From an uncultured Ruminococcus sp. (GTDB lineage Bacteria > Bacillota > Clostridia > Oscillospirales > Acutalibacteraceae), in NCBI GenBank assembly GCA_905235295.1, contig CAJOLF010000004.1:1-46092 (forward strand): a DNA stretch of 46,092 nucleotides. Reading direction: 5' to 3'. A model generated the notes under the pieces. It made no database searches. It had not been told where the DNA came from and worked only from the letters and a program-made list of their open reading frames with translations. Positions 1-46,092 of the stretch are shown here, one piece after another. How positions within the stretch are numbered: position 1 is the stretch's first letter; each line of letters starts with the position of its first letter. Position numbers and translations under genes: made by a program.

Positions 1-15
1 TTTTGAGGAGTGTTT

Positions 16-981
16 ATGAAAATTCTGACGGTGTTCACAGGCGGAACAATCGCCTGCTCAAGCAGGAACGGCGTTTTGTCGCCCGAGAAGGGCAACGGCT
101 TTCTCTTGCTCGATATGTACAAAAAGACGGACAGCGAAACCGGGTTTGAAACCGCGTTTCCGTATAATATTTTGAGCGAGAACCTTTGCGCCGATTATCT
201 GAACAGGCTTTTCGACTGCCTGAGCGGTTATGATTTGGCAGATTATGACGGCGTAATCGTCGCCCACGGAACCGATACTTTGCAGTACACAGGCGCGTTT
301 TTGTCGCTGAGGCTCGGGCTTTGCGACACCCCAGTTGTGCTTGTGTCGGCAAATTATCCGCTTGCGGATTCACGCTCAAACGGATTTGAAAACTTTTGCG
401 CCGCCGTCGGATTTATCAGGTCGAAGCAGGGCAGGGGAGTGTTCATTTCCTACAAAAACGCGGGTGACGATTTTGTAAATATCCACCGCGCGAGCCGCGC
501 TTTGCCGCACAAGCCGTATTCCGACAATTTGGAGAGCCTTTTTAATCAGCCCTACGGCAAGGTTGAAAACGGCACCTTTACCAAAAATTCGGATTACTCC
601 GAAACCGCCGCCGAGTTTGAGGTTATCGGCGGAGCCTTCGGCAAAAATGTTCTGTATATCAGACCGTACCCGGGAATAATTTATCCCGATAATTTGGAGC
701 GTTACAAGGCTGTTTTGCTCGAGGGCTACCATTCGGGAACTATCGGAACGGACAGCAGGGAAATAAGCGGATTTTGCGAAAACGCGCGGAAAAACGGGGT
801 TCCTGTTTACCTTGTCGGCGCGGAAAAAGGCTTTAATTACGAGAGCAAGCAGGAGTTTGACAGGCTCGGAATTAAAGTTTTGCCGCCAATCTCACCGATA
901 ACCGCATATATGAAGCTATGCACCGCCGCGACCCCGACCGAAATTTTCAATTTTCAACTTTCAATTTATGACTTATTATAA
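16..981 (+). CDS. L-asparaginase (asparaginase/glutaminase family)
   Basis: Hydrolyses L-asparagine to aspartate and ammonia; with no signal peptide it is probably cytoplasmic (type I). The two family threonine signatures are present: TGGTI at residues 8-12 and HGTDT at 84-88. ATG at 16 is chosen over GTG at 10 because gaggag (5-10) sits five bases before it. The 321-residue length fits the family. Oddity: about the last 17 residues and the stop are encoded inside a repeat that recurs in inverted orientation at 25201-25274, so the C-terminus appears repeat-derived. A bidirectional terminator follows directly. The upstream context is outside the window. Confidence 0.9.
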   Translation: MKILTVFTGGTIACSSRNGVLSPEKGNGFLLLDMYKKTDSETGFETAFPYNILSENLCADYLNRLFDCLSGYDLADYDGVIVAHGTDTLQYTGAFLSLRLGLCDTPVVLVSANYPLADSRSNGFENFCAAVGFIRSKQGRGVFISYKNAGDDFVNIHRASRALPHKPYSDNLESLFNQPYGKVENGTFTKNSDYSETAAEFEVIGGAFGKNVLYIRPYPGIIYPDNLERYKAVLLEGYHSGTIGTDSREISGFCENARKNGVPVYLVGAEKGFNYESKQEFDRLGIKVLPPISPITAYMKLCTAATPTEIFNFQLSIYDLL

Positions 982-1000
982 TAACTAAAAAAGCACCCCC
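923..1000 (+). repeat. Dispersed repeat overlapping the asparaginase 3' end (copy 1)
   Basis: This stretch is nearly identical to the reverse complement of 25201-25274, including the aattttcaattttcaac block and the start of a terminator stem. A few substitutions and a 3-base length difference separate the copies. It codes for the last residues of the asparaginase and leads into the terminator at 988-1013. Confidence 0.85.
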
Positions 1001-1013
1001 GGGGGTGCTTTTT
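988..1013. terminator. Bidirectional rho-independent terminator
   Basis: A perfect 13-bp palindrome (aaaaagcaccccc and its complement) gives a T-run on both strands. It lies between the convergent asparaginase and phosphotransferase genes and can serve both. Confidence 0.9.
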
Positions 1014-1017
1014 CGTT

Positions 1018-1767
1018 TTATTCGTATTCGCAGACGCTTGCCCAGGAGAGCAGAAGCTCCCTTTCCTCGGGCTTACCCTTAACCAGCTGCGTTGCCGCGA
1101 CAATCGGCATCCAGCGCTGAACGTACTGACGCGCGGTGTCGGTTTTTTCGCAGAACAGCTTTAGGTACTTTTCGCCCAAATCCTGACGGTTTCTTAGGCA
1201 GAACGTGAGGTAGGTACGGGCGGCGTCGGCGGCGCCGTTGCCCTGTGTGGCGTGCGCCCAGTCAAGGATATACGGCGTGCCGTCCTTGGAGATTACGATG
1301 TTTCCGGGCGTGAAATCGCCGTGGCAAACCTTGTTGTGATTCTTCATCGAGCCCAGCCTTGTGTGCAGCTCGTAGCGCGTTGTGGCGTCAAGGTCTGTCT
1401 GGCTGATTTTATCCTGCATTTTGTCCTTTAACCTTTTGAGGAGCGGACATTTTTTGCTGAGAATCTCAACCTGAATATTGACGAAAAGCTCAAGATACTC
1501 GTCAATCTTATCGGGATTTTCGTCCATAAGCTGTTTAAGGGTTTTGCCCTCGATGTAGTCGGACAAAATCGCCCATTTGCCGTCAATCTTCTTTACCTCT
1601 TCAATTTTCGGAATATTAAGTCCTGTTTCCTCAACCCTCGCCTGATTCAGCGCCTCGTTGAGGATATCCGACTTCGGGAAGGACTCGTCAAAAACCTTGA
1701 CGGCAAGGTCGCCGTCGCGGTAAATTACCTTATTTTTTCTTTCGGCTAAAACATTGTCAAATTTCAT
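1018..1767 (-). CDS. Aminoglycoside phosphotransferase/choline kinase-like protein
   Basis: A 249-residue protein of the APH/choline-kinase fold. The catalytic loop HGDFTPGN is at residues 149-156, the metal-binding LDW (DFG equivalent) at 168-170, and the likely ATP-anchoring lysine is K24 in AVKVF. The family phosphorylates small molecules (aminoglycosides, choline, sugars, homoserine); the substrate cannot be told from sequence and no resistance role should be assumed. The start has a strong aaaggggg site. It lies 21 bases downstream of adhE on the same strand and could be co-transcribed with it, ending at the shared bidirectional terminator. Confidence 0.75.
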   Translation of the reverse strand: MKFDNVLAERKNKVIYRDGDLAVKVFDESFPKSDILNEALNQARVEETGLNIPKIEEVKKIDGKWAILSDYIEGKTLKQLMDENPDKIDEYLELFVNIQVEILSKKCPLLKRLKDKMQDKISQTDLDATTRYELHTRLGSMKNHNKVCHGDFTPGNIVISKDGTPYILDWAHATQGNGAADAARTYLTFCLRNRQDLGEKYLKLFCEKTDTARQYVQRWMPIVAATQLVKGKPEERELLLSWASVCEYE

Positions 1768-1788
1768 TTTATAAGCCCCCTTTGCTGA

Positions 1789-4410
1789 TTAAACCGCGTC
1801 CTTGTTGTTGCCGTAGTACGCGTTGAGGTACATCTGCTTGATTTCGCTGATCAGCGGATACCTCGGATTAGCGCCTGTGCACTGGTCGTCAAACGCCTGC
1901 TCTGACATCTCGTCAAGCGTGCTGAGGAAGGTTTCCTCGTCAACGCCGTAGTCCGCGATTGTCTTTTTAATTCCGATTTTATCCTTCAGCTCGTTTATCG
2001 CGTCAATCAGATTTTCAACGCTCTCTTTGTCGTTTTTGCCGCCGAAGCCCAAATACCGCGAAATCTCGGCGTAACGCGCGAGTGTGTGGGGGTGGTCGTA
2101 CTGCGGGAAGGTGCCCATCTTGGTGGGAACCTCAGACGAATTAAAGCGGATAACCTGCTCCAGCATAAGCGCGTTTGCGATGCCGTGAGCGATGTGGTGG
2201 AACGCGCCGAGCTTGTGCGCCATTGAGTGGCAAACGCCGAGGAACGCGTTGGCGAACGCCATACCCGCCATTGTCGCGGCGTGGGCAACCTTTTCTCTGG
2301 CGTAGGGCTCGTTCTGACCGTTTTCGTAGCAGGCGGGCAGATACTCAAAAATAACCTTTAGGGATTTGAGCGCCAAACCGTCGGTGAAGTCGGTAGCCAT
2401 AACCGAAACGTAAGCCTCGAGCGCGTGAGAAACAGCGTCGATACCCGAAGCAGAGGTGAGCCCCTTGGGACCGCTCATCATATTGTCGGCGTCCACAATC
2501 GCCATATTCGGCATAAGCTCATAGTCGGCGAGCGGATATTTTATTCCCGTCTCCTGGTCGGTGATTACGGCGAACGGAGTAACCTCCGAGCCTGTGCCCG
2601 ACGAGGTGGGAACAGCGACAAAGTAAGCTTTTTCTCCCATTTTGGGGAAGGTGTAGATTCTCTTGCGGATGTCGGAGAAGCGCATTGCCATATCGCGGAA
2701 GTCAGCGTCGGGATGCTCGTAAAGCACCCACATAATTTTTGCCGCGTCCATTGCCGAGCCGCCGCCGAGCGCGATAATTACGTCGGGCTCGAACTTGGTC
2801 ATAGCCTCGGCTCCGCTTTGCGCGGATTTGAGCGAGGGATCGGGCTCAACGTCGGAAAATACCGTGTAAACAATTCCCATTTCGTCAAGCTTGTCGGTGA
2901 TTGGCTTGGTGTAGCCGTTTTTGTAAAGGAAGCTGTCGGTAACGACAAAGGCGCGTTTTTTGCCCATAACGTCCTTGAGCTCCTGCAGGGCAATCGGCAT
3001 ACAGCCCTTCTTAATGTAAACCTTTTCGGGCGCTCTGAACCAAAGCATATTCTCTCTCCTTTCGGCAACGGTCTTGATGTTTAACAGGTGCTTTACGCCT
3101 ACGTTTTCGCTTACCGAGTTGCCGCCCCAGGAGCCGCAGCCGAGGGTGAGCGACGGAGTGAGCATAAAGTTATATAGGGCGCCGATGCCGCCCTGTGACG
3201 ACGGTGTGTTGACAAGAATACGGCAGGTTTTCATGTGAGCGGCGAAGGTGTTGATTTTTTCTCTCTCGTTGACCTCGTCAATATAGAGCGACGAGGTGTG
3301 ACCGTAGCCGCCGTCCGCAATAAGCTGTTCCGCCTTTGCAATGGCGTCGTCAAAGTCGTTTGCCTTGTACATTGCGAGCACGGGCGAGAGCTTTTCGTGC
3401 GCGAATTCCTCGCTGATGTCAACCGATTCGACCTCGCCTATGAGGATTTTGGTCGTTTCGGGAACCGTCACGCCCGCGAGCGCGGCGATTGTGACGGGCT
3501 TTTGACCGACAATCTTGGCGTTGAGCGCGCCGTTGATGATGATTGTCTTTCTCACCTTTTCGGTTTCTTCTTCGCTGAGGAAGTAGCAGCCCCTTGCCTT
3601 AAATTCCTTCTTAACCTTGGCGTAAACCTTCTTTGTGGCGATTACGCTTTGCTCGGACGCGCAAATCATACCGTTGTCAAAGGTCTTTGAGTGGATAATT
3701 GAGTTTACGGCGAGCAGAATATCCGCCGAATCGTCAATAATCGCGGGTGTGTTGCCCGCGCCTACGCCGAGCGCCGGCTTTCCCGAGGAATACGCCGCCT
3801 TTACCATACCCGGACCGCCTGTGGCGAGGATGATGTCGGCCTCCTGCATAAGCATATTTGTAAGCTCGAGCGAGGGAACGTCAATCCAGCTGATTATATC
3901 CTCGGGCGCTCCCGCGGCAACGGCGGCTTCAAGAACTACTTTTGCCGCTTCGATTGTGCTCTTTTTCGCGCGGGGGTGGGGACTGATGATAATTCCGTTC
4001 CTGGTTTTCAGGCTGATAAGAGCCTTGAAAATAGCTGTTGAGGTCGGGTTGGTTGTCGGGATTACCGCCGCGATTACGCCGATCGGCTCCGCGATTTTGG
4101 TTGTGCCGAAAACCTTGTCCTCCTCGATAACACCGCAGGTTTTGGTGTTTTTGTAGTAGTTGTAGATGTATTCGGAGGCAAAGTGGTTTTTGATAACCTT
4201 GTCCTCCACTACGCCCATGCCGGTTTCCTCAACCGCCATTTTGGCAAGCTCAATTCTTGCTTTGTTGGCGGCTGTTGCTGCGGCAAGGAAAATTTTGTCT
4301 ACCTGCTCCTGAGGGTATGTCGCAAAAGCTCTCTGCGCTTTTCTTACTCTTTCAAGAGCTGCGCCGAAGCTTTCCGCGTTCTCTACAATCGGGTACTCTT
4401 TAATGCTCAT
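1789..4410 (-). CDS. adhE: Bifunctional acetaldehyde-CoA/alcohol dehydrogenase
   Basis: Converts acetyl-CoA to acetaldehyde and then ethanol with two NADH, a main redox sink in fermenting Clostridia. The N-terminal aldehyde dehydrogenase half carries catalytic C250 in FDNGMIC. The C-terminal iron-dependent alcohol dehydrogenase half has the GGGS nucleotide loop near 549-552 and expected iron ligands D658, H662, H728 and H742, each offset by five from the E. coli enzyme as I recall it. At 873 residues it is full length. ATG at 4410 is preferred over a start nine codons upstream because agaagggaag lies just before it. AdhE enzymes form filaments called spirosomes. I see no Rex-type operator upstream. 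Confidence 0.96.
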   Translation of the reverse strand: MSIKEYPIVENAESFGAALERVRKAQRAFATYPQEQVDKIFLAAATAANKARIELAKMAVEETGMGVVEDKVIKNHFASEYIYNYYKNTKTCGVIEEDKVFGTTKIAEPIGVIAAVIPTTNPTSTAIFKALISLKTRNGIIISPHPRAKKSTIEAAKVVLEAAVAAGAPEDIISWIDVPSLELTNMLMQEADIILATGGPGMVKAAYSSGKPALGVGAGNTPAIIDDSADILLAVNSIIHSKTFDNGMICASEQSVIATKKVYAKVKKEFKARGCYFLSEEETEKVRKTIIINGALNAKIVGQKPVTIAALAGVTVPETTKILIGEVESVDISEEFAHEKLSPVLAMYKANDFDDAIAKAEQLIADGGYGHTSSLYIDEVNEREKINTFAAHMKTCRILVNTPSSQGGIGALYNFMLTPSLTLGCGSWGGNSVSENVGVKHLLNIKTVAERRENMLWFRAPEKVYIKKGCMPIALQELKDVMGKKRAFVVTDSFLYKNGYTKPITDKLDEMGIVYTVFSDVEPDPSLKSAQSGAEAMTKFEPDVIIALGGGSAMDAAKIMWVLYEHPDADFRDMAMRFSDIRKRIYTFPKMGEKAYFVAVPTSSGTGSEVTPFAVITDQETGIKYPLADYELMPNMAIVDADNMMSGPKGLTSASGIDAVSHALEAYVSVMATDFTDGLALKSLKVIFEYLPACYENGQNEPYAREKVAHAATMAGMAFANAFLGVCHSMAHKLGAFHHIAHGIANALMLEQVIRFNSSEVPTKMGTFPQYDHPHTLARYAEISRYLGFGGKNDKESVENLIDAINELKDKIGIKKTIADYGVDEETFLSTLDEMSEQAFDDQCTGANPRYPLISEIKQMYLNAYYGNNKDAV

Positions 4411-4471
4411 AAAATCTTCCCTTCTGTCTGTCGGCATAACGCTGTGAGTGACTGCGCTTGCCGTATGATAA

Positions 4472-4511
4472 AATCACCGAACAGACCGCTAATAACGACT
4501 GCCCGGTGATT
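4472..4511 (-). terminator. Likely terminator of the LRR lipoprotein gene
   Basis: Arms aatcaccg and cggtgatt pair around a long loop. On the minus strand the hairpin is followed by TTTTAT. It lies downstream of the lipoprotein stop at 4550 and upstream of adhE, and so separates the two genes. Confidence 0.5.
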
Positions 4512-4549
4512 ATTTACGAATCTGAATATATTAATGTATGGCTGCTTAT

Positions 4550-5293
4550 TTATCTTTTAAGCTCTTCATACTTAAAGCCGTTCTTCTTCGCGTAATTAAG
4601 CCCGTAGGAGCCTGAGTACGCCTTGATCTTAAGATCCTTGGAACAATCCCTGAAGGTGTCGGCGGGAATCTTGGTGATTGTTACGGGAATTGTTACTTCG
4701 GTCAGTGATTCACACTGGAAGAAGCAGAACTGCGGGAGCGACGAAAGCGTTTGGCTCTCGGGAATAACAACGCTTTTGAGTCCTGTGCCGCAGAAAGCGT
4801 ATGTGCCGATTTCCTTGAGAGAAGCGGGAAGCTCGATTTGCTCGAGCGCGCGGCAGTTAAAGAACGAGTTGATGCCCAAAACCCTGAGCTTGGAAGAAAG
4901 CTTTACGCTCTTGAGGGTTTTGTTGCCGGCGAAAGCGTAGTCCTGAATTTCGGTTACAGAATCGGGGATAACAACCTCCTCAAGGTTTTTGCCGTTAAAT
5001 ACGCTGTGACCGATGATTGATACGCTGTAGCTCTGGAAGGTGGCGGGGATTTCAACCTTTCCGCCGTTGCCGTAATATCTGGTGAGCATAAGCTCCTTTG
5101 AGTTGATGATGTAATAACCGAAGTTGTCGTCCTTCAGGTCGGGCTCGGTTGTGGGTACAACGTAGCCGGGACCGTCGCTCTTGTTGTTGGTCTGCTTTTT
5201 TGAGTTTTCGTTGTTGCAGCCGCAGCCTGTAAAGCTGAGCGCGGCGGCAACGCACATTGAACATGCAAGAATTGCACAAATAATCTTTTTCAT
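4550..5293 (-). CDS. BspA-type leucine-rich-repeat lipoprotein
   Basis: A surface lipoprotein of 247 residues. Residues 1-24 form a lipoprotein signal peptide with lipobox LSFTGC, so C24 is the probable lipidated residue. A short polar linker follows, then from about residue 75 tandem LRR_5 units of the BspA/TpLRR kind, with recurring 'VVIPDSVTEIQDYAF'-like blocks roughly every 23 residues. Such proteins usually mediate surface or protein contacts; the ligand is unknown. It is monocistronic, flanked by a long non-coding region upstream and a hairpin downstream. Confidence 0.85.
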   Translation of the reverse strand: MKKIICAILACSMCVAAALSFTGCGCNNENSKKQTNNKSDGPGYVVPTTEPDLKDDNFGYYIINSKELMLTRYYGNGGKVEIPATFQSYSVSIIGHSVFNGKNLEEVVIPDSVTEIQDYAFAGNKTLKSVKLSSKLRVLGINSFFNCRALEQIELPASLKEIGTYAFCGTGLKSVVIPESQTLSSLPQFCFFQCESLTEVTIPVTITKIPADTFRDCSKDLKIKAYSGSYGLNYAKKNGFKYEELKR

Positions 5294-5863
5294 TTTTTTA
5301 ATCCTTTCTTTCCATAAAATTTATACTATTTTCAATTAAAATGCTTTAAAACAAATGTTATGCGGAATTTAACACAACAAATGTTAAAAGATATTATTTG
5401 ATAATAGTATTATAATTAATCGATAACACTTTTCGATTACTACCATTCTATCATTTACGTGAAATAATTGTCAATGTGTTTTTCATAATTTTTTGAGTTT
5501 TTACGTCTTTTTTTTCTTACTCCCTTATTTATGATACCAAAAAGCCGTAAAATCATACAATTAATTGTATATATTGTAGTTACACGCGCGCACACATATA
5601 CTTATTATTATATATTAAATTAAAGCTCCTGCTGTGAGGCTGGCTTGTCGCAGCCGGTGTAAAGTAAGCTTGCATTGAGTTTTGCTCCGGGATAAAAACA
5701 GGTTTTCCGAGGGTAAATGGGAAAATATTACAGGTTTTCAGGAAAAATATTACAATTTCATAAAATTTGTAACCGAAACATTCAAAATGGTTCTAAATTA
5801 GAAATAAAAGTTAGTAAACGTGCCTGAAATTACCTGAAAATTAAAAAATATGGCAGAGAAGGG
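5294..5863. other. Long AT-rich intergenic region, no gene recognised
   Basis: About 570 bases between two divergent genes hold no convincing coding sequence. The first half is very AT-rich. From about 5625 to 5730 the composition changes and short hairpins appear: ggctg/cagcc near 5638-5656, and gtttt/aaaac around a gctccggg loop near 5678-5700. The phrase aatattacaggtttt then recurs in part near 5740. This may be a structured leader or small RNA. I compared it by memory with c-di-AMP (ydaO), c-di-GMP and SRP RNA motifs and saw no match. Confidence 0.4.
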
Positions 5864-5892
5864 TTGATTTTTTTAAATAATGGTGCTATAAT
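5864..5892 (+). promoter_or_regulatory. Sigma-A-type promoter of the NlpC/P60 gene
   Basis: The -35 box TTGATT (5864-5869), a 17-base spacer and a perfect -10 TATAAT (5887-5892) lie about 90 bases before the start codon. Confidence 0.75.
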
Positions 5893-5909
5893 TGTTACAA
5901 ATTTGTTAA
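5893..5909 (+). promoter_or_regulatory. Candidate WalR (YycF) box
   Basis: TGTTAC-N5-TGTTAA matches the known WalR consensus TGTWAH-N5-TGTWAH and abuts the -10 box on its downstream side. WalRK controls peptidoglycan hydrolases in Firmicutes. A site over the transcription start would suggest repression rather than activation; that mode is inference. Confidence 0.45.
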
Positions 5910-5983
5910 CAAGTGGTTTGCGGACTGTAACATTTCAGCTCCCGAACCGTAATATAATGCTTGTTACTTTGGAGGTAATTAAA

Positions 5984-7534
5984 ATGCACAGGTTAAAAAA
6001 ACTGGTTGCTGTTATGCTCAGTATTGTCACTGTCGCCGGTTTATGCGTGTTTGGCAGCGGAGTAACCGCGGGCGCGAGCGGCACAGGCGCGGGTCTTGCC
6101 GAGTGGGCGCTTAACGCTTACTACGAAGGCTGGGCGTATTCATGGGGCGGCGCAAGCCCGGGAGCGGTTGACTGCTCAGGTCTTATCTACTCCTATTGCG
6201 GCGGCGAGCGTATCGCGATGATTGAAACCTGCACAGAGCAGGGCTCGGTAGACGCCGGTATCCCCAGAATCCACGGTCTCGGTCTTTGGAGACCCGGTCA
6301 CGTAGGCGTATATATTGAGAACAATATGGAGGTTGACGCCAGAGGCGACGATTACGGCGTATGCTATCAGGAAATCGGCGGCTGGAACAACTGGACATAT
6401 TGGTTCAAGCTTGCGGCTGTTACCTATCCCTCAAACGGTTGGGAACAATTCAACGGCAACTACTACTATTATGAGGACGGTCAGTATATTGTAAATACTT
6501 CAAGAAACATTGACGGTACTACATACTACTTTGACTCTAACGGACGTTCAAGCACAACTCCTTCAAATATGTCCTCAACAGCGTCGGATTCATCTTCCGG
6601 CTCAAGCTCTTCCGGCTCGTCCTCGAGCGCTCCTTCAACCTGGAGCAACGGTTCGAGCGGCGATGAGGTTACAAAGATTCAGACACGCCTTAAAGAGCTT
6701 GGCTTCTATGACGGCGAAATCGACGGCGAGTTCGGCAACGCTACCGAGCAGGCATACCGTGCCTTTCAGGAGGCTGCCGGCTTAACGGTTGACGGCATTG
6801 CCGGTTCGGACCGTGATGTTCTTTACTCGGACGACGCTCCCCACGCCGAAAAGGCTCAGGAGGCTACCGAGGAAGCTAAGACGGAGGAGGAAACAACTCC
6901 CGAGGAAACAACTCCTCAGATTATTGCTCAAAACGGCGATTTCAGCGAAGAAGTAATCAACGTTCAGCAAAAGCTCCTTGAGCTCGGTTATTTCGGACTC
7001 CAGCCCACAGGCTTCTTCGGAGATATTACAGAGGAAGCTATCAAGGCGTTCCAGCTTCAGAACGGACTTGAGGCAACGGGCGTTATTGATGAAGCGACCT
7101 ACGCTCTGCTTTTCAGCGAGGACGCTGTGGCAAATCCCACACCAGTCGTTAACGTTGATGAACAGCAGGACGCTGCGGTAAGCGCGGGTTCGGGTCCGAG
7201 CCAGGTAACATCAGGCTCGCTTGCTCCCGCAAGCCTTATCCTCTCTAACGAAACAAACCAGAGCTACGCGAATACAGCTTCAAACGTTGCCGAAAAAACA
7301 AACAAGGTAACAAAGCAGGCTCTCGCAAGCTCGGCTTCGATAATTCCTTCCTTTGCCGCCCAGGTAAAGAGATCGGCGAATATTTGGATTTGGTTTGTTC
7401 TTGTAGCGTTCATTTTGGGTGCGGTGGCTTTTGTAATGCTAAAGCGTGACAAAAAGCAGCACACCCGTTACCAGAAATACGTTGAAAAGAAAAAGAAAAT
7501 GTCAACAAGAGCTCAGCTTAATTCAAAATGGTAA
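5984..7534 (+). CDS. Secreted NlpC/P60 peptidoglycan hydrolase with two PG-binding domains and C-terminal TM
   Basis: A 516-residue cell-wall hydrolase, probably a D,L-endopeptidase. A signal peptide covers about 1-31. The NlpC/P60 domain has catalytic C64 (DCSG) and H106 (PGHVGVY). A short aromatic/glycine repeat like choline- or glucan-binding repeats lies at about 152-190, then a Ser-rich linker, PG_binding_1 domains near 225-280 and 317-378, a linker, and a C-terminal membrane helix (about 468-490) with a basic tail. The start at 5984 has ggaggt upstream and begins the signal peptide. The gene's terminator has been split by the mobile element that begins 20 bases after the stop. Confidence 0.88.
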   Translation: MHRLKKLVAVMLSIVTVAGLCVFGSGVTAGASGTGAGLAEWALNAYYEGWAYSWGGASPGAVDCSGLIYSYCGGERIAMIETCTEQGSVDAGIPRIHGLGLWRPGHVGVYIENNMEVDARGDDYGVCYQEIGGWNNWTYWFKLAAVTYPSNGWEQFNGNYYYYEDGQYIVNTSRNIDGTTYYFDSNGRSSTTPSNMSSTASDSSSGSSSSGSSSSAPSTWSNGSSGDEVTKIQTRLKELGFYDGEIDGEFGNATEQAYRAFQEAAGLTVDGIAGSDRDVLYSDDAPHAEKAQEATEEAKTEEETTPEETTPQIIAQNGDFSEEVINVQQKLLELGYFGLQPTGFFGDITEEAIKAFQLQNGLEATGVIDEATYALLFSEDAVANPTPVVNVDEQQDAAVSAGSGPSQVTSGSLAPASLILSNETNQSYANTASNVAEKTNKVTKQALASSASIIPSFAAQVKRSANIWIWFVLVAFILGAVAFVMLKRDKKQHTRYQKYVEKKKKMSTRAQLNSKW

Positions 7535-7543
7535 AAGATGAAA

Positions 7544-7560
7544 AAGCACCTCGCTTAGGG
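7544..7560 (+). terminator. Left half of the NlpC/P60 terminator, disrupted
   Basis: The arm aaaaagcacc and loop bases remain, but the complementary ggtgctttttt arm now lies at 25203-25213, about 17.6 kb away. Joined at cttaggg, the halves make a 10-bp perfect stem with a T-run. Confidence 0.8.
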
Positions 7561-7588
7561 TGTACTTCGTAAGGAAGTTACACCCTAA
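7554..7588. other. Left attachment site (attL) and end hairpin
   Basis: Core cttaggg is at 7554-7560. The sequence 7555-7588 folds as a long hairpin with arms of about 14-15 bp around gtaag. The inner 16 bases acttcgtaaggaagtt recur, inverted, at the right end. Confidence 0.7.
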
Positions 7589-7618
7589 CGGGTGGCTCTT
7601 GTAAAAATTTATGTATTT

Positions 7619-7655
7619 AACTACGACACGGCTTCAAGCTATGCCGTAGTTTTTT
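7619..7655 (+). terminator. Rho-independent terminator at the recombinase 3' end
   Basis: aactacg...gccgtagtt forms a stem with mismatches and is followed by six T on the plus strand. It abuts the recombinase stop, so the stem may also end recombinase transcription, though the minus-strand T-run is weak. It may block read-through from the chromosome into the element. Confidence 0.55.
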
Positions 7656-7656
7656 G

Positions 7657-9390
<1,734 letters not shown>

Positions 9391-9417
9391 CTGAATTCAA
9401 CACTTTAAAGCGATAAA

Positions 9418-9678
9418 TTATACTTCTTTTGATGTTATTCTTTCAACCGTGTCATATACGGTTGAGGTTGAGTTTTCGTTGAAGTTAGTACGGATAATGT
9501 AGGTTGTGTTATCAATCTCCTGCATGTATTTTAGCGGTTTGACATACATTCCTTTGATGTACCAAGCCTTTCGTTCCTCCGGAGTCATCTTGTCAAGTAT
9601 GTCATAGAGTTTGTCAAACGCATCGTTTAACTCTGTGTGGATATTGAGTACATTGCCGTTATCATCGGTATAAAACAT
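9418..9678 (-). CDS. TnpW-like transposon-encoded protein
   Basis: An 86-residue protein beginning after an aaaggtgac site. The C-terminal third (NTTYIIRTNFNENSTSTVYDT) resembles the conserved core of TnpW-type proteins (TTYxVxVxF...STETxxDKI), a family of unknown function found with TnpX recombinases. The N-terminal half is acidic and not recognised. It lies just upstream of the recombinase on the same strand, with the regulated recombinase promoter between. The TnpW link is by motif memory. Confidence 0.55.
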   Translation of the reverse strand: MFYTDDNGNVLNIHTELNDAFDKLYDILDKMTPEERKAWYIKGMYVKPLKYMQEIDNTTYIIRTNFNENSTSTVYDTVERITSKEV

Positions 9679-9744
9679 ATACTGTCACCTTTCTTTTATG
9701 ATTTAGTTTTTCTATTCAAGTTTTAGGCGTTCCTAATAATTATT

Positions 9745-9775
9745 ACTGTTTTTCTCACGCAGGAGTAAAAACAGT
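9745..9775. other. Intergenic hairpin
   Basis: actgtttttc...taaaaacagt forms a stem around a ctcacgcaggag-type centre between two minus-strand genes. A related hairpin with a tttttactcct arm occurs at 10529-10560. It may be a terminator for the 9851-10159 gene. Confidence 0.35.
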
Positions 9776-9850
9776 CTGCTTGTTTAGATGTGACATGGCA
9801 GTAAATTTATTTACAACAACTATCAACACATCTGTCATACAATTGCAAAA

Positions 9851-10159
9851 TCAAGACTGCTTTTTGTTATAAAGCTCAATGATCCTTCTTCGGTTAGTTC
9901 GCCGGAAATTTACATCAATACCGCTGCTGCAATACAGATCAAAAGAAAACTTGTTGAGCAGTTTGGTCACAGTATTTGGCGGTGTATTGGTGTCGTTCAT
10001 TTCGGTAAGAAGGTCGGTTGCCGTGCCCATCCAGTAATGTTTATTGACCATAAATGTTTTTAACTTTCCGAAAAAAGGATGATTCTCCGTTAGTTTTGGA
10101 TAGCCGTCAAGTTTGTTTTTGCCTAATGCTTCTGCAACGATTTGTTGTCCTTTAGTCAT
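9851..10159 (-). CDS. Small winged-helix-like protein resembling the C-terminus of mobile-element ATPases/primases
   Basis: A 102-residue protein with a good ggaaagga site and ATG. The central part (WMGTATDLLTEMND, then PPNTVTKLLNKFSFDLY and RRTNRRRIIEL) matches, by memory, the C-terminal winged-helix segment that closes many replication/AAA ATPase proteins on clostridial plasmids and phages. Here it is alone. Either the gene encodes a stand-alone DNA-binding domain, or it is the surviving tail of a larger replication protein that acquired a new start. The clean ribosome site favours the first. Confidence 0.5.
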   Translation of the reverse strand: MTKGQQIVAEALGKNKLDGYPKLTENHPFFGKLKTFMVNKHYWMGTATDLLTEMNDTNTPPNTVTKLLNKFSFDLYCSSGIDVNFRRTNRRRIIELYNKKQS

Positions 10160-10660
10160 TGTTTTTCCTTTCCGTCACACAGATTAAGTGACTGTTTTGT
10201 GTTTGGTTTTCAATTATTAAACACAACAAAAAGCCAAGTTATGAAAGACTCATTCTCATACGCAAAAGGGTAAACTACCCCCTTGGTATAAGAAGCCTTA
10301 TATAACTTGACTTTAAATTATTCTATCCTCTTTTTGATAATTCAAAGTGCTTGTTGTAGTGTAAGCAAGATAATTCTTTGCTTATTTCAGCTCTTTAATC
10401 TAAAATATTATTCCGTTGTGAGTGTACATTCTGTGTACAGTTCTTATTATAAATGGTGACAGTTTAGTTGTCAATTAAAATCGTTCGACATAATGAGACA
10501 GCGAGATGATGTCACGTCTAAACAAGCAGTGCGTTTTTACTCCTACCCGTAAAAACACGCTTTTTAGGGACGCCCTAAGACCCGTAAATTGTGTTTACTT
10601 GACTTGCTGGATATATAAAGGATTTGCTTAATTAAAATGATTTTTTGAGTAAAGTAAAAT
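10160..10660. other. Intergenic region with operator-like and hairpin motifs
   Basis: About 500 bases without a gene. Two palindromic tgtaca sites (10423-10428 and 10434-10439) form tgtacattctgtgtaca next to a TTATAAT-like box on the minus strand, so this may be a regulated promoter for the genes to the left. A hairpin at 10529-10560 followed by TTTTT looks like a terminator on the plus strand. Confidence 0.4.
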
Positions 10661-11689
10661 TTATTTATTACTTAGTGCCGACACTCCCGCAAATACTGCC
10701 ATAATTAGTGGAATAATCCAAACCGATATAAAAGTCCGAATGGTTTTTATGTTAATAGGAAATGATGTTATCCTTTCCTTATCTTCAGCAGAAGATATTT
10801 CTGCTGAAATGATTATATCTTTTAATATTCCTCGAAGTTCGATTATCGGTATTACAACAATCGTTGAATACAAAATAAGCATTAATGCAAATATAAAAAT
10901 TAGCCATGGGTTAACAGCAAAAGCATTTTTTATAACCCCATTAGTTGCATAATATGCATTAAAGTCAGAGAAAACGATTATACCGCCAGCAAAAACATAG
11001 TAAAAAGCAATACCTAAGTTGAAAACGAGAATTTTACTAATCTCATTGAATCCACAGTTATTGTCGTTGTGATAAACATTTATGGGGCTTTTATCCTCAA
11101 CATATTTTAGAATTGTATGTATTTTGATGGATGAAAATATAGCTGTTAAAACAATACAGCTACAAAAATACCACGACATACACACTAAAAAAATATATAG
11201 AGTATATCCGAACATTGTTATTTGATGATACCATATCCCATTATTTTTTGAAGCAAAATCTATAAATAAAAAACCAGATATCGGAATAAAACAGGCAAAT
11301 AACTGTGTTAATTTGAACACCCTGTTAATTATTACAATTTTATGTTCTATTTTGTCCATTCGTTCTTTATATAAGTAATTCTGTATTTTTAGAATTTCAA
11401 CATCTGACTTTTTATAAAACCACATTGAAAAATAATATCCAAATATCCAAATATAAGGAATCATTAATAAATCAGTAAGATCATCCAAAAGAGCAAAAAC
11501 TAACGTTTCGCTATGGATAAAAGCGTTGTTTAAAAATACAGTTAAATAGAAAGAAAACAAAAATATCCACGGAAAAAGAATATATATATACCGTTGGAGG
11601 AGTTTTTGGCTTTCCCACAATTTATACGGAAAGCTCATAATAATAAAATTGTTCCTTTTATCCACAAACTTTAAAAATTTTTTCATCAT
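10661..11689 (-). CDS. Polytopic membrane protein, unknown function
   Basis: A 342-residue, AT-rich-coded membrane protein that I do not recognise. About seven hydrophobic segments are visible, near residues 34-57, 65-92, 142-163, 176-205, 224-246, 258-282 and 314-336, with a basic N-terminus and a charged loop of about 45 residues after the second. There are no obvious catalytic motifs. It starts after gggggc and may begin at the second ATG. It is cargo of the element and stands alone between a noncoding stretch and the remnant genes. A -10-like TATAAT lies upstream on the minus strand. Confidence 0.65.
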   Translation of the reverse strand: MMKKFLKFVDKRNNFIIMSFPYKLWESQKLLQRYIYILFPWIFLFSFYLTVFLNNAFIHSETLVFALLDDLTDLLMIPYIWIFGYYFSMWFYKKSDVEILKIQNYLYKERMDKIEHKIVIINRVFKLTQLFACFIPISGFLFIDFASKNNGIWYHQITMFGYTLYIFLVCMSWYFCSCIVLTAIFSSIKIHTILKYVEDKSPINVYHNDNNCGFNEISKILVFNLGIAFYYVFAGGIIVFSDFNAYYATNGVIKNAFAVNPWLIFIFALMLILYSTIVVIPIIELRGILKDIIISAEISSAEDKERITSFPINIKTIRTFISVWIIPLIMAVFAGVSALSNK

Positions 11690-12035
11690 TGTGCCCCCAG
11701 TATTTTTTGTTACAAAGAGTTACTTGCATTTTTCGTCAAAATATATTTCTAAAGAAATTATATCATTATTTGCCTTCTATTTACAATATTAGACATATAC
11801 GAACTTTCAAGGTGAAAATTATGCAATGAACACTAAAAAGCGCATACAATTTTGTGAATACTTTATAAATCGCTGAAAGAATTTTAAACTTCCTTGTATT
11901 TAATAAATCCTTAATACATTATTATTTGTTGAGTAAAATCTGAAATAGTTGATTCTTATAACAAGTAAAAGTTTCTTTATAGACAACCTACATTCTATAT
12001 GTTATAATTTTCTCATAGAACAAAGGAGCAAAAAT
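11690..12035. other. Divergent intergenic region
   Basis: About 345 AT-rich bases. I see a minus-strand -10-like box near 11755 for the membrane protein and a strong plus-strand promoter (11980-12008) for the pyrophosphatase remnant; nothing else is recognised. Confidence 0.5.
11980..12008 (+). promoter_or_regulatory. Sigma-A-type promoter before the remnant/methyltransferase genes
   Basis: TAGACA (11980-11985), a 17-base spacer and TATAAT (12003-12008) lie 27 bases before the pyrophosphatase remnant start. It may still drive the intact downstream genes. Confidence 0.65.
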
Positions 12036-12352
12036 ATGTTAGGTAGAATAGTTGCAGTAACAGTTGACCGTCCGATGGGCAGTTTTCACCCGAAGCACAA
12101 GGATATTTACTATCCAATAAACTACGGCTATATAGAGGGGATTATTGCACCCGACGGTGAGGAGCAGGACGCATATATCCTCGGAGTTGACAAGCCTGTT
12201 GATAAGTTTACAGGCAAGGTTATCGCTATCATTCACCCGATATTGAGGATAAATGGGTTGTCTGCCCAGAAAATATTACGTTCAACAAAGAAGAAATAGC
12301 GGAAAGAGTGAAATTTCAGGAGCAGTTTTTTGAAACGGAAATAATCATATAG
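12036..12352 (+). pseudogene. Inorganic pyrophosphatase family gene, frameshifted
   Basis: The first 68 or so codons encode a conserved N-terminus (LGRIVAVTVDRPMGSFHPK, then YPINYGYIEG and DGEEQDAYILG) of the small clostridial inorganic diphosphatase family. The frame breaks after IAIIH near 12236. In another frame the expected C-terminus DIEDKWVVCPENITF...KFQEQFFETEII continues to a TAG at 12350-12352. A few codons have been lost at the junction, leaving two bases where a multiple of three is expected. The ribosome site caaaggagc and promoter remain intact. Confidence 0.8.
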
Positions 12353-12377
12353 ACTGTGAACATTGGAGAAAAGTATT

Positions 12378-12615
12378 ATGATTACACTAAAACCTATAGC
12401 ATTATCAGAAAAAGAAAGACTATGGAATGTTTTTCAAAAGTATTGCTATGAAATGTCAGCGCATTATGACATGGATTTAGATACCATGGGAAATTAAATA
12501 TAGTAACGATAATTTATCGGCAAAGGCGTTTTGGCTGGGGGCAACTAAAAAATTCGCACCTCAAATTTCAACATTTGAACAAAATGAAACCGTATTATCC
12601 TTTGTTGTAGGGTGA
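12378..12615 (+). pseudogene. GNAT N-acetyltransferase remnant, internally deleted
   Basis: A good start (ggagaaaag then ATG) gives MITLKPIALSEKERLW...CYEMSAHYDMD, the typical N-terminus of a GNAT acetyltransferase, ending at a TAA after about 39 codons. In a shifted frame the stretch 12506-12615 reads NLSAKAFWLGATKKFAP...ETVLSFVVG, a typical GNAT C-terminus. The acetyl-CoA-binding middle (about 90 codons) is missing, so the protein cannot be functional. Confidence 0.75.
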
Positions 12616-12704
12616 TGATTTTAGCTAACTATGGTGTTTATGAGAAAAAGATTGAAGTTGACGGAACAGCAATAAAACGGTATTGGATAGATATTACGAG
12701 GTAA
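12615..12704 (+). pseudogene. C-terminal fragment of a second GNAT acetyltransferase
   Basis: Thirty codons read ILANYGVYEKKIEVDG...KRYWIDITR and stop. This matches, from memory, the extreme C-terminus of another clostridial GNAT family. It abuts the previous remnant, suggesting one deletion fused two genes. It overlaps the ribosome site of the methyltransferase that follows. Confidence 0.6.
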
Positions 12705-12709
12705 CTATA

Positions 12710-13501
12710 ATGAAAACAGATAACACATTCTTAGAAAACTTTTACAACGAATACGACGAGGAAGGACGGCTTGCAAACAACTGTCTCGGCAGAGTAGAAT
12801 ATCTTACAACACGCAGATATTTAGACCCGCTGTTGACAGCAGACTGCAAAATTGCAGAAATCGGCGCAGGCACAGGTAGATACAGCGTTACACTTGCAAA
12901 AGAGGGATACGATGTTACCGCCGTAGAGTTGGTACAACACAATCTTGATATACTTCAAAGCAAGCTCGACGGCAGCGAGAAAATAAAAACTTATCTCGGA
13001 AATGCACTTGATTTAAATATGCTGGAGGATAATACCTATGATGTTACGCTCCTGCTTGGTCCGATGTATCATTTATATTCAGAGGAAGATAAGATAACCG
13101 CACTGAAAGAAGCGGTTAGAATCACAAAACCGGGCGGTCATATTTTGGTTGCCTATTGTATGAACGAAGCGACGGTAATTCAGTATGTTTTCGGATGTAA
13201 TCAGCTGAAATCGGTAATGGATTTGAATATGATTACCGACGACTGGAAATGTATCAGCGAGCCGAAAGACCTGTTTGAAATGGTGCGCATTGAGGATATA
13301 GAAAGATTAAATGCAACCGTACCTGTTGAGCGAATCAAGCTCGTTGCAACTGACGGCGCAAGCCGATATATTCGTGATTATCTCGAAGAGTTTGACAATG
13401 AAACCTTTGCAAAATGGCTGTCCTATCACTTTGCAACCTGCGAACGGCAGGATTTAATAGGAGCAACCAATCACAGTTTGGATATTTTGAAAAAAGTGTA
13501 G
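12710..13501 (+). CDS. Class I SAM-dependent methyltransferase
   Basis: A 263-residue methyltransferase. The SAM-binding motif I AEIGAGTGRYS lies near residue 51, followed by the acidic ribose-binding position in VTAVEL and the post-motif LLGPMYHLYSEEDK, typical of clostridial small-molecule methyltransferases. The substrate is unknown. ATG at 12710 has gaggt before it. It is similar in motif layout to the second methyltransferase at 14923, so the two may be paralogues. It leads a run of same-strand cargo genes. Confidence 0.8.
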   Translation: MKTDNTFLENFYNEYDEEGRLANNCLGRVEYLTTRRYLDPLLTADCKIAEIGAGTGRYSVTLAKEGYDVTAVELVQHNLDILQSKLDGSEKIKTYLGNALDLNMLEDNTYDVTLLLGPMYHLYSEEDKITALKEAVRITKPGGHILVAYCMNEATVIQYVFGCNQLKSVMDLNMITDDWKCISEPKDLFEMVRIEDIERLNATVPVERIKLVATDGASRYIRDYLEEFDNETFAKWLSYHFATCERQDLIGATNHSLDILKKV

Positions 13502-13520
13502 CCGTTTGGTGATTCTCAAT

Positions 13521-14324
13521 ATGGATATTTTTATATTGTGTGAAAAAATAAAATTACAGTCCAAAATTAAATCTTGCGTAATTGAATTTGCAAATGATTT
13601 TGATTTTTCAACAGTAGCTAATCAATTAAGAAATTTTCAGTATTACGAAAAGATGTCCGAAGCACTGACAGAGCTTCAAACAATACTCGGCGAGGACACA
13701 GATAATATTAAAATTCTTGCCTGTATGCTGAAAGCGTCAGCTGATGTGTACGAGATTTACAAAGACAAGGGTATCAGCGACAAGATTTATTTTGACACAA
13801 TGAAATGCTATACTCGCTTTATTGACGAAACCTATAAAATGACAGGCAAGCTGTATTTTGATCGCTATTGGTGGACATCTCGTCAGGCAGGCTGTCACCT
13901 GTTCAGAATTGGTGAGTTAGAATATGAAATGAAACACTTTGGCGGAAATATCGTTATAGGTATTCATATTCCATCAGACGTTGATTTCTCGCCTTCTGCT
14001 ATTGATAATTCTTTAGCCAGTGCAAAACAGTTTTTCTCTACATATTATCCTGAACTGTCAAAAACTGAATACCGTTGCCACTCTTGGCTTTTGGATAGGC
14101 AACTCAAAGAAATGCTAAACGGTAACTCCAATATACTGAGTTTCCAAAGCCGATTTGAGATATTCAACGAAGGCGAAATTGGTACAGATTTTATCGAATG
14201 GCTGTATAATACAAAATCAACTGATTATGCTATGCTTCCCGAAAATACATCTTTGCAAAAGAATGTGAAGAAACATCTTCTTTCGGGCGGAGTAATTAGA
14301 AATGCTTATGGGAGATTAAAATGA
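13521..14324 (+). CDS. Acyltransferase-domain protein (DUF5596-like)
   Basis: A 267-residue protein with alternating helical N-terminal half and a C-terminal half containing GGNIVIGIHIPSDVDFSP, then CHSWLLDRQLKEML. This pattern is known to me from Firmicutes 'acyltransferase domain-containing' (GNAT-like) proteins of unassigned substrate. ATG at 13521 is chosen; a TTG 15 bases upstream is possible, and neither has a strong ribosome site. The stop overlaps the next start (ATGA), indicating translational coupling with the phosphatase. Confidence 0.55.
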   Translation: MDIFILCEKIKLQSKIKSCVIEFANDFDFSTVANQLRNFQYYEKMSEALTELQTILGEDTDNIKILACMLKASADVYEIYKDKGISDKIYFDTMKCYTRFIDETYKMTGKLYFDRYWWTSRQAGCHLFRIGELEYEMKHFGGNIVIGIHIPSDVDFSPSAIDNSLASAKQFFSTYYPELSKTEYRCHSWLLDRQLKEMLNGNSNILSFQSRFEIFNEGEIGTDFIEWLYNTKSTDYAMLPENTSLQKNVKKHLLSGGVIRNAYGRLK

Positions 14325-14851
14325 ACATTTACATTGCCAGACACGGTGAAACAGAATGGAACAAGAATAATCGGGTTTGCGGAAGAACAGATATTGACTT
14401 AACCGAAAACGGAAAAGACCAAGCCGAAATTCTTGCCGAAAAATTGGCGACAGAAAGTATAGATTTGATAATCAGTTCTCCGTTAAAGAGAGCGACACAA
14501 ACAAGTAAAATCATTTCTGAAATTTGTAATGCGCCTGTTGTGAATGATAATCGTCTAATTGAGCAGGATTATGGAATCTATGAAGGTGTAGACCGACAGA
14601 ATTCTGATTTCCTCACAAACAAACGTAACTTTGCATATCGATATCCGAATGGAGAATCTATGTTGCAGGTTGCTGCAAGGGTGTACCCGATGATTGAAGA
14701 ATTAAAAGAAAAATATGAAGATAAAAACATTTTACTACTGTGTCACGGCGGCGTATGCAGAGTATTAAAAACATATTTTCAGGATATGACAAACGAAGAA
14801 TTCTTCAAATATGTTCTTCTAAATGCTGAATTTGAAAAATTCATATTATAG
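14321..14851 (+). CDS. Histidine phosphatase (phosphoglycerate mutase-like)
   Basis: A 176-residue branch-1 histidine phosphatase. The RHGE motif at residues 7-10 supplies the phospho-accepting H8. SSPLKRATQT (about 50-59) carries the second arginine and CHGG (about 142-145) the second histidine. Such enzymes dephosphorylate small metabolites (alpha-ribazole phosphate, sugar phosphates); the substrate is not predictable here. It is translated in coupling with the preceding acyltransferase-like gene. Confidence 0.85.
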   Translation: MNIYIARHGETEWNKNNRVCGRTDIDLTENGKDQAEILAEKLATESIDLIISSPLKRATQTSKIISEICNAPVVNDNRLIEQDYGIYEGVDRQNSDFLTNKRNFAYRYPNGESMLQVAARVYPMIEELKEKYEDKNILLLCHGGVCRVLKTYFQDMTNEEFFKYVLLNAEFEKFIL

Positions 14852-14866
14852 AAGTATCTTGCCCCT

Positions 14867-14922
14867 AAAAAGTCGGATGAACAAAGATAAATTTTGATAT
14901 GATATTATTAAAAGGTAAAAAT
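14867..14922 (+). promoter_or_regulatory. Promoter with AraC-type box, copy 1
   Basis: aaaaagtcgg (14867-14876), then cAAAGATAAAttttTGATATGATATTAT, precedes the second methyltransferase. The same layout with matching spacing occurs at 15779 before the AraC-family gene. The shared aaaaagtcgg looks like a regulator-binding site in the -35 region, with the TGATATnATATTAT segment as the -10 region. Confidence 0.6.
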
Positions 14923-15738
14923 ATGGAAAACATAAATGAAGTATATGAATTTTACAATAACGGCGCTGAGATTGACCGCCTTGAGCGCGGATTAGGTATT
15001 GTTGAGTTTTATCGATCAAAAGAGATTATTTCTCAGTACATAACCGAAAAAAGCACTATCTATGATATTGGCGGCGGTATCGGTAAATACTCCGAATGGC
15101 TTGCGGAACAGGGACACGGTGTAACGCTGATTGAGCTTGCACCTACGGCGGTTGATTACGCTAAGAAGAATATGAAAACGCCCTACACAGCAGAGATTGG
15201 TGACGCAAGAGAAATCAAGAAGCCGGATAATAGCGCAGATGTGGTTTTGCTGATGGGACCGCTATACCATATACAGAATAAGTCAGACCGTATAAAAGCG
15301 TTGAATGAAGCTCACCGTGTTTTGAAAAAAGGTGGATTGCTGATAGCGGCAGGCATTTCCAAATTCAGCTCTACTACTTGGGCGCTTTCTGTTTACGGAA
15401 ACGGCTGTGACTTTATCGACGATGATATTTATTTGAATATGCTTAAACACGAGCTTGCCACAGGCGAACACAATCGCCCAGAGGAATATCCGTTTATTAT
15501 CGCTAACGCCTATTTTCATACGATAGACGAATTGAGAAACGAAGTTCAAAACAGCGGATTTGAGGTCGTGAATCATCACGCTGTAGAGGGTTGTGTTTGG
15601 ATCACACCAAAGCTCGATGAAAAATGGCAGGATGTAGGTAGCAGAAACAGGTTACTTGAAATTATCCACGCTACCGAACACGAAGAAACGCTGATGGGAT
15701 TAAGCCCTCATTTCTTGGTGGCGGGAAGAAAGAATTGA
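14923..15738 (+). CDS. Class I SAM-dependent methyltransferase
   Basis: A 271-residue methyltransferase with motif I IYDIGGGIGKYS (about 44-55), the acidic residue in VTLIEL, and LLMGPLYHIQNKSDR. It resembles the methyltransferase at 12710 in layout. ATG at 14923 follows aaaaggt. Its upstream region shares a repeat-like promoter with the AraC regulator gene that follows, suggesting common control. The methyl acceptor is unknown. Confidence 0.8.
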   Translation: MENINEVYEFYNNGAEIDRLERGLGIVEFYRSKEIISQYITEKSTIYDIGGGIGKYSEWLAEQGHGVTLIELAPTAVDYAKKNMKTPYTAEIGDAREIKKPDNSADVVLLMGPLYHIQNKSDRIKALNEAHRVLKKGGLLIAAGISKFSSTTWALSVYGNGCDFIDDDIYLNMLKHELATGEHNRPEEYPFIIANAYFHTIDELRNEVQNSGFEVVNHHAVEGCVWITPKLDEKWQDVGSRNRLLEIIHATEHEETLMGLSPHFLVAGRKN

Positions 15739-15778
15739 TTGCATTGGCAAAACATATAATCGTATTTATATCGACCAC

Positions 15779-15835
15779 AAAAAGTCGGGTAGCAAAAGAA
15801 AAATCCTGATATCATATTATCAGGAGGTAAATATT
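15779..15835 (+). promoter_or_regulatory. Promoter with AraC-type box, copy 2
   Basis: aaaaagtcgg (15779-15788), followed by gtagcAAAAGAAAAAtcc and TGATATCATATTAT, then a strong aggaggt ribosome site. It matches copy 1 at 14867 over most of its length. It is a likely autoregulatory site for the AraC-family protein. Confidence 0.6.
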
Positions 15836-16669
15836 ATGGATGCTATAAAACAGCTTACCAACGCTATCGCATTTATTGAGAGCAATCTGAGTGGTGAAAT
15901 TGATACAAATAAAATTGCCAAAATTGCCATTTGTCCCTATGATAAATTCAAACGTTTTTTCAGCTATATGACGAATATGTCAGTTAGCGAGTATATCCGT
16001 AAACGCAGACTAACGCTTGCTGCGTATGAGTTGTTGAAGGGGCAGGAAAAGATCATTGACCTTGCTGTTAAATACGGATATAGCAGCGCCGATTCTTTTA
16101 CAAGAGCGTTTGCAAAACAGCATGGCGTATTGCCTACAGAAGTAAGTGAAGATACCCCATTAAATGTATATCCGCCTGTTTCTTTTTATGTAGCAATTAA
16201 AGGTGCGAGTGAGCTAAAATTTAGAATCGTAAATATAGATTCAATCAAGCTGAGAGGTATATCTAAGGAGTTTACCGGAACTGCGGCTGACCGTTTCGAG
16301 CAAGAACATATTATGTGGTCAAATCAGCACGATGATGTTCAGAATCAAGTTTGCAAAACAGTTAAAGGTATTTGGTATGGCATTTGGGATAAAGGCACTT
16401 ATTCCATAGCGAAGCAAGCAGATGAAGTATCTGATAATCCTTACCTAACCGGCATTACAATCCCATCTGGCAAATACGCCGTGTTCTCAACCGATTTTGG
16501 CGGCTTCGCAGGCGATGTTCTTCCCAAACTCCGAGAGCAGATATTTGATTGTTGGCTACCGGATTCGGGATATGTTCAAATTGATGATTATGAGGTTGAG
16601 GTTTATTACCTTTATCCTAAAACCGAAAAGTATAAGCGACACTATGAAATATGGTTTCCAATCGAATGA
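15836..16669 (+). CDS. AraC-family regulator with GyrI-like effector domain
   Basis: A 277-residue transcription factor. The N-terminal pair of helix-turn-helix motifs (about 8-105) includes IDTNKIAKIAICPYDKFKRFF and the AraC signature around LAVKYGYSSADSFTRAFAKQHG. The C-terminal half (about 120-277) looks like a GyrI/effector-binding domain, with GIWDKGTY, SGKYAVFST and a closing YEIWFPIE. Such proteins sense small hydrophobic or cationic ligands. It likely controls itself and the upstream methyltransferase through the shared aaaaagtcgg boxes. A terminator follows. Confidence 0.9.
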   Translation: MDAIKQLTNAIAFIESNLSGEIDTNKIAKIAICPYDKFKRFFSYMTNMSVSEYIRKRRLTLAAYELLKGQEKIIDLAVKYGYSSADSFTRAFAKQHGVLPTEVSEDTPLNVYPPVSFYVAIKGASELKFRIVNIDSIKLRGISKEFTGTAADRFEQEHIMWSNQHDDVQNQVCKTVKGIWYGIWDKGTYSIAKQADEVSDNPYLTGITIPSGKYAVFSTDFGGFAGDVLPKLREQIFDCWLPDSGYVQIDDYEVEVYYLYPKTEKYKRHYEIWFPIE

Positions 16670-16676
16670 TTTATGC

Positions 16677-16712
16677 AATACCGTTCTGAGAAAATCAGGA
16701 CGGTATTTTTTG
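16677..16712 (+). terminator. Rho-independent terminator after the AraC gene
   Basis: aataccgt pairs with acggtatt, extended by tctga/tcagg, and is followed by six T. It ends the AraC transcript before the defence-like operon. Confidence 0.85.
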
Positions 16713-16885
16713 TTTGCGGAATTATATTGAAATGTTCACAAAATTGTATGCGAAATTTTATGATACTTCGACAAATATTGACTAATATTTTCTATATTCA
16801 AGTATATTCAAATGTAAGCTCAAAGATGCTAAAATATTATTGATACTATTAAAATAATTATAAAACCATAAAAGGAGTAGAATTT

Positions 16886-17263
16886 ATGATAAACGCAGAA
16901 TGGCTGCCCGTAATTAGTGAAGGGGTTAAATGGGTTAGAGATAAAATGGGACCATCCAAAAAGGAATTAAAACTGAGAATATCTGATTTAGAATCTCAAG
17001 TTAGTACGTTAGCTTATGGAAACAAAGAATTAATCGACAATATGCAGATAATAATAACTGCAATCTTAGAAAATCTTAAAGAAGATAATAAACTTGAGAT
17101 TCATGCTGACAATATTATTCTCATTCAAGACAATTCTGGCGAAATATGTTTTAGTAGTATCACAGAGAAAAGAACTGAAAATCATTATTCACCAATATTT
17201 GATAGTATTGATGATGAAATTACTCGCAGTCGGTTATTACATCCAAGTGATAGGAGAGATTAA
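16886..17263 (+). CDS. Small coiled-coil protein of the HORMA/AAA+ operon, unknown function
   Basis: A 125-residue protein not recognised. The N-terminus (about 4-20) is amphipathic with WLP and GVKWV; residues 24-48 look like a coiled coil (KELKLRISDLESQVSTL); a second helix spans 48-70; the C-terminal third is beta-like and polar. There are no catalytic motifs. It starts after aaaaggag, and the AAA+ gene begins four bases after its stop, so it belongs to that operon. As first gene it could be an adaptor, a sensor, or the carrier of a HORMA-closure peptide; this is speculation. Confidence 0.6.
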   Translation: MINAEWLPVISEGVKWVRDKMGPSKKELKLRISDLESQVSTLAYGNKELIDNMQIIITAILENLKEDNKLEIHADNIILIQDNSGEICFSSITEKRTENHYSPIFDSIDDEITRSRLLHPSDRRD

Positions 17264-17267
17264 TAAA

Positions 17268-18041
17268 ATGATTCCTGAAAGATATCAAAACGAAATAGGT
17301 TTACACATTATTGGTAATATACTGAGAATAGATAATTATCCGTTAATTCTTGCCATCTTCGGAGAACCGGGAATGGGAAAAACTTTTCAATTGAGAGAGC
17401 ATTTAAAATATCTTAATATAAGGGTTTTTTCTATAAATGCAGCAGATTTAGAAAATGAATATGCAGGCGTTCCTGCTAAACTATTACGCGAACAATACAT
17501 AAATGCATCTGCAGAGATTTCAAATGGACAGCCCGCTGCAATAGTTATTGATGATATTGATACTACTGTTGGAGAATGGGAAAGAAATACAGGTACTGTT
17601 AATCATCAAGAAATAATTGCGTTTTTGATGCATTTAGCTGATAACCCTAACTTTATTGAGAATATCGGATATATAAATCGAGTGCCTACTTTTGTAACTG
17701 GTAATAACTATAACCTTATGTATGAGCCATTGAGAAGACCTGGACGTGCAAAACTATTTGAGTGGGAACCGACAGAAGATGAAAAAATAGATATAATTGT
17801 TTCCATTTTTAAAACAATAAATAGGGGGTTGGCCAAGAAGATTGTAAATAAGTTTCCTGATAAACCGATTTCCTATTTTTCTGAATTGTATGCAACATAT
17901 TGTACTAAAAGCTTACTTAAATACGCTTCGAATGCGAGTATTAATTATTTGCTTCAAGATGAAAGATATAGGGATTCTTTATATAACCAGTATATAAATG
18001 CATTAGATGATATTGATTGGTATCGAGTCATATGTAAATAA
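17268..18041 (+). CDS. AAA+ ATPase, Rca/TRIP13-like remodeler
   Basis: A 257-residue single-domain AAA+ protein. Walker A GEPGMGKT is at 32-39, Walker B IVIDDID at 92-98, a sensor-1-like TGNN at 144-147 and RRPGR at 156-160 as the likely arginine finger. ADLENEYAGVPAKLLREQY follows the pattern of RuBisCO-activase-like and TRIP13-like classical AAA+ proteins. TRIP13/Pch2-type ATPases unfold HORMA proteins, and the next gene encodes a HORMA-like protein, so a remodeler-client pair is inferred. ATG at 17268 is supported by aggagag; a longer open frame upstream overlaps the previous gene and lacks a ribosome site. Confidence 0.8.
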   Translation: MIPERYQNEIGLHIIGNILRIDNYPLILAIFGEPGMGKTFQLREHLKYLNIRVFSINAADLENEYAGVPAKLLREQYINASAEISNGQPAAIVIDDIDTTVGEWERNTGTVNHQEIIAFLMHLADNPNFIENIGYINRVPTFVTGNNYNLMYEPLRRPGRAKLFEWEPTEDEKIDIIVSIFKTINRGLAKKIVNKFPDKPISYFSELYATYCTKSLLKYASNASINYLLQDERYRDSLYNQYINALDDIDWYRVICK

Positions 18042-18055
18042 AAAAGGAAGCAATT

Positions 18056-18607
18056 ATGAGTAGCTACACAAAAACAAAAACTTATACTCAATCTTTTACT
18101 AAAACACGAATAAGTGTTTTGGATGATCATTTTGAGATGTTTTTGCGTTGTGCTAATATGAGCGACGCAGAAGTGGAAAGATTATTAAATGCTGTTGAAA
18201 AACATGAAATTGAAGCTGTTGGTGTTTATTTGCAAGAAGGAGAATATCGTATAGCGGAAGTTGAATTTAATGTTAATTGGGAAAAACATCAAACATTGCT
18301 TCAGCTAAATGGTGATTTATTTGATACTGACATAGGGGGCTGGAAAGATGGAGTTGCTCCAGAAGCATATATTCCTGTACAGCATCTAGTCAAAGCATCG
18401 AAAGCACTTGATTTACCTGTAAGATCATGGATTAGAGTATCTAGTGCTATAAGAAAAAATCCTACGAAGCATAAATCAGTATGCAATGAATTAGGATATT
18501 GTTTCGGCGGAGGAGTACCTCCATGGAAATCTAATCCAAATGAAAAAACAAGGAATATACAAGGCTTAGCAGAAGCTAATGTTGTAAGCCGTGAAATTAA
18601 CATCTAA
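18056..18607 (+). CDS. Bacterial HORMA-domain-like protein
   Basis: A 183-residue protein. Its N-terminus SSYTKTKTYTQSFTKTRI followed by a helix (LDDHFEMFLRCANM) matches, as I recall it, the opening of bacterial HORMA proteins of type III CBASS (SSYSYTVAETQTFS...). A central meander and a C-terminal Cys/Gly-rich segment (VCNELGYCFGGGVPPWKS, 142-159) would form the safety-belt region. HORMA proteins bind closure peptides and are reset by TRIP13-like AAA+ ATPases; the AAA+ gene lies 14 bases upstream. It starts after aaggaag. The call rests on pattern memory plus context and needs a profile search. Confidence 0.55.
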   Translation: MSSYTKTKTYTQSFTKTRISVLDDHFEMFLRCANMSDAEVERLLNAVEKHEIEAVGVYLQEGEYRIAEVEFNVNWEKHQTLLQLNGDLFDTDIGGWKDGVAPEAYIPVQHLVKASKALDLPVRSWIRVSSAIRKNPTKHKSVCNELGYCFGGGVPPWKSNPNEKTRNIQGLAEANVVSREINI

Positions 18608-18630
18608 ATGATTTTATTTAAGGTGTACAT

Positions 18631-19188
18631 ATGTTTAGTGAGATTCTATACACAATATTAACTACTACTATTTCATCATCAATTCTTTTGTTAATAAAAT
18701 CCTTTTTTGATAAAAAGGAAAGTAAAGCAGAAGAAAAAGAAATTGAAAACAAATTAAAAACTGTTGAAGAAAGTATAGGTGTTGATGATGATATTGACAT
18801 AATGAAACTTATGTTCAGCAATTTGAAAGAATTGCGTGAATACTATGTAATTAGCAAAAGACAAGCCAACAAAACATTTTCTGCATCCATATTTGTTTGT
18901 TTTTTGGGTGTAGTAATATATTCATTGGGAATAGTATTTACTTGTCTATTAAACCAAGATATTTCTCTTATTTCAATTATTTCAGGAACCACAGTTGAGA
19001 TTATTTCTGCTCTATTCTTTTGGATGTATAGCAAATCAATGAGCCAGTTAAATATTTATCACAAAAGGCTAAGCGAAACAGAAAAATATTTAATCACAAT
19101 TCAACTGGTTGAAAGAATTTCTAAAGAATCATTAGATTCTGAATTGCATTTTATCATTGAATCTATTTTAAAGAATAGCATTAATTAG
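18631..19188 (+). CDS. Membrane effector candidate (TRADD-N-associated 2TM-like)
   Basis: A 185-residue membrane protein. One hydrophobic helix is near residues 5-23, then a charged coiled coil (about 28-78), then a 2TM hairpin (83-106 and 111-133), and a C-terminal helix with LNIYHKRLSETEKYL. The hairpin with GTTVEIISALFFWMYSKSMSQLN closely recalls the membrane domain found with TRADD-N modules (CyanoTRADDas_TM) in bacterial conflict systems. It closes the HORMA/AAA+ operon 23 bases after the HORMA gene, a place where CBASS-like systems carry their killing effector. A role in membrane disruption is inferred. Confidence 0.6.
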   Translation: MFSEILYTILTTTISSSILLLIKSFFDKKESKAEEKEIENKLKTVEESIGVDDDIDIMKLMFSNLKELREYYVISKRQANKTFSASIFVCFLGVVIYSLGIVFTCLLNQDISLISIISGTTVEIISALFFWMYSKSMSQLNIYHKRLSETEKYLITIQLVERISKESLDSELHFIIESILKNSIN

Positions 19189-19189
19189 C

Positions 19190-19222
19190 AAATCGCTTGC
19201 TGAAAAACGGCAAGCGATTTTA
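19190..19222 (+). terminator. Terminator of the HORMA/AAA+ operon
   Basis: aaatcgcttgc pairs perfectly with gcaagcgattt and ends in a short T-run, two bases after the effector stop. It separates this operon from the kinase-helicase operon. Confidence 0.88.
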
Positions 19223-19239
19223 ACTATTATTGTAATCAA

Positions 19240-19268
19240 TTGAATTTGGTTGAAAAATGCTATATAAT
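19240..19268 (+). promoter_or_regulatory. Promoter of the kinase-helicase operon
   Basis: TTGAAT (19240-19245), a 17-base spacer and perfect TATAAT (19263-19268) lie 32 bases before the start codon. Confidence 0.75.
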
Positions 19269-19300
19269 TATAATATAAGGATAGAAAGGACGGTAGAATT

Positions 19301-22300
19301 ATGGCTGATTATAAGGATTTAGTACGGGTAAGATGTCTCAGTGGTCGTAGTGATACAAACTCTAAAGTAGATTTGCTTCAAGAAAAAGATACAGAGAACT
19401 TTTTTGTAAGGAAAACTATTTATGGTATTTCACAGCCATTATACCAAGCGATTTTTTCCAGAGAAGTAAGAGCTCTACAAGTGTTAAACTCATGTAATAA
19501 TATTGTAAAAATAATTTCATTTGAGAATATGAAAGTCACTAAAACCGAAGAAAAAGTCGGTTGTATTTTTCTGGAGTATATTTTTGGTGATACCTTAAGT
19601 AACGTAAATGTTGAAGAATTATCTTCAAAAGATAAGTTTTCTATTATTAATCAAATACTAAACGCAATTGAATTTGCCCATTCAAACGGTATTGTTCACA
19701 GGGATATTAATCCCAGTAATATCATGCTCACTGATGATAATGTAGTAAAAATTATTGATTTTGGAATTTGCAAGATCAAGGGTATGCTCAATTCAGCAAC
19801 AACTTTTCAGATGGCTACCAATCGTTATTCAGCACCTGAGGTTCACACTCACAGCGAGAATGCAACGGAACAGAGTGATTTATATTCTGTAGGTGCTATT
19901 ATTTTCTATCTTTTTACAGGACAAACTCCTCCATTGCCAGAAGAGTTTAGTAATACCATTGACAAAGTTTCAGGAATTGATATTGAGCTTAAACCAATAA
20001 TAAAAAAGCTTGTCAATTATAGTCCGACAGAAAGATATTCGGATATCTTTTCTGTTCGTTCGGATCTTAACAGACTATTAACAAGATTTTTATCAACAGA
20101 CTACTATATCAACATAGTGATGGACTTTGAAAAGTTCCGTGTGCTTAAGAACAGGCATCTTATTCCTAGTGATGCACAGATATCGGAACTCAACAGCTAT
20201 ATCAAGCAGAATTACTACGAAGTACACGCATACAAAGACGACAAAAATAATTACAAGCTTTTAGGACTAAACTACATCTTAGTATGTATTTATGATAAAA
20301 GCATTAATATGTTCAAAGTTGTAGATATTACCAAGATTGTGCCTTACGAGCGAGAGCGTTTCAAAAATTTCTATTGTGCGATTAGCGCTTTTGTAAATGC
20401 TGTTAATCCAAGATTTGTTCATCGAACAAGGAATAACAGCAATCTGGAAATAAAAAATATAATTGATGATTATTACAACGAATATACTTCAAAAAGAAAT
20501 ATTGATGCTGAATACAATAGTAAGTATGGAACATGGAGAGAACTTTTAGAACTCACTCAAAAAAGCATAAATGATAATATTGTGAGATTAAAATATGACT
20601 CATATAGTGAAAAGAATGGCATCCTCTCTTTTATACTGAGTTCAAAAGTTTTCCTGCCGGAAAAAGACTTTGATAAAGAACAAACTTTTGTATTTGAAAA
20701 GAAAATAAATCGTCAAACTAAACCAATAATGATAGGCTACTACGAAAGTGATGCATATGTAAATGATCATGTTGTGTTAAGAATTCGCAGAGAACAGTAC
20801 ATGGAAAAGCTTCCGAAAGCAGGGGCTATCTGTTTAGATTATAGGAAAGAGTTAATGAATGTTCAAAGACAATTGGATGCGATTTACAAGTTGGAAAAAG
20901 AAGATTATTACTGTGCGTTCCCCCTCAAAGAAATAATCACAGGAGTAGAAGCTCCTTCTTCAATCGAGTTAAGTAGAGAAATAAAATACTTTAATGAACA
21001 ACTTGATGTATCTCAAAGAGCAGCTGTAAGGAAAGCGCTTAATTCGAATTCTTTATGTATAATTCAAGGACCTCCGGGAACAGGAAAAACAAATGTCGTA
21101 ATAGAGATTATACGTCAAATTCTTAAAGCAAATAAAAGAAATACTGATATTCCTGAAAAGAAAGTGCTGTTGGTATCTCAATCGCATCCTGCAGTGGATA
21201 AAATGTTGGAAGATCTTAATGAACAAACAAATGGAACCCCCAGCTTAATTAGAATTGGACGAGATGAAAAACTAAATCAACAAATACTTGAGAAATATGG
21301 AATTAATCATGTAAAAGAAAGGTGGATATCTGATATCAGAAGTAAATGTCGCCAATACTCCTTACCTATTCTTGCTCAGTTGGGAATAAGTGAAAATGAG
21401 TTTGAGACATATTATAAGCAAATTGAAGAGCAGCGTATTGACGGCGTGAAAAAAGAAGAAATTAATCATTCCATTATTGAAAGTACCATTGCAAAAACAT
21501 CATCGCCTACAAAAGAAAAAATGAGAAAAATATTAGAGATTCAATCTCTTTGGAAAAACCAGATTTCTCAATGCGACGAGATGGAATTGTATTTAATAAA
21601 AAGTACAACTATCATCGCAGGCACTTGTACTGGCTTTATTTCAAATAGAATAATTCGTGATGTATATTATGATTATCTAATTATAGACGAAGCAGCAAAA
21701 GCAACTTTTCCTGAATTGGCTGTATCATTTAATAAAGCAGGGAAAATAATTCTAGTAGGTGATCACAAGCAGTTACCTCCGGTATTAGATACAGATATAA
21801 TAAGGCAAAATAAAGATAAACTCAATACCCAGAATCTTTATGAGGGCCTTTTTGAAAAGCTGTACGAAATGTTTCCTAAAGAAAGTAAGCACAGGCTAAC
21901 TATTCAATATAGGATGCACCCGACAATAGGCTCCTTGATTAGCCAGATATTCTATGAAAACGAGATTCAAAATGGAATCCCAAAAGAAAAAAGAATAATT
22001 GGTATTGAAAAATATGATAATATCGCCATTGAATGGATCAGCACATCTTCAAAGCCTGAAAATCAGCGTAAAGAAACAAGAGTAGGACGGTATCCTGAAT
22101 ACACATTTAAGAATAATTTAGAAATCAACTTGATTAAGAATAAATTGATTGAATTGGATACGTTATCTTCTGGAAAGATACAAGTTGCAGTTATTACTGC
22201 TTATAGTGCACAAAAATATGCTTTAAGCAATATGATTAAACAACATAAGTTTAATCATATTGTTGTGGAAGTTGATACTGTAGATGCTTTTCAAGGAAGT

Positions 22301-22528
22301 CAAAAGGAAATAATAATATACTCTACCGTAAGAAGCAACAAAAAAACTACTATTGGATTTTTAAAATCTGAAGCCAGACTGAATGTAGCTTTTTCCCGAG
22401 CTAAATCTTTGTTGATTATTGTGGGAGATCATATGTTTTTAAATAATCGTAAAATAGGAAACAATAGATTCCCCGAAATAATCGATTATATCAACAAAAC
22501 AGATGACTGTATCATTACGGAGGTGTAA
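19301..22528 (+). CDS. Ser/Thr protein kinase-SF1 (UPF1/DNA2-like) helicase fusion, type I Mokosh MkoA-like
   Basis: A 1075-residue fusion. The N-terminal kinase (about 20-265) has K38, E55, HRDINPSN at 133-140, DFG at 153-155 and APE at 178-180. Oddly the catalytic-loop lysine of HRDxKxxN is N. A middle region (about 270-560) is not recognised. The C-terminal SF1 helicase of the COG1112 kind carries GPPGTGKT at 590-597, DEAA at 796-799, GDHKQLPP, QYRMHP at 869-874, the DAFQGSQKE motif and FSRAKS near 1031. A kinase-helicase fusion beside a second gene is, as I recall, the layout of type I Mokosh anti-phage defence. The next gene starts six bases after its stop. Confidence 0.85.
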   Translation: MADYKDLVRVRCLSGRSDTNSKVDLLQEKDTENFFVRKTIYGISQPLYQAIFSREVRALQVLNSCNNIVKIISFENMKVTKTEEKVGCIFLEYIFGDTLSNVNVEELSSKDKFSIINQILNAIEFAHSNGIVHRDINPSNIMLTDDNVVKIIDFGICKIKGMLNSATTFQMATNRYSAPEVHTHSENATEQSDLYSVGAIIFYLFTGQTPPLPEEFSNTIDKVSGIDIELKPIIKKLVNYSPTERYSDIFSVRSDLNRLLTRFLSTDYYINIVMDFEKFRVLKNRHLIPSDAQISELNSYIKQNYYEVHAYKDDKNNYKLLGLNYILVCIYDKSINMFKVVDITKIVPYERERFKNFYCAISAFVNAVNPRFVHRTRNNSNLEIKNIIDDYYNEYTSKRNIDAEYNSKYGTWRELLELTQKSINDNIVRLKYDSYSEKNGILSFILSSKVFLPEKDFDKEQTFVFEKKINRQTKPIMIGYYESDAYVNDHVVLRIRREQYMEKLPKAGAICLDYRKELMNVQRQLDAIYKLEKEDYYCAFPLKEIITGVEAPSSIELSREIKYFNEQLDVSQRAAVRKALNSNSLCIIQGPPGTGKTNVVIEIIRQILKANKRNTDIPEKKVLLVSQSHPAVDKMLEDLNEQTNGTPSLIRIGRDEKLNQQILEKYGINHVKERWISDIRSKCRQYSLPILAQLGISENEFETYYKQIEEQRIDGVKKEEINHSIIESTIAKTSSPTKEKMRKILEIQSLWKNQISQCDEMELYLIKSTTIIAGTCTGFISNRIIRDVYYDYLIIDEAAKATFPELAVSFNKAGKIILVGDHKQLPPVLDTDIIRQNKDKLNTQNLYEGLFEKLYEMFPKESKHRLTIQYRMHPTIGSLISQIFYENEIQNGIPKEKRIIGIEKYDNIAIEWISTSSKPENQRKETRVGRYPEYTFKNNLEINLIKNKLIELDTLSSGKIQVAVITAYSAQKYALSNMIKQHKFNHIVVEVDTVDAFQGSQKEIIIYSTVRSNKKTTIGFLKSEARLNVAFSRAKSLLIIVGDHMFLNNRKIGNNRFPEIIDYINKTDDCIITEV

Positions 22529-22534
22529 TTTAAG

Positions 22535-23950
22535 ATGTCAAAACTAATCAAAACCATATTATCAAAATGTCCGCCGGAAATGCCTGACTTCATTTGTATT
22601 AAATCCACAGACATTTTCTTTCCTTATATGGAAATAGGAATAGATTGTTTAGTTAGAGATATATCTGAACTCAGTTTAGTGTTTGAGGTCGTTTTAAGCC
22701 TAACTGAAATGAACGTGTGCGATATCAATGATATTTGTAGTATTTTGGGGTTGTCATTTGATATCGTAAAAGAGGTCGTTGTTGACTTGGTTTCATTAGA
22801 TTATGTTACTGCATCTGAAGCGAGTATTCGAATTACCGAAAAAGGTAAACAGGCGTTAAAGTCAAAACAATCGATTCAGATAAAAAAATATAACTTGAAT
22901 AATGTTGCTGTAGATTTGATTACTGGAAGAATATTTGATGTGGATTCTGTTTCATCTGAATCTGTATCTAAACAAAGTATTTGCCTTGAAGGAAATATCT
23001 CTATTGATTTAACCTATCTGGAAAGGAATATACAGGATATAAAGTCACTTTTCGAAGAACAGCAAAGATCACTTAATGAACAATATCGAAAATCAACAAA
23101 AGAGCTTTATCGAATGATTAGCATTCATCATCAGAAATTAAAGTATATAAAAAAGAAACTATATATATATAAATCGATTAACTCTGAGGATTTGCAATTT
23201 TATCTTGATAACGAAACTGAAGGCGCTTATCATGATGCTATGTATGAACAATTGAAAGGACAATTAGCTCCCAGCCTTGAACGCTTTTTTGAAAGCGATA
23301 GAGAATTCAAGAAGAAAGCAGGAAATTTCTCATTTGATTCCAAGAAATATAGCAAAATGGTAGAATTAAAAAGGGTGTTAAGTTCTCAAACAGAATCAAC
23401 TCTTGTTTTAGATGCCGACTTTTTTTGTGGAAAGCGGTATTCCTTTTTCGATAATGAGTACTTGTATTATTTTGAAAACGACAAAGAGATTAATTATAAA
23501 CAACTAATCATCTATTCAAATAGAATTAACAGTATATTAAACCGATCTATTTATGAGGAAATAAAGCGTATATCAGAAAACAAACCTGTTTTTATTATTT
23601 ATGATAAAAATGAGTATAATGCAGAAGGTTCTATTGATTATTTTATTCCAAAAGACAAGAGAAAGAATATTCATATCATTGAATCTTCCGATATTAGTCA
23701 ATCTATCATCTGCTTTAGCGACAGCCTTATGATTGATTTAGAAGAGTACACATTGTCAACGCTTAATGGAATTATAAGCTTTAAAATACCTACAATCAGT
23801 TTTGATTCAAAAGAAATATCTAATCTGATTTCTACATTAAAAAGAAAAACAGATTTTCAAAAATACTTATCACATGATAATAAGCGCTCAACAACAAAGC
23901 CAGATAAAGTGAACTATAGACAATACTATAAAAATGAAGGACGAAGGTGA
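22535..23950 (+). CDS. Partner of the kinase-helicase; winged helix plus possible degenerate PLD-like domain
   Basis: A 471-residue protein. Residues about 45-115 look like a winged helix (VCDINDICSILGLSFDIVKEVV, then ITEKGKQAL). A coiled coil follows at about 160-210. The last third (about 325-430: LIIYSNRINSIL, then KPVFIIYDKNEY, then IHIIESSDISQSIICFSDSLMI) has the beta-alpha rhythm of a phospholipase-D-type nuclease half, but SQS stands where HxK is expected. In type I Mokosh the partner MkoB is a PLD nuclease; this may be a degenerate or divergent one. Its ribosome site ggaggt lies in the helicase gene end. The stop falls in a perfect hairpin just before an IS200-type element. Confidence 0.6.
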   Translation: MSKLIKTILSKCPPEMPDFICIKSTDIFFPYMEIGIDCLVRDISELSLVFEVVLSLTEMNVCDINDICSILGLSFDIVKEVVVDLVSLDYVTASEASIRITEKGKQALKSKQSIQIKKYNLNNVAVDLITGRIFDVDSVSSESVSKQSICLEGNISIDLTYLERNIQDIKSLFEEQQRSLNEQYRKSTKELYRMISIHHQKLKYIKKKLYIYKSINSEDLQFYLDNETEGAYHDAMYEQLKGQLAPSLERFFESDREFKKKAGNFSFDSKKYSKMVELKRVLSSQTESTLVLDADFFCGKRYSFFDNEYLYYFENDKEINYKQLIIYSNRINSILNRSIYEEIKRISENKPVFIIYDKNEYNAEGSIDYFIPKDKRKNIHIIESSDISQSIICFSDSLMIDLEEYTLSTLNGIISFKIPTISFDSKEISNLISTLKRKTDFQKYLSHDNKRSTTKPDKVNYRQYYKNEGRR

Positions 23951-23967
23951 TTCGCTTCACCTTCGTC
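23940..23967 (+). other. Perfect hairpin containing the stop codon of the helicase partner gene
   Basis: gacgaaggtga (23940-23950) pairs with its complement ending at 23967 around a five-base loop. No T-run follows. It may protect the transcript 3' end, or be part of the adjacent insertion sequence's target. Confidence 0.5.
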
Positions 23968-24112
23968 GCCTTGGTGTCCTTTAGGGCGTGAAAGACAACC
24001 CCCAGTTCAACTGGGGGCAAATAAAAAACTTTAGTAAAATAAAACCTCCGAGTATAATGGTAAGTGTTTGACAGACGCATTACCAAAGAAATACAAGGAG
24101 GTTTCACACGAA

Positions 24113-24592
24113 GTGAAAAAAGATATAAGAAACGAAATAAAAAGTTTAGCCCATTCAAAATATAGATGTCAGTATCATATAGTCTTTGCGCCAAAATACA
24201 GACGAAAAGAAATATATGGAACGTTGCGAAAAGATATAGTAGAGATAATAAGGAAATTGTGTGAGCAAAAGAATGTGGAAATAATAGAAGCAGAAGCATG
24301 CAAAGACCACATACATATGCTGGTGAGTATCCCGCCGCATCTAAGTGTATCACAATTTATGGGTTATCTCAAGGGAAAAAGTAGCCTAATGATATTCGAC
24401 AGGCACGCGAATCTGAAATACAAGTATGGTTCAAGGCACTTCTGGGCAAGAGGATATTATGTCGATACAGTAGGACGAAACAAAAAGGTGATAGCCGAAT
24501 ACACAAGGAATCAGTTAGAGGAAGATTACGCAACGGATCAACTATCGCTAAAAGAATTTACAGACCCGTTTACGGGTAGCAAGAATAAGTAA
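24113..24592 (+). CDS. tnpA: IS200/IS605-family Y1 transposase TnpA
   Basis: A 159-residue HUH single-strand transposase. CQYHIVFAPKYRRK is the typical N-terminal strand, HIHML (about 63-67) is the HUH metal site, and GYYVDTVG (about 116-123) contains the catalytic tyrosine. GTG at 24113 is preferred to an upstream TTG because aaggaggt lies ten bases before it. A cagccgc/gcggctg hairpin follows the gene at 24605-24624. Confidence 0.92.
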   Translation: MKKDIRNEIKSLAHSKYRCQYHIVFAPKYRRKEIYGTLRKDIVEIIRKLCEQKNVEIIEAEACKDHIHMLVSIPPHLSVSQFMGYLKGKSSLMIFDRHANLKYKYGSRHFWARGYYVDTVGRNKKVIAEYTRNQLEEDYATDQLSLKEFTDPFTGSKNK

Positions 24593-24708
24593 GCAAAAAA
24601 TAAACAGCCGCACGTGAGCGGCTGCTTGAAATGGTAATGCGATGTCAAACATTCGATACCCCCGGCTGCAGGGGGTAAGCCTGTAATAACCCCTTATAGG
24701 GGTGGTGC

Positions 24709-24732
24709 AAACCACCAGTTTACTGGTGGTTT
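24709..24732. terminator. Right-end hairpin of the IS200-type element, possible terminator
   Basis: Arms aaaccaccagt and actggtggttt pair perfectly across two T and give a short T-run on the plus strand. It also lies just past the tnpV stop on the minus strand and may end that transcript. Confidence 0.6.
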
Positions 24733-24739
24733 TGATTTC

Positions 24740-25096
24740 TTATACATAAATCAAATCTTTGTAAACTATTTCCGCTGCGCGGTTGCGGATATTATTCATA
24801 TGCCTAACCCATAGCATTAGATCTTCAGATTTTAGATGTTCGGTAATCTCTTCTTGTTTAGCAAGCTGTTGAACAATTCTATCATACATTTCCGTTGCTT
24901 CTCTATCGATATCGGCAAGATAGGCAGTCAGTTTACAACTAGTAAGCAGGTTGAAATAGCGGATTTTATGGTGCTGCTTGATGTATCGTTCGTGTCGTTT
25001 GCCCCAAATACCAATTTTGACCTTTGGCTGTTCGGGTAATTTAAAATTAGGTAAGAGATAGTCGCCTTGTTGTGTGTAAGTGATTTCGTTTTTCAT
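24740..25096 (-). CDS. tnpV: Transposon-encoded protein TnpV
   Basis: A 118-residue protein matching TnpV, a small protein carried by Tn4451/Tn4453-family elements. The recognisable blocks are ITYTQQGDYLLPNFKLPEQP at the N-terminus, RYIKQHHKIRYFNLL, AYLADIDREA, and WVRHMNNIRNRAAEIV near the C-terminus. Its function is unknown, though the sequence suggests a helical DNA-associated protein. A tacggaggt ribosome site supports the start. Its promoter region carries tatccgactg, a copy of the operator half-site at the recombinase promoter, so the two ends of the element may be co-regulated. Confidence 0.85.
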   Translation of the reverse strand: MKNEITYTQQGDYLLPNFKLPEQPKVKIGIWGKRHERYIKQHHKIRYFNLLTSCKLTAYLADIDREATEMYDRIVQQLAKQEEITEHLKSEDLMLWVRHMNNIRNRAAEIVYKDLIYV

Positions 25097-25140
25097 TTTA
25101 TAAAACCTCCGTAAGTTTAGATTATATCCTGCAAATCAAA

Positions 25141-25151
25141 CTATCCGACTG
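25141..25151 (-). promoter_or_regulatory. Operator half-site upstream of tnpV
   Basis: ctatccgactg shares ten bases (tatccgactg) with the inverted operator at the recombinase promoter (9342-9390). On the minus strand it lies upstream of a perfect TATAAT -10 box for tnpV, in the -35 region. Confidence 0.55.
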
Positions 25152-25167
25152 TTTTACAAAAGCCAAA

Positions 25168-25203
25168 GAGAGGCAACTTCCTTACGAAGTGCCTCCCTTA
25201 GGG
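25168..25203. other. Right attachment site (attR) and end hairpin
   Basis: The hairpin of gaggcaacttc and gaagtgcctc around cttac contains, inverted, the same 16 bases as the left end (25175-25190). The core cttaggg follows at 25197-25203, then the orphaned right arm of the NlpC/P60 terminator. Confidence 0.7.
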
Positions 25204-25274
25204 GTGCTTTTTTAGTTATAATAAGTAATAAATTGAAAGTTGAAAATTGAAAATTTCGATCGGGGTCGCGGCGG
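25201..25274 (-). repeat. Dispersed repeat, copy 2 (inverted relative to 923-1000)
   Basis: The reverse complement of this stretch matches 923-1000 almost throughout. Before the element inserted, it lay directly behind the NlpC/P60 gene and carried half of its terminator. Confidence 0.85.
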
Positions 25275-25777
25275 CGACTCCGCTACTCGGGAAGATAGGT
25301 TTGCTTGTTATAAACCTTTTATTCCCGACTGCATTAATACGGTGCTGATTATGCGATTTTGTTGTCGAGGTCGCGGGGGCACCCCGCCGCACCGTCGCAA
25401 CGGTCGGGCGGACACACAGGTCCGCCCCTACGGTGTTGATTATGCGTAGCTGCGACCGACCGAATTAATACGGTGTTGAAAAGTCGCTTTAGCTGTCGGG
25501 GTCGCGGCGGCGACTCCGCTACTCGGGAAGATAGGTTTGCTTGTTATAAACCTTTCATTCCCGACCAATATAATACGGTGTGAAACTTATTATTTTGGAA
25601 ATATTGTTTCTTTTATTATTACTTTCCCTTAACCTTGTAGGGGCGGACCTGTGTGTCCGCCCGCAAGATTACCGCAAATGTAATTGTAAAAACTGATTAT
25701 GCTTTTTTCGCTGCCGCGACCAACCAATTTAATACGGTGCTGAAAAGTCGCTTTAGCTGTCGGGACACCGACAACAT
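25261..25777. repeat. Mosaic of short direct and inverted repeats
   Basis: No gene is seen here. A 69-bp direct repeat occurs at 25261-25329 and 25497-25565 with one mismatch. A 36-bp repeat (ttaatacggtg...gctgtcggg) occurs at 25465-25500 and 25729-25764 with a partial third copy near 25335. A 26-bp inverted pair, cgggcggacacacaggtc-type, lies at 25405-25430 and 25638-25663, each copy also forming its own gggcgga/tccgccc hairpin. The unit gcgggggcaccccgccg at 25372-25388 recurs at 25810-25826 inside the next gene. Confidence 0.85.
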
Positions 25778-26434
25778 CTACCACACCGACGTATCTCCCC
25801 GAGAAGACTGCGGGGGCACCCCGCCGATACGGGAGTCTATTAAAATTTTTTTGTTTTCCGCGTTCGGAATAATGAAATTATTGAGAGAGTAGTCCCAGAG
25901 CTTTTCAGAGCCTTCCGGGGTAACGGCGTTCCGCTTGAGAATCTGCGAGAGCCTGATTTTGTTTTCCTCCCAAACCTTTCCGCCTGTGGAATTGTTGAGC
26001 ATAGAAGGCTGGATGTTGTCCATAGCGTGCGCGAATTTTGCCTCGGGCGTTTCCTCAGCCTCAAATTCTTCCCACAGCTCCCTAAGCTTTTTTGCCTGAT
26101 CCTGCGGAAGAATACCGAAAATCCTGTCGGCGGCTTTCAGCTCGCGCTCGCGGCGGCTCTGATTTCCGCTTTCGTCATAGGCGTAGGTGTCGCCCGCGTC
26201 AATCTCGACCAAATCGTGAATCAGAAGCATTGATACCGTGTGAAGAACGTCAATCGGCTCGTTCGCGTACTCGCTGAGCAGCACGCACATCAGCGCGGCG
26301 TGCCACGCGTGCTCGGCGTCGTTTTCGAGGGTTTGTCCGTCGGAAAGGAGCGTGCGGCGTAATATTTTCTTTTCTTTGTCCGCTTCAAGACAAAATTCAA
26401 ACTGCCTGTCAAGGCGTGATTTTTCCGCGCTCAT
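25778..26434 (-). CDS. HD-domain phosphohydrolase, YfbR-like 5'-deoxynucleotidase
   Basis: A 218-residue HD protein. Metal-site residues are H42 in NDAEHAWH, H73-D74 in LLIHDLVEID and D139 in AHAMDNIQP. YfbR-type enzymes dephosphorylate deoxynucleoside monophosphates, which fits the dCMP deaminase encoded just upstream with a 4-base ATGA overlap. The last 17 or so residues (GGVPPQSSRGDTSVW) are encoded by repeat sequence that recurs in the adjacent mosaic, so the natural C-terminus was probably shorter and has been extended or replaced. Confidence 0.8.
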   Translation of the reverse strand: MSAEKSRLDRQFEFCLEADKEKKILRRTLLSDGQTLENDAEHAWHAALMCVLLSEYANEPIDVLHTVSMLLIHDLVEIDAGDTYAYDESGNQSRRERELKAADRIFGILPQDQAKKLRELWEEFEAEETPEAKFAHAMDNIQPSMLNNSTGGKVWEENKIRLSQILKRNAVTPEGSEKLWDYSLNNFIIPNAENKKILIDSRIGGVPPQSSRGDTSVW

Positions 26435-26910
26435 CTTTTGAATTCCAGATTGATGCCGCTTTTATCGGTCTTAAACACAGTGAGCTTTATTCCTGCCGAG
26501 GTGAGCATTTTTTTAGAAGCGATAGTGGCGGGTGAGTCGGCGTATTTGTCATAGAGGTAGACTATCTCGGAAATTCCCGACTGAATAATCGCCTTGGCGC
26601 ACTCGTTGCACGGGAACAGGTCAACGTAAAGCCGCGCGCCGTTGAGATTTTTGCCTTTGGCGTTCAAAATCGCGTTAAGCTCGGCGTGAACGACATAGTT
26701 GTATTTGGTGTCGTTGCCCTCGCGCTCCCACGGATAAATATCGTCCGAGCAGCCGTAGGGGAAGCCGTTGTAGCCTGTTGACAAAATAATGTTGTTGCTG
26801 TCGACAATGCACGCGCCGACCTGGGTGTTGGGGTCCTTGCTGCGCTTTGCGGCGAGCAGGGCGACGCCCATAAAGTATTCGTCCCATGAGATATAGTCGG
26901 TTCTTTTCAT
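26431..26910 (-). CDS. dCMP deaminase family protein (ComEB-like)
   Basis: A 159-residue zinc-dependent deoxycytidylate deaminase converting dCMP to dUMP for thymidylate synthesis. HAE at 75-77 supplies the zinc histidine and catalytic glutamate, and PCNEC at 100-104 the zinc cysteines C101 and C104. SKDPNTQVGACIVD is the family N-terminal signature. The stop overlaps the start of the downstream HD nucleotidase gene, so the two are translationally coupled in one nucleotide-pool operon. Confidence 0.92.
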   Translation of the reverse strand: MKRTDYISWDEYFMGVALLAAKRSKDPNTQVGACIVDSNNIILSTGYNGFPYGCSDDIYPWEREGNDTKYNYVVHAELNAILNAKGKNLNGARLYVDLFPCNECAKAIIQSGISEIVYLYDKYADSPATIASKKMLTSAGIKLTVFKTDKSGINLEFKR

Positions 26911-27099
26911 AAGTTGTCACCTCAAAATCTGTTTTGAATAAGCTGTTTACGGGTTGAGCGCTTTTTATATTCAGTAAAACCAAATTCAGTATAGCATAAT
27001 ATGCTTTTTTTTGAAAGTATTTTACGGTATATTTGATAAAAAATTTTATTATATATTGATTTTTATTCTTAAAAGGTGTATTATGACGTAAAGTGATTG

Positions 27100-27129
27100 C
27101 GGGAGATTGGCGTTGGAAAAAATCTCCCG
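27100..27129 (+). promoter_or_regulatory. Leader hairpin upstream of trkA
   Basis: cgggagatt and aatctcccg pair perfectly around a 12-base loop, 26 bases before the trkA start. No T-run follows, so it is not a plain terminator; it may be a leader structure. The remaining region 26911-27099 is AT-rich and shows nothing else I recognise. Confidence 0.5.
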
Positions 27130-27155
27130 TATATATTTGATTTTGAGGGGTAAAT

Positions 27156-28514
27156 ATGAAGATAATTATTGTCGGCTGCGGCAAGGTCGGAACCTCAATA
27201 GCTAACGAGCTGAACGCCGAGGGACACCAGATAAGGCTTATTGATATTAACAGAGCCGCGGTTACAAGGCTATCGGAATCCATTGACGCAATGGGAATTG
27301 AGGGTAACGGTGCGACCTACGAAACGCTCAGCGAGGCGGAGGTTTCGTCCGCGGATTTGGTAATTGCCGCTACGGCAAGGGACGAGGTCAACCTGTATGC
27401 CTGCCTGATGGCAAAGAATTCGGGAGCGAAAAACACTATTGCGAGGGTTCGCAACCCCGAGTACACAAACGACCTTTTCAGAGTTAAGGACGCGATGGGA
27501 CTTTCGATGTCAATTAACCCCGAGCTTACTGCCGCGATGGAGATAAGCAGGCTTCTGAGATATTCGGGAGCGCTTGAAATCGACAGCTTTTCAAAGGGAG
27601 CCGCCGAGCTTATCAAGGTTATTGTTCCCAAGAACTCGATTGTTGTCGGAAAGGAAATCAGCAAAATTGACATCCTGAAGGGCAAGGTAAGAGTTTGTAC
27701 GGTTGAACGAGGCAGCGAGGTGTTTATTCCGAACGGCGACTTTGTGATTGAGGAAGGCGACAGGGTTTCTGTCGTTGCAAAGCCCGAGGTAGCCGCTAAG
27801 TTCTTCAAAAAGGCTAACTTTACAATCGGAAGAAGCCGCAACGTAATTATCCTCGGCGGAGGAAGAATCTCTTTTTACCTTGCGCAGAAGCTCCTTAAAA
27901 CAGGAGCCGACGTCAAGATTATCGAGCGCAATCCGCAGCGCTGCGAGGAGCTTGCGGACGCTCTTCACGACGCCGTTATTATTAACGGAGACTGTATGGA
28001 TCAGGACTTGCTTTTGAGCGAGGGAATCGAAAGCGCCGACGGCGTTGCCGCGCTGATGGATTACGACGAGGAAAATATTTTGATTTCGCTTTACATCAGG
28101 GGCGTGTCCAACGCAAAGGTTATCACGAAAATCAACAACGATTCGTTTGACAATATAATAGACAAGCTTGACATTGAAACTGTAATTAACCCTAAGAACA
28201 TCACCGGCGAATACATCGCGCGGTACATCAGGGCGATGCAGAACTCTATGGGCAGCAACGTCGAGTCGCTGTACAGGCTCAACGAGGGCAGGGTAGAGGC
28301 GCTTGAATTCAGGGCGAAAAGCTCGACAAGGGTTGCCGGTATTCCGCTTTCTCAGATGAACCTAAAGGATGATTTGCAGGTAATCTGCATCAGCCGCAAG
28401 GGAAAGGTAATTCTTCCGACGGGCTCCGACTGCATTTTGCCCGACGACAGGGTGGTTGTAATTACAAAGCACAAGGGTCTCAGCGACCTTGACGATATTA
28501 TGGACAGGCGTTGA
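27156..28514 (+). CDS. trkA: Trk potassium uptake regulatory subunit TrkA
   Basis: A 452-residue cytoplasmic NAD-binding gating ring subunit of the Trk potassium channel. Two RCK modules are visible: the first Rossmann motif GCGKVGTS near residue 7 with its TrkA_C part (about 140-220, KVIVPKNSIVVGKEIS), and the second GGGRIS near 232 with its TrkA_C part at about 370-450. This double-RCK length is typical. gaggggt precedes the ATG. trkH follows nine bases after the stop. Confidence 0.95.
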   Translation: MKIIIVGCGKVGTSIANELNAEGHQIRLIDINRAAVTRLSESIDAMGIEGNGATYETLSEAEVSSADLVIAATARDEVNLYACLMAKNSGAKNTIARVRNPEYTNDLFRVKDAMGLSMSINPELTAAMEISRLLRYSGALEIDSFSKGAAELIKVIVPKNSIVVGKEISKIDILKGKVRVCTVERGSEVFIPNGDFVIEEGDRVSVVAKPEVAAKFFKKANFTIGRSRNVIILGGGRISFYLAQKLLKTGADVKIIERNPQRCEELADALHDAVIINGDCMDQDLLLSEGIESADGVAALMDYDEENILISLYIRGVSNAKVITKINNDSFDNIIDKLDIETVINPKNITGEYIARYIRAMQNSMGSNVESLYRLNEGRVEALEFRAKSSTRVAGIPLSQMNLKDDLQVICISRKGKVILPTGSDCILPDDRVVVITKHKGLSDLDDIMDRR

Positions 28515-28523
28515 TTTTTTTCT

Positions 28524-29972
28524 ATGAATAAAAGGATTATTGTTTATATCCTCGGCTGGGTTTTGATTGTTGAGGGCTTGGCTATGCAGGTTTGTACGGT
28601 TACGTCCTTTATCTACCGCGAGCACGAGGGAATGTACTTTTTGCTTACGGGCGTAATCAGCGCCGCGATAGGCGTTGCCTGCGTAACGTTCAAAAAAAGA
28701 AAAAATATGGTCTTGTACCAAAAAGCGGGATTCGCGGCAACAGCGCTGAGCTGGATTGTGCTGTCGCTTGTGGGCTGCCTTCCGTTCTGGCTCAGCAAAG
28801 AGATTCCGCGGTTTACCGACGCTCTGTTTGAGACGGTTTCGGGTTTTACCACCACGGGAGCAAGTATTCTGACGGATGTTGAAAGCCTGAGCCACGGTAT
28901 GCTGATGTGGCGAAGCCTGATGAACTGGCTGGGCGGAATGGGCGTTATCGTCTTTTTGCTCGCGCTGATTCCAAAGCTCGGCGGTCAGCAGAACATCTAC
29001 CTGATGAAGGCGGAAAGCCCCGGCCCGATTATCGGCAAGGCGGTGCCGCACATGCGTACCTACGCCGCGCTGCTGTACGGAATTTACTTTGGACTTACCG
29101 CGCTGGAGTGCGCGCTTTTGCTCTTTGGCGGAATGGGATTTTTTGACGCCGTAAACACCAGCTTCGCTACCGCGGGTACAGGCGGCTTCGGTATTCACAA
29201 CGCCAATATCGCCGCGTATCAATCCTACTATTTGCAGACGGTAATCGCGGTGTTTATGATGCTTTTCGGCATCAACTTTTCGTTCTACATCCTGCTTATC
29301 GCGCGAAAGTTCAAGCAGGCGTTAAAGATAGAGGAGCTTTGGTTTTATCTGGGAATCATCGCGGTTTCTACTGTGATAATCGGCTTTACAATCATTCCGA
29401 GGTACCACAACGCTCACGAGGCGTTCCACCACAGCTTCTTCTATGTTTCTTCAATCATAACCACAACAGGCTTCGGAATAGGAGATATAAACGGCTGGCC
29501 GATGCTCGCCAAGGCGATTATTTTGGTAATCACCTTTACGGGAGCGATGGCGGGCAGCACCGGCGGCGGATTCAAAATCTCGCGAATGGTTCTGCTTGCC
29601 AAGGAGGCGAGAAAAGAGCTCAAGCTTTTGGTTCATCCGCGAAATGTCCGCGCCGTAAAAATGGACGGCAAGGCGGTTGACCACAACGTTATGAGAACCA
29701 CCTCGGTTTTCCTTGTGTGTTATCTGGGCATTTTTGTGATGAGCTTTTTGCTGGTTTCGATAGACGGCAAGGACTTTTTGACAAGCTTTACCTCTGTCGC
29801 CGCGACGCTCAACAACACAGGTCCGGGTATGTCGCTTGTCGGTCCGGTGGGCAACTATTCGATGTTCAGTAACCTTTCAAAGTACGTTATGATGTTCGAT
29901 ATGCTCGCGGGCAGACTCGAGATTTTCCCGCTTTTGATTCTGTTTATGCCGTCAATTTGGAAAAAATCATAA
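28524..29972 (+). CDS. trkH: Trk potassium uptake membrane subunit TrkH
   Basis: A 482-residue polytopic channel of the TrkH/KtrB family with four pore loops. Filter-type sequences are visible as VSGFTTTGAS (about 108-117), TAGTGGFGIHN (about 215-225), ITTTGFGIGD (about 310-319) and LNNTGPGMS (about 425-433). It lies in an operon with trkA, which gates it. The start lacks a strong ribosome site and may depend on coupling with trkA. Confidence 0.94.
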   Translation: MNKRIIVYILGWVLIVEGLAMQVCTVTSFIYREHEGMYFLLTGVISAAIGVACVTFKKRKNMVLYQKAGFAATALSWIVLSLVGCLPFWLSKEIPRFTDALFETVSGFTTTGASILTDVESLSHGMLMWRSLMNWLGGMGVIVFLLALIPKLGGQQNIYLMKAESPGPIIGKAVPHMRTYAALLYGIYFGLTALECALLLFGGMGFFDAVNTSFATAGTGGFGIHNANIAAYQSYYLQTVIAVFMMLFGINFSFYILLIARKFKQALKIEELWFYLGIIAVSTVIIGFTIIPRYHNAHEAFHHSFFYVSSIITTTGFGIGDINGWPMLAKAIILVITFTGAMAGSTGGGFKISRMVLLAKEARKELKLLVHPRNVRAVKMDGKAVDHNVMRTTSVFLVCYLGIFVMSFLLVSIDGKDFLTSFTSVAATLNNTGPGMSLVGPVGNYSMFSNLSKYVMMFDMLAGRLEIFPLLILFMPSIWKKS

Positions 29973-30000
29973 AACGCGCCTTTTATTACGGCGAAAAAAT

Positions 30001-30029
30001 CGGGGCGCCCGTGCGTCCCGTTATTTTTT
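30001..30029 (+). terminator. Terminator after trkH
   Basis: ggggcg pairs with cgtccc around cccgtg and is followed by ttatttttt. It ends just five bases before the ApbE start codon, so ApbE expression by read-through would be limited, or the hairpin is an attenuator. Confidence 0.6.
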
Positions 30030-30033
30030 GAGT

Positions 30034-31044
30034 ATGAAAAAGATTAAAACTTTTCTGTTGACAATTTTAATTGCTTTAATTCCGCTTTTGTGCGCGTGCG
30101 GCGCTCAAAACAGCAGGTTGAGCGAGAGCGTATTCGCTATGGACACCTATATGCAGCTTGATATTTACGGCGAGCAGTCCGCGCTTGACAGTGTAAAGGC
30201 GGAGCTTTTGAGGCTGGATTCCCTGCTTTCAACAACCGAGCCCCAAAGCGATATTTACCGCCTTAACCAAAATCATTCGGCGGAGGTTGACGAAAGCACC
30301 GCCGAGCTGATTAAAAAATCGCTTGAATACTGCGCCGATACCGACGGAAGTCTTGACATCACGGTTTATCCGCTCGCGGAAAAGTGGGGCTTTATTGATA
30401 AAAATTACACGATTCCAAAGCAGAGCGAGCTTGACAGCCTGCTTAAAAACGTCAGTTACAAAAGGGTGGAGACGGACGGAACAAAAATTACCGTTCCCGA
30501 CGGCTTTAAACTTGACTTGGGCGCGACCGCAAAGGGCTACGCTGCCGACAGGGCGAAGGCTCTGCTTGAGGAAAGCGGCGTTAAATCCGCGATTCTTAAC
30601 CTCGGCGGAACGGTGCTCGCCTACGGAGAAAAGCCGGACGGAGAGAGCTGGCGCGTGGGAATAACGAACCCGGAAAGCACGGACGGGTATATGGGCGTAA
30701 TCGAATGCAGGGACAAAATTGTCGTCACCTCGGGCAGCTACGAGCGGTACTTTGTCGGTGACGACGGAAAAAGATACTGCCATATTATCAATCCGCGAAC
30801 AGGCTTGCCCGCTGATAACGGCACGGTTTCCGTCACGGTTGTGTCGGACGACGGCACAAAAAACGACGCGCTGTCTACCGCGCTGTTTGTTATGGGGGCG
30901 CAAAAGGCTGCGGAATACTGCAGGGCTAACGACGGCTTTGACTGCGTAATCCTTACGGAGGATAAAACGGCTTACGTCACCGAAGGCTTGGCGGATTCGT
31001 TCTCGCTGACCGGCGACGGAGAATATGAGAAGGTAATAATTTAG
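30034..31044 (+). CDS. apbE: FAD:protein FMN transferase ApbE, lipoprotein
   Basis: Attaches FMN covalently to threonine of target proteins such as Rnf or NQR subunits and extracytosolic flavoproteins. It has 336 residues. The lipoprotein signal ends at LLCAC (C about 21). Family landmarks are VFAMDTYM near 34-41, the LDLGATAKGYAADRA segment near 165-180, LNLGG near 195, VTSGSYERYF near 230 and HIINPRTGLPA near 249. No Rnf or substrate gene is in the window. A terminator-like hairpin directly precedes the start, leaving no clear ribosome site beyond tttgag. Confidence 0.92.
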   Translation: MKKIKTFLLTILIALIPLLCACGAQNSRLSESVFAMDTYMQLDIYGEQSALDSVKAELLRLDSLLSTTEPQSDIYRLNQNHSAEVDESTAELIKKSLEYCADTDGSLDITVYPLAEKWGFIDKNYTIPKQSELDSLLKNVSYKRVETDGTKITVPDGFKLDLGATAKGYAADRAKALLEESGVKSAILNLGGTVLAYGEKPDGESWRVGITNPESTDGYMGVIECRDKIVVTSGSYERYFVGDDGKRYCHIINPRTGLPADNGTVSVTVVSDDGTKNDALSTALFVMGAQKAAEYCRANDGFDCVILTEDKTAYVTEGLADSFSLTGDGEYEKVII

Positions 31045-31050
31045 TATTAT

Positions 31051-31917
31051 TTAAAATTCCCAGTCGGGGATGTATTCCTCGTCCGCGGACGATAAATCTT
31101 GGGTAAAGCCGTCAAGCTCGAGCTCATACAAAACGCGCTTTACCTTTTCGTACTCGCGCTTTGTGATTTTCCTGCCGAGCTTGGGGTCGTTTTTGACCTC
31201 TCCCCACGGAACATACTGGCACATCAGGCTTACCAAAATTTTGCTGCCAAAGCTTCGCTTCAGGATTTCCAGCGCGTCTATGCTGTTCTTTGTGTGCGCC
31301 GGAAGTATAAGCTGCCGAACAATAACGCCCTTTTGCATTATTCCGTCATCATCGAGCCTCGGTTCGCCGACCTGGAACAGCATTTCCTTAATCGCCGCGA
31401 GGGCTGTGTTGACGTAATTCGGCGCGGAGGAAAGCTTTTGGGCGAGCCTGTCGTCGCTGTACTTGAAATCGGGCAGATAAATGTCGACCAGACCGTCAAG
31501 TATGCTCAGGGTTTCGGGCGAGGTGTAGCCGCTGCAATTATACACAACCGGCACCCTCGGGGTGTAAAGCTCCAAACTTTCGGCGACCGCCGGAACAAAG
31601 TGATCCGCCGTGACAAGGTTGATGTTGTGAACTCCCGCTTCCTCGAGCATTTTGTAGCAGTCCGCAAGCTGCTGCGGCGTGAGCGTAACTCCATTTTTCA
31701 GAGCGGAAATCTCATAATTTTGACAGAATTTGCAGCGCATGGTACAGCCCGAGAAAAACACGGCTCCGCTGCCGTTTGTTCCGCTGATGCACGGCTCCTC
31801 TCCGTAGTGAGGCGCTACCCTCGCCACGACAGGCGCGGTTCCCATACCGCAAAAGCCGCTCCCTGTGTTTTCGGTTCTTACCGCCGAGCATTTGCGCGGA
31901 CAAAGATTACAAATCAT
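31051..31917 (-). CDS. Radical SAM protein, PflX/COG1313 type
   Basis: A 288-residue radical SAM enzyme related to pyruvate formate-lyase activating proteins. The iron-sulfur cluster motif is C58-x3-C62-x2-C65 in FFSGCTMRCKFCQNYEIS. An extra N-terminal cysteine cluster (C3, C6, C10 and C23) suggests a second metal site, as is common in this group. Its function is unknown; glycyl-radical activation is one possibility. It lies 45 bases downstream of the DUF6514-like gene and is probably co-transcribed with it. It converges on apbE. Confidence 0.85.
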   Translation of the reverse strand: MICNLCPRKCSAVRTENTGSGFCGMGTAPVVARVAPHYGEEPCISGTNGSGAVFFSGCTMRCKFCQNYEISALKNGVTLTPQQLADCYKMLEEAGVHNINLVTADHFVPAVAESLELYTPRVPVVYNCSGYTSPETLSILDGLVDIYLPDFKYSDDRLAQKLSSAPNYVNTALAAIKEMLFQVGEPRLDDDGIMQKGVIVRQLILPAHTKNSIDALEILKRSFGSKILVSLMCQYVPWGEVKNDPKLGRKITKREYEKVKRVLYELELDGFTQDLSSADEEYIPDWEF

Positions 31918-31962
31918 ATTATCACCGATAATATTCTACCATACTTCGGCGGCATAATAAAG

Positions 31963-32175
31963 CTAAATATCAAAAAATGTCAGATAATCCTCAATAATGT
32001 CGTCAAGCGCCCGCGGCTCGACGTTCATCTCGTTTAACAGCTCCACGAGCTTTTCAAGGTTGCGCTTGTCGCTGCCCATATCTGGGATTAGCCTCACTCT
32101 TTCTCCGCGCTTCAAGACCTCTATTCCGTATGAGCTTTGCAAATTATTGTTCTCCGAAATCAGCCTGTACTCCAA
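31963..32175 (-). CDS. Small DUF6514-like protein
   Basis: A 70-residue protein with the pattern EYRLISE...SYGIEVLK, then IPDMGSDKRNLEKLVELLNE and ALDDIIEDYLTF, which fits a small clostridial family (DUF6514) of unknown function. TTG at 32175 is chosen because aggaag lies eight bases before it and because the likely promoter starts transcription near 32203, ruling out the longer frame that runs back through the tandem repeats. The radical SAM gene follows on the same strand. Confidence 0.6.
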   Translation of the reverse strand: MEYRLISENNNLQSSYGIEVLKRGERVRLIPDMGSDKRNLEKLVELLNEMNVEPRALDDIIEDYLTFFDI

Positions 32176-32209
32176 ATAATTGCACTTCCTGTGAAAAAAT
32201 GTCACATAA

Positions 32210-32238
32210 ATTTTATCATATACCTTCCCTGATGTCAA
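32210..32238 (-). promoter_or_regulatory. Promoter of the DUF6514-like/radical SAM genes
   Basis: On the minus strand a perfect -35 TTGACA (32238-32233), a 17-base spacer and -10 TAAAAT (32215-32210) are present. Confidence 0.75.
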
Positions 32239-32278
32239 TAAGAAAATGTTAAATTTTTTCAACTTTTGAAATCGAGAA

Positions 32279-32584
32279 TTTTTGTACTTTATAGGAAATT
32301 CCTGCATTTTAATCCCGCCGTTACAGAAACGTTGCCGAGCATTCAAATTTTCCAAAGGCGGGAGAGAGTGCCCACCGGCATTTTTGTACTTTATAGGAAA
32401 TTCCTGCGTTTTGATCTCGCCGTTACAGAAACGTTGCCGTGCGTTCATACTTTCCAAAGGCGGGAGAGAGTGCCCACCGGCATTTTTGTACTTTATAGGA
32501 AATTCCTGCATTTTGATCCCGCCGTTACAGAAACGTTGCCGAGCATTCAAATTTTCCAAAGGCGGGAGAGAGTGCCCACCGGCA
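32279..32584. repeat. Three tandem copies of a 102-bp repeat
   Basis: Copies at 32279-32380, 32381-32482 and 32483-32584 are nearly identical, with a few substitutions, mostly in copy 2. Each holds the palindrome aggaaattcct and the phrase ggcgggagagagtgccc. Because 102 is divisible by three, open frames run through on both strands, but none has a ribosome site or recognised domain, so I treat it as non-coding. The region from 32585 to 32817 holds no other gene. Confidence 0.9.
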
Positions 32585-32817
32585 CTTTCGAAAAAATCTC
32601 CGCGTGTTAATCAATGTGAGAAAAACTATACATATTAACCAAAAACAACACTTAAAGTTTGGATTGCTCACTTTTGCTATATTTCTTTTATGGAAATATA
32701 ACCTTGTGCGAATTTGATAAAATATAACTATCATACTGGGAGTTTTGTATGAAACTTTTGCTACATTCATTTTGAACAAATTTTAATGGATTTAGTAACA
32801 TATAGGAGTGATGAAAA

Positions 32818-35800
32818 GTGAAACTCAAAAAAACTCTTTCGCTGATTTTGTCCGCAATGCTGGTAATCGGCTCCGCTTCGGTAGCGGTAAACGCCGCGAC
32901 CGATGACGGCGAGGAACTGGGTTATTATAACCAGTCCACCTACGAAACCCAGGCATCCGCGGCTTACAGCGAGCAAAACCTGGGCGCTACCTACAGCCCC
33001 GCCTCGACCACCTTCAAAACCTGGTCTCCCGGCGCGACTGCCGTTAAGGTAAAGCTCTACAAAACCGGCTCAGACGCCGAGTCGGGTTCAGGCGTAATCG
33101 GCGAATACGCCATGACCAAAAACAGCACAACCGGCATTTGGTCGGTAACGCTCAGCGGCGACCACAAGAATCAATACTACACCTACCTTGTTACCGTTAA
33201 CGGCAACACAAACGAAACTCAGGACGTTTACTCAAAGGCTACTGGCGTAAACGGTAAGCGTTCGATGATAGTTGACCTCGATTCCACAGACCCCGACGGC
33301 TGGGACAGCGACGAACACGTGCTCTTTGACAACGCTCAGGAGGCTGTTGTTTGGGAGGTTCACGTTCGCGACTTCTCTATTTCCGAGAATTCGGGCGTCA
33401 GCGAGGACAACAAGGGCGGATACCTTGCGTTTACCGAGGGCGGCACAAAGCTCAACGGCAGCGCTGACGGTGTATCCACCTGCGTTGACTACCTTGTTGA
33501 GCAGGGTATCAACTGCGTTCAGCTCCAGCCTGTTTATGACTTTGAGTCTGTTGACGAGGTTGCGGGCGCTTCTTCCACAAACCGTAACTGGGGCTATGAC
33601 CCGATGAACTACAACGTTCCCGAGGGCTCCTATTCTTCAAACCCCTATGACGGAAACGTAAGAATCACGGAATTTAAGCAGATGATTCAGGCTCTGCATG
33701 ACAGAGGCATTTCGGTAGTAATGGACGTTGTTTACAACCACACCTACACAACCGAGGGCTCCTGCCTGTCTAAGACGGTTCCCGGATACTACTACAGAAT
33801 GACATCCTCAACCAACTACTCCAACGGCTCAGGCTGCGGCAACGAGACCGCTTCCGACAAGCTGATGTACAGAAAGTATATGGAGGATTCCGTATGCTAC
33901 TGGGCTGAGGAATACCACATCGACGGCTTCCGCTTCGACCTGATGGCGCTGCATGATTACACCACAATGAACAAGATTCGTACTGACCTTGACGGACTTT
34001 ATTCCGACAACTCCGGTAAGAAGATTCTTATGTACGGCGAGCCCTGGTCGGGCGGCACATCACAGTGCCCGAACCCCTCCACTCAGGCAAACGCTTCCAA
34101 GCTTAACTCAAGAGTCGGTATGTTCAACGACGGCTACCGCGACGCTATCAAGGGCGACACCGACGGCACAGGCAAGGGCTTTGTACAGGGCAACACCGAA
34201 GCTAACGCAAGCGCGGTTGTAGCTGGCGTAAAGGGTAAAAACTTCGCGGCTCAGGCTCCGTCACAGACAATCGCCTACGCCGACGCTCACGATAACCTTA
34301 TCCTTTGGGATAAAATCCTGAAGAGTAACGGCTCGGCGAGCTACACGGTTGTCAAGGAGAGCACAACGGCAAAATGGCAGGCCCAGGTCAAAGAGGTAAT
34401 GGGACTGCTGATGACTTCCCAGGGTATTCCGTTTATGACCGCGGGCTCGGAGTTCGCGCGAACCAAGAAGGGTAATTCAAACAGCTACAACGCAAACGAC
34501 TCAATCAACCAAATCGACTGGAGCAGAGTTGAATCGTTCGCCGGTCTTGCAGCTTATTACAAGGGACTTCTCCAAATCCGCAAGAACTATTCTCCGCTCA
34601 AGGGCGCGAGCTTCTCAACCCCGACCTTCCCGTCAAGCTACGGCAATGTTGTAGCCTACACCTACTCAAACAGCAAGTCTAACGAGTGGGGCAAGATGTG
34701 CGTGCTGGTTAACGGCGGCACGGCGAGCTACACAATCTCCAACCTCGGCGCGAGCAGCTGGGTTGTTGTCGCGAACGGCACCTCGGCAGGTCTTAATAGC
34801 CTCGGCACAGTTAACGCGAGCAGCTATTCAATTCCCGCGAAGTCGGTTGCGATTCTTGTTGAAGCCTCAACCTTTAACAGACTCAACGTTACCGAAAACT
34901 TCGGCTCACTCACAATCAACCACGTTGACGACAAGGGCAACGTGCTCAAAACAAGCACTTCCACATACAGAGAGGGCAACACCTATCGCGCTATGCCCGA
35001 CACAACACTGCTCTTTGACTACAACCTTATCGGCACAGAGGGCAGCACAACAGGTACTGTTGAAGCGGGCGGCAACTACACCGTTACCTTCAGATACAGC
35101 AGCGCGGGTATTGTTTCGGGTTACCTTAACGTAAGCTATGTTGACCAGAACGGTACCGCGATTAAGGATCCTACCAAGAAGAAGCTCAGACAGGGCGACA
35201 GCTACGATGTTGCTATCCCCACAATCCAGGGCTATCAGCTTGACACCGACAACTTCCCCGCGAAAATCAGCGGAACATTCAGCGGTGAGGATACAAATAT
35301 TCAGTTCGTATTTAAGAAGTTTGATACCGATACAACTAAGGTTCACTTCTATAAGTCATACAGCAACTGGTCGGACGTAAGGCTTTACGCTTATCTCGAC
35401 GACGGCACAAAGCCCAACGGCGAATGGGCTGCCGCTCCGCTTATGACCTCAGAGGGCAGCAACTGGTACGTTGGTACCGTTAAGGCTCCGGCGGCTTACG
35501 TAATGTTCCACCCGACCACCGCTCCCGCAAGCGGTACGGCTCAGGAGCCCGGTCAGGGCGAGCAGGGCTATTACGCGGCAGGCGAGGTTTGGATTCAGAA
35601 CAAGACCGTAACCTTCTCGAGTAAAGTTGTTGTAAGCCACATTGACCTCAAGACAGGCGCTAAAATAGCCGACGACACAACAATCTCCAAGGCGCAGACT
35701 ACAAGCGATGAAACCTACACAACCTCCGCGCTTTCGGGCAGAAGCGACGTAATTGTTCCCGGCAACGCTTCGGGCAGCTACGCTCCCGGTACAGTCAACG

Positions 35801-36561
35801 TAGTTTATCTGTACACAGGCGAAGACGATCCCGATCCTCAGCCCACAACCGAGCCTCAGCCTACAGATCCTCAGCCGACAACTGAGCCTCAGCCCACAGA
35901 TCCTCAGCCGACAACCGAGCCCCAGCCCACCACAGAGCCTGAGCCTACAACTCCCGTAGGCAAGATTTTGGTCGGCGACGTTAACTTTGACGGCGTAATT
36001 TCTGTTTCGGACGCTACTATGATTCAGATGAAATCGGCGGAGATGATTGAATTTAGCGATACCGAAAATCTCGCGGGCGACTGCAACGGCGACGGACGTA
36101 TTACCGTATTTGACGCTACGTTAATTCAGAAGTATGCCGCGGAGTTTGACGAGGATTTGTACCTAACAGGTACATACATCGGTACTGATCCCGAGCCGAC
36201 TGTTGAGCCCACAACCGAGGAGCCGACAGACGACCCGCTTCCCGATGATGTTGTTACGCTTGACGCTTCATTCACCGAGTCGGCAGGCTATGCCGAATGG
36301 TACGCATGGACTTGGGATTCCGGCGACGGCGAATGGGTACAGGCTTCCGCTGAAAGCTATGACGCAGCGCACATTTACTTTGAGGGCTTAAAGGAACATG
36401 TTATATTCGTAAGAATGAACCCCAACGACACAACTATTCCTTCATGGGACGCTAAATGGAACCAGACAGGCGATTTGGATACAGAGTACGGCGCAACCTA
36501 TCACATCACCGGATGGGGCACTGATTACGGAGCTGACCTTGAAGGCGAATGGGAATATTAA
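32818..36561 (+). CDS. Secreted dockerin-bearing GH13 pullulanase (amylosome-type)
   Basis: A 1247-residue extracellular starch-debranching enzyme. A signal peptide ends near AVNA (about 26). A CBM48-like N-terminal domain (about 60-165) is followed by the GH13 pullulanase core with NWGYDP at 257-262, nucleophile D374 (GFRFD), acid E408 (YGEPW) and D492 (AHDN). MucBP-like repeats (about 695-840), a CBM26-like starch-binding region (about 840-930), another MucBP-like unit and a Pro-Thr linker follow. A type I dockerin (about 1052-1115) has two calcium loops, GDVNFDGVIS and GDCNGDGRIT. A second starch-binding-like domain ends the protein. GTG at 32818 follows aggag. The dockerin implies attachment to a cohesin scaffold. 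Confidence 0.92.
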   Translation: MKLKKTLSLILSAMLVIGSASVAVNAATDDGEELGYYNQSTYETQASAAYSEQNLGATYSPASTTFKTWSPGATAVKVKLYKTGSDAESGSGVIGEYAMTKNSTTGIWSVTLSGDHKNQYYTYLVTVNGNTNETQDVYSKATGVNGKRSMIVDLDSTDPDGWDSDEHVLFDNAQEAVVWEVHVRDFSISENSGVSEDNKGGYLAFTEGGTKLNGSADGVSTCVDYLVEQGINCVQLQPVYDFESVDEVAGASSTNRNWGYDPMNYNVPEGSYSSNPYDGNVRITEFKQMIQALHDRGISVVMDVVYNHTYTTEGSCLSKTVPGYYYRMTSSTNYSNGSGCGNETASDKLMYRKYMEDSVCYWAEEYHIDGFRFDLMALHDYTTMNKIRTDLDGLYSDNSGKKILMYGEPWSGGTSQCPNPSTQANASKLNSRVGMFNDGYRDAIKGDTDGTGKGFVQGNTEANASAVVAGVKGKNFAAQAPSQTIAYADAHDNLILWDKILKSNGSASYTVVKESTTAKWQAQVKEVMGLLMTSQGIPFMTAGSEFARTKKGNSNSYNANDSINQIDWSRVESFAGLAAYYKGLLQIRKNYSPLKGASFSTPTFPSSYGNVVAYTYSNSKSNEWGKMCVLVNGGTASYTISNLGASSWVVVANGTSAGLNSLGTVNASSYSIPAKSVAILVEASTFNRLNVTENFGSLTINHVDDKGNVLKTSTSTYREGNTYRAMPDTTLLFDYNLIGTEGSTTGTVEAGGNYTVTFRYSSAGIVSGYLNVSYVDQNGTAIKDPTKKKLRQGDSYDVAIPTIQGYQLDTDNFPAKISGTFSGEDTNIQFVFKKFDTDTTKVHFYKSYSNWSDVRLYAYLDDGTKPNGEWAAAPLMTSEGSNWYVGTVKAPAAYVMFHPTTAPASGTAQEPGQGEQGYYAAGEVWIQNKTVTFSSKVVVSHIDLKTGAKIADDTTISKAQTTSDETYTTSALSGRSDVIVPGNASGSYAPGTVNVVYLYTGEDDPDPQPTTEPQPTDPQPTTEPQPTDPQPTTEPQPTTEPEPTTPVGKILVGDVNFDGVISVSDATMIQMKSAEMIEFSDTENLAGDCNGDGRITVFDATLIQKYAAEFDEDLYLTGTYIGTDPEPTVEPTTEEPTDDPLPDDVVTLDASFTESAGYAEWYAWTWDSGDGEWVQASAESYDAAHIYFEGLKEHVIFVRMNPNDTTIPSWDAKWNQTGDLDTEYGATYHITGWGTDYGADLEGEWEY

Positions 36562-36602
36562 TCTCCCTGACGGACGCTATATAACATTAATTAAATAACA
36601 GA

Positions 36603-36636
36603 ACGGCCGAACGATTTTTCGTTCGGCTGTTTTTCT
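36603..36636 (+). terminator. Terminator of the pullulanase gene
   Basis: A 12-bp stem (acggccgaacga and complement with one G-T pair), a four- to five-T loop and a T-rich tail. Confidence 0.9.
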
Positions 36637-36684
36637 TTTTAAAAGGATTTAACGCGAAAACAATAAAATTTTTAAGATTTTTCG

Positions 36685-36716
36685 AAAAATTGCTCTTTAA
36701 AGGGCAATTTTTTTAT
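36685..36716 (+). terminator. Hairpin terminator or attenuator before the phage operon
   Basis: aaattgc and gcaattt pair around ctctttaaagg and are followed by seven T. It lies only about 30 bases before the terminase small-subunit start, so it may attenuate the phage operon from a promoter within 36637-36680, or simply insulate it. Confidence 0.65.
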
Positions 36717-36744
36717 TTTAAACACGTATAGGTGAAGGGAAGCT

Positions 36745-37251
36745 TTGGAAAAACCAAATCCCTTTACGGAGGTGGAATTTATTGAAAGCAAGTTAAAAGG
36801 AAAGGAAAAGGAGTTTTGCGTGTGCTTTGCCGAGACGGGTGACGCCGAGCTTTCGGCGAGGCTCGCGGGTTTTAGCAACAATCCCGCTTCAAAGGGAATG
36901 AAGCTGCTCGCGCGCGACGATATTCTCAACGAGATTGAGAGACTTATCGGCAAGCGGAAAAAAATCGCGAAGCTCCTTGCGTTCGCGGGCTATTGCCGCC
37001 TTGCGTTCGGCGATACCGCCGACGCGGTGTCCTTGCTTTTTGACAAAAATCCTGCCGACGCCGACCTGAGCGCTTTGGATTTGTTTATGATTTCCGAGAT
37101 TAAAAAGCCTAAGGACGGCTCGGTGGAGATTAAGTTTTTCGACCGCTTAAAGGCGCTTGAAAAGCTCGAAAATCTGAGCGGAGAAAACACCGCAGACAAT
37201 CTTTTTGACGCAATCGGCGGCGTCTGCGGCGGAAGTGGTCGGGATGATTGA
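36745..37251 (+). CDS. Phage terminase small subunit
   Basis: A 168-residue DNA-recognition subunit of the packaging motor. The N-terminal part (KEKEFCVCFAETGDAELSARLAGFS, then a second helix pair) is the helix-turn-helix typical of TerS, followed by a helical oligomerisation region. TTG at 36745 follows aggtgaaggga. It overlaps the large subunit by eight bases, the standard TerS-TerL order. It opens the structural operon. Confidence 0.8.
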   Translation: MEKPNPFTEVEFIESKLKGKEKEFCVCFAETGDAELSARLAGFSNNPASKGMKLLARDDILNEIERLIGKRKKIAKLLAFAGYCRLAFGDTADAVSLLFDKNPADADLSALDLFMISEIKKPKDGSVEIKFFDRLKALEKLENLSGENTADNLFDAIGGVCGGSGRDD

Positions 37252-38488
37252 AAAATTTTCAAGGAAACAGCGCACAGTGATGAGCTGGTGGCACGAGAAC
37301 TCCCCGTACTCCAATCGCGACGCGATAATCTGCGACGGCGCGGTAAGAAGCGGAAAAACCTTTTGTATGTCGCTGTCGTTCATCATTTGGAGCTTTTACC
37401 GAAAAAGCGAAGCGGACTTTGCCCTCTGCGGAAAAACCATCAGCTCCCTGCGGAGAAATATGGTTACTCCGATTATTCCCCTTTTGAACTCCCTTGGCTT
37501 TGTATGTGAGGAAAAGCTCAGCCGCAACACTTTGATTGTGAGCTACGGCGGCGTGAAAAACAGGTTCTACCTGTTCGGCGGCAAGGACGAGTCATCCGCG
37601 GCGCTGATTCAGGGTATGACGCTTTCGGGCGTGCTGTTTGACGAGGTGGCGCTGATGCCGCGTTCGTTTGTTGAGCAGGCGTTGGCAAGGTGCTCGGTTT
37701 CGGGCTCGCGCTTTTGGTTCAACTGCAATCCCGAGCATCCCGAGCACTGGTTCTACCTTGAATGGATTAAAAAGGCAAAAAGCAAAAACGCCCTTCACCT
37801 GCACTTTACAATGGACGACAATCCCGCGCTGAGTGAGCGCGTAAAGCGCAGATATGAAAAGCTGTACTCGGGCGTGTTTTACGAAAGGTTCGTCAAGGGC
37901 AACTGGGTTGCCGTGTTCGGCGCGGTTTATCCCTTTATGAGCGATGAAAAAATGTATTGTGATGTGCCGTCGGGCGATTTTGAAGGCTACGCCGTGTCCT
38001 GCGACTACGGTACGGTCAACCCGACCTCAATGGGGCTCTGGGGCAGATTTGAGGGAGCTTGGTACAGAATTGACGAATACTATTTTGATTCGCGTCAGGA
38101 GGGCTTCCAAAAAACCGACGAGGAGCATTACCGCGCGTTGCAAAGGCTGACAGCCGGACGCAAGGTTGACGCGGTCGCGGTTGACCCTTCGGCGGCAAGC
38201 TTTATTGAGGTTATCAAACGGCACGGCGAGTACAGCGTTAAACCCGCGCAAAACAATGTTGTTAACGGAATACGGCGTGTTACTCAGGCGCTGAAGGACG
38301 GCAGCATAAGGATTTGTAACACCTGCGCGGCTTCAAAGCGCGAGTTCGCTTTGTATAAATGGGACAGCTCAAAGCGGGACGACGTTCCCGTAAAGCAAAA
38401 CGACCACGCGATGGATGACATCAGGTATTTTGTTACAACGATTATGGACGGCGGCACAAAAACCCTTGCGTTTGCCGCCGAAAGATAG
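37244..38488 (+). CDS. Phage terminase large subunit
   Basis: A 414-residue packaging ATPase/nuclease. The Walker-A-like GAVRSGKT is at 33-40, the Walker B region at VLFDEVALM (about 134-142), and the C-terminal RNase H-like nuclease acidic positions appear in SCDYGT, VAVDPSAAS and HAMDDIRY. ATG at 37244 follows ggaag and overlaps the small-subunit stop; an upstream alternative would overlap much more. It is full length for this family. Confidence 0.92.
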   Translation: MIEKFSRKQRTVMSWWHENSPYSNRDAIICDGAVRSGKTFCMSLSFIIWSFYRKSEADFALCGKTISSLRRNMVTPIIPLLNSLGFVCEEKLSRNTLIVSYGGVKNRFYLFGGKDESSAALIQGMTLSGVLFDEVALMPRSFVEQALARCSVSGSRFWFNCNPEHPEHWFYLEWIKKAKSKNALHLHFTMDDNPALSERVKRRYEKLYSGVFYERFVKGNWVAVFGAVYPFMSDEKMYCDVPSGDFEGYAVSCDYGTVNPTSMGLWGRFEGAWYRIDEYYFDSRQEGFQKTDEEHYRALQRLTAGRKVDAVAVDPSAASFIEVIKRHGEYSVKPAQNNVVNGIRRVTQALKDGSIRICNTCAASKREFALYKWDSSKRDDVPVKQNDHAMDDIRYFVTTIMDGGTKTLAFAAER

Positions 38489-38498
38489 GAGGAAACCA

Positions 38499-39644
38499 GT
38501 GTTTGGAAGAAAAAAGCATAGCGCGGCGGGGTTCGGCGCGCAGACGGTTCCAAAGCCGAAAACAAGCGGAAATTATCTGAGCTTTATCGGCGACTGCTCG
38601 CTCGGCAAGGCGGAGAGGGATTTGTATTCGTCCCTGCGCGAGTCGGTTCCGATTATTGACGCGGCAATCGGCAAAATTGTGCGGCTTACCGGCTGCTTCA
38701 GCATAGTTACGGAGGACGGCAAGGCGCAGAAAACCGCCGACGATTTTGTGAAAAACGTGAGAGTGAACAGCACCGACATCGGACTGATGAGCTTTGTAAG
38801 CCGTTACCTTGACAGCCTGCTGACCTACGGCGAAGCTGTGGGAGAGATGATTCCCGACAGCTCGGGCAGAGAAATCGCGGCGCTTTACAACGCGTCGTTG
38901 GACGACGTGGAGCTGTCAATCGACAAAAATCCAATGGATATTATCGTCAGCAGCAGAAGAGACGGCGTGCCTGTTCCTGTGGATTACCCTCAGCTTGTTG
39001 TAGCGGGGCTGCTCGACCAGAAGCCCGGCAAGGCAAGGGGAACCTCGGTTTTGAGCGGTCTGCCGTTTGTCAGCTCGGTTTTGCTCAGAATTTTGGAATC
39101 GGTAAAAACCAACTGGGAGCGGGTCGGCGACGTCCGTTTCGCGGTTACGTACAACCCCGGGGATAACGGCGTTTTTACCGAGGAAAACGCGCGCCAAATT
39201 GCCGACGAGTGGAAAAAGGCGATGCGCGGCGACAGCGTTTGCGACTTTGTTTCGCTCGGCGACGTCAGCGTAAAGGTTATAGGAGCTGAAAACCGTATGC
39301 CCGACTGCGAGATTCCCGTCAGGGTGATATTGGAGCAGATTGTCGCAAAGCTCGGTATTCCGCCGTTTTTGCTCGGGCTTTCGTGGTCGAGCACAGAGCG
39401 TATGAGCGCTCAGCAGGCGGATATTCTAACGAGCGAGCTGGAGTATTACCGCGCGGCGGCAGAGCCCGCAATCAAAAAGATTGTCGGTACTCACCTAAGG
39501 CTTTCGGGCTACAACTGCGGCTTTGACGTTGTATGGGAAAGCATCAATCTGCAGGACGAGGTTGAGCTGTCACAGGCAAGGCTCAACAACGCCAACGCTA
39601 TGCGGATTGAAAGAGAATCGGGTTTGGAGGAATTGAATGGATAA
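38499..39644 (+). CDS. Phage portal protein
   Basis: A 381-residue portal subunit, the dodecameric DNA gate at the capsid vertex. SLRESVPIIDAAIGKIVRL, the long stem-type helix region, and the segment GIPPFLLGLSW...SAQQADILTSELEYYR are characteristic of clostridial portal proteins. GTG at 38499 follows taggagg. It begins ten bases after the terminase stop and overlaps the protease start by eight bases. Confidence 0.88.
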   Translation: MFGRKKHSAAGFGAQTVPKPKTSGNYLSFIGDCSLGKAERDLYSSLRESVPIIDAAIGKIVRLTGCFSIVTEDGKAQKTADDFVKNVRVNSTDIGLMSFVSRYLDSLLTYGEAVGEMIPDSSGREIAALYNASLDDVELSIDKNPMDIIVSSRRDGVPVPVDYPQLVVAGLLDQKPGKARGTSVLSGLPFVSSVLLRILESVKTNWERVGDVRFAVTYNPGDNGVFTEENARQIADEWKKAMRGDSVCDFVSLGDVSVKVIGAENRMPDCEIPVRVILEQIVAKLGIPPFLLGLSWSSTERMSAQQADILTSELEYYRAAAEPAIKKIVGTHLRLSGYNCGFDVVWESINLQDEVELSQARLNNANAMRIERESGLEELNG

Positions 39645-40614
39645 TCGCAAAACCAAGTCCTCGGCGGCGGAAATCGGCGGAGACTCCCGCCGTCCTTCCG
39701 ACGAGGAGCTAAAGCTGATTAACGGCTATACAAGACGCGAGTTTTCGGCTGACGAGGTGTATGTGTTCTCGGTCGTTTTGTGCGACAACGACGTTGACCG
39801 CGACGGCGAGCGCTTTACGGTGGAGGCGCTGTTTGAGCTTGAAAAGCTCTTTGTGGGCAAGACGGGAATTTTTGACCACAACCCCACCGCGAAGAACCAG
39901 ACGGCAAGGATTTTTGCCTGCTCGGTAGAGAGCGTTCCCGGCAAAAAGACCGCCACGGGCGACGAATATTTTTGCCTGAAGGCGAGGGCGTATATACCAG
40001 TCAATGACGATAACGCGTCGGTTATATCCGCGATAGAAAGCGGAATTATCAAGGAAGTAAGCGTGGGCTGCGCGGTAAAGGGCGCGGTTTGCAGTATTTG
40101 CGGAGAGAGGTTTGACCTTTGTCCGCACAAAAAAGGCGAGGTCTACTCGGGCAAGCTTTGCTGCGCCGAGCTGACAGAGCCGTACGACGCTTACGAATGG
40201 AGCTTTGTCGCCGTTCCCGCCCAAAGACAGGCGGGCGTGACAAAGTCTTTGAACAGAAAGGAAGTTACAATGGAAGAAATCTTAAAAAGTCTTGAAAGCG
40301 CAAATGGCGTTACCCTCGGCGAGCGCGACTGCGAAAAGCTGAATGAGTACATCAATAACCTAAAGCTCAGCGCGAAGGACGGCGTTTATTACCGCGACAG
40401 CCTGACCTCGGAGGTTCTGAGGCTTTCGGCTTCGGCTGAGCCCGCAATTTCAAGAGAAACAATGGAGTGTATCGCGAAAACGCTGACGGTAGCCCAGCTT
40501 AACGAGCTTAAAAACGCTTTTGAAAAGAAGCTCGGCGAGAGCGTTTTGCCCAAGCCGCAGCTTTTCGGCGGACAAAACAAGCAGAACACAGACAACAGAC
40601 AGTTCAGTATTTAA
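39637..40614 (+). CDS. Prohead protease-scaffold fusion
   Basis: A 325-residue protein. The N-terminal half is an HK97-type serine protease with likely catalytic H81 (IFDHNP) and S142 (KEVSVGC). Four metal-like positions, C152, C155, C162 and H164 (CSIC...CPH), form a small zinc-knuckle-like insert known in this protease group. The C-terminal part after about residue 205 is helical and acts as the scaffold for capsid assembly. ATG at 39637 lies within the portal end after ggagg. Confidence 0.8.
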   Translation: MDNRKTKSSAAEIGGDSRRPSDEELKLINGYTRREFSADEVYVFSVVLCDNDVDRDGERFTVEALFELEKLFVGKTGIFDHNPTAKNQTARIFACSVESVPGKKTATGDEYFCLKARAYIPVNDDNASVISAIESGIIKEVSVGCAVKGAVCSICGERFDLCPHKKGEVYSGKLCCAELTEPYDAYEWSFVAVPAQRQAGVTKSLNRKEVTMEEILKSLESANGVTLGERDCEKLNEYINNLKLSAKDGVYYRDSLTSEVLRLSASAEPAISRETMECIAKTLTVAQLNELKNAFEKKLGESVLPKPQLFGGQNKQNTDNRQFSI

Positions 40615-40629
40615 TTTGGAGGTATAAGT

Positions 40630-40965
40630 ATGAATGTAAATTTTAAGGGCTACGGAGAAAACGTAGTCACCTTTATCGCTGACAGCAGCATTACATCAGC
40701 GGGCGTTCCCGTAAAAATCAGCGACGAAGGAACAGTGGCAAAGTGCGGCGCCAACGACACCTTTTGCGGCGTTTGCGTAAATGTTCGCGGAGGCTACGCG
40801 GCGGTTCAGCTTTCGGGATATGTTGTGGTCACCACAACGGGTAAGCTGAACCTCGGCTACACTAAGGTCGCGGTTAACTCCGCAGGCAGGGTTTCCGCAA
40901 ACGAAAACGGCAGAGAGGTGCTTGTTGTTAACTCAACATCCAACGAAGCCGGAATTATTCTTTAA
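40630..40965 (+). CDS. Capsid decoration-like protein (DUF2190 type)
   Basis: A 111-residue beta-rich protein with the pattern of DUF2190/decoration proteins: an early VTFIADSSITSAG, then GVCVNVRGGYAAVQLSGYVVV and a closing NEAGIIL. It sits between protease and major capsid gene, the usual place for a head-stabilising protein. A strong ggaggt precedes the ATG. Confidence 0.7.
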   Translation: MNVNFKGYGENVVTFIADSSITSAGVPVKISDEGTVAKCGANDTFCGVCVNVRGGYAAVQLSGYVVVTTTGKLNLGYTKVAVNSAGRVSANENGREVLVVNSTSNEAGIIL

Positions 40966-40981
40966 TCATCAGGAGGTAAAA

Positions 40982-41986
40982 ATGGCTAATTACGAAAACA
41001 TTACAATCGAAAAAGGTATGTACCAGACCAAGGGCGGTCTTTCCGGGGCGCTCGAAAAGCTCGACCCTTCGGAAAACTACGCAGGAACCTCGCTTGAGGG
41101 GCTCGACGCGTTTTCAAGACAGCTCAAGCGCTATAACATCAAGGTGAACGGCAGCTCAAGCGACTGCGTTGAAAAGTTCTTCCAAACCTCAAATTCGGCG
41201 GCGCTGTTCCCCGAATATGTAAGCCGCGCGGTAGCTCAGGGTATGGAAAGGGCAAATATCCTGCCTTACATTGTGGCTACCGTTACCGATATTGAGGGTA
41301 TGGATTACAGGAGCATCGCCTCAACCCCCGCCGATGACGACAAGGAGTTAAAGATTGTCGGCGAGGGTGCGTACATTCCCCAGACGTCAGTCAAGACGCG
41401 CGAGAACCTTGTTAAGCTTCACAAGCGCGGAAGAATGCTTGTCGCTTCCTACGAGGCTCTGCGTTTTCAACGCCTTGACCTTTTCACCGTGACTCTTAAC
41501 CAAATCGGCGCGTATATCGCGCGCTCTCAGCTCAAGGACGCGATTGACGTGCTGATCAACGGCGACGGCAACAACAACGCCGCGGAGAACGTGAGCACGG
41601 CGACCTCGGGCGCAATCACCTACGACGACCTTGTAAAGCTCTGGGCGAATATGGCTCCCTACGAGCTGAACACAGTCCTCGCGCCTACCGCCGAGATGCA
41701 GAAAATCCTCGCTCTGCCCCAGATGCAGGACGCGAACGCCGGTCTTGATTTTCAGGGCACTGGAAAAATGGTTACTCCCTTGGGCGCGTCGCTTCTTCAC
41801 GCTCCCGAGATGCAGAGCGGAAAGATTATCGGTCTTGACAAAAACTGCGCGCTCGAGATGGTTCAGGCAGGCGGCGTAGTCACCGACTACGACAAGCTGA
41901 TTGACCGCCAGCTCGAGAGAGCCGCGATTACCTGCACGGCAGGATTCTCTAAAATCTTTACGGAAGCCGCAAAGACGCTTTCTTAA
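40982..41986 (+). CDS. Major capsid protein, HK97 fold
   Basis: A 334-residue coat protein. The N-terminal region would be removed or ordered during assembly, and the segments RENLVKLHKRGRMLVASYEALRFQRLDLF and the P-domain-like DDLVKLWANMAPYELNTVLAP fit clostridial HK97-type capsids. ATG at 40982 has a perfect aggaggt. Protease-decoration-capsid order supports the call. Confidence 0.85.
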   Translation: MANYENITIEKGMYQTKGGLSGALEKLDPSENYAGTSLEGLDAFSRQLKRYNIKVNGSSSDCVEKFFQTSNSAALFPEYVSRAVAQGMERANILPYIVATVTDIEGMDYRSIASTPADDDKELKIVGEGAYIPQTSVKTRENLVKLHKRGRMLVASYEALRFQRLDLFTVTLNQIGAYIARSQLKDAIDVLINGDGNNNAAENVSTATSGAITYDDLVKLWANMAPYELNTVLAPTAEMQKILALPQMQDANAGLDFQGTGKMVTPLGASLLHAPEMQSGKIIGLDKNCALEMVQAGGVVTDYDKLIDRQLERAAITCTAGFSKIFTEAAKTLS

Positions 41987-41998
41987 CGGGGTGATTGT

Positions 41999-42352
41999 TT
42001 GAACATTGCTAATGTTACGGCAAAGTTCGCGGCGTTTTCGGGGGTTGACGGCGACGAGCTGTTCAGGCAGAGCGCGCTGATTGACAGCGCGGTTAATTAT
42101 ATTGAGCGCCGCGCGAAAACCGAAAACCCAACAAGCGAGCAAACGGACAGGCTGGAGCTTTTGAGCGCGGCTTACGCATACAAGCTGTACGATTTCTGCA
42201 ATGACGCTGACATCACTTCCTTTACCGCGGGCGACGTTTCAATTTCGTCGCCCGGCGGCGGCAAGGGCGGAGGCGAAAAGCTTTGGCAGGAGATGCTCAG
42301 GGCAAACGCCGATTTGATAAGCGGCGACGAATTTATTTTCGGCAGGATGTGA
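41999..42352 (+). CDS. Head-tail connector (adaptor) protein
   Basis: A 117-residue helical protein directly behind the capsid gene, the position of gp6/gp15-like adaptors. It shows paired helices with DSAVNYIERRAK and LELLSAAYAYKLYDF. TTG at 41999 follows ggggtgat. Only position and helical pattern support the role. Confidence 0.65.
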   Translation: MNIANVTAKFAAFSGVDGDELFRQSALIDSAVNYIERRAKTENPTSEQTDRLELLSAAYAYKLYDFCNDADITSFTAGDVSISSPGGGKGGGEKLWQEMLRANADLISGDEFIFGRM

Positions 42353-42356
42353 GCAA

Positions 42357-42713
42357 GTGAGATTGATTGACTCTGTCGCTGTCGCGGTTCAAAAATACGG
42401 CGACAGCATAAAAATTATTAACGGAGAGCTTGTTACCCTTACGCGGGCGTTTATTGAACCGCTGAGGTACAAAAACAAAATTTACATCGGCGGAAGAAAG
42501 CATACGCTCGGTAATTATAATAATGAAAAGTACCTCTGCATTGCCAAGCCCTCGGACAAGCTGGTTGAGGACGAAAGTGTAATAGAATGCGGCGATGATA
42601 AATATATTGTAAAAAGGTGCGAAACCTACCGCGTCAGCGATATTCCGGTTTACGTTTGGGCGATTCTCAGCCGGTACAACGAGCGAATGGAGGATGAATA
42701 TGACGCAGATTAA
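42357..42713 (+). CDS. Head-closure (stopper)-like protein
   Basis: A 118-residue beta-rich protein with GRKHTLGNYNNEKYLCIAKP and YIVKRCETYRVSDIPVYVWAIL. It occupies the stopper position after the adaptor. GTG at 42357 starts four bases after the previous stop. It overlaps the next gene. The role is inferred from gene order. Confidence 0.6.
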   Translation: MRLIDSVAVAVQKYGDSIKIINGELVTLTRAFIEPLRYKNKIYIGGRKHTLGNYNNEKYLCIAKPSDKLVEDESVIECGDDKYIVKRCETYRVSDIPVYVWAILSRYNERMEDEYDAD

Positions 42714-43140
42714 GCAGAAAATTGACGCCGTTGTCAAAAACCTCAAGGCTGTGCCGGAGTTTTCAAAGGTTCGCTTTGTGCGCGAATATACCGATAAATT
42801 TACCGAAACGCCGATCAGCGGATTTTTGGCGGCGGTGTGCGTAAAGAGCACCGAGCTTTGCGAAACCTACCTGGGCGGCTTGATTATGCCGCGGAAAAAG
42901 GGAAAAATGTACCGCGCTGTGGCGGAAATCAGGGTTTACGCGCCGAAAAATCAAAACGGAAGCGGACTTTCCGAGCTTGTGGGAGAAATGATGTACAGGC
43001 TTGAGGACGCCGACGAGGAAAATATTATTACAGGCGCGAAGGCAGGAGCGATTGAGTTTGACGAAAACGTCAGCGCGGTTTTCCGCAGGCTTACGTTTAC
43101 AGTGGAGTTTTTTGAAGGCGGGGAGGAGCAAAATGGATGA
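42700..43140 (+). CDS. Tail completion/terminator-like protein
   Basis: A 146-residue alpha/beta protein in the tail-terminator position after the stopper. Features include an N-terminal helix, the strand YRAVAEIRVYAPKNQNGSG and the closing RLTFTVEFFEG. ATG at 42700 is preferred to one six bases upstream because the ggagg site needs the spacing. It overlaps the flanking genes by 14 and 8 bases. Confidence 0.6.
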   Translation: MTQIKQKIDAVVKNLKAVPEFSKVRFVREYTDKFTETPISGFLAAVCVKSTELCETYLGGLIMPRKKGKMYRAVAEIRVYAPKNQNGSGLSELVGEMMYRLEDADEENIITGAKAGAIEFDENVSAVFRRLTFTVEFFEGGEEQNG

Positions 43141-43501
43141 TTTTGGATTTCTTCGCGGAAATGAGATTACCGTAAAAATCAACGGAAACGAGGTCGGCGG
43201 AGTGATTTCCGCCGTTTGCAAAACCGAGAACAATCTGATTAGGATTAAGGAGTTCTTGACGGACAAGCCCGTTTTTTCGGTTGAGGCTCCGAAATATACA
43301 ATCGAGCTGAAAACCCGCCGAAGCCCTGATGAAATTTTGGGCGGACAGGCTGTGAGCAGCGTTGAGCTTGCCGGAGGAGGAAAAACGGTTGAGTACACCT
43401 CCTGCTCGGTCGCGAAAACAAACGCGGCGGTTTTGCCTGAGAATATTGTTGAATACAGCGTTGTTATCAGCGCGGACATAAGGAGTGTTGAAAATGACTG
43501 A
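43133..43501 (+). CDS. Unknown beta-rich tail protein, possible tail tube
   Basis: A 122-residue protein not firmly recognised. Opening strands EITVKINGNEVGGVISAV, then PKYTIELKTRR and VEYSVVISADI, suggest a small beta-sandwich like tail-tube proteins, and it stands where a tube gene may lie. It starts at ATG 43133 after ggagg, overlapping the previous stop by eight bases. If it is not the tube, the operon shows no tube gene within the window. Confidence 0.5.
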   Translation: MDDFGFLRGNEITVKINGNEVGGVISAVCKTENNLIRIKEFLTDKPVFSVEAPKYTIELKTRRSPDEILGGQAVSSVELAGGGKTVEYTSCSVAKTNAAVLPENIVEYSVVISADIRSVEND

Positions 43502-43631
43502 GGAAAGCTTGGCGTTAATAGCCGACGACAGCGCCGGTATTGATACCGAAAGCCTCAGCGAGCTGCTTGAGCTTGAAAGCAGACGCTACAGCCGCAGGCT
43601 CGGAGAGGAAGATGAGGCGAGGCTGAGATGA
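43494..43631 (+). CDS. Small acidic/helical phage protein (45 aa)
   Basis: A 45-residue product, rich in Glu, Leu, Ser and Arg. Its ATG overlaps the preceding stop and its TGA overlaps the next ATG, with aggag upstream, so it is very likely translated. In PBSX-like operons a small helical protein near this point can be a tail chaperone; that is only a suggestion. Confidence 0.6.
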   Translation: MTEESLALIADDSAGIDTESLSELLELESRRYSRRLGEEDEARLR

Positions 43632-44143
43632 AGCTGATACCGATGAGATTTTCCGGCTTTGAGTGGCACCACAACCCGAGGGAAATCAGCTTTGAGTGCG
43701 ACAAAAAGGTAAACGAATTTATCGTTCCGAAAAACACGGCGGAGGTTCAGGATTCCGGCAGGAAAAATATGATTGTCAGGGGCGTCGGCGAGCTGTACGG
43801 CGAGGATTGCCTTGACCAGTTCGCTTCCCTACTCGCGCTGTTCAAAAAGGGCGGTACGGGAGTTCTGTCTATTGAGAACTTCGAGCCGATTTTCGCCGTG
43901 TTTGAAAGCGTAAAGCTGATTGGCGCTCCAAGGGAAAATATCCTGACCTACAGCTTTGTTTTCAGAGAGGTTATGGAGGAAAAGGAGCGCCGGAAAACGG
44001 CGCTTTACACCGCGCAAAACGGCGAGAACCTGTGGGATATATCGTACAAATTCGGCGTTGTAATCGACGAGCTTGTACGGCTTAATCCGCAGATAAAACG
44101 CCCCGACGTTGTTCCCGATGGAGAGGTGATAAGGCTTGCTTAG
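43628..44143 (+). CDS. LysM-containing tail/baseplate protein (XkdP-like)
   Basis: A 171-residue protein. The N-terminal part (MRFSGFEWHHNPREISFE) resembles phage tail proteins that precede the hub, and the C-terminal 48 residues form a LysM domain (YTAQNGENLWDISYKFG...LVRLNPQI). In PBSX, XkdP with LysM sits between the tape measure and the hub XkdQ. The start overlaps the previous stop (ATGA) and the end overlaps the hub start. Confidence 0.78.
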   Translation: MKLIPMRFSGFEWHHNPREISFECDKKVNEFIVPKNTAEVQDSGRKNMIVRGVGELYGEDCLDQFASLLALFKKGGTGVLSIENFEPIFAVFESVKLIGAPRENILTYSFVFREVMEEKERRKTALYTAQNGENLWDISYKFGVVIDELVRLNPQIKRPDVVPDGEVIRLA

Positions 44144-45071
44144 GTATGAGGTTACGCTGAAAAACGGCGAAAAGCGAAGCAATCTTCGCGCGGTTTCGGC
44201 GGAGTGGAAAAGCGAGCTTGACGTGCCTGCCGACAGCCTTACGCTCAACTGCGTTTATGACGGAGAGATTTTTGAAAACGCCGACAGAATCACCGCTTAC
44301 AACAGAAACGAGCTTGTGTTTGACGGTCAGCTTGACGAGATTATAAGAATCCGCAGGGACAGCGGAATCGCGCTGAAGCTGTGCGCGAGAAGCGCGGCAG
44401 CGGCGCTGCTCGACAACGAGGCGGAGCCGCTCAGCTACCGCAACCCGAGCGTCGCGCTTATGCTCAAAAAGCACCTGCAGCCCTTCGGGATTACCGACGT
44501 TGAGCCGGACGGCGTACCGATTATCGGCGATATGAGGATTGACAAGGGTATGACGCACTGGCAGGTGCTCGAGATGTTCTGCAAAACAAAGTATCGCTCA
44601 AAGCTGAGGATTTCCGGCGGCGGAAAGGTGTTCCTCAGAGGCTTTAAGAATGATAAAAAGGTAAAGTTCGGCAGCGGCGGAATTGAGTATTATTCTATAA
44701 AAGAAAATAAAAGCCGCTGCAAGCTTATCTCCGAGGTTAAGCTCAAGGTCAGCGACACGGGAGGATATTTGTCCTCGCTGAAAAATCCGAACGCGGAGTG
44801 CGGTTTTGTGAAGCGCGTAAGGTATGTCAACGCGGCTGCCGACGACAACAGCCTTAACACCGCCGATGTGATGATTGAGCAGAGCAACCTTGACAGCCAT
44901 TACATCAAGCTTACCTTCGGCGGCTGCGTGACCGATATTCTCGGCGCCGAAGCGGAGCTTGACGACGCTGTTTTCGGCCGGATGAACGGGCTGACGGTGC
45001 GAAAGCTGATTTATTCGCTAAGTCCCTCGGGCGAGCTGACAACGGTTTATTTGGGAAAGGAGAAATACTGA
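44136..45071 (+). CDS. Baseplate hub protein (gpD/XkdQ-like)
   Basis: A 311-residue hub protein. SAEWKSELDVPADSLTLNC, DRITAYNRNELVFDGQLDEI and LKLCARSAAAALLDNEAEP are typical of the XkdQ/late control D fold, in which three copies anchor the spike. TTG at 44136 follows gagaggtg. It overlaps the previous gene by eight bases and shares one base with the next. Confidence 0.8.
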   Translation: MLRYEVTLKNGEKRSNLRAVSAEWKSELDVPADSLTLNCVYDGEIFENADRITAYNRNELVFDGQLDEIIRIRRDSGIALKLCARSAAAALLDNEAEPLSYRNPSVALMLKKHLQPFGITDVEPDGVPIIGDMRIDKGMTHWQVLEMFCKTKYRSKLRISGGGKVFLRGFKNDKKVKFGSGGIEYYSIKENKSRCKLISEVKLKVSDTGGYLSSLKNPNAECGFVKRVRYVNAAADDNSLNTADVMIEQSNLDSHYIKLTFGGCVTDILGAEAELDDAVFGRMNGLTVRKLIYSLSPSGELTTVYLGKEKY

Positions 45072-45394
45072 TGTGGCTGATGAGTTATATCACAAAAAAT
45101 TCCCTTGAACCGCCAAACGCGGTCAAGGGTAATGTTTATGAAAAGGGCACGGCGGTTACCGCCTCGGGCGAGCACAAAAGCCTGCGCGCCTGTATGCCGT
45201 ACGGAATCGCGAGTATTCCGCCGAAAAACGAGTGCGCGGTTGTACTGCCGCTCGACGACGGCGAGGTGTCGCTCGGTGTGCTTGCCGATACCGAGGGGCT
45301 GCAGGAGGGCGAGCTTATGCTCCGCTCAAGCGGCGGCGCTGAAATCGTGCTCAAAAATAACGGCACTGTGCTGATAAACGGCAGGGAGTTCTGA
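45071..45394 (+). CDS. Short baseplate spike-like protein (gpV/XkdR-type)
   Basis: A 107-residue protein with an OB-like region (ACMPYGIASIPPKNECAVVLPLDDG) and a closing beta repeat (ELMLRSSGGAEIVLKNNGTVLING), the usual end of phage spike proteins of the gpV/gp45 group. It is short for that family. It starts in ATG overlapping the hub stop, after aaaggag. Its place between hub and gp25-like gene fits. Confidence 0.7.
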   Translation: MWLMSYITKNSLEPPNAVKGNVYEKGTAVTASGEHKSLRACMPYGIASIPPKNECAVVLPLDDGEVSLGVLADTEGLQEGELMLRSSGGAEIVLKNNGTVLINGREF

Positions 45395-45735
45395 TGCTGA
45401 CAGATATTTTGATTGCTGACAGGGACGTTGCCGTTGACAGCGCGGGAAGGATGATTCGCCTGAGCGATATTGACGCGAGGTTTCAGCGCGCGTTTATCAC
45501 GGCGATGACCGAGAAGGGAAGCTTTATCTACGACAGGGGGCTCGGCTGCGAGTATTCCTATGACAGCGGCGATGAATTTTCCCTGAGGAAGGTCGAGCTG
45601 AGTATCAACGAAGCCCTCGCGCGGTTCGGAGATACGTCCGCTCAGGTTGAAAATATAGGAGAAAAATTAAGGCTGAAAATCACAATTAACGGACAAAGCA
45701 AAACAGAGGAGGTGCGCGTGATTGGAAACGTATGA
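45394..45735 (+). CDS. Baseplate wedge protein (gp25/XkdS-like)
   Basis: A 113-residue protein of the gp25-like lysozyme-related wedge family, shown by LIADRDVAVDSAG, FITAMTEKGSFIYDRGLGCEY, and RKVELSINEALARF with a closing KLRLKITINGQ strand. It overlaps the spike gene by one base. The next gene starts inside its end. Confidence 0.78.
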   Translation: MLTDILIADRDVAVDSAGRMIRLSDIDARFQRAFITAMTEKGSFIYDRGLGCEYSYDSGDEFSLRKVELSINEALARFGDTSAQVENIGEKLRLKITINGQSKTEEVRVIGNV

Positions 45736-46092
45736 GGAAATATACGCAAGAATGAAAGAAAAATACGAGCAGGAAAGCGGGTTTGAAATTGACAGCGCCG
45801 GCGACGTGGCAATCAGGCTCAGGGTGCTCGCGGGTGAAATTTATAACGCCCGGTGCAACCTTGAATGGCTAAAGCAGCAGATGTTTGCCGAAACCGCGCG
45901 CGGCGAGTACCTTGACCGCCTTGCCGAGCAAAGGGGACTTTTGAGGAAACCCGCGACAAAGGCTAAGGGGTTTCTGACCTTCAGCGTTGACGAAACGCTG
46001 TTTTACCCGATTGCGATTCCTGCCGGCACTGTTGTCGCCACCAACGGCGAAACCCCGGTCAGGGTGTACACAACCGAAACCTGCGAGCTTCC
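45722..46092 (+). CDS. Baseplate protein J (XkdT-like), partial
   Basis: The first 123 or so residues of a gpJ/XkdT-type baseplate protein, cut by the window end. YEEIYARMKEKYEQESGFEID, AGDVAIRLRVLAGEIYNA and EYLDRLAEQRGLLRKPATKA are the family's N-terminal signature. TTG at 45722 follows aggaggtg and overlaps the wedge gene end. It continues the XkdP-Q-R-S-T order. Confidence 0.85.
   Translation, partial: METYEEIYARMKEKYEQESGFEIDSAGDVAIRLRVLAGEIYNARCNLEWLKQQMFAETARGEYLDRLAEQRGLLRKPATKAKGFLTFSVDETLFYPIAIPAGTVVATNGETPVRVYTTETCEL

Follow-up and report, generated by a model that had tools for sequence, protein, structure and literature searches.

A sheathless phage-derived cassette of the Ruminococcus bromii group as a candidate locus of a gene-transfer-agent-like particle system

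Very few gene transfer agents (GTAs) are known outside the Alphaproteobacteria. Among domesticated phage elements, PBSX of Bacillus subtilis packs host DNA and has a full contractile tail. In Faecalibacterium, FpGTA forms ~40 nm capsids without identifiable tails, which hold 8.4-8.9 kb of host DNA (PMC12946183), and baseplate, fibre, RBP, holin and endolysin genes lie in its second operon (Borodovich et al. 2026, PMC12946183). The same work found GTA-like packaging in a number of Ruminococcaceae, R. callidus with its 4.6 kb fragments among them, and reported it across gut Ruminococcaceae and Oscillospiraceae, but located the operon only in Faecalibacterium (PMC12946183). The literature searched (bioRxiv preprints lay outside it) contained no previous account of a GTA in R. 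bromii. Here we analysed a contig of 46,092 nucleotides in its entirety (the window; G000:C4) from a 142-contig draft genome of the R. bromii group, which we take to be Ruminococcus_E in the Acutalibacteraceae in GTDB terms. The window ends in a phage-gene cassette that, in our judgement, is likely to form locus I of a stub-tailed, multi-locus GTA-like particle system, domesticated in this group and inherited vertically.

The phage genes start at 36745 and continue to 46092, where the contig ends within XkdT. Reading frames and family matches gave the order TerS, TerL, portal, protease, decoration, capsid, three connectors, a beta-rich protein, a 48-aa protein, LysM/XkdP, XkdQ, XkdR, XkdS and XkdT (Table 1), confirming the order from terminase to the XkdT-like gene that had been proposed in the initial annotation. 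The true start of the portal gene is probably later than 38415. The capsid protein shared 67-89% identity with those of 14 other group members. Since the window is a whole contig, the sequence past 46092 was read on another contig of the same genome and in relatives. The rest of XkdT was found at the end of contig C137, followed by XkdU and then by a dockerin-type surface protein of the host. When the two halves were aligned to XkdT of G095, the window covered residues 1-121 and C137 residues 148-350 (70% identity), leaving ~26 residues in the assembly gap; because the gene is split across both contigs, C4 and C137 would adjoin in the chromosome. The whole cassette measures ~10.6 kb and closes after XkdU, with host genes next. 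The same ending was seen in G095 and in two complete genomes, G001 and G006 (FMBCY1). Across 45 loci or genomes its length was constant (10.3-10.9 kb) and its order unchanged, and no replication or integration genes were found in it, as is expected of the gene content of a GTA. One short fibre-like gene lay 3' of XkdU in 47 of the 88 group genomes read; none was found there in the R. bromii clade proper, so that host binding in that clade would rest on unlinked loci.

Table 1. Features of the cassette and its upstream element, in window coordinates
Feature	Coordinates	Strand	Evidence
Promoter-like element	36684..36740	+	palindrome, T-run, 19 nt, TATAGGTGA; shared with group loci
Terminase small subunit TerS	36745..37251	+	PF03592 5.9e-10
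Terminase large subunit TerL	37205..38488	+	PF03237 2.3e-17, PF17289 1.7e-5
Portal protein	38415..39644	+	PF04860 3.7e-4, below cut-off; slot and family conserved in relatives
Head maturation protease-like	39637..40614	+	position and conservation; no Pfam match
Head decoration-like	40630..40965	+	position and conservation
Major capsid protein	40982..41986	+	PF25209 2.3e-17
Connector 1, head-tail adaptor-like	41999..42352	+	phrog_132 E 0.022 only; conserved slot
Connector 2	42357..42713	+	conserved slot; no family match
Connector 3, tail terminator fold	42694..43140	+	AlphaFold2 pLDDT 85.6; Foldseek
Tail tube-fold (beta-rich) protein	43133..43501	+	AlphaFold2 pLDDT 89.8; Foldseek
48-aa protein in tape-measure slot	43485..43631	+	conserved peptide, translationally coupled to XkdP
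XkdP-like LysM hub protein	43628..44143	+	PF01476 1e-6; phrog_184 baseplate hub 4.8e-6
XkdQ-like baseplate hub	44136..45071	+	phrog_177 1.4e-13
XkdR-like short spike	45071..45394	+	phrog_25991 3.7e-10; PF06890 0.004
XkdS-like (gp25 / sheath-initiator family)	45394..45735	+	PF10934 0.0015, below cut-off; phrog_120 0.014
XkdT baseplate wedge (Baseplate_J)	45722..46092, cut by contig end	+	PF04865 6.8e-10

The composition of the cassette (GC 0.51-0.54) had been said to match the host, which held for the DNA next to it (upstream 0.51-0.52) and failed for a low-GC island (0.32-0.38) at ~8-24 kb, so that the match is limited to adjacent host DNA. The island (7657-24592) ends in a large serine recombinase (PF07508) on one side and, judged by sequence, an IS200-like transposase ORF on the other, and is probably a mobile element holding defence genes. 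Within it, a kinase-helicase fusion (1075 aa) and a 471-aa partner at 19301-23950 make up a Mokosh-type anti-phage system (PADLOC; MkoA 1e-178 to 1e-183, MkoB 3e-32).

To characterize the tail, structural models of two small proteins were compared using Foldseek. Connector 3 matched lambda gpU best (2.3e-6) and also the pyocin R2 collar, and the beta-rich protein matched the neck-tail junction of phage 812 (1.6e-8) and chain 6tba_50 of the RcGTA virion (2.4e-5). Judged by its modelled fold, the beta-rich protein, initially listed as unknown, is the tail tube, suggesting that the tail was stripped and is not absent. In relatives, 12 distinct sequences, a number that does not count independent events, had terminator and tube fused in one open reading frame. 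We lean towards a single tube ring in the particle, since fusion to the terminator would leave room for one ring, provided that the terminator forms a hexamer like that of lambda. The 48-residue protein that follows ends on the start codon of XkdP. Peptides of 39-75 aa with the C-terminal motif LExxSRRYSR..EEEEA occupied this slot in nearly all group members; a chance frame was ruled out by this conservation and by the coupling to XkdP. The motif core (SRRYSR..EEEEA) also terminates 160-230-residue proteins of sheath-bearing relatives. It was absent from the tape measures of phages D6E and PVJ1, so that the link to a tape measure is drawn from position and from the Oscillospirales relatives. 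As a rule of thumb, each tape-measure residue accounts for ~0.15 nm of tail, by which 48 residues would suit at most about two tube rings.

The initial annotation had seen no sheath or tape measure up to 46092 and had suggested a short-tailed derivative, and both statements stood when more sequence was read. No sheath or full-length tape measure was found in the C137 continuation, in either of two complete relatives or in any further cassette of the group that was read. A profile made from the cassette's own sheath relatives detected no sheath in 88 group genomes, two single-contig ones included, or in 13 family members tested alongside positive genomes, and it matched 10 positive-control genomes at E 1e-43 or better. 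We found that the same cassette in two other Oscillospirales families has a sheath between the terminator gene and XkdP (in G782, PF17482 4e-13 and PF04984 3e-10), and that this slot also holds a homologue of the beta-rich tube protein, chaperone-like ORFs and a low-complexity protein of 160-230 residues. Since those families have a sheath and none was found in this one, the sheath appears to have disappeared within this family's lineage or earlier; loss would be the direction, and not gain, because phage relatives such as D6E carry one. Shorter cassettes, from TerS to capsid with one or two connectors and an XkdQ-like gene, were seen in another family (L233 in G865, L234 in G576 and L235 in G695). 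Spike and wedge genes were not detected in them, and the one in G865 retains the palindromic promoter element.

We then examined how the cassette is inherited. XkdQ was present in 148 of 161 R. bromii group genomes (78 of 81 among the good ones), almost always once, and no XkdQ match had an internal stop. The capsid profile matched 236 of 397 genomes and 76 of 122 genera of the family, 101 of 395 genomes across the order and 133 of 297 in one other family, nearly always as a single copy. Median dN/dS values lay between 0.10 and 0.19 for each of 16 genes tested (4 to 157 pairs per gene, dS below 1.5, the pairs not being independent), indicating purifying selection and no decay. When eight cassette proteins were concatenated for 28 genomes, the resulting tree had 19 of 25 splits in common with the rpoB tree, whereas label shuffles gave a mean of 0.21 and a maximum of 3, and the two sets of distances were correlated (Mantel r 0.93). 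The chromosomal site recurred in many genomes; its flanks are conserved host genes, among them mfd (21 loci), pth (13), ppdk (9), prs (9), spoVAF/gerA-like genes (18) and spmAB (8-10), these names being assigned by sequence recognition. No integrase was found beside the cassette in the flanks read. The cassette is therefore inherited vertically as a fixed chromosomal cluster, as GTAs are. Two checks proposed with the initial annotation, for downstream tail genes or a flanking integrase and for the same cassette at the same site in relatives, came out in favour of its reading, and they support both the short-tailed derivative and the domesticated, GTA-like particle, as read from genes.

Upstream of TerS we found a palindromic element. 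The window carries the variant TTGCTC-N6-GGGCAA (36690-36707), with TATAGGTGA 19 nt on (36727-36735). In 42 group genomes TTGCAT-N6-ATGCAA lay 5' of TerS, and in most of these TATAGGTGA or a near variant followed 18-19 nt on. In its spacing the element resembles a -35/-10 promoter whose -35 region is covered by the palindrome. It was also present in three relatives of another family and in weak form in one more, and no such form was seen 5' of the cassettes of several other relatives. Genome scans allowing one mismatch gave 1-21 strand matches per genome, many sites being scored on both strands, and 0-1 for the reversed pattern. At unlinked sites, 36 of the 40 places read could be oriented towards a following gene, and the 18-19 nt spacing was seen in 62 of 78 sites in total. 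LexA, sporulation and sigma-70 patterns were not enriched in the upstream regions scanned, and no sporulation-sigma signal backed the sporulation control that the neighbours spmAB and spoVAF-like had brought to mind.

The genes after the element were mostly phage-type, a classification made partly by eye. They included collagen-repeat fibres (one with a GDSL esterase), BppU-like proteins, XhlA-like and holin genes with endolysins (GH25, CHAP, amidase) and DUF6291/DnaD-like genes of helicase-loader type, several of which stand alone among host genes. The last were seen at L387, L388, L392, L396, L398, L400, L401, L404, L408 and L412 and may perhaps serve local replication before packaging. In G017, uvrA is followed by a fibre gene, a 170-aa protein, an XhlA-like gene, an r1t-type holin and a CHAP endolysin, and element-led genes adjoin uvrA in G003, G028 and G130 too. 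In the genome of the window itself, the element at C77:9654 lies 5' of a fibre-like protein of >620 residues that is cut by the contig end (phrog_7158 5.5e-18). Lysis genes were seen in some genomes only, and a PF05105 holin, sought as a universal component, was patchily distributed. One match (L397) lay inside a prophage. At L411:266-1383 (G130:C7), a broken tyrosine-recombinase-like gene beside an XhlA/amidase lysis locus is possibly a relic of the original integration, or else an unrelated element. An element-led gene at L381:2389-2985 (G017:C9) joins a Mu-F minor-head motif to a barnase-like ribonuclease domain (PF00545 3.9e-13) and is a possible toxin cargo.

We propose that the ancestor was a contractile-tailed phage from which sheath and chaperone genes disappeared and whose tape-measure slot shrank to a ~48-residue peptide. 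Through the dedicated promoter type, locus I would be switched on along with the unlinked genes for fibres, holin/endolysin and helicase-loader-like proteins. The head would be built by capsid, protease and decoration proteins, and TerS, TerL and portal would fill it by headful packaging with DNA, most likely that of the host. The three connectors, a hexameric terminator among them, would hold roughly a single ring of tube protein. The LysM hub, XkdQ, the short spike and the wedge proteins would attach straight to this ring, so that the particle would have a stub tail and a baseplate and would not contract. The producing cell would be lysed by holin and endolysin, and kin would be bound by fibres encoded in either locus II or the cassette. 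Several observations count against a GTA-like reading: the sheath-initiator-like XkdS is kept without a sheath, the holin is patchy and lysis genes occur in some genomes only, L411 has its broken integrase-like gene and L397 lies in a prophage, the promoter form is missing 5' of several relatives' cassettes, and the R. bromii clade proper has no fibre gene after XkdU.

The strongest alternative is a PBSX-like killer, in which a domesticated head-and-baseplate particle packs some DNA and acts as a bacteriocin against kin without gene transfer. The retained baseplate, spike and LysM hub, fibre genes that differ strongly between species and the Mu-F/ribonuclease gene, which suggests cargo toxins in some species, would all suit it, and the same possibility was left open for FpGTA by its authors (PMC12946183). 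However, the packaging genes are all under strong purifying selection and are not obviously needed without DNA delivery. Moreover, the PBSX tail is fully contractile, whereas here both the sheath and a tape measure of full length are missing. We thus consider a killer rather unlikely, and somewhat favour a particle that delivers DNA over one that only kills kin. An ordinary defective prophage, or a capsid-forming phage satellite using the tail of a helper, would explain why all genes are of phage type and why fibre and lysis genes are outside the cassette, and satellites can be without tail genes. We regard this as very improbable, because the cassette is a single copy in nearly the whole genus at a fixed chromosomal site, is congruent with rpoB and shows neither decay nor an integrase in the flanks read. 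Furthermore, its IMG/VR relatives are mostly ~10 kb pieces that correspond to the cassette alone, and in one longer contig host glycolysis genes adjoin it. An ordinary prophage was rejected on the evidence of the flanks, the single copy and the tree, neither an integrase nor variable presence having been found. Close matches in the phage collection were unannotated scaffolds from human faecal samples. A 70.9 kb IMG/VR contig (L294) has a capsid homologue (48% identity) with DNA methylase, RtcB-like and glycosylase genes and is perhaps a true phage relative. That sheath and tape measure are encoded elsewhere, so that dispersed loci would give an ordinary contractile particle, fits a multi-locus system but is equally improbable, as the sheath profile found none in the 88 genus genomes while detecting its 10 controls and the tape-measure slot is still occupied by a conserved small peptide; a PBSX-type contractile particle was rejected on the same two observations. 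The system is thus probably no virus but a particle for gene transfer, and it appears GTA-like in anatomy, inheritance and regulation.

More broadly, and with only slight preference for the claim as a whole, these data point to an order-wide GTA lineage in which a contractile tail was cut stepwise to one tube ring, through sheath loss, terminator-tube fusion and a ~48-aa peptide in the tape-measure slot, with the baseplate almost directly on the head and a dispersed regulon, including fibre, lysis and helicase-loader-like genes, under one dedicated promoter type. The cassette and the element-led genes provide candidates for an operon, a promoter and accessory loci in a species that is a keystone of starch degradation in the human gut, and since culturable strains carry the system, particle production and gene transfer are directly testable. 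It would also provide a rare graded series in which a contractile phage tail is dismantled and its baseplate retained.

Among known systems, the deep-sea thermophilic phage D6E is an intact relative. It shares TerS, TerL (49.5% identity) and the order sheath-tube-TMP-LysM-hub-wedge-fibre-holin-endolysin, but retains the sheath, a 636-aa tape measure whose sequence is without the peptide motif, fibre and lysis genes and an integrase. The xkd operon of PBSX is likewise domesticated and has the same XkdP-Q-R-S-T-U order and domain types, whereas the R. bromii cassette has no sheath, XkdN-type chaperone or XkdO-size tape measure and is the one for which order-wide vertical inheritance was seen. 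RcGTA and other alphaproteobacterial GTAs share vertical inheritance, a compact cluster, unlinked accessory loci and a tube fold (6tba_50); RcGTA is siphovirus-like with a tape measure, while the R. bromii cassette appears to come from a contractile-tailed phage. FpGTA, the nearest known case, whose packaging was shown by experiment where the R. bromii system is known from its genes, has ten ORFs in operon I with an annotated scaffold and keeps its baseplate genes in operon II, in contrast to the whole hub-spike-wedge set in locus I here. The two nevertheless belong to the same bacterial order and have in common a TerS-TerL-portal-capsid operon of ~10 kb that is near-ubiquitous in the genus and free of replication genes, a separate locus with fibre and lysis genes and a particle that looks, or would look, tailless. 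By this analogy, the R. bromii system is best read as related in kind to FpGTA.
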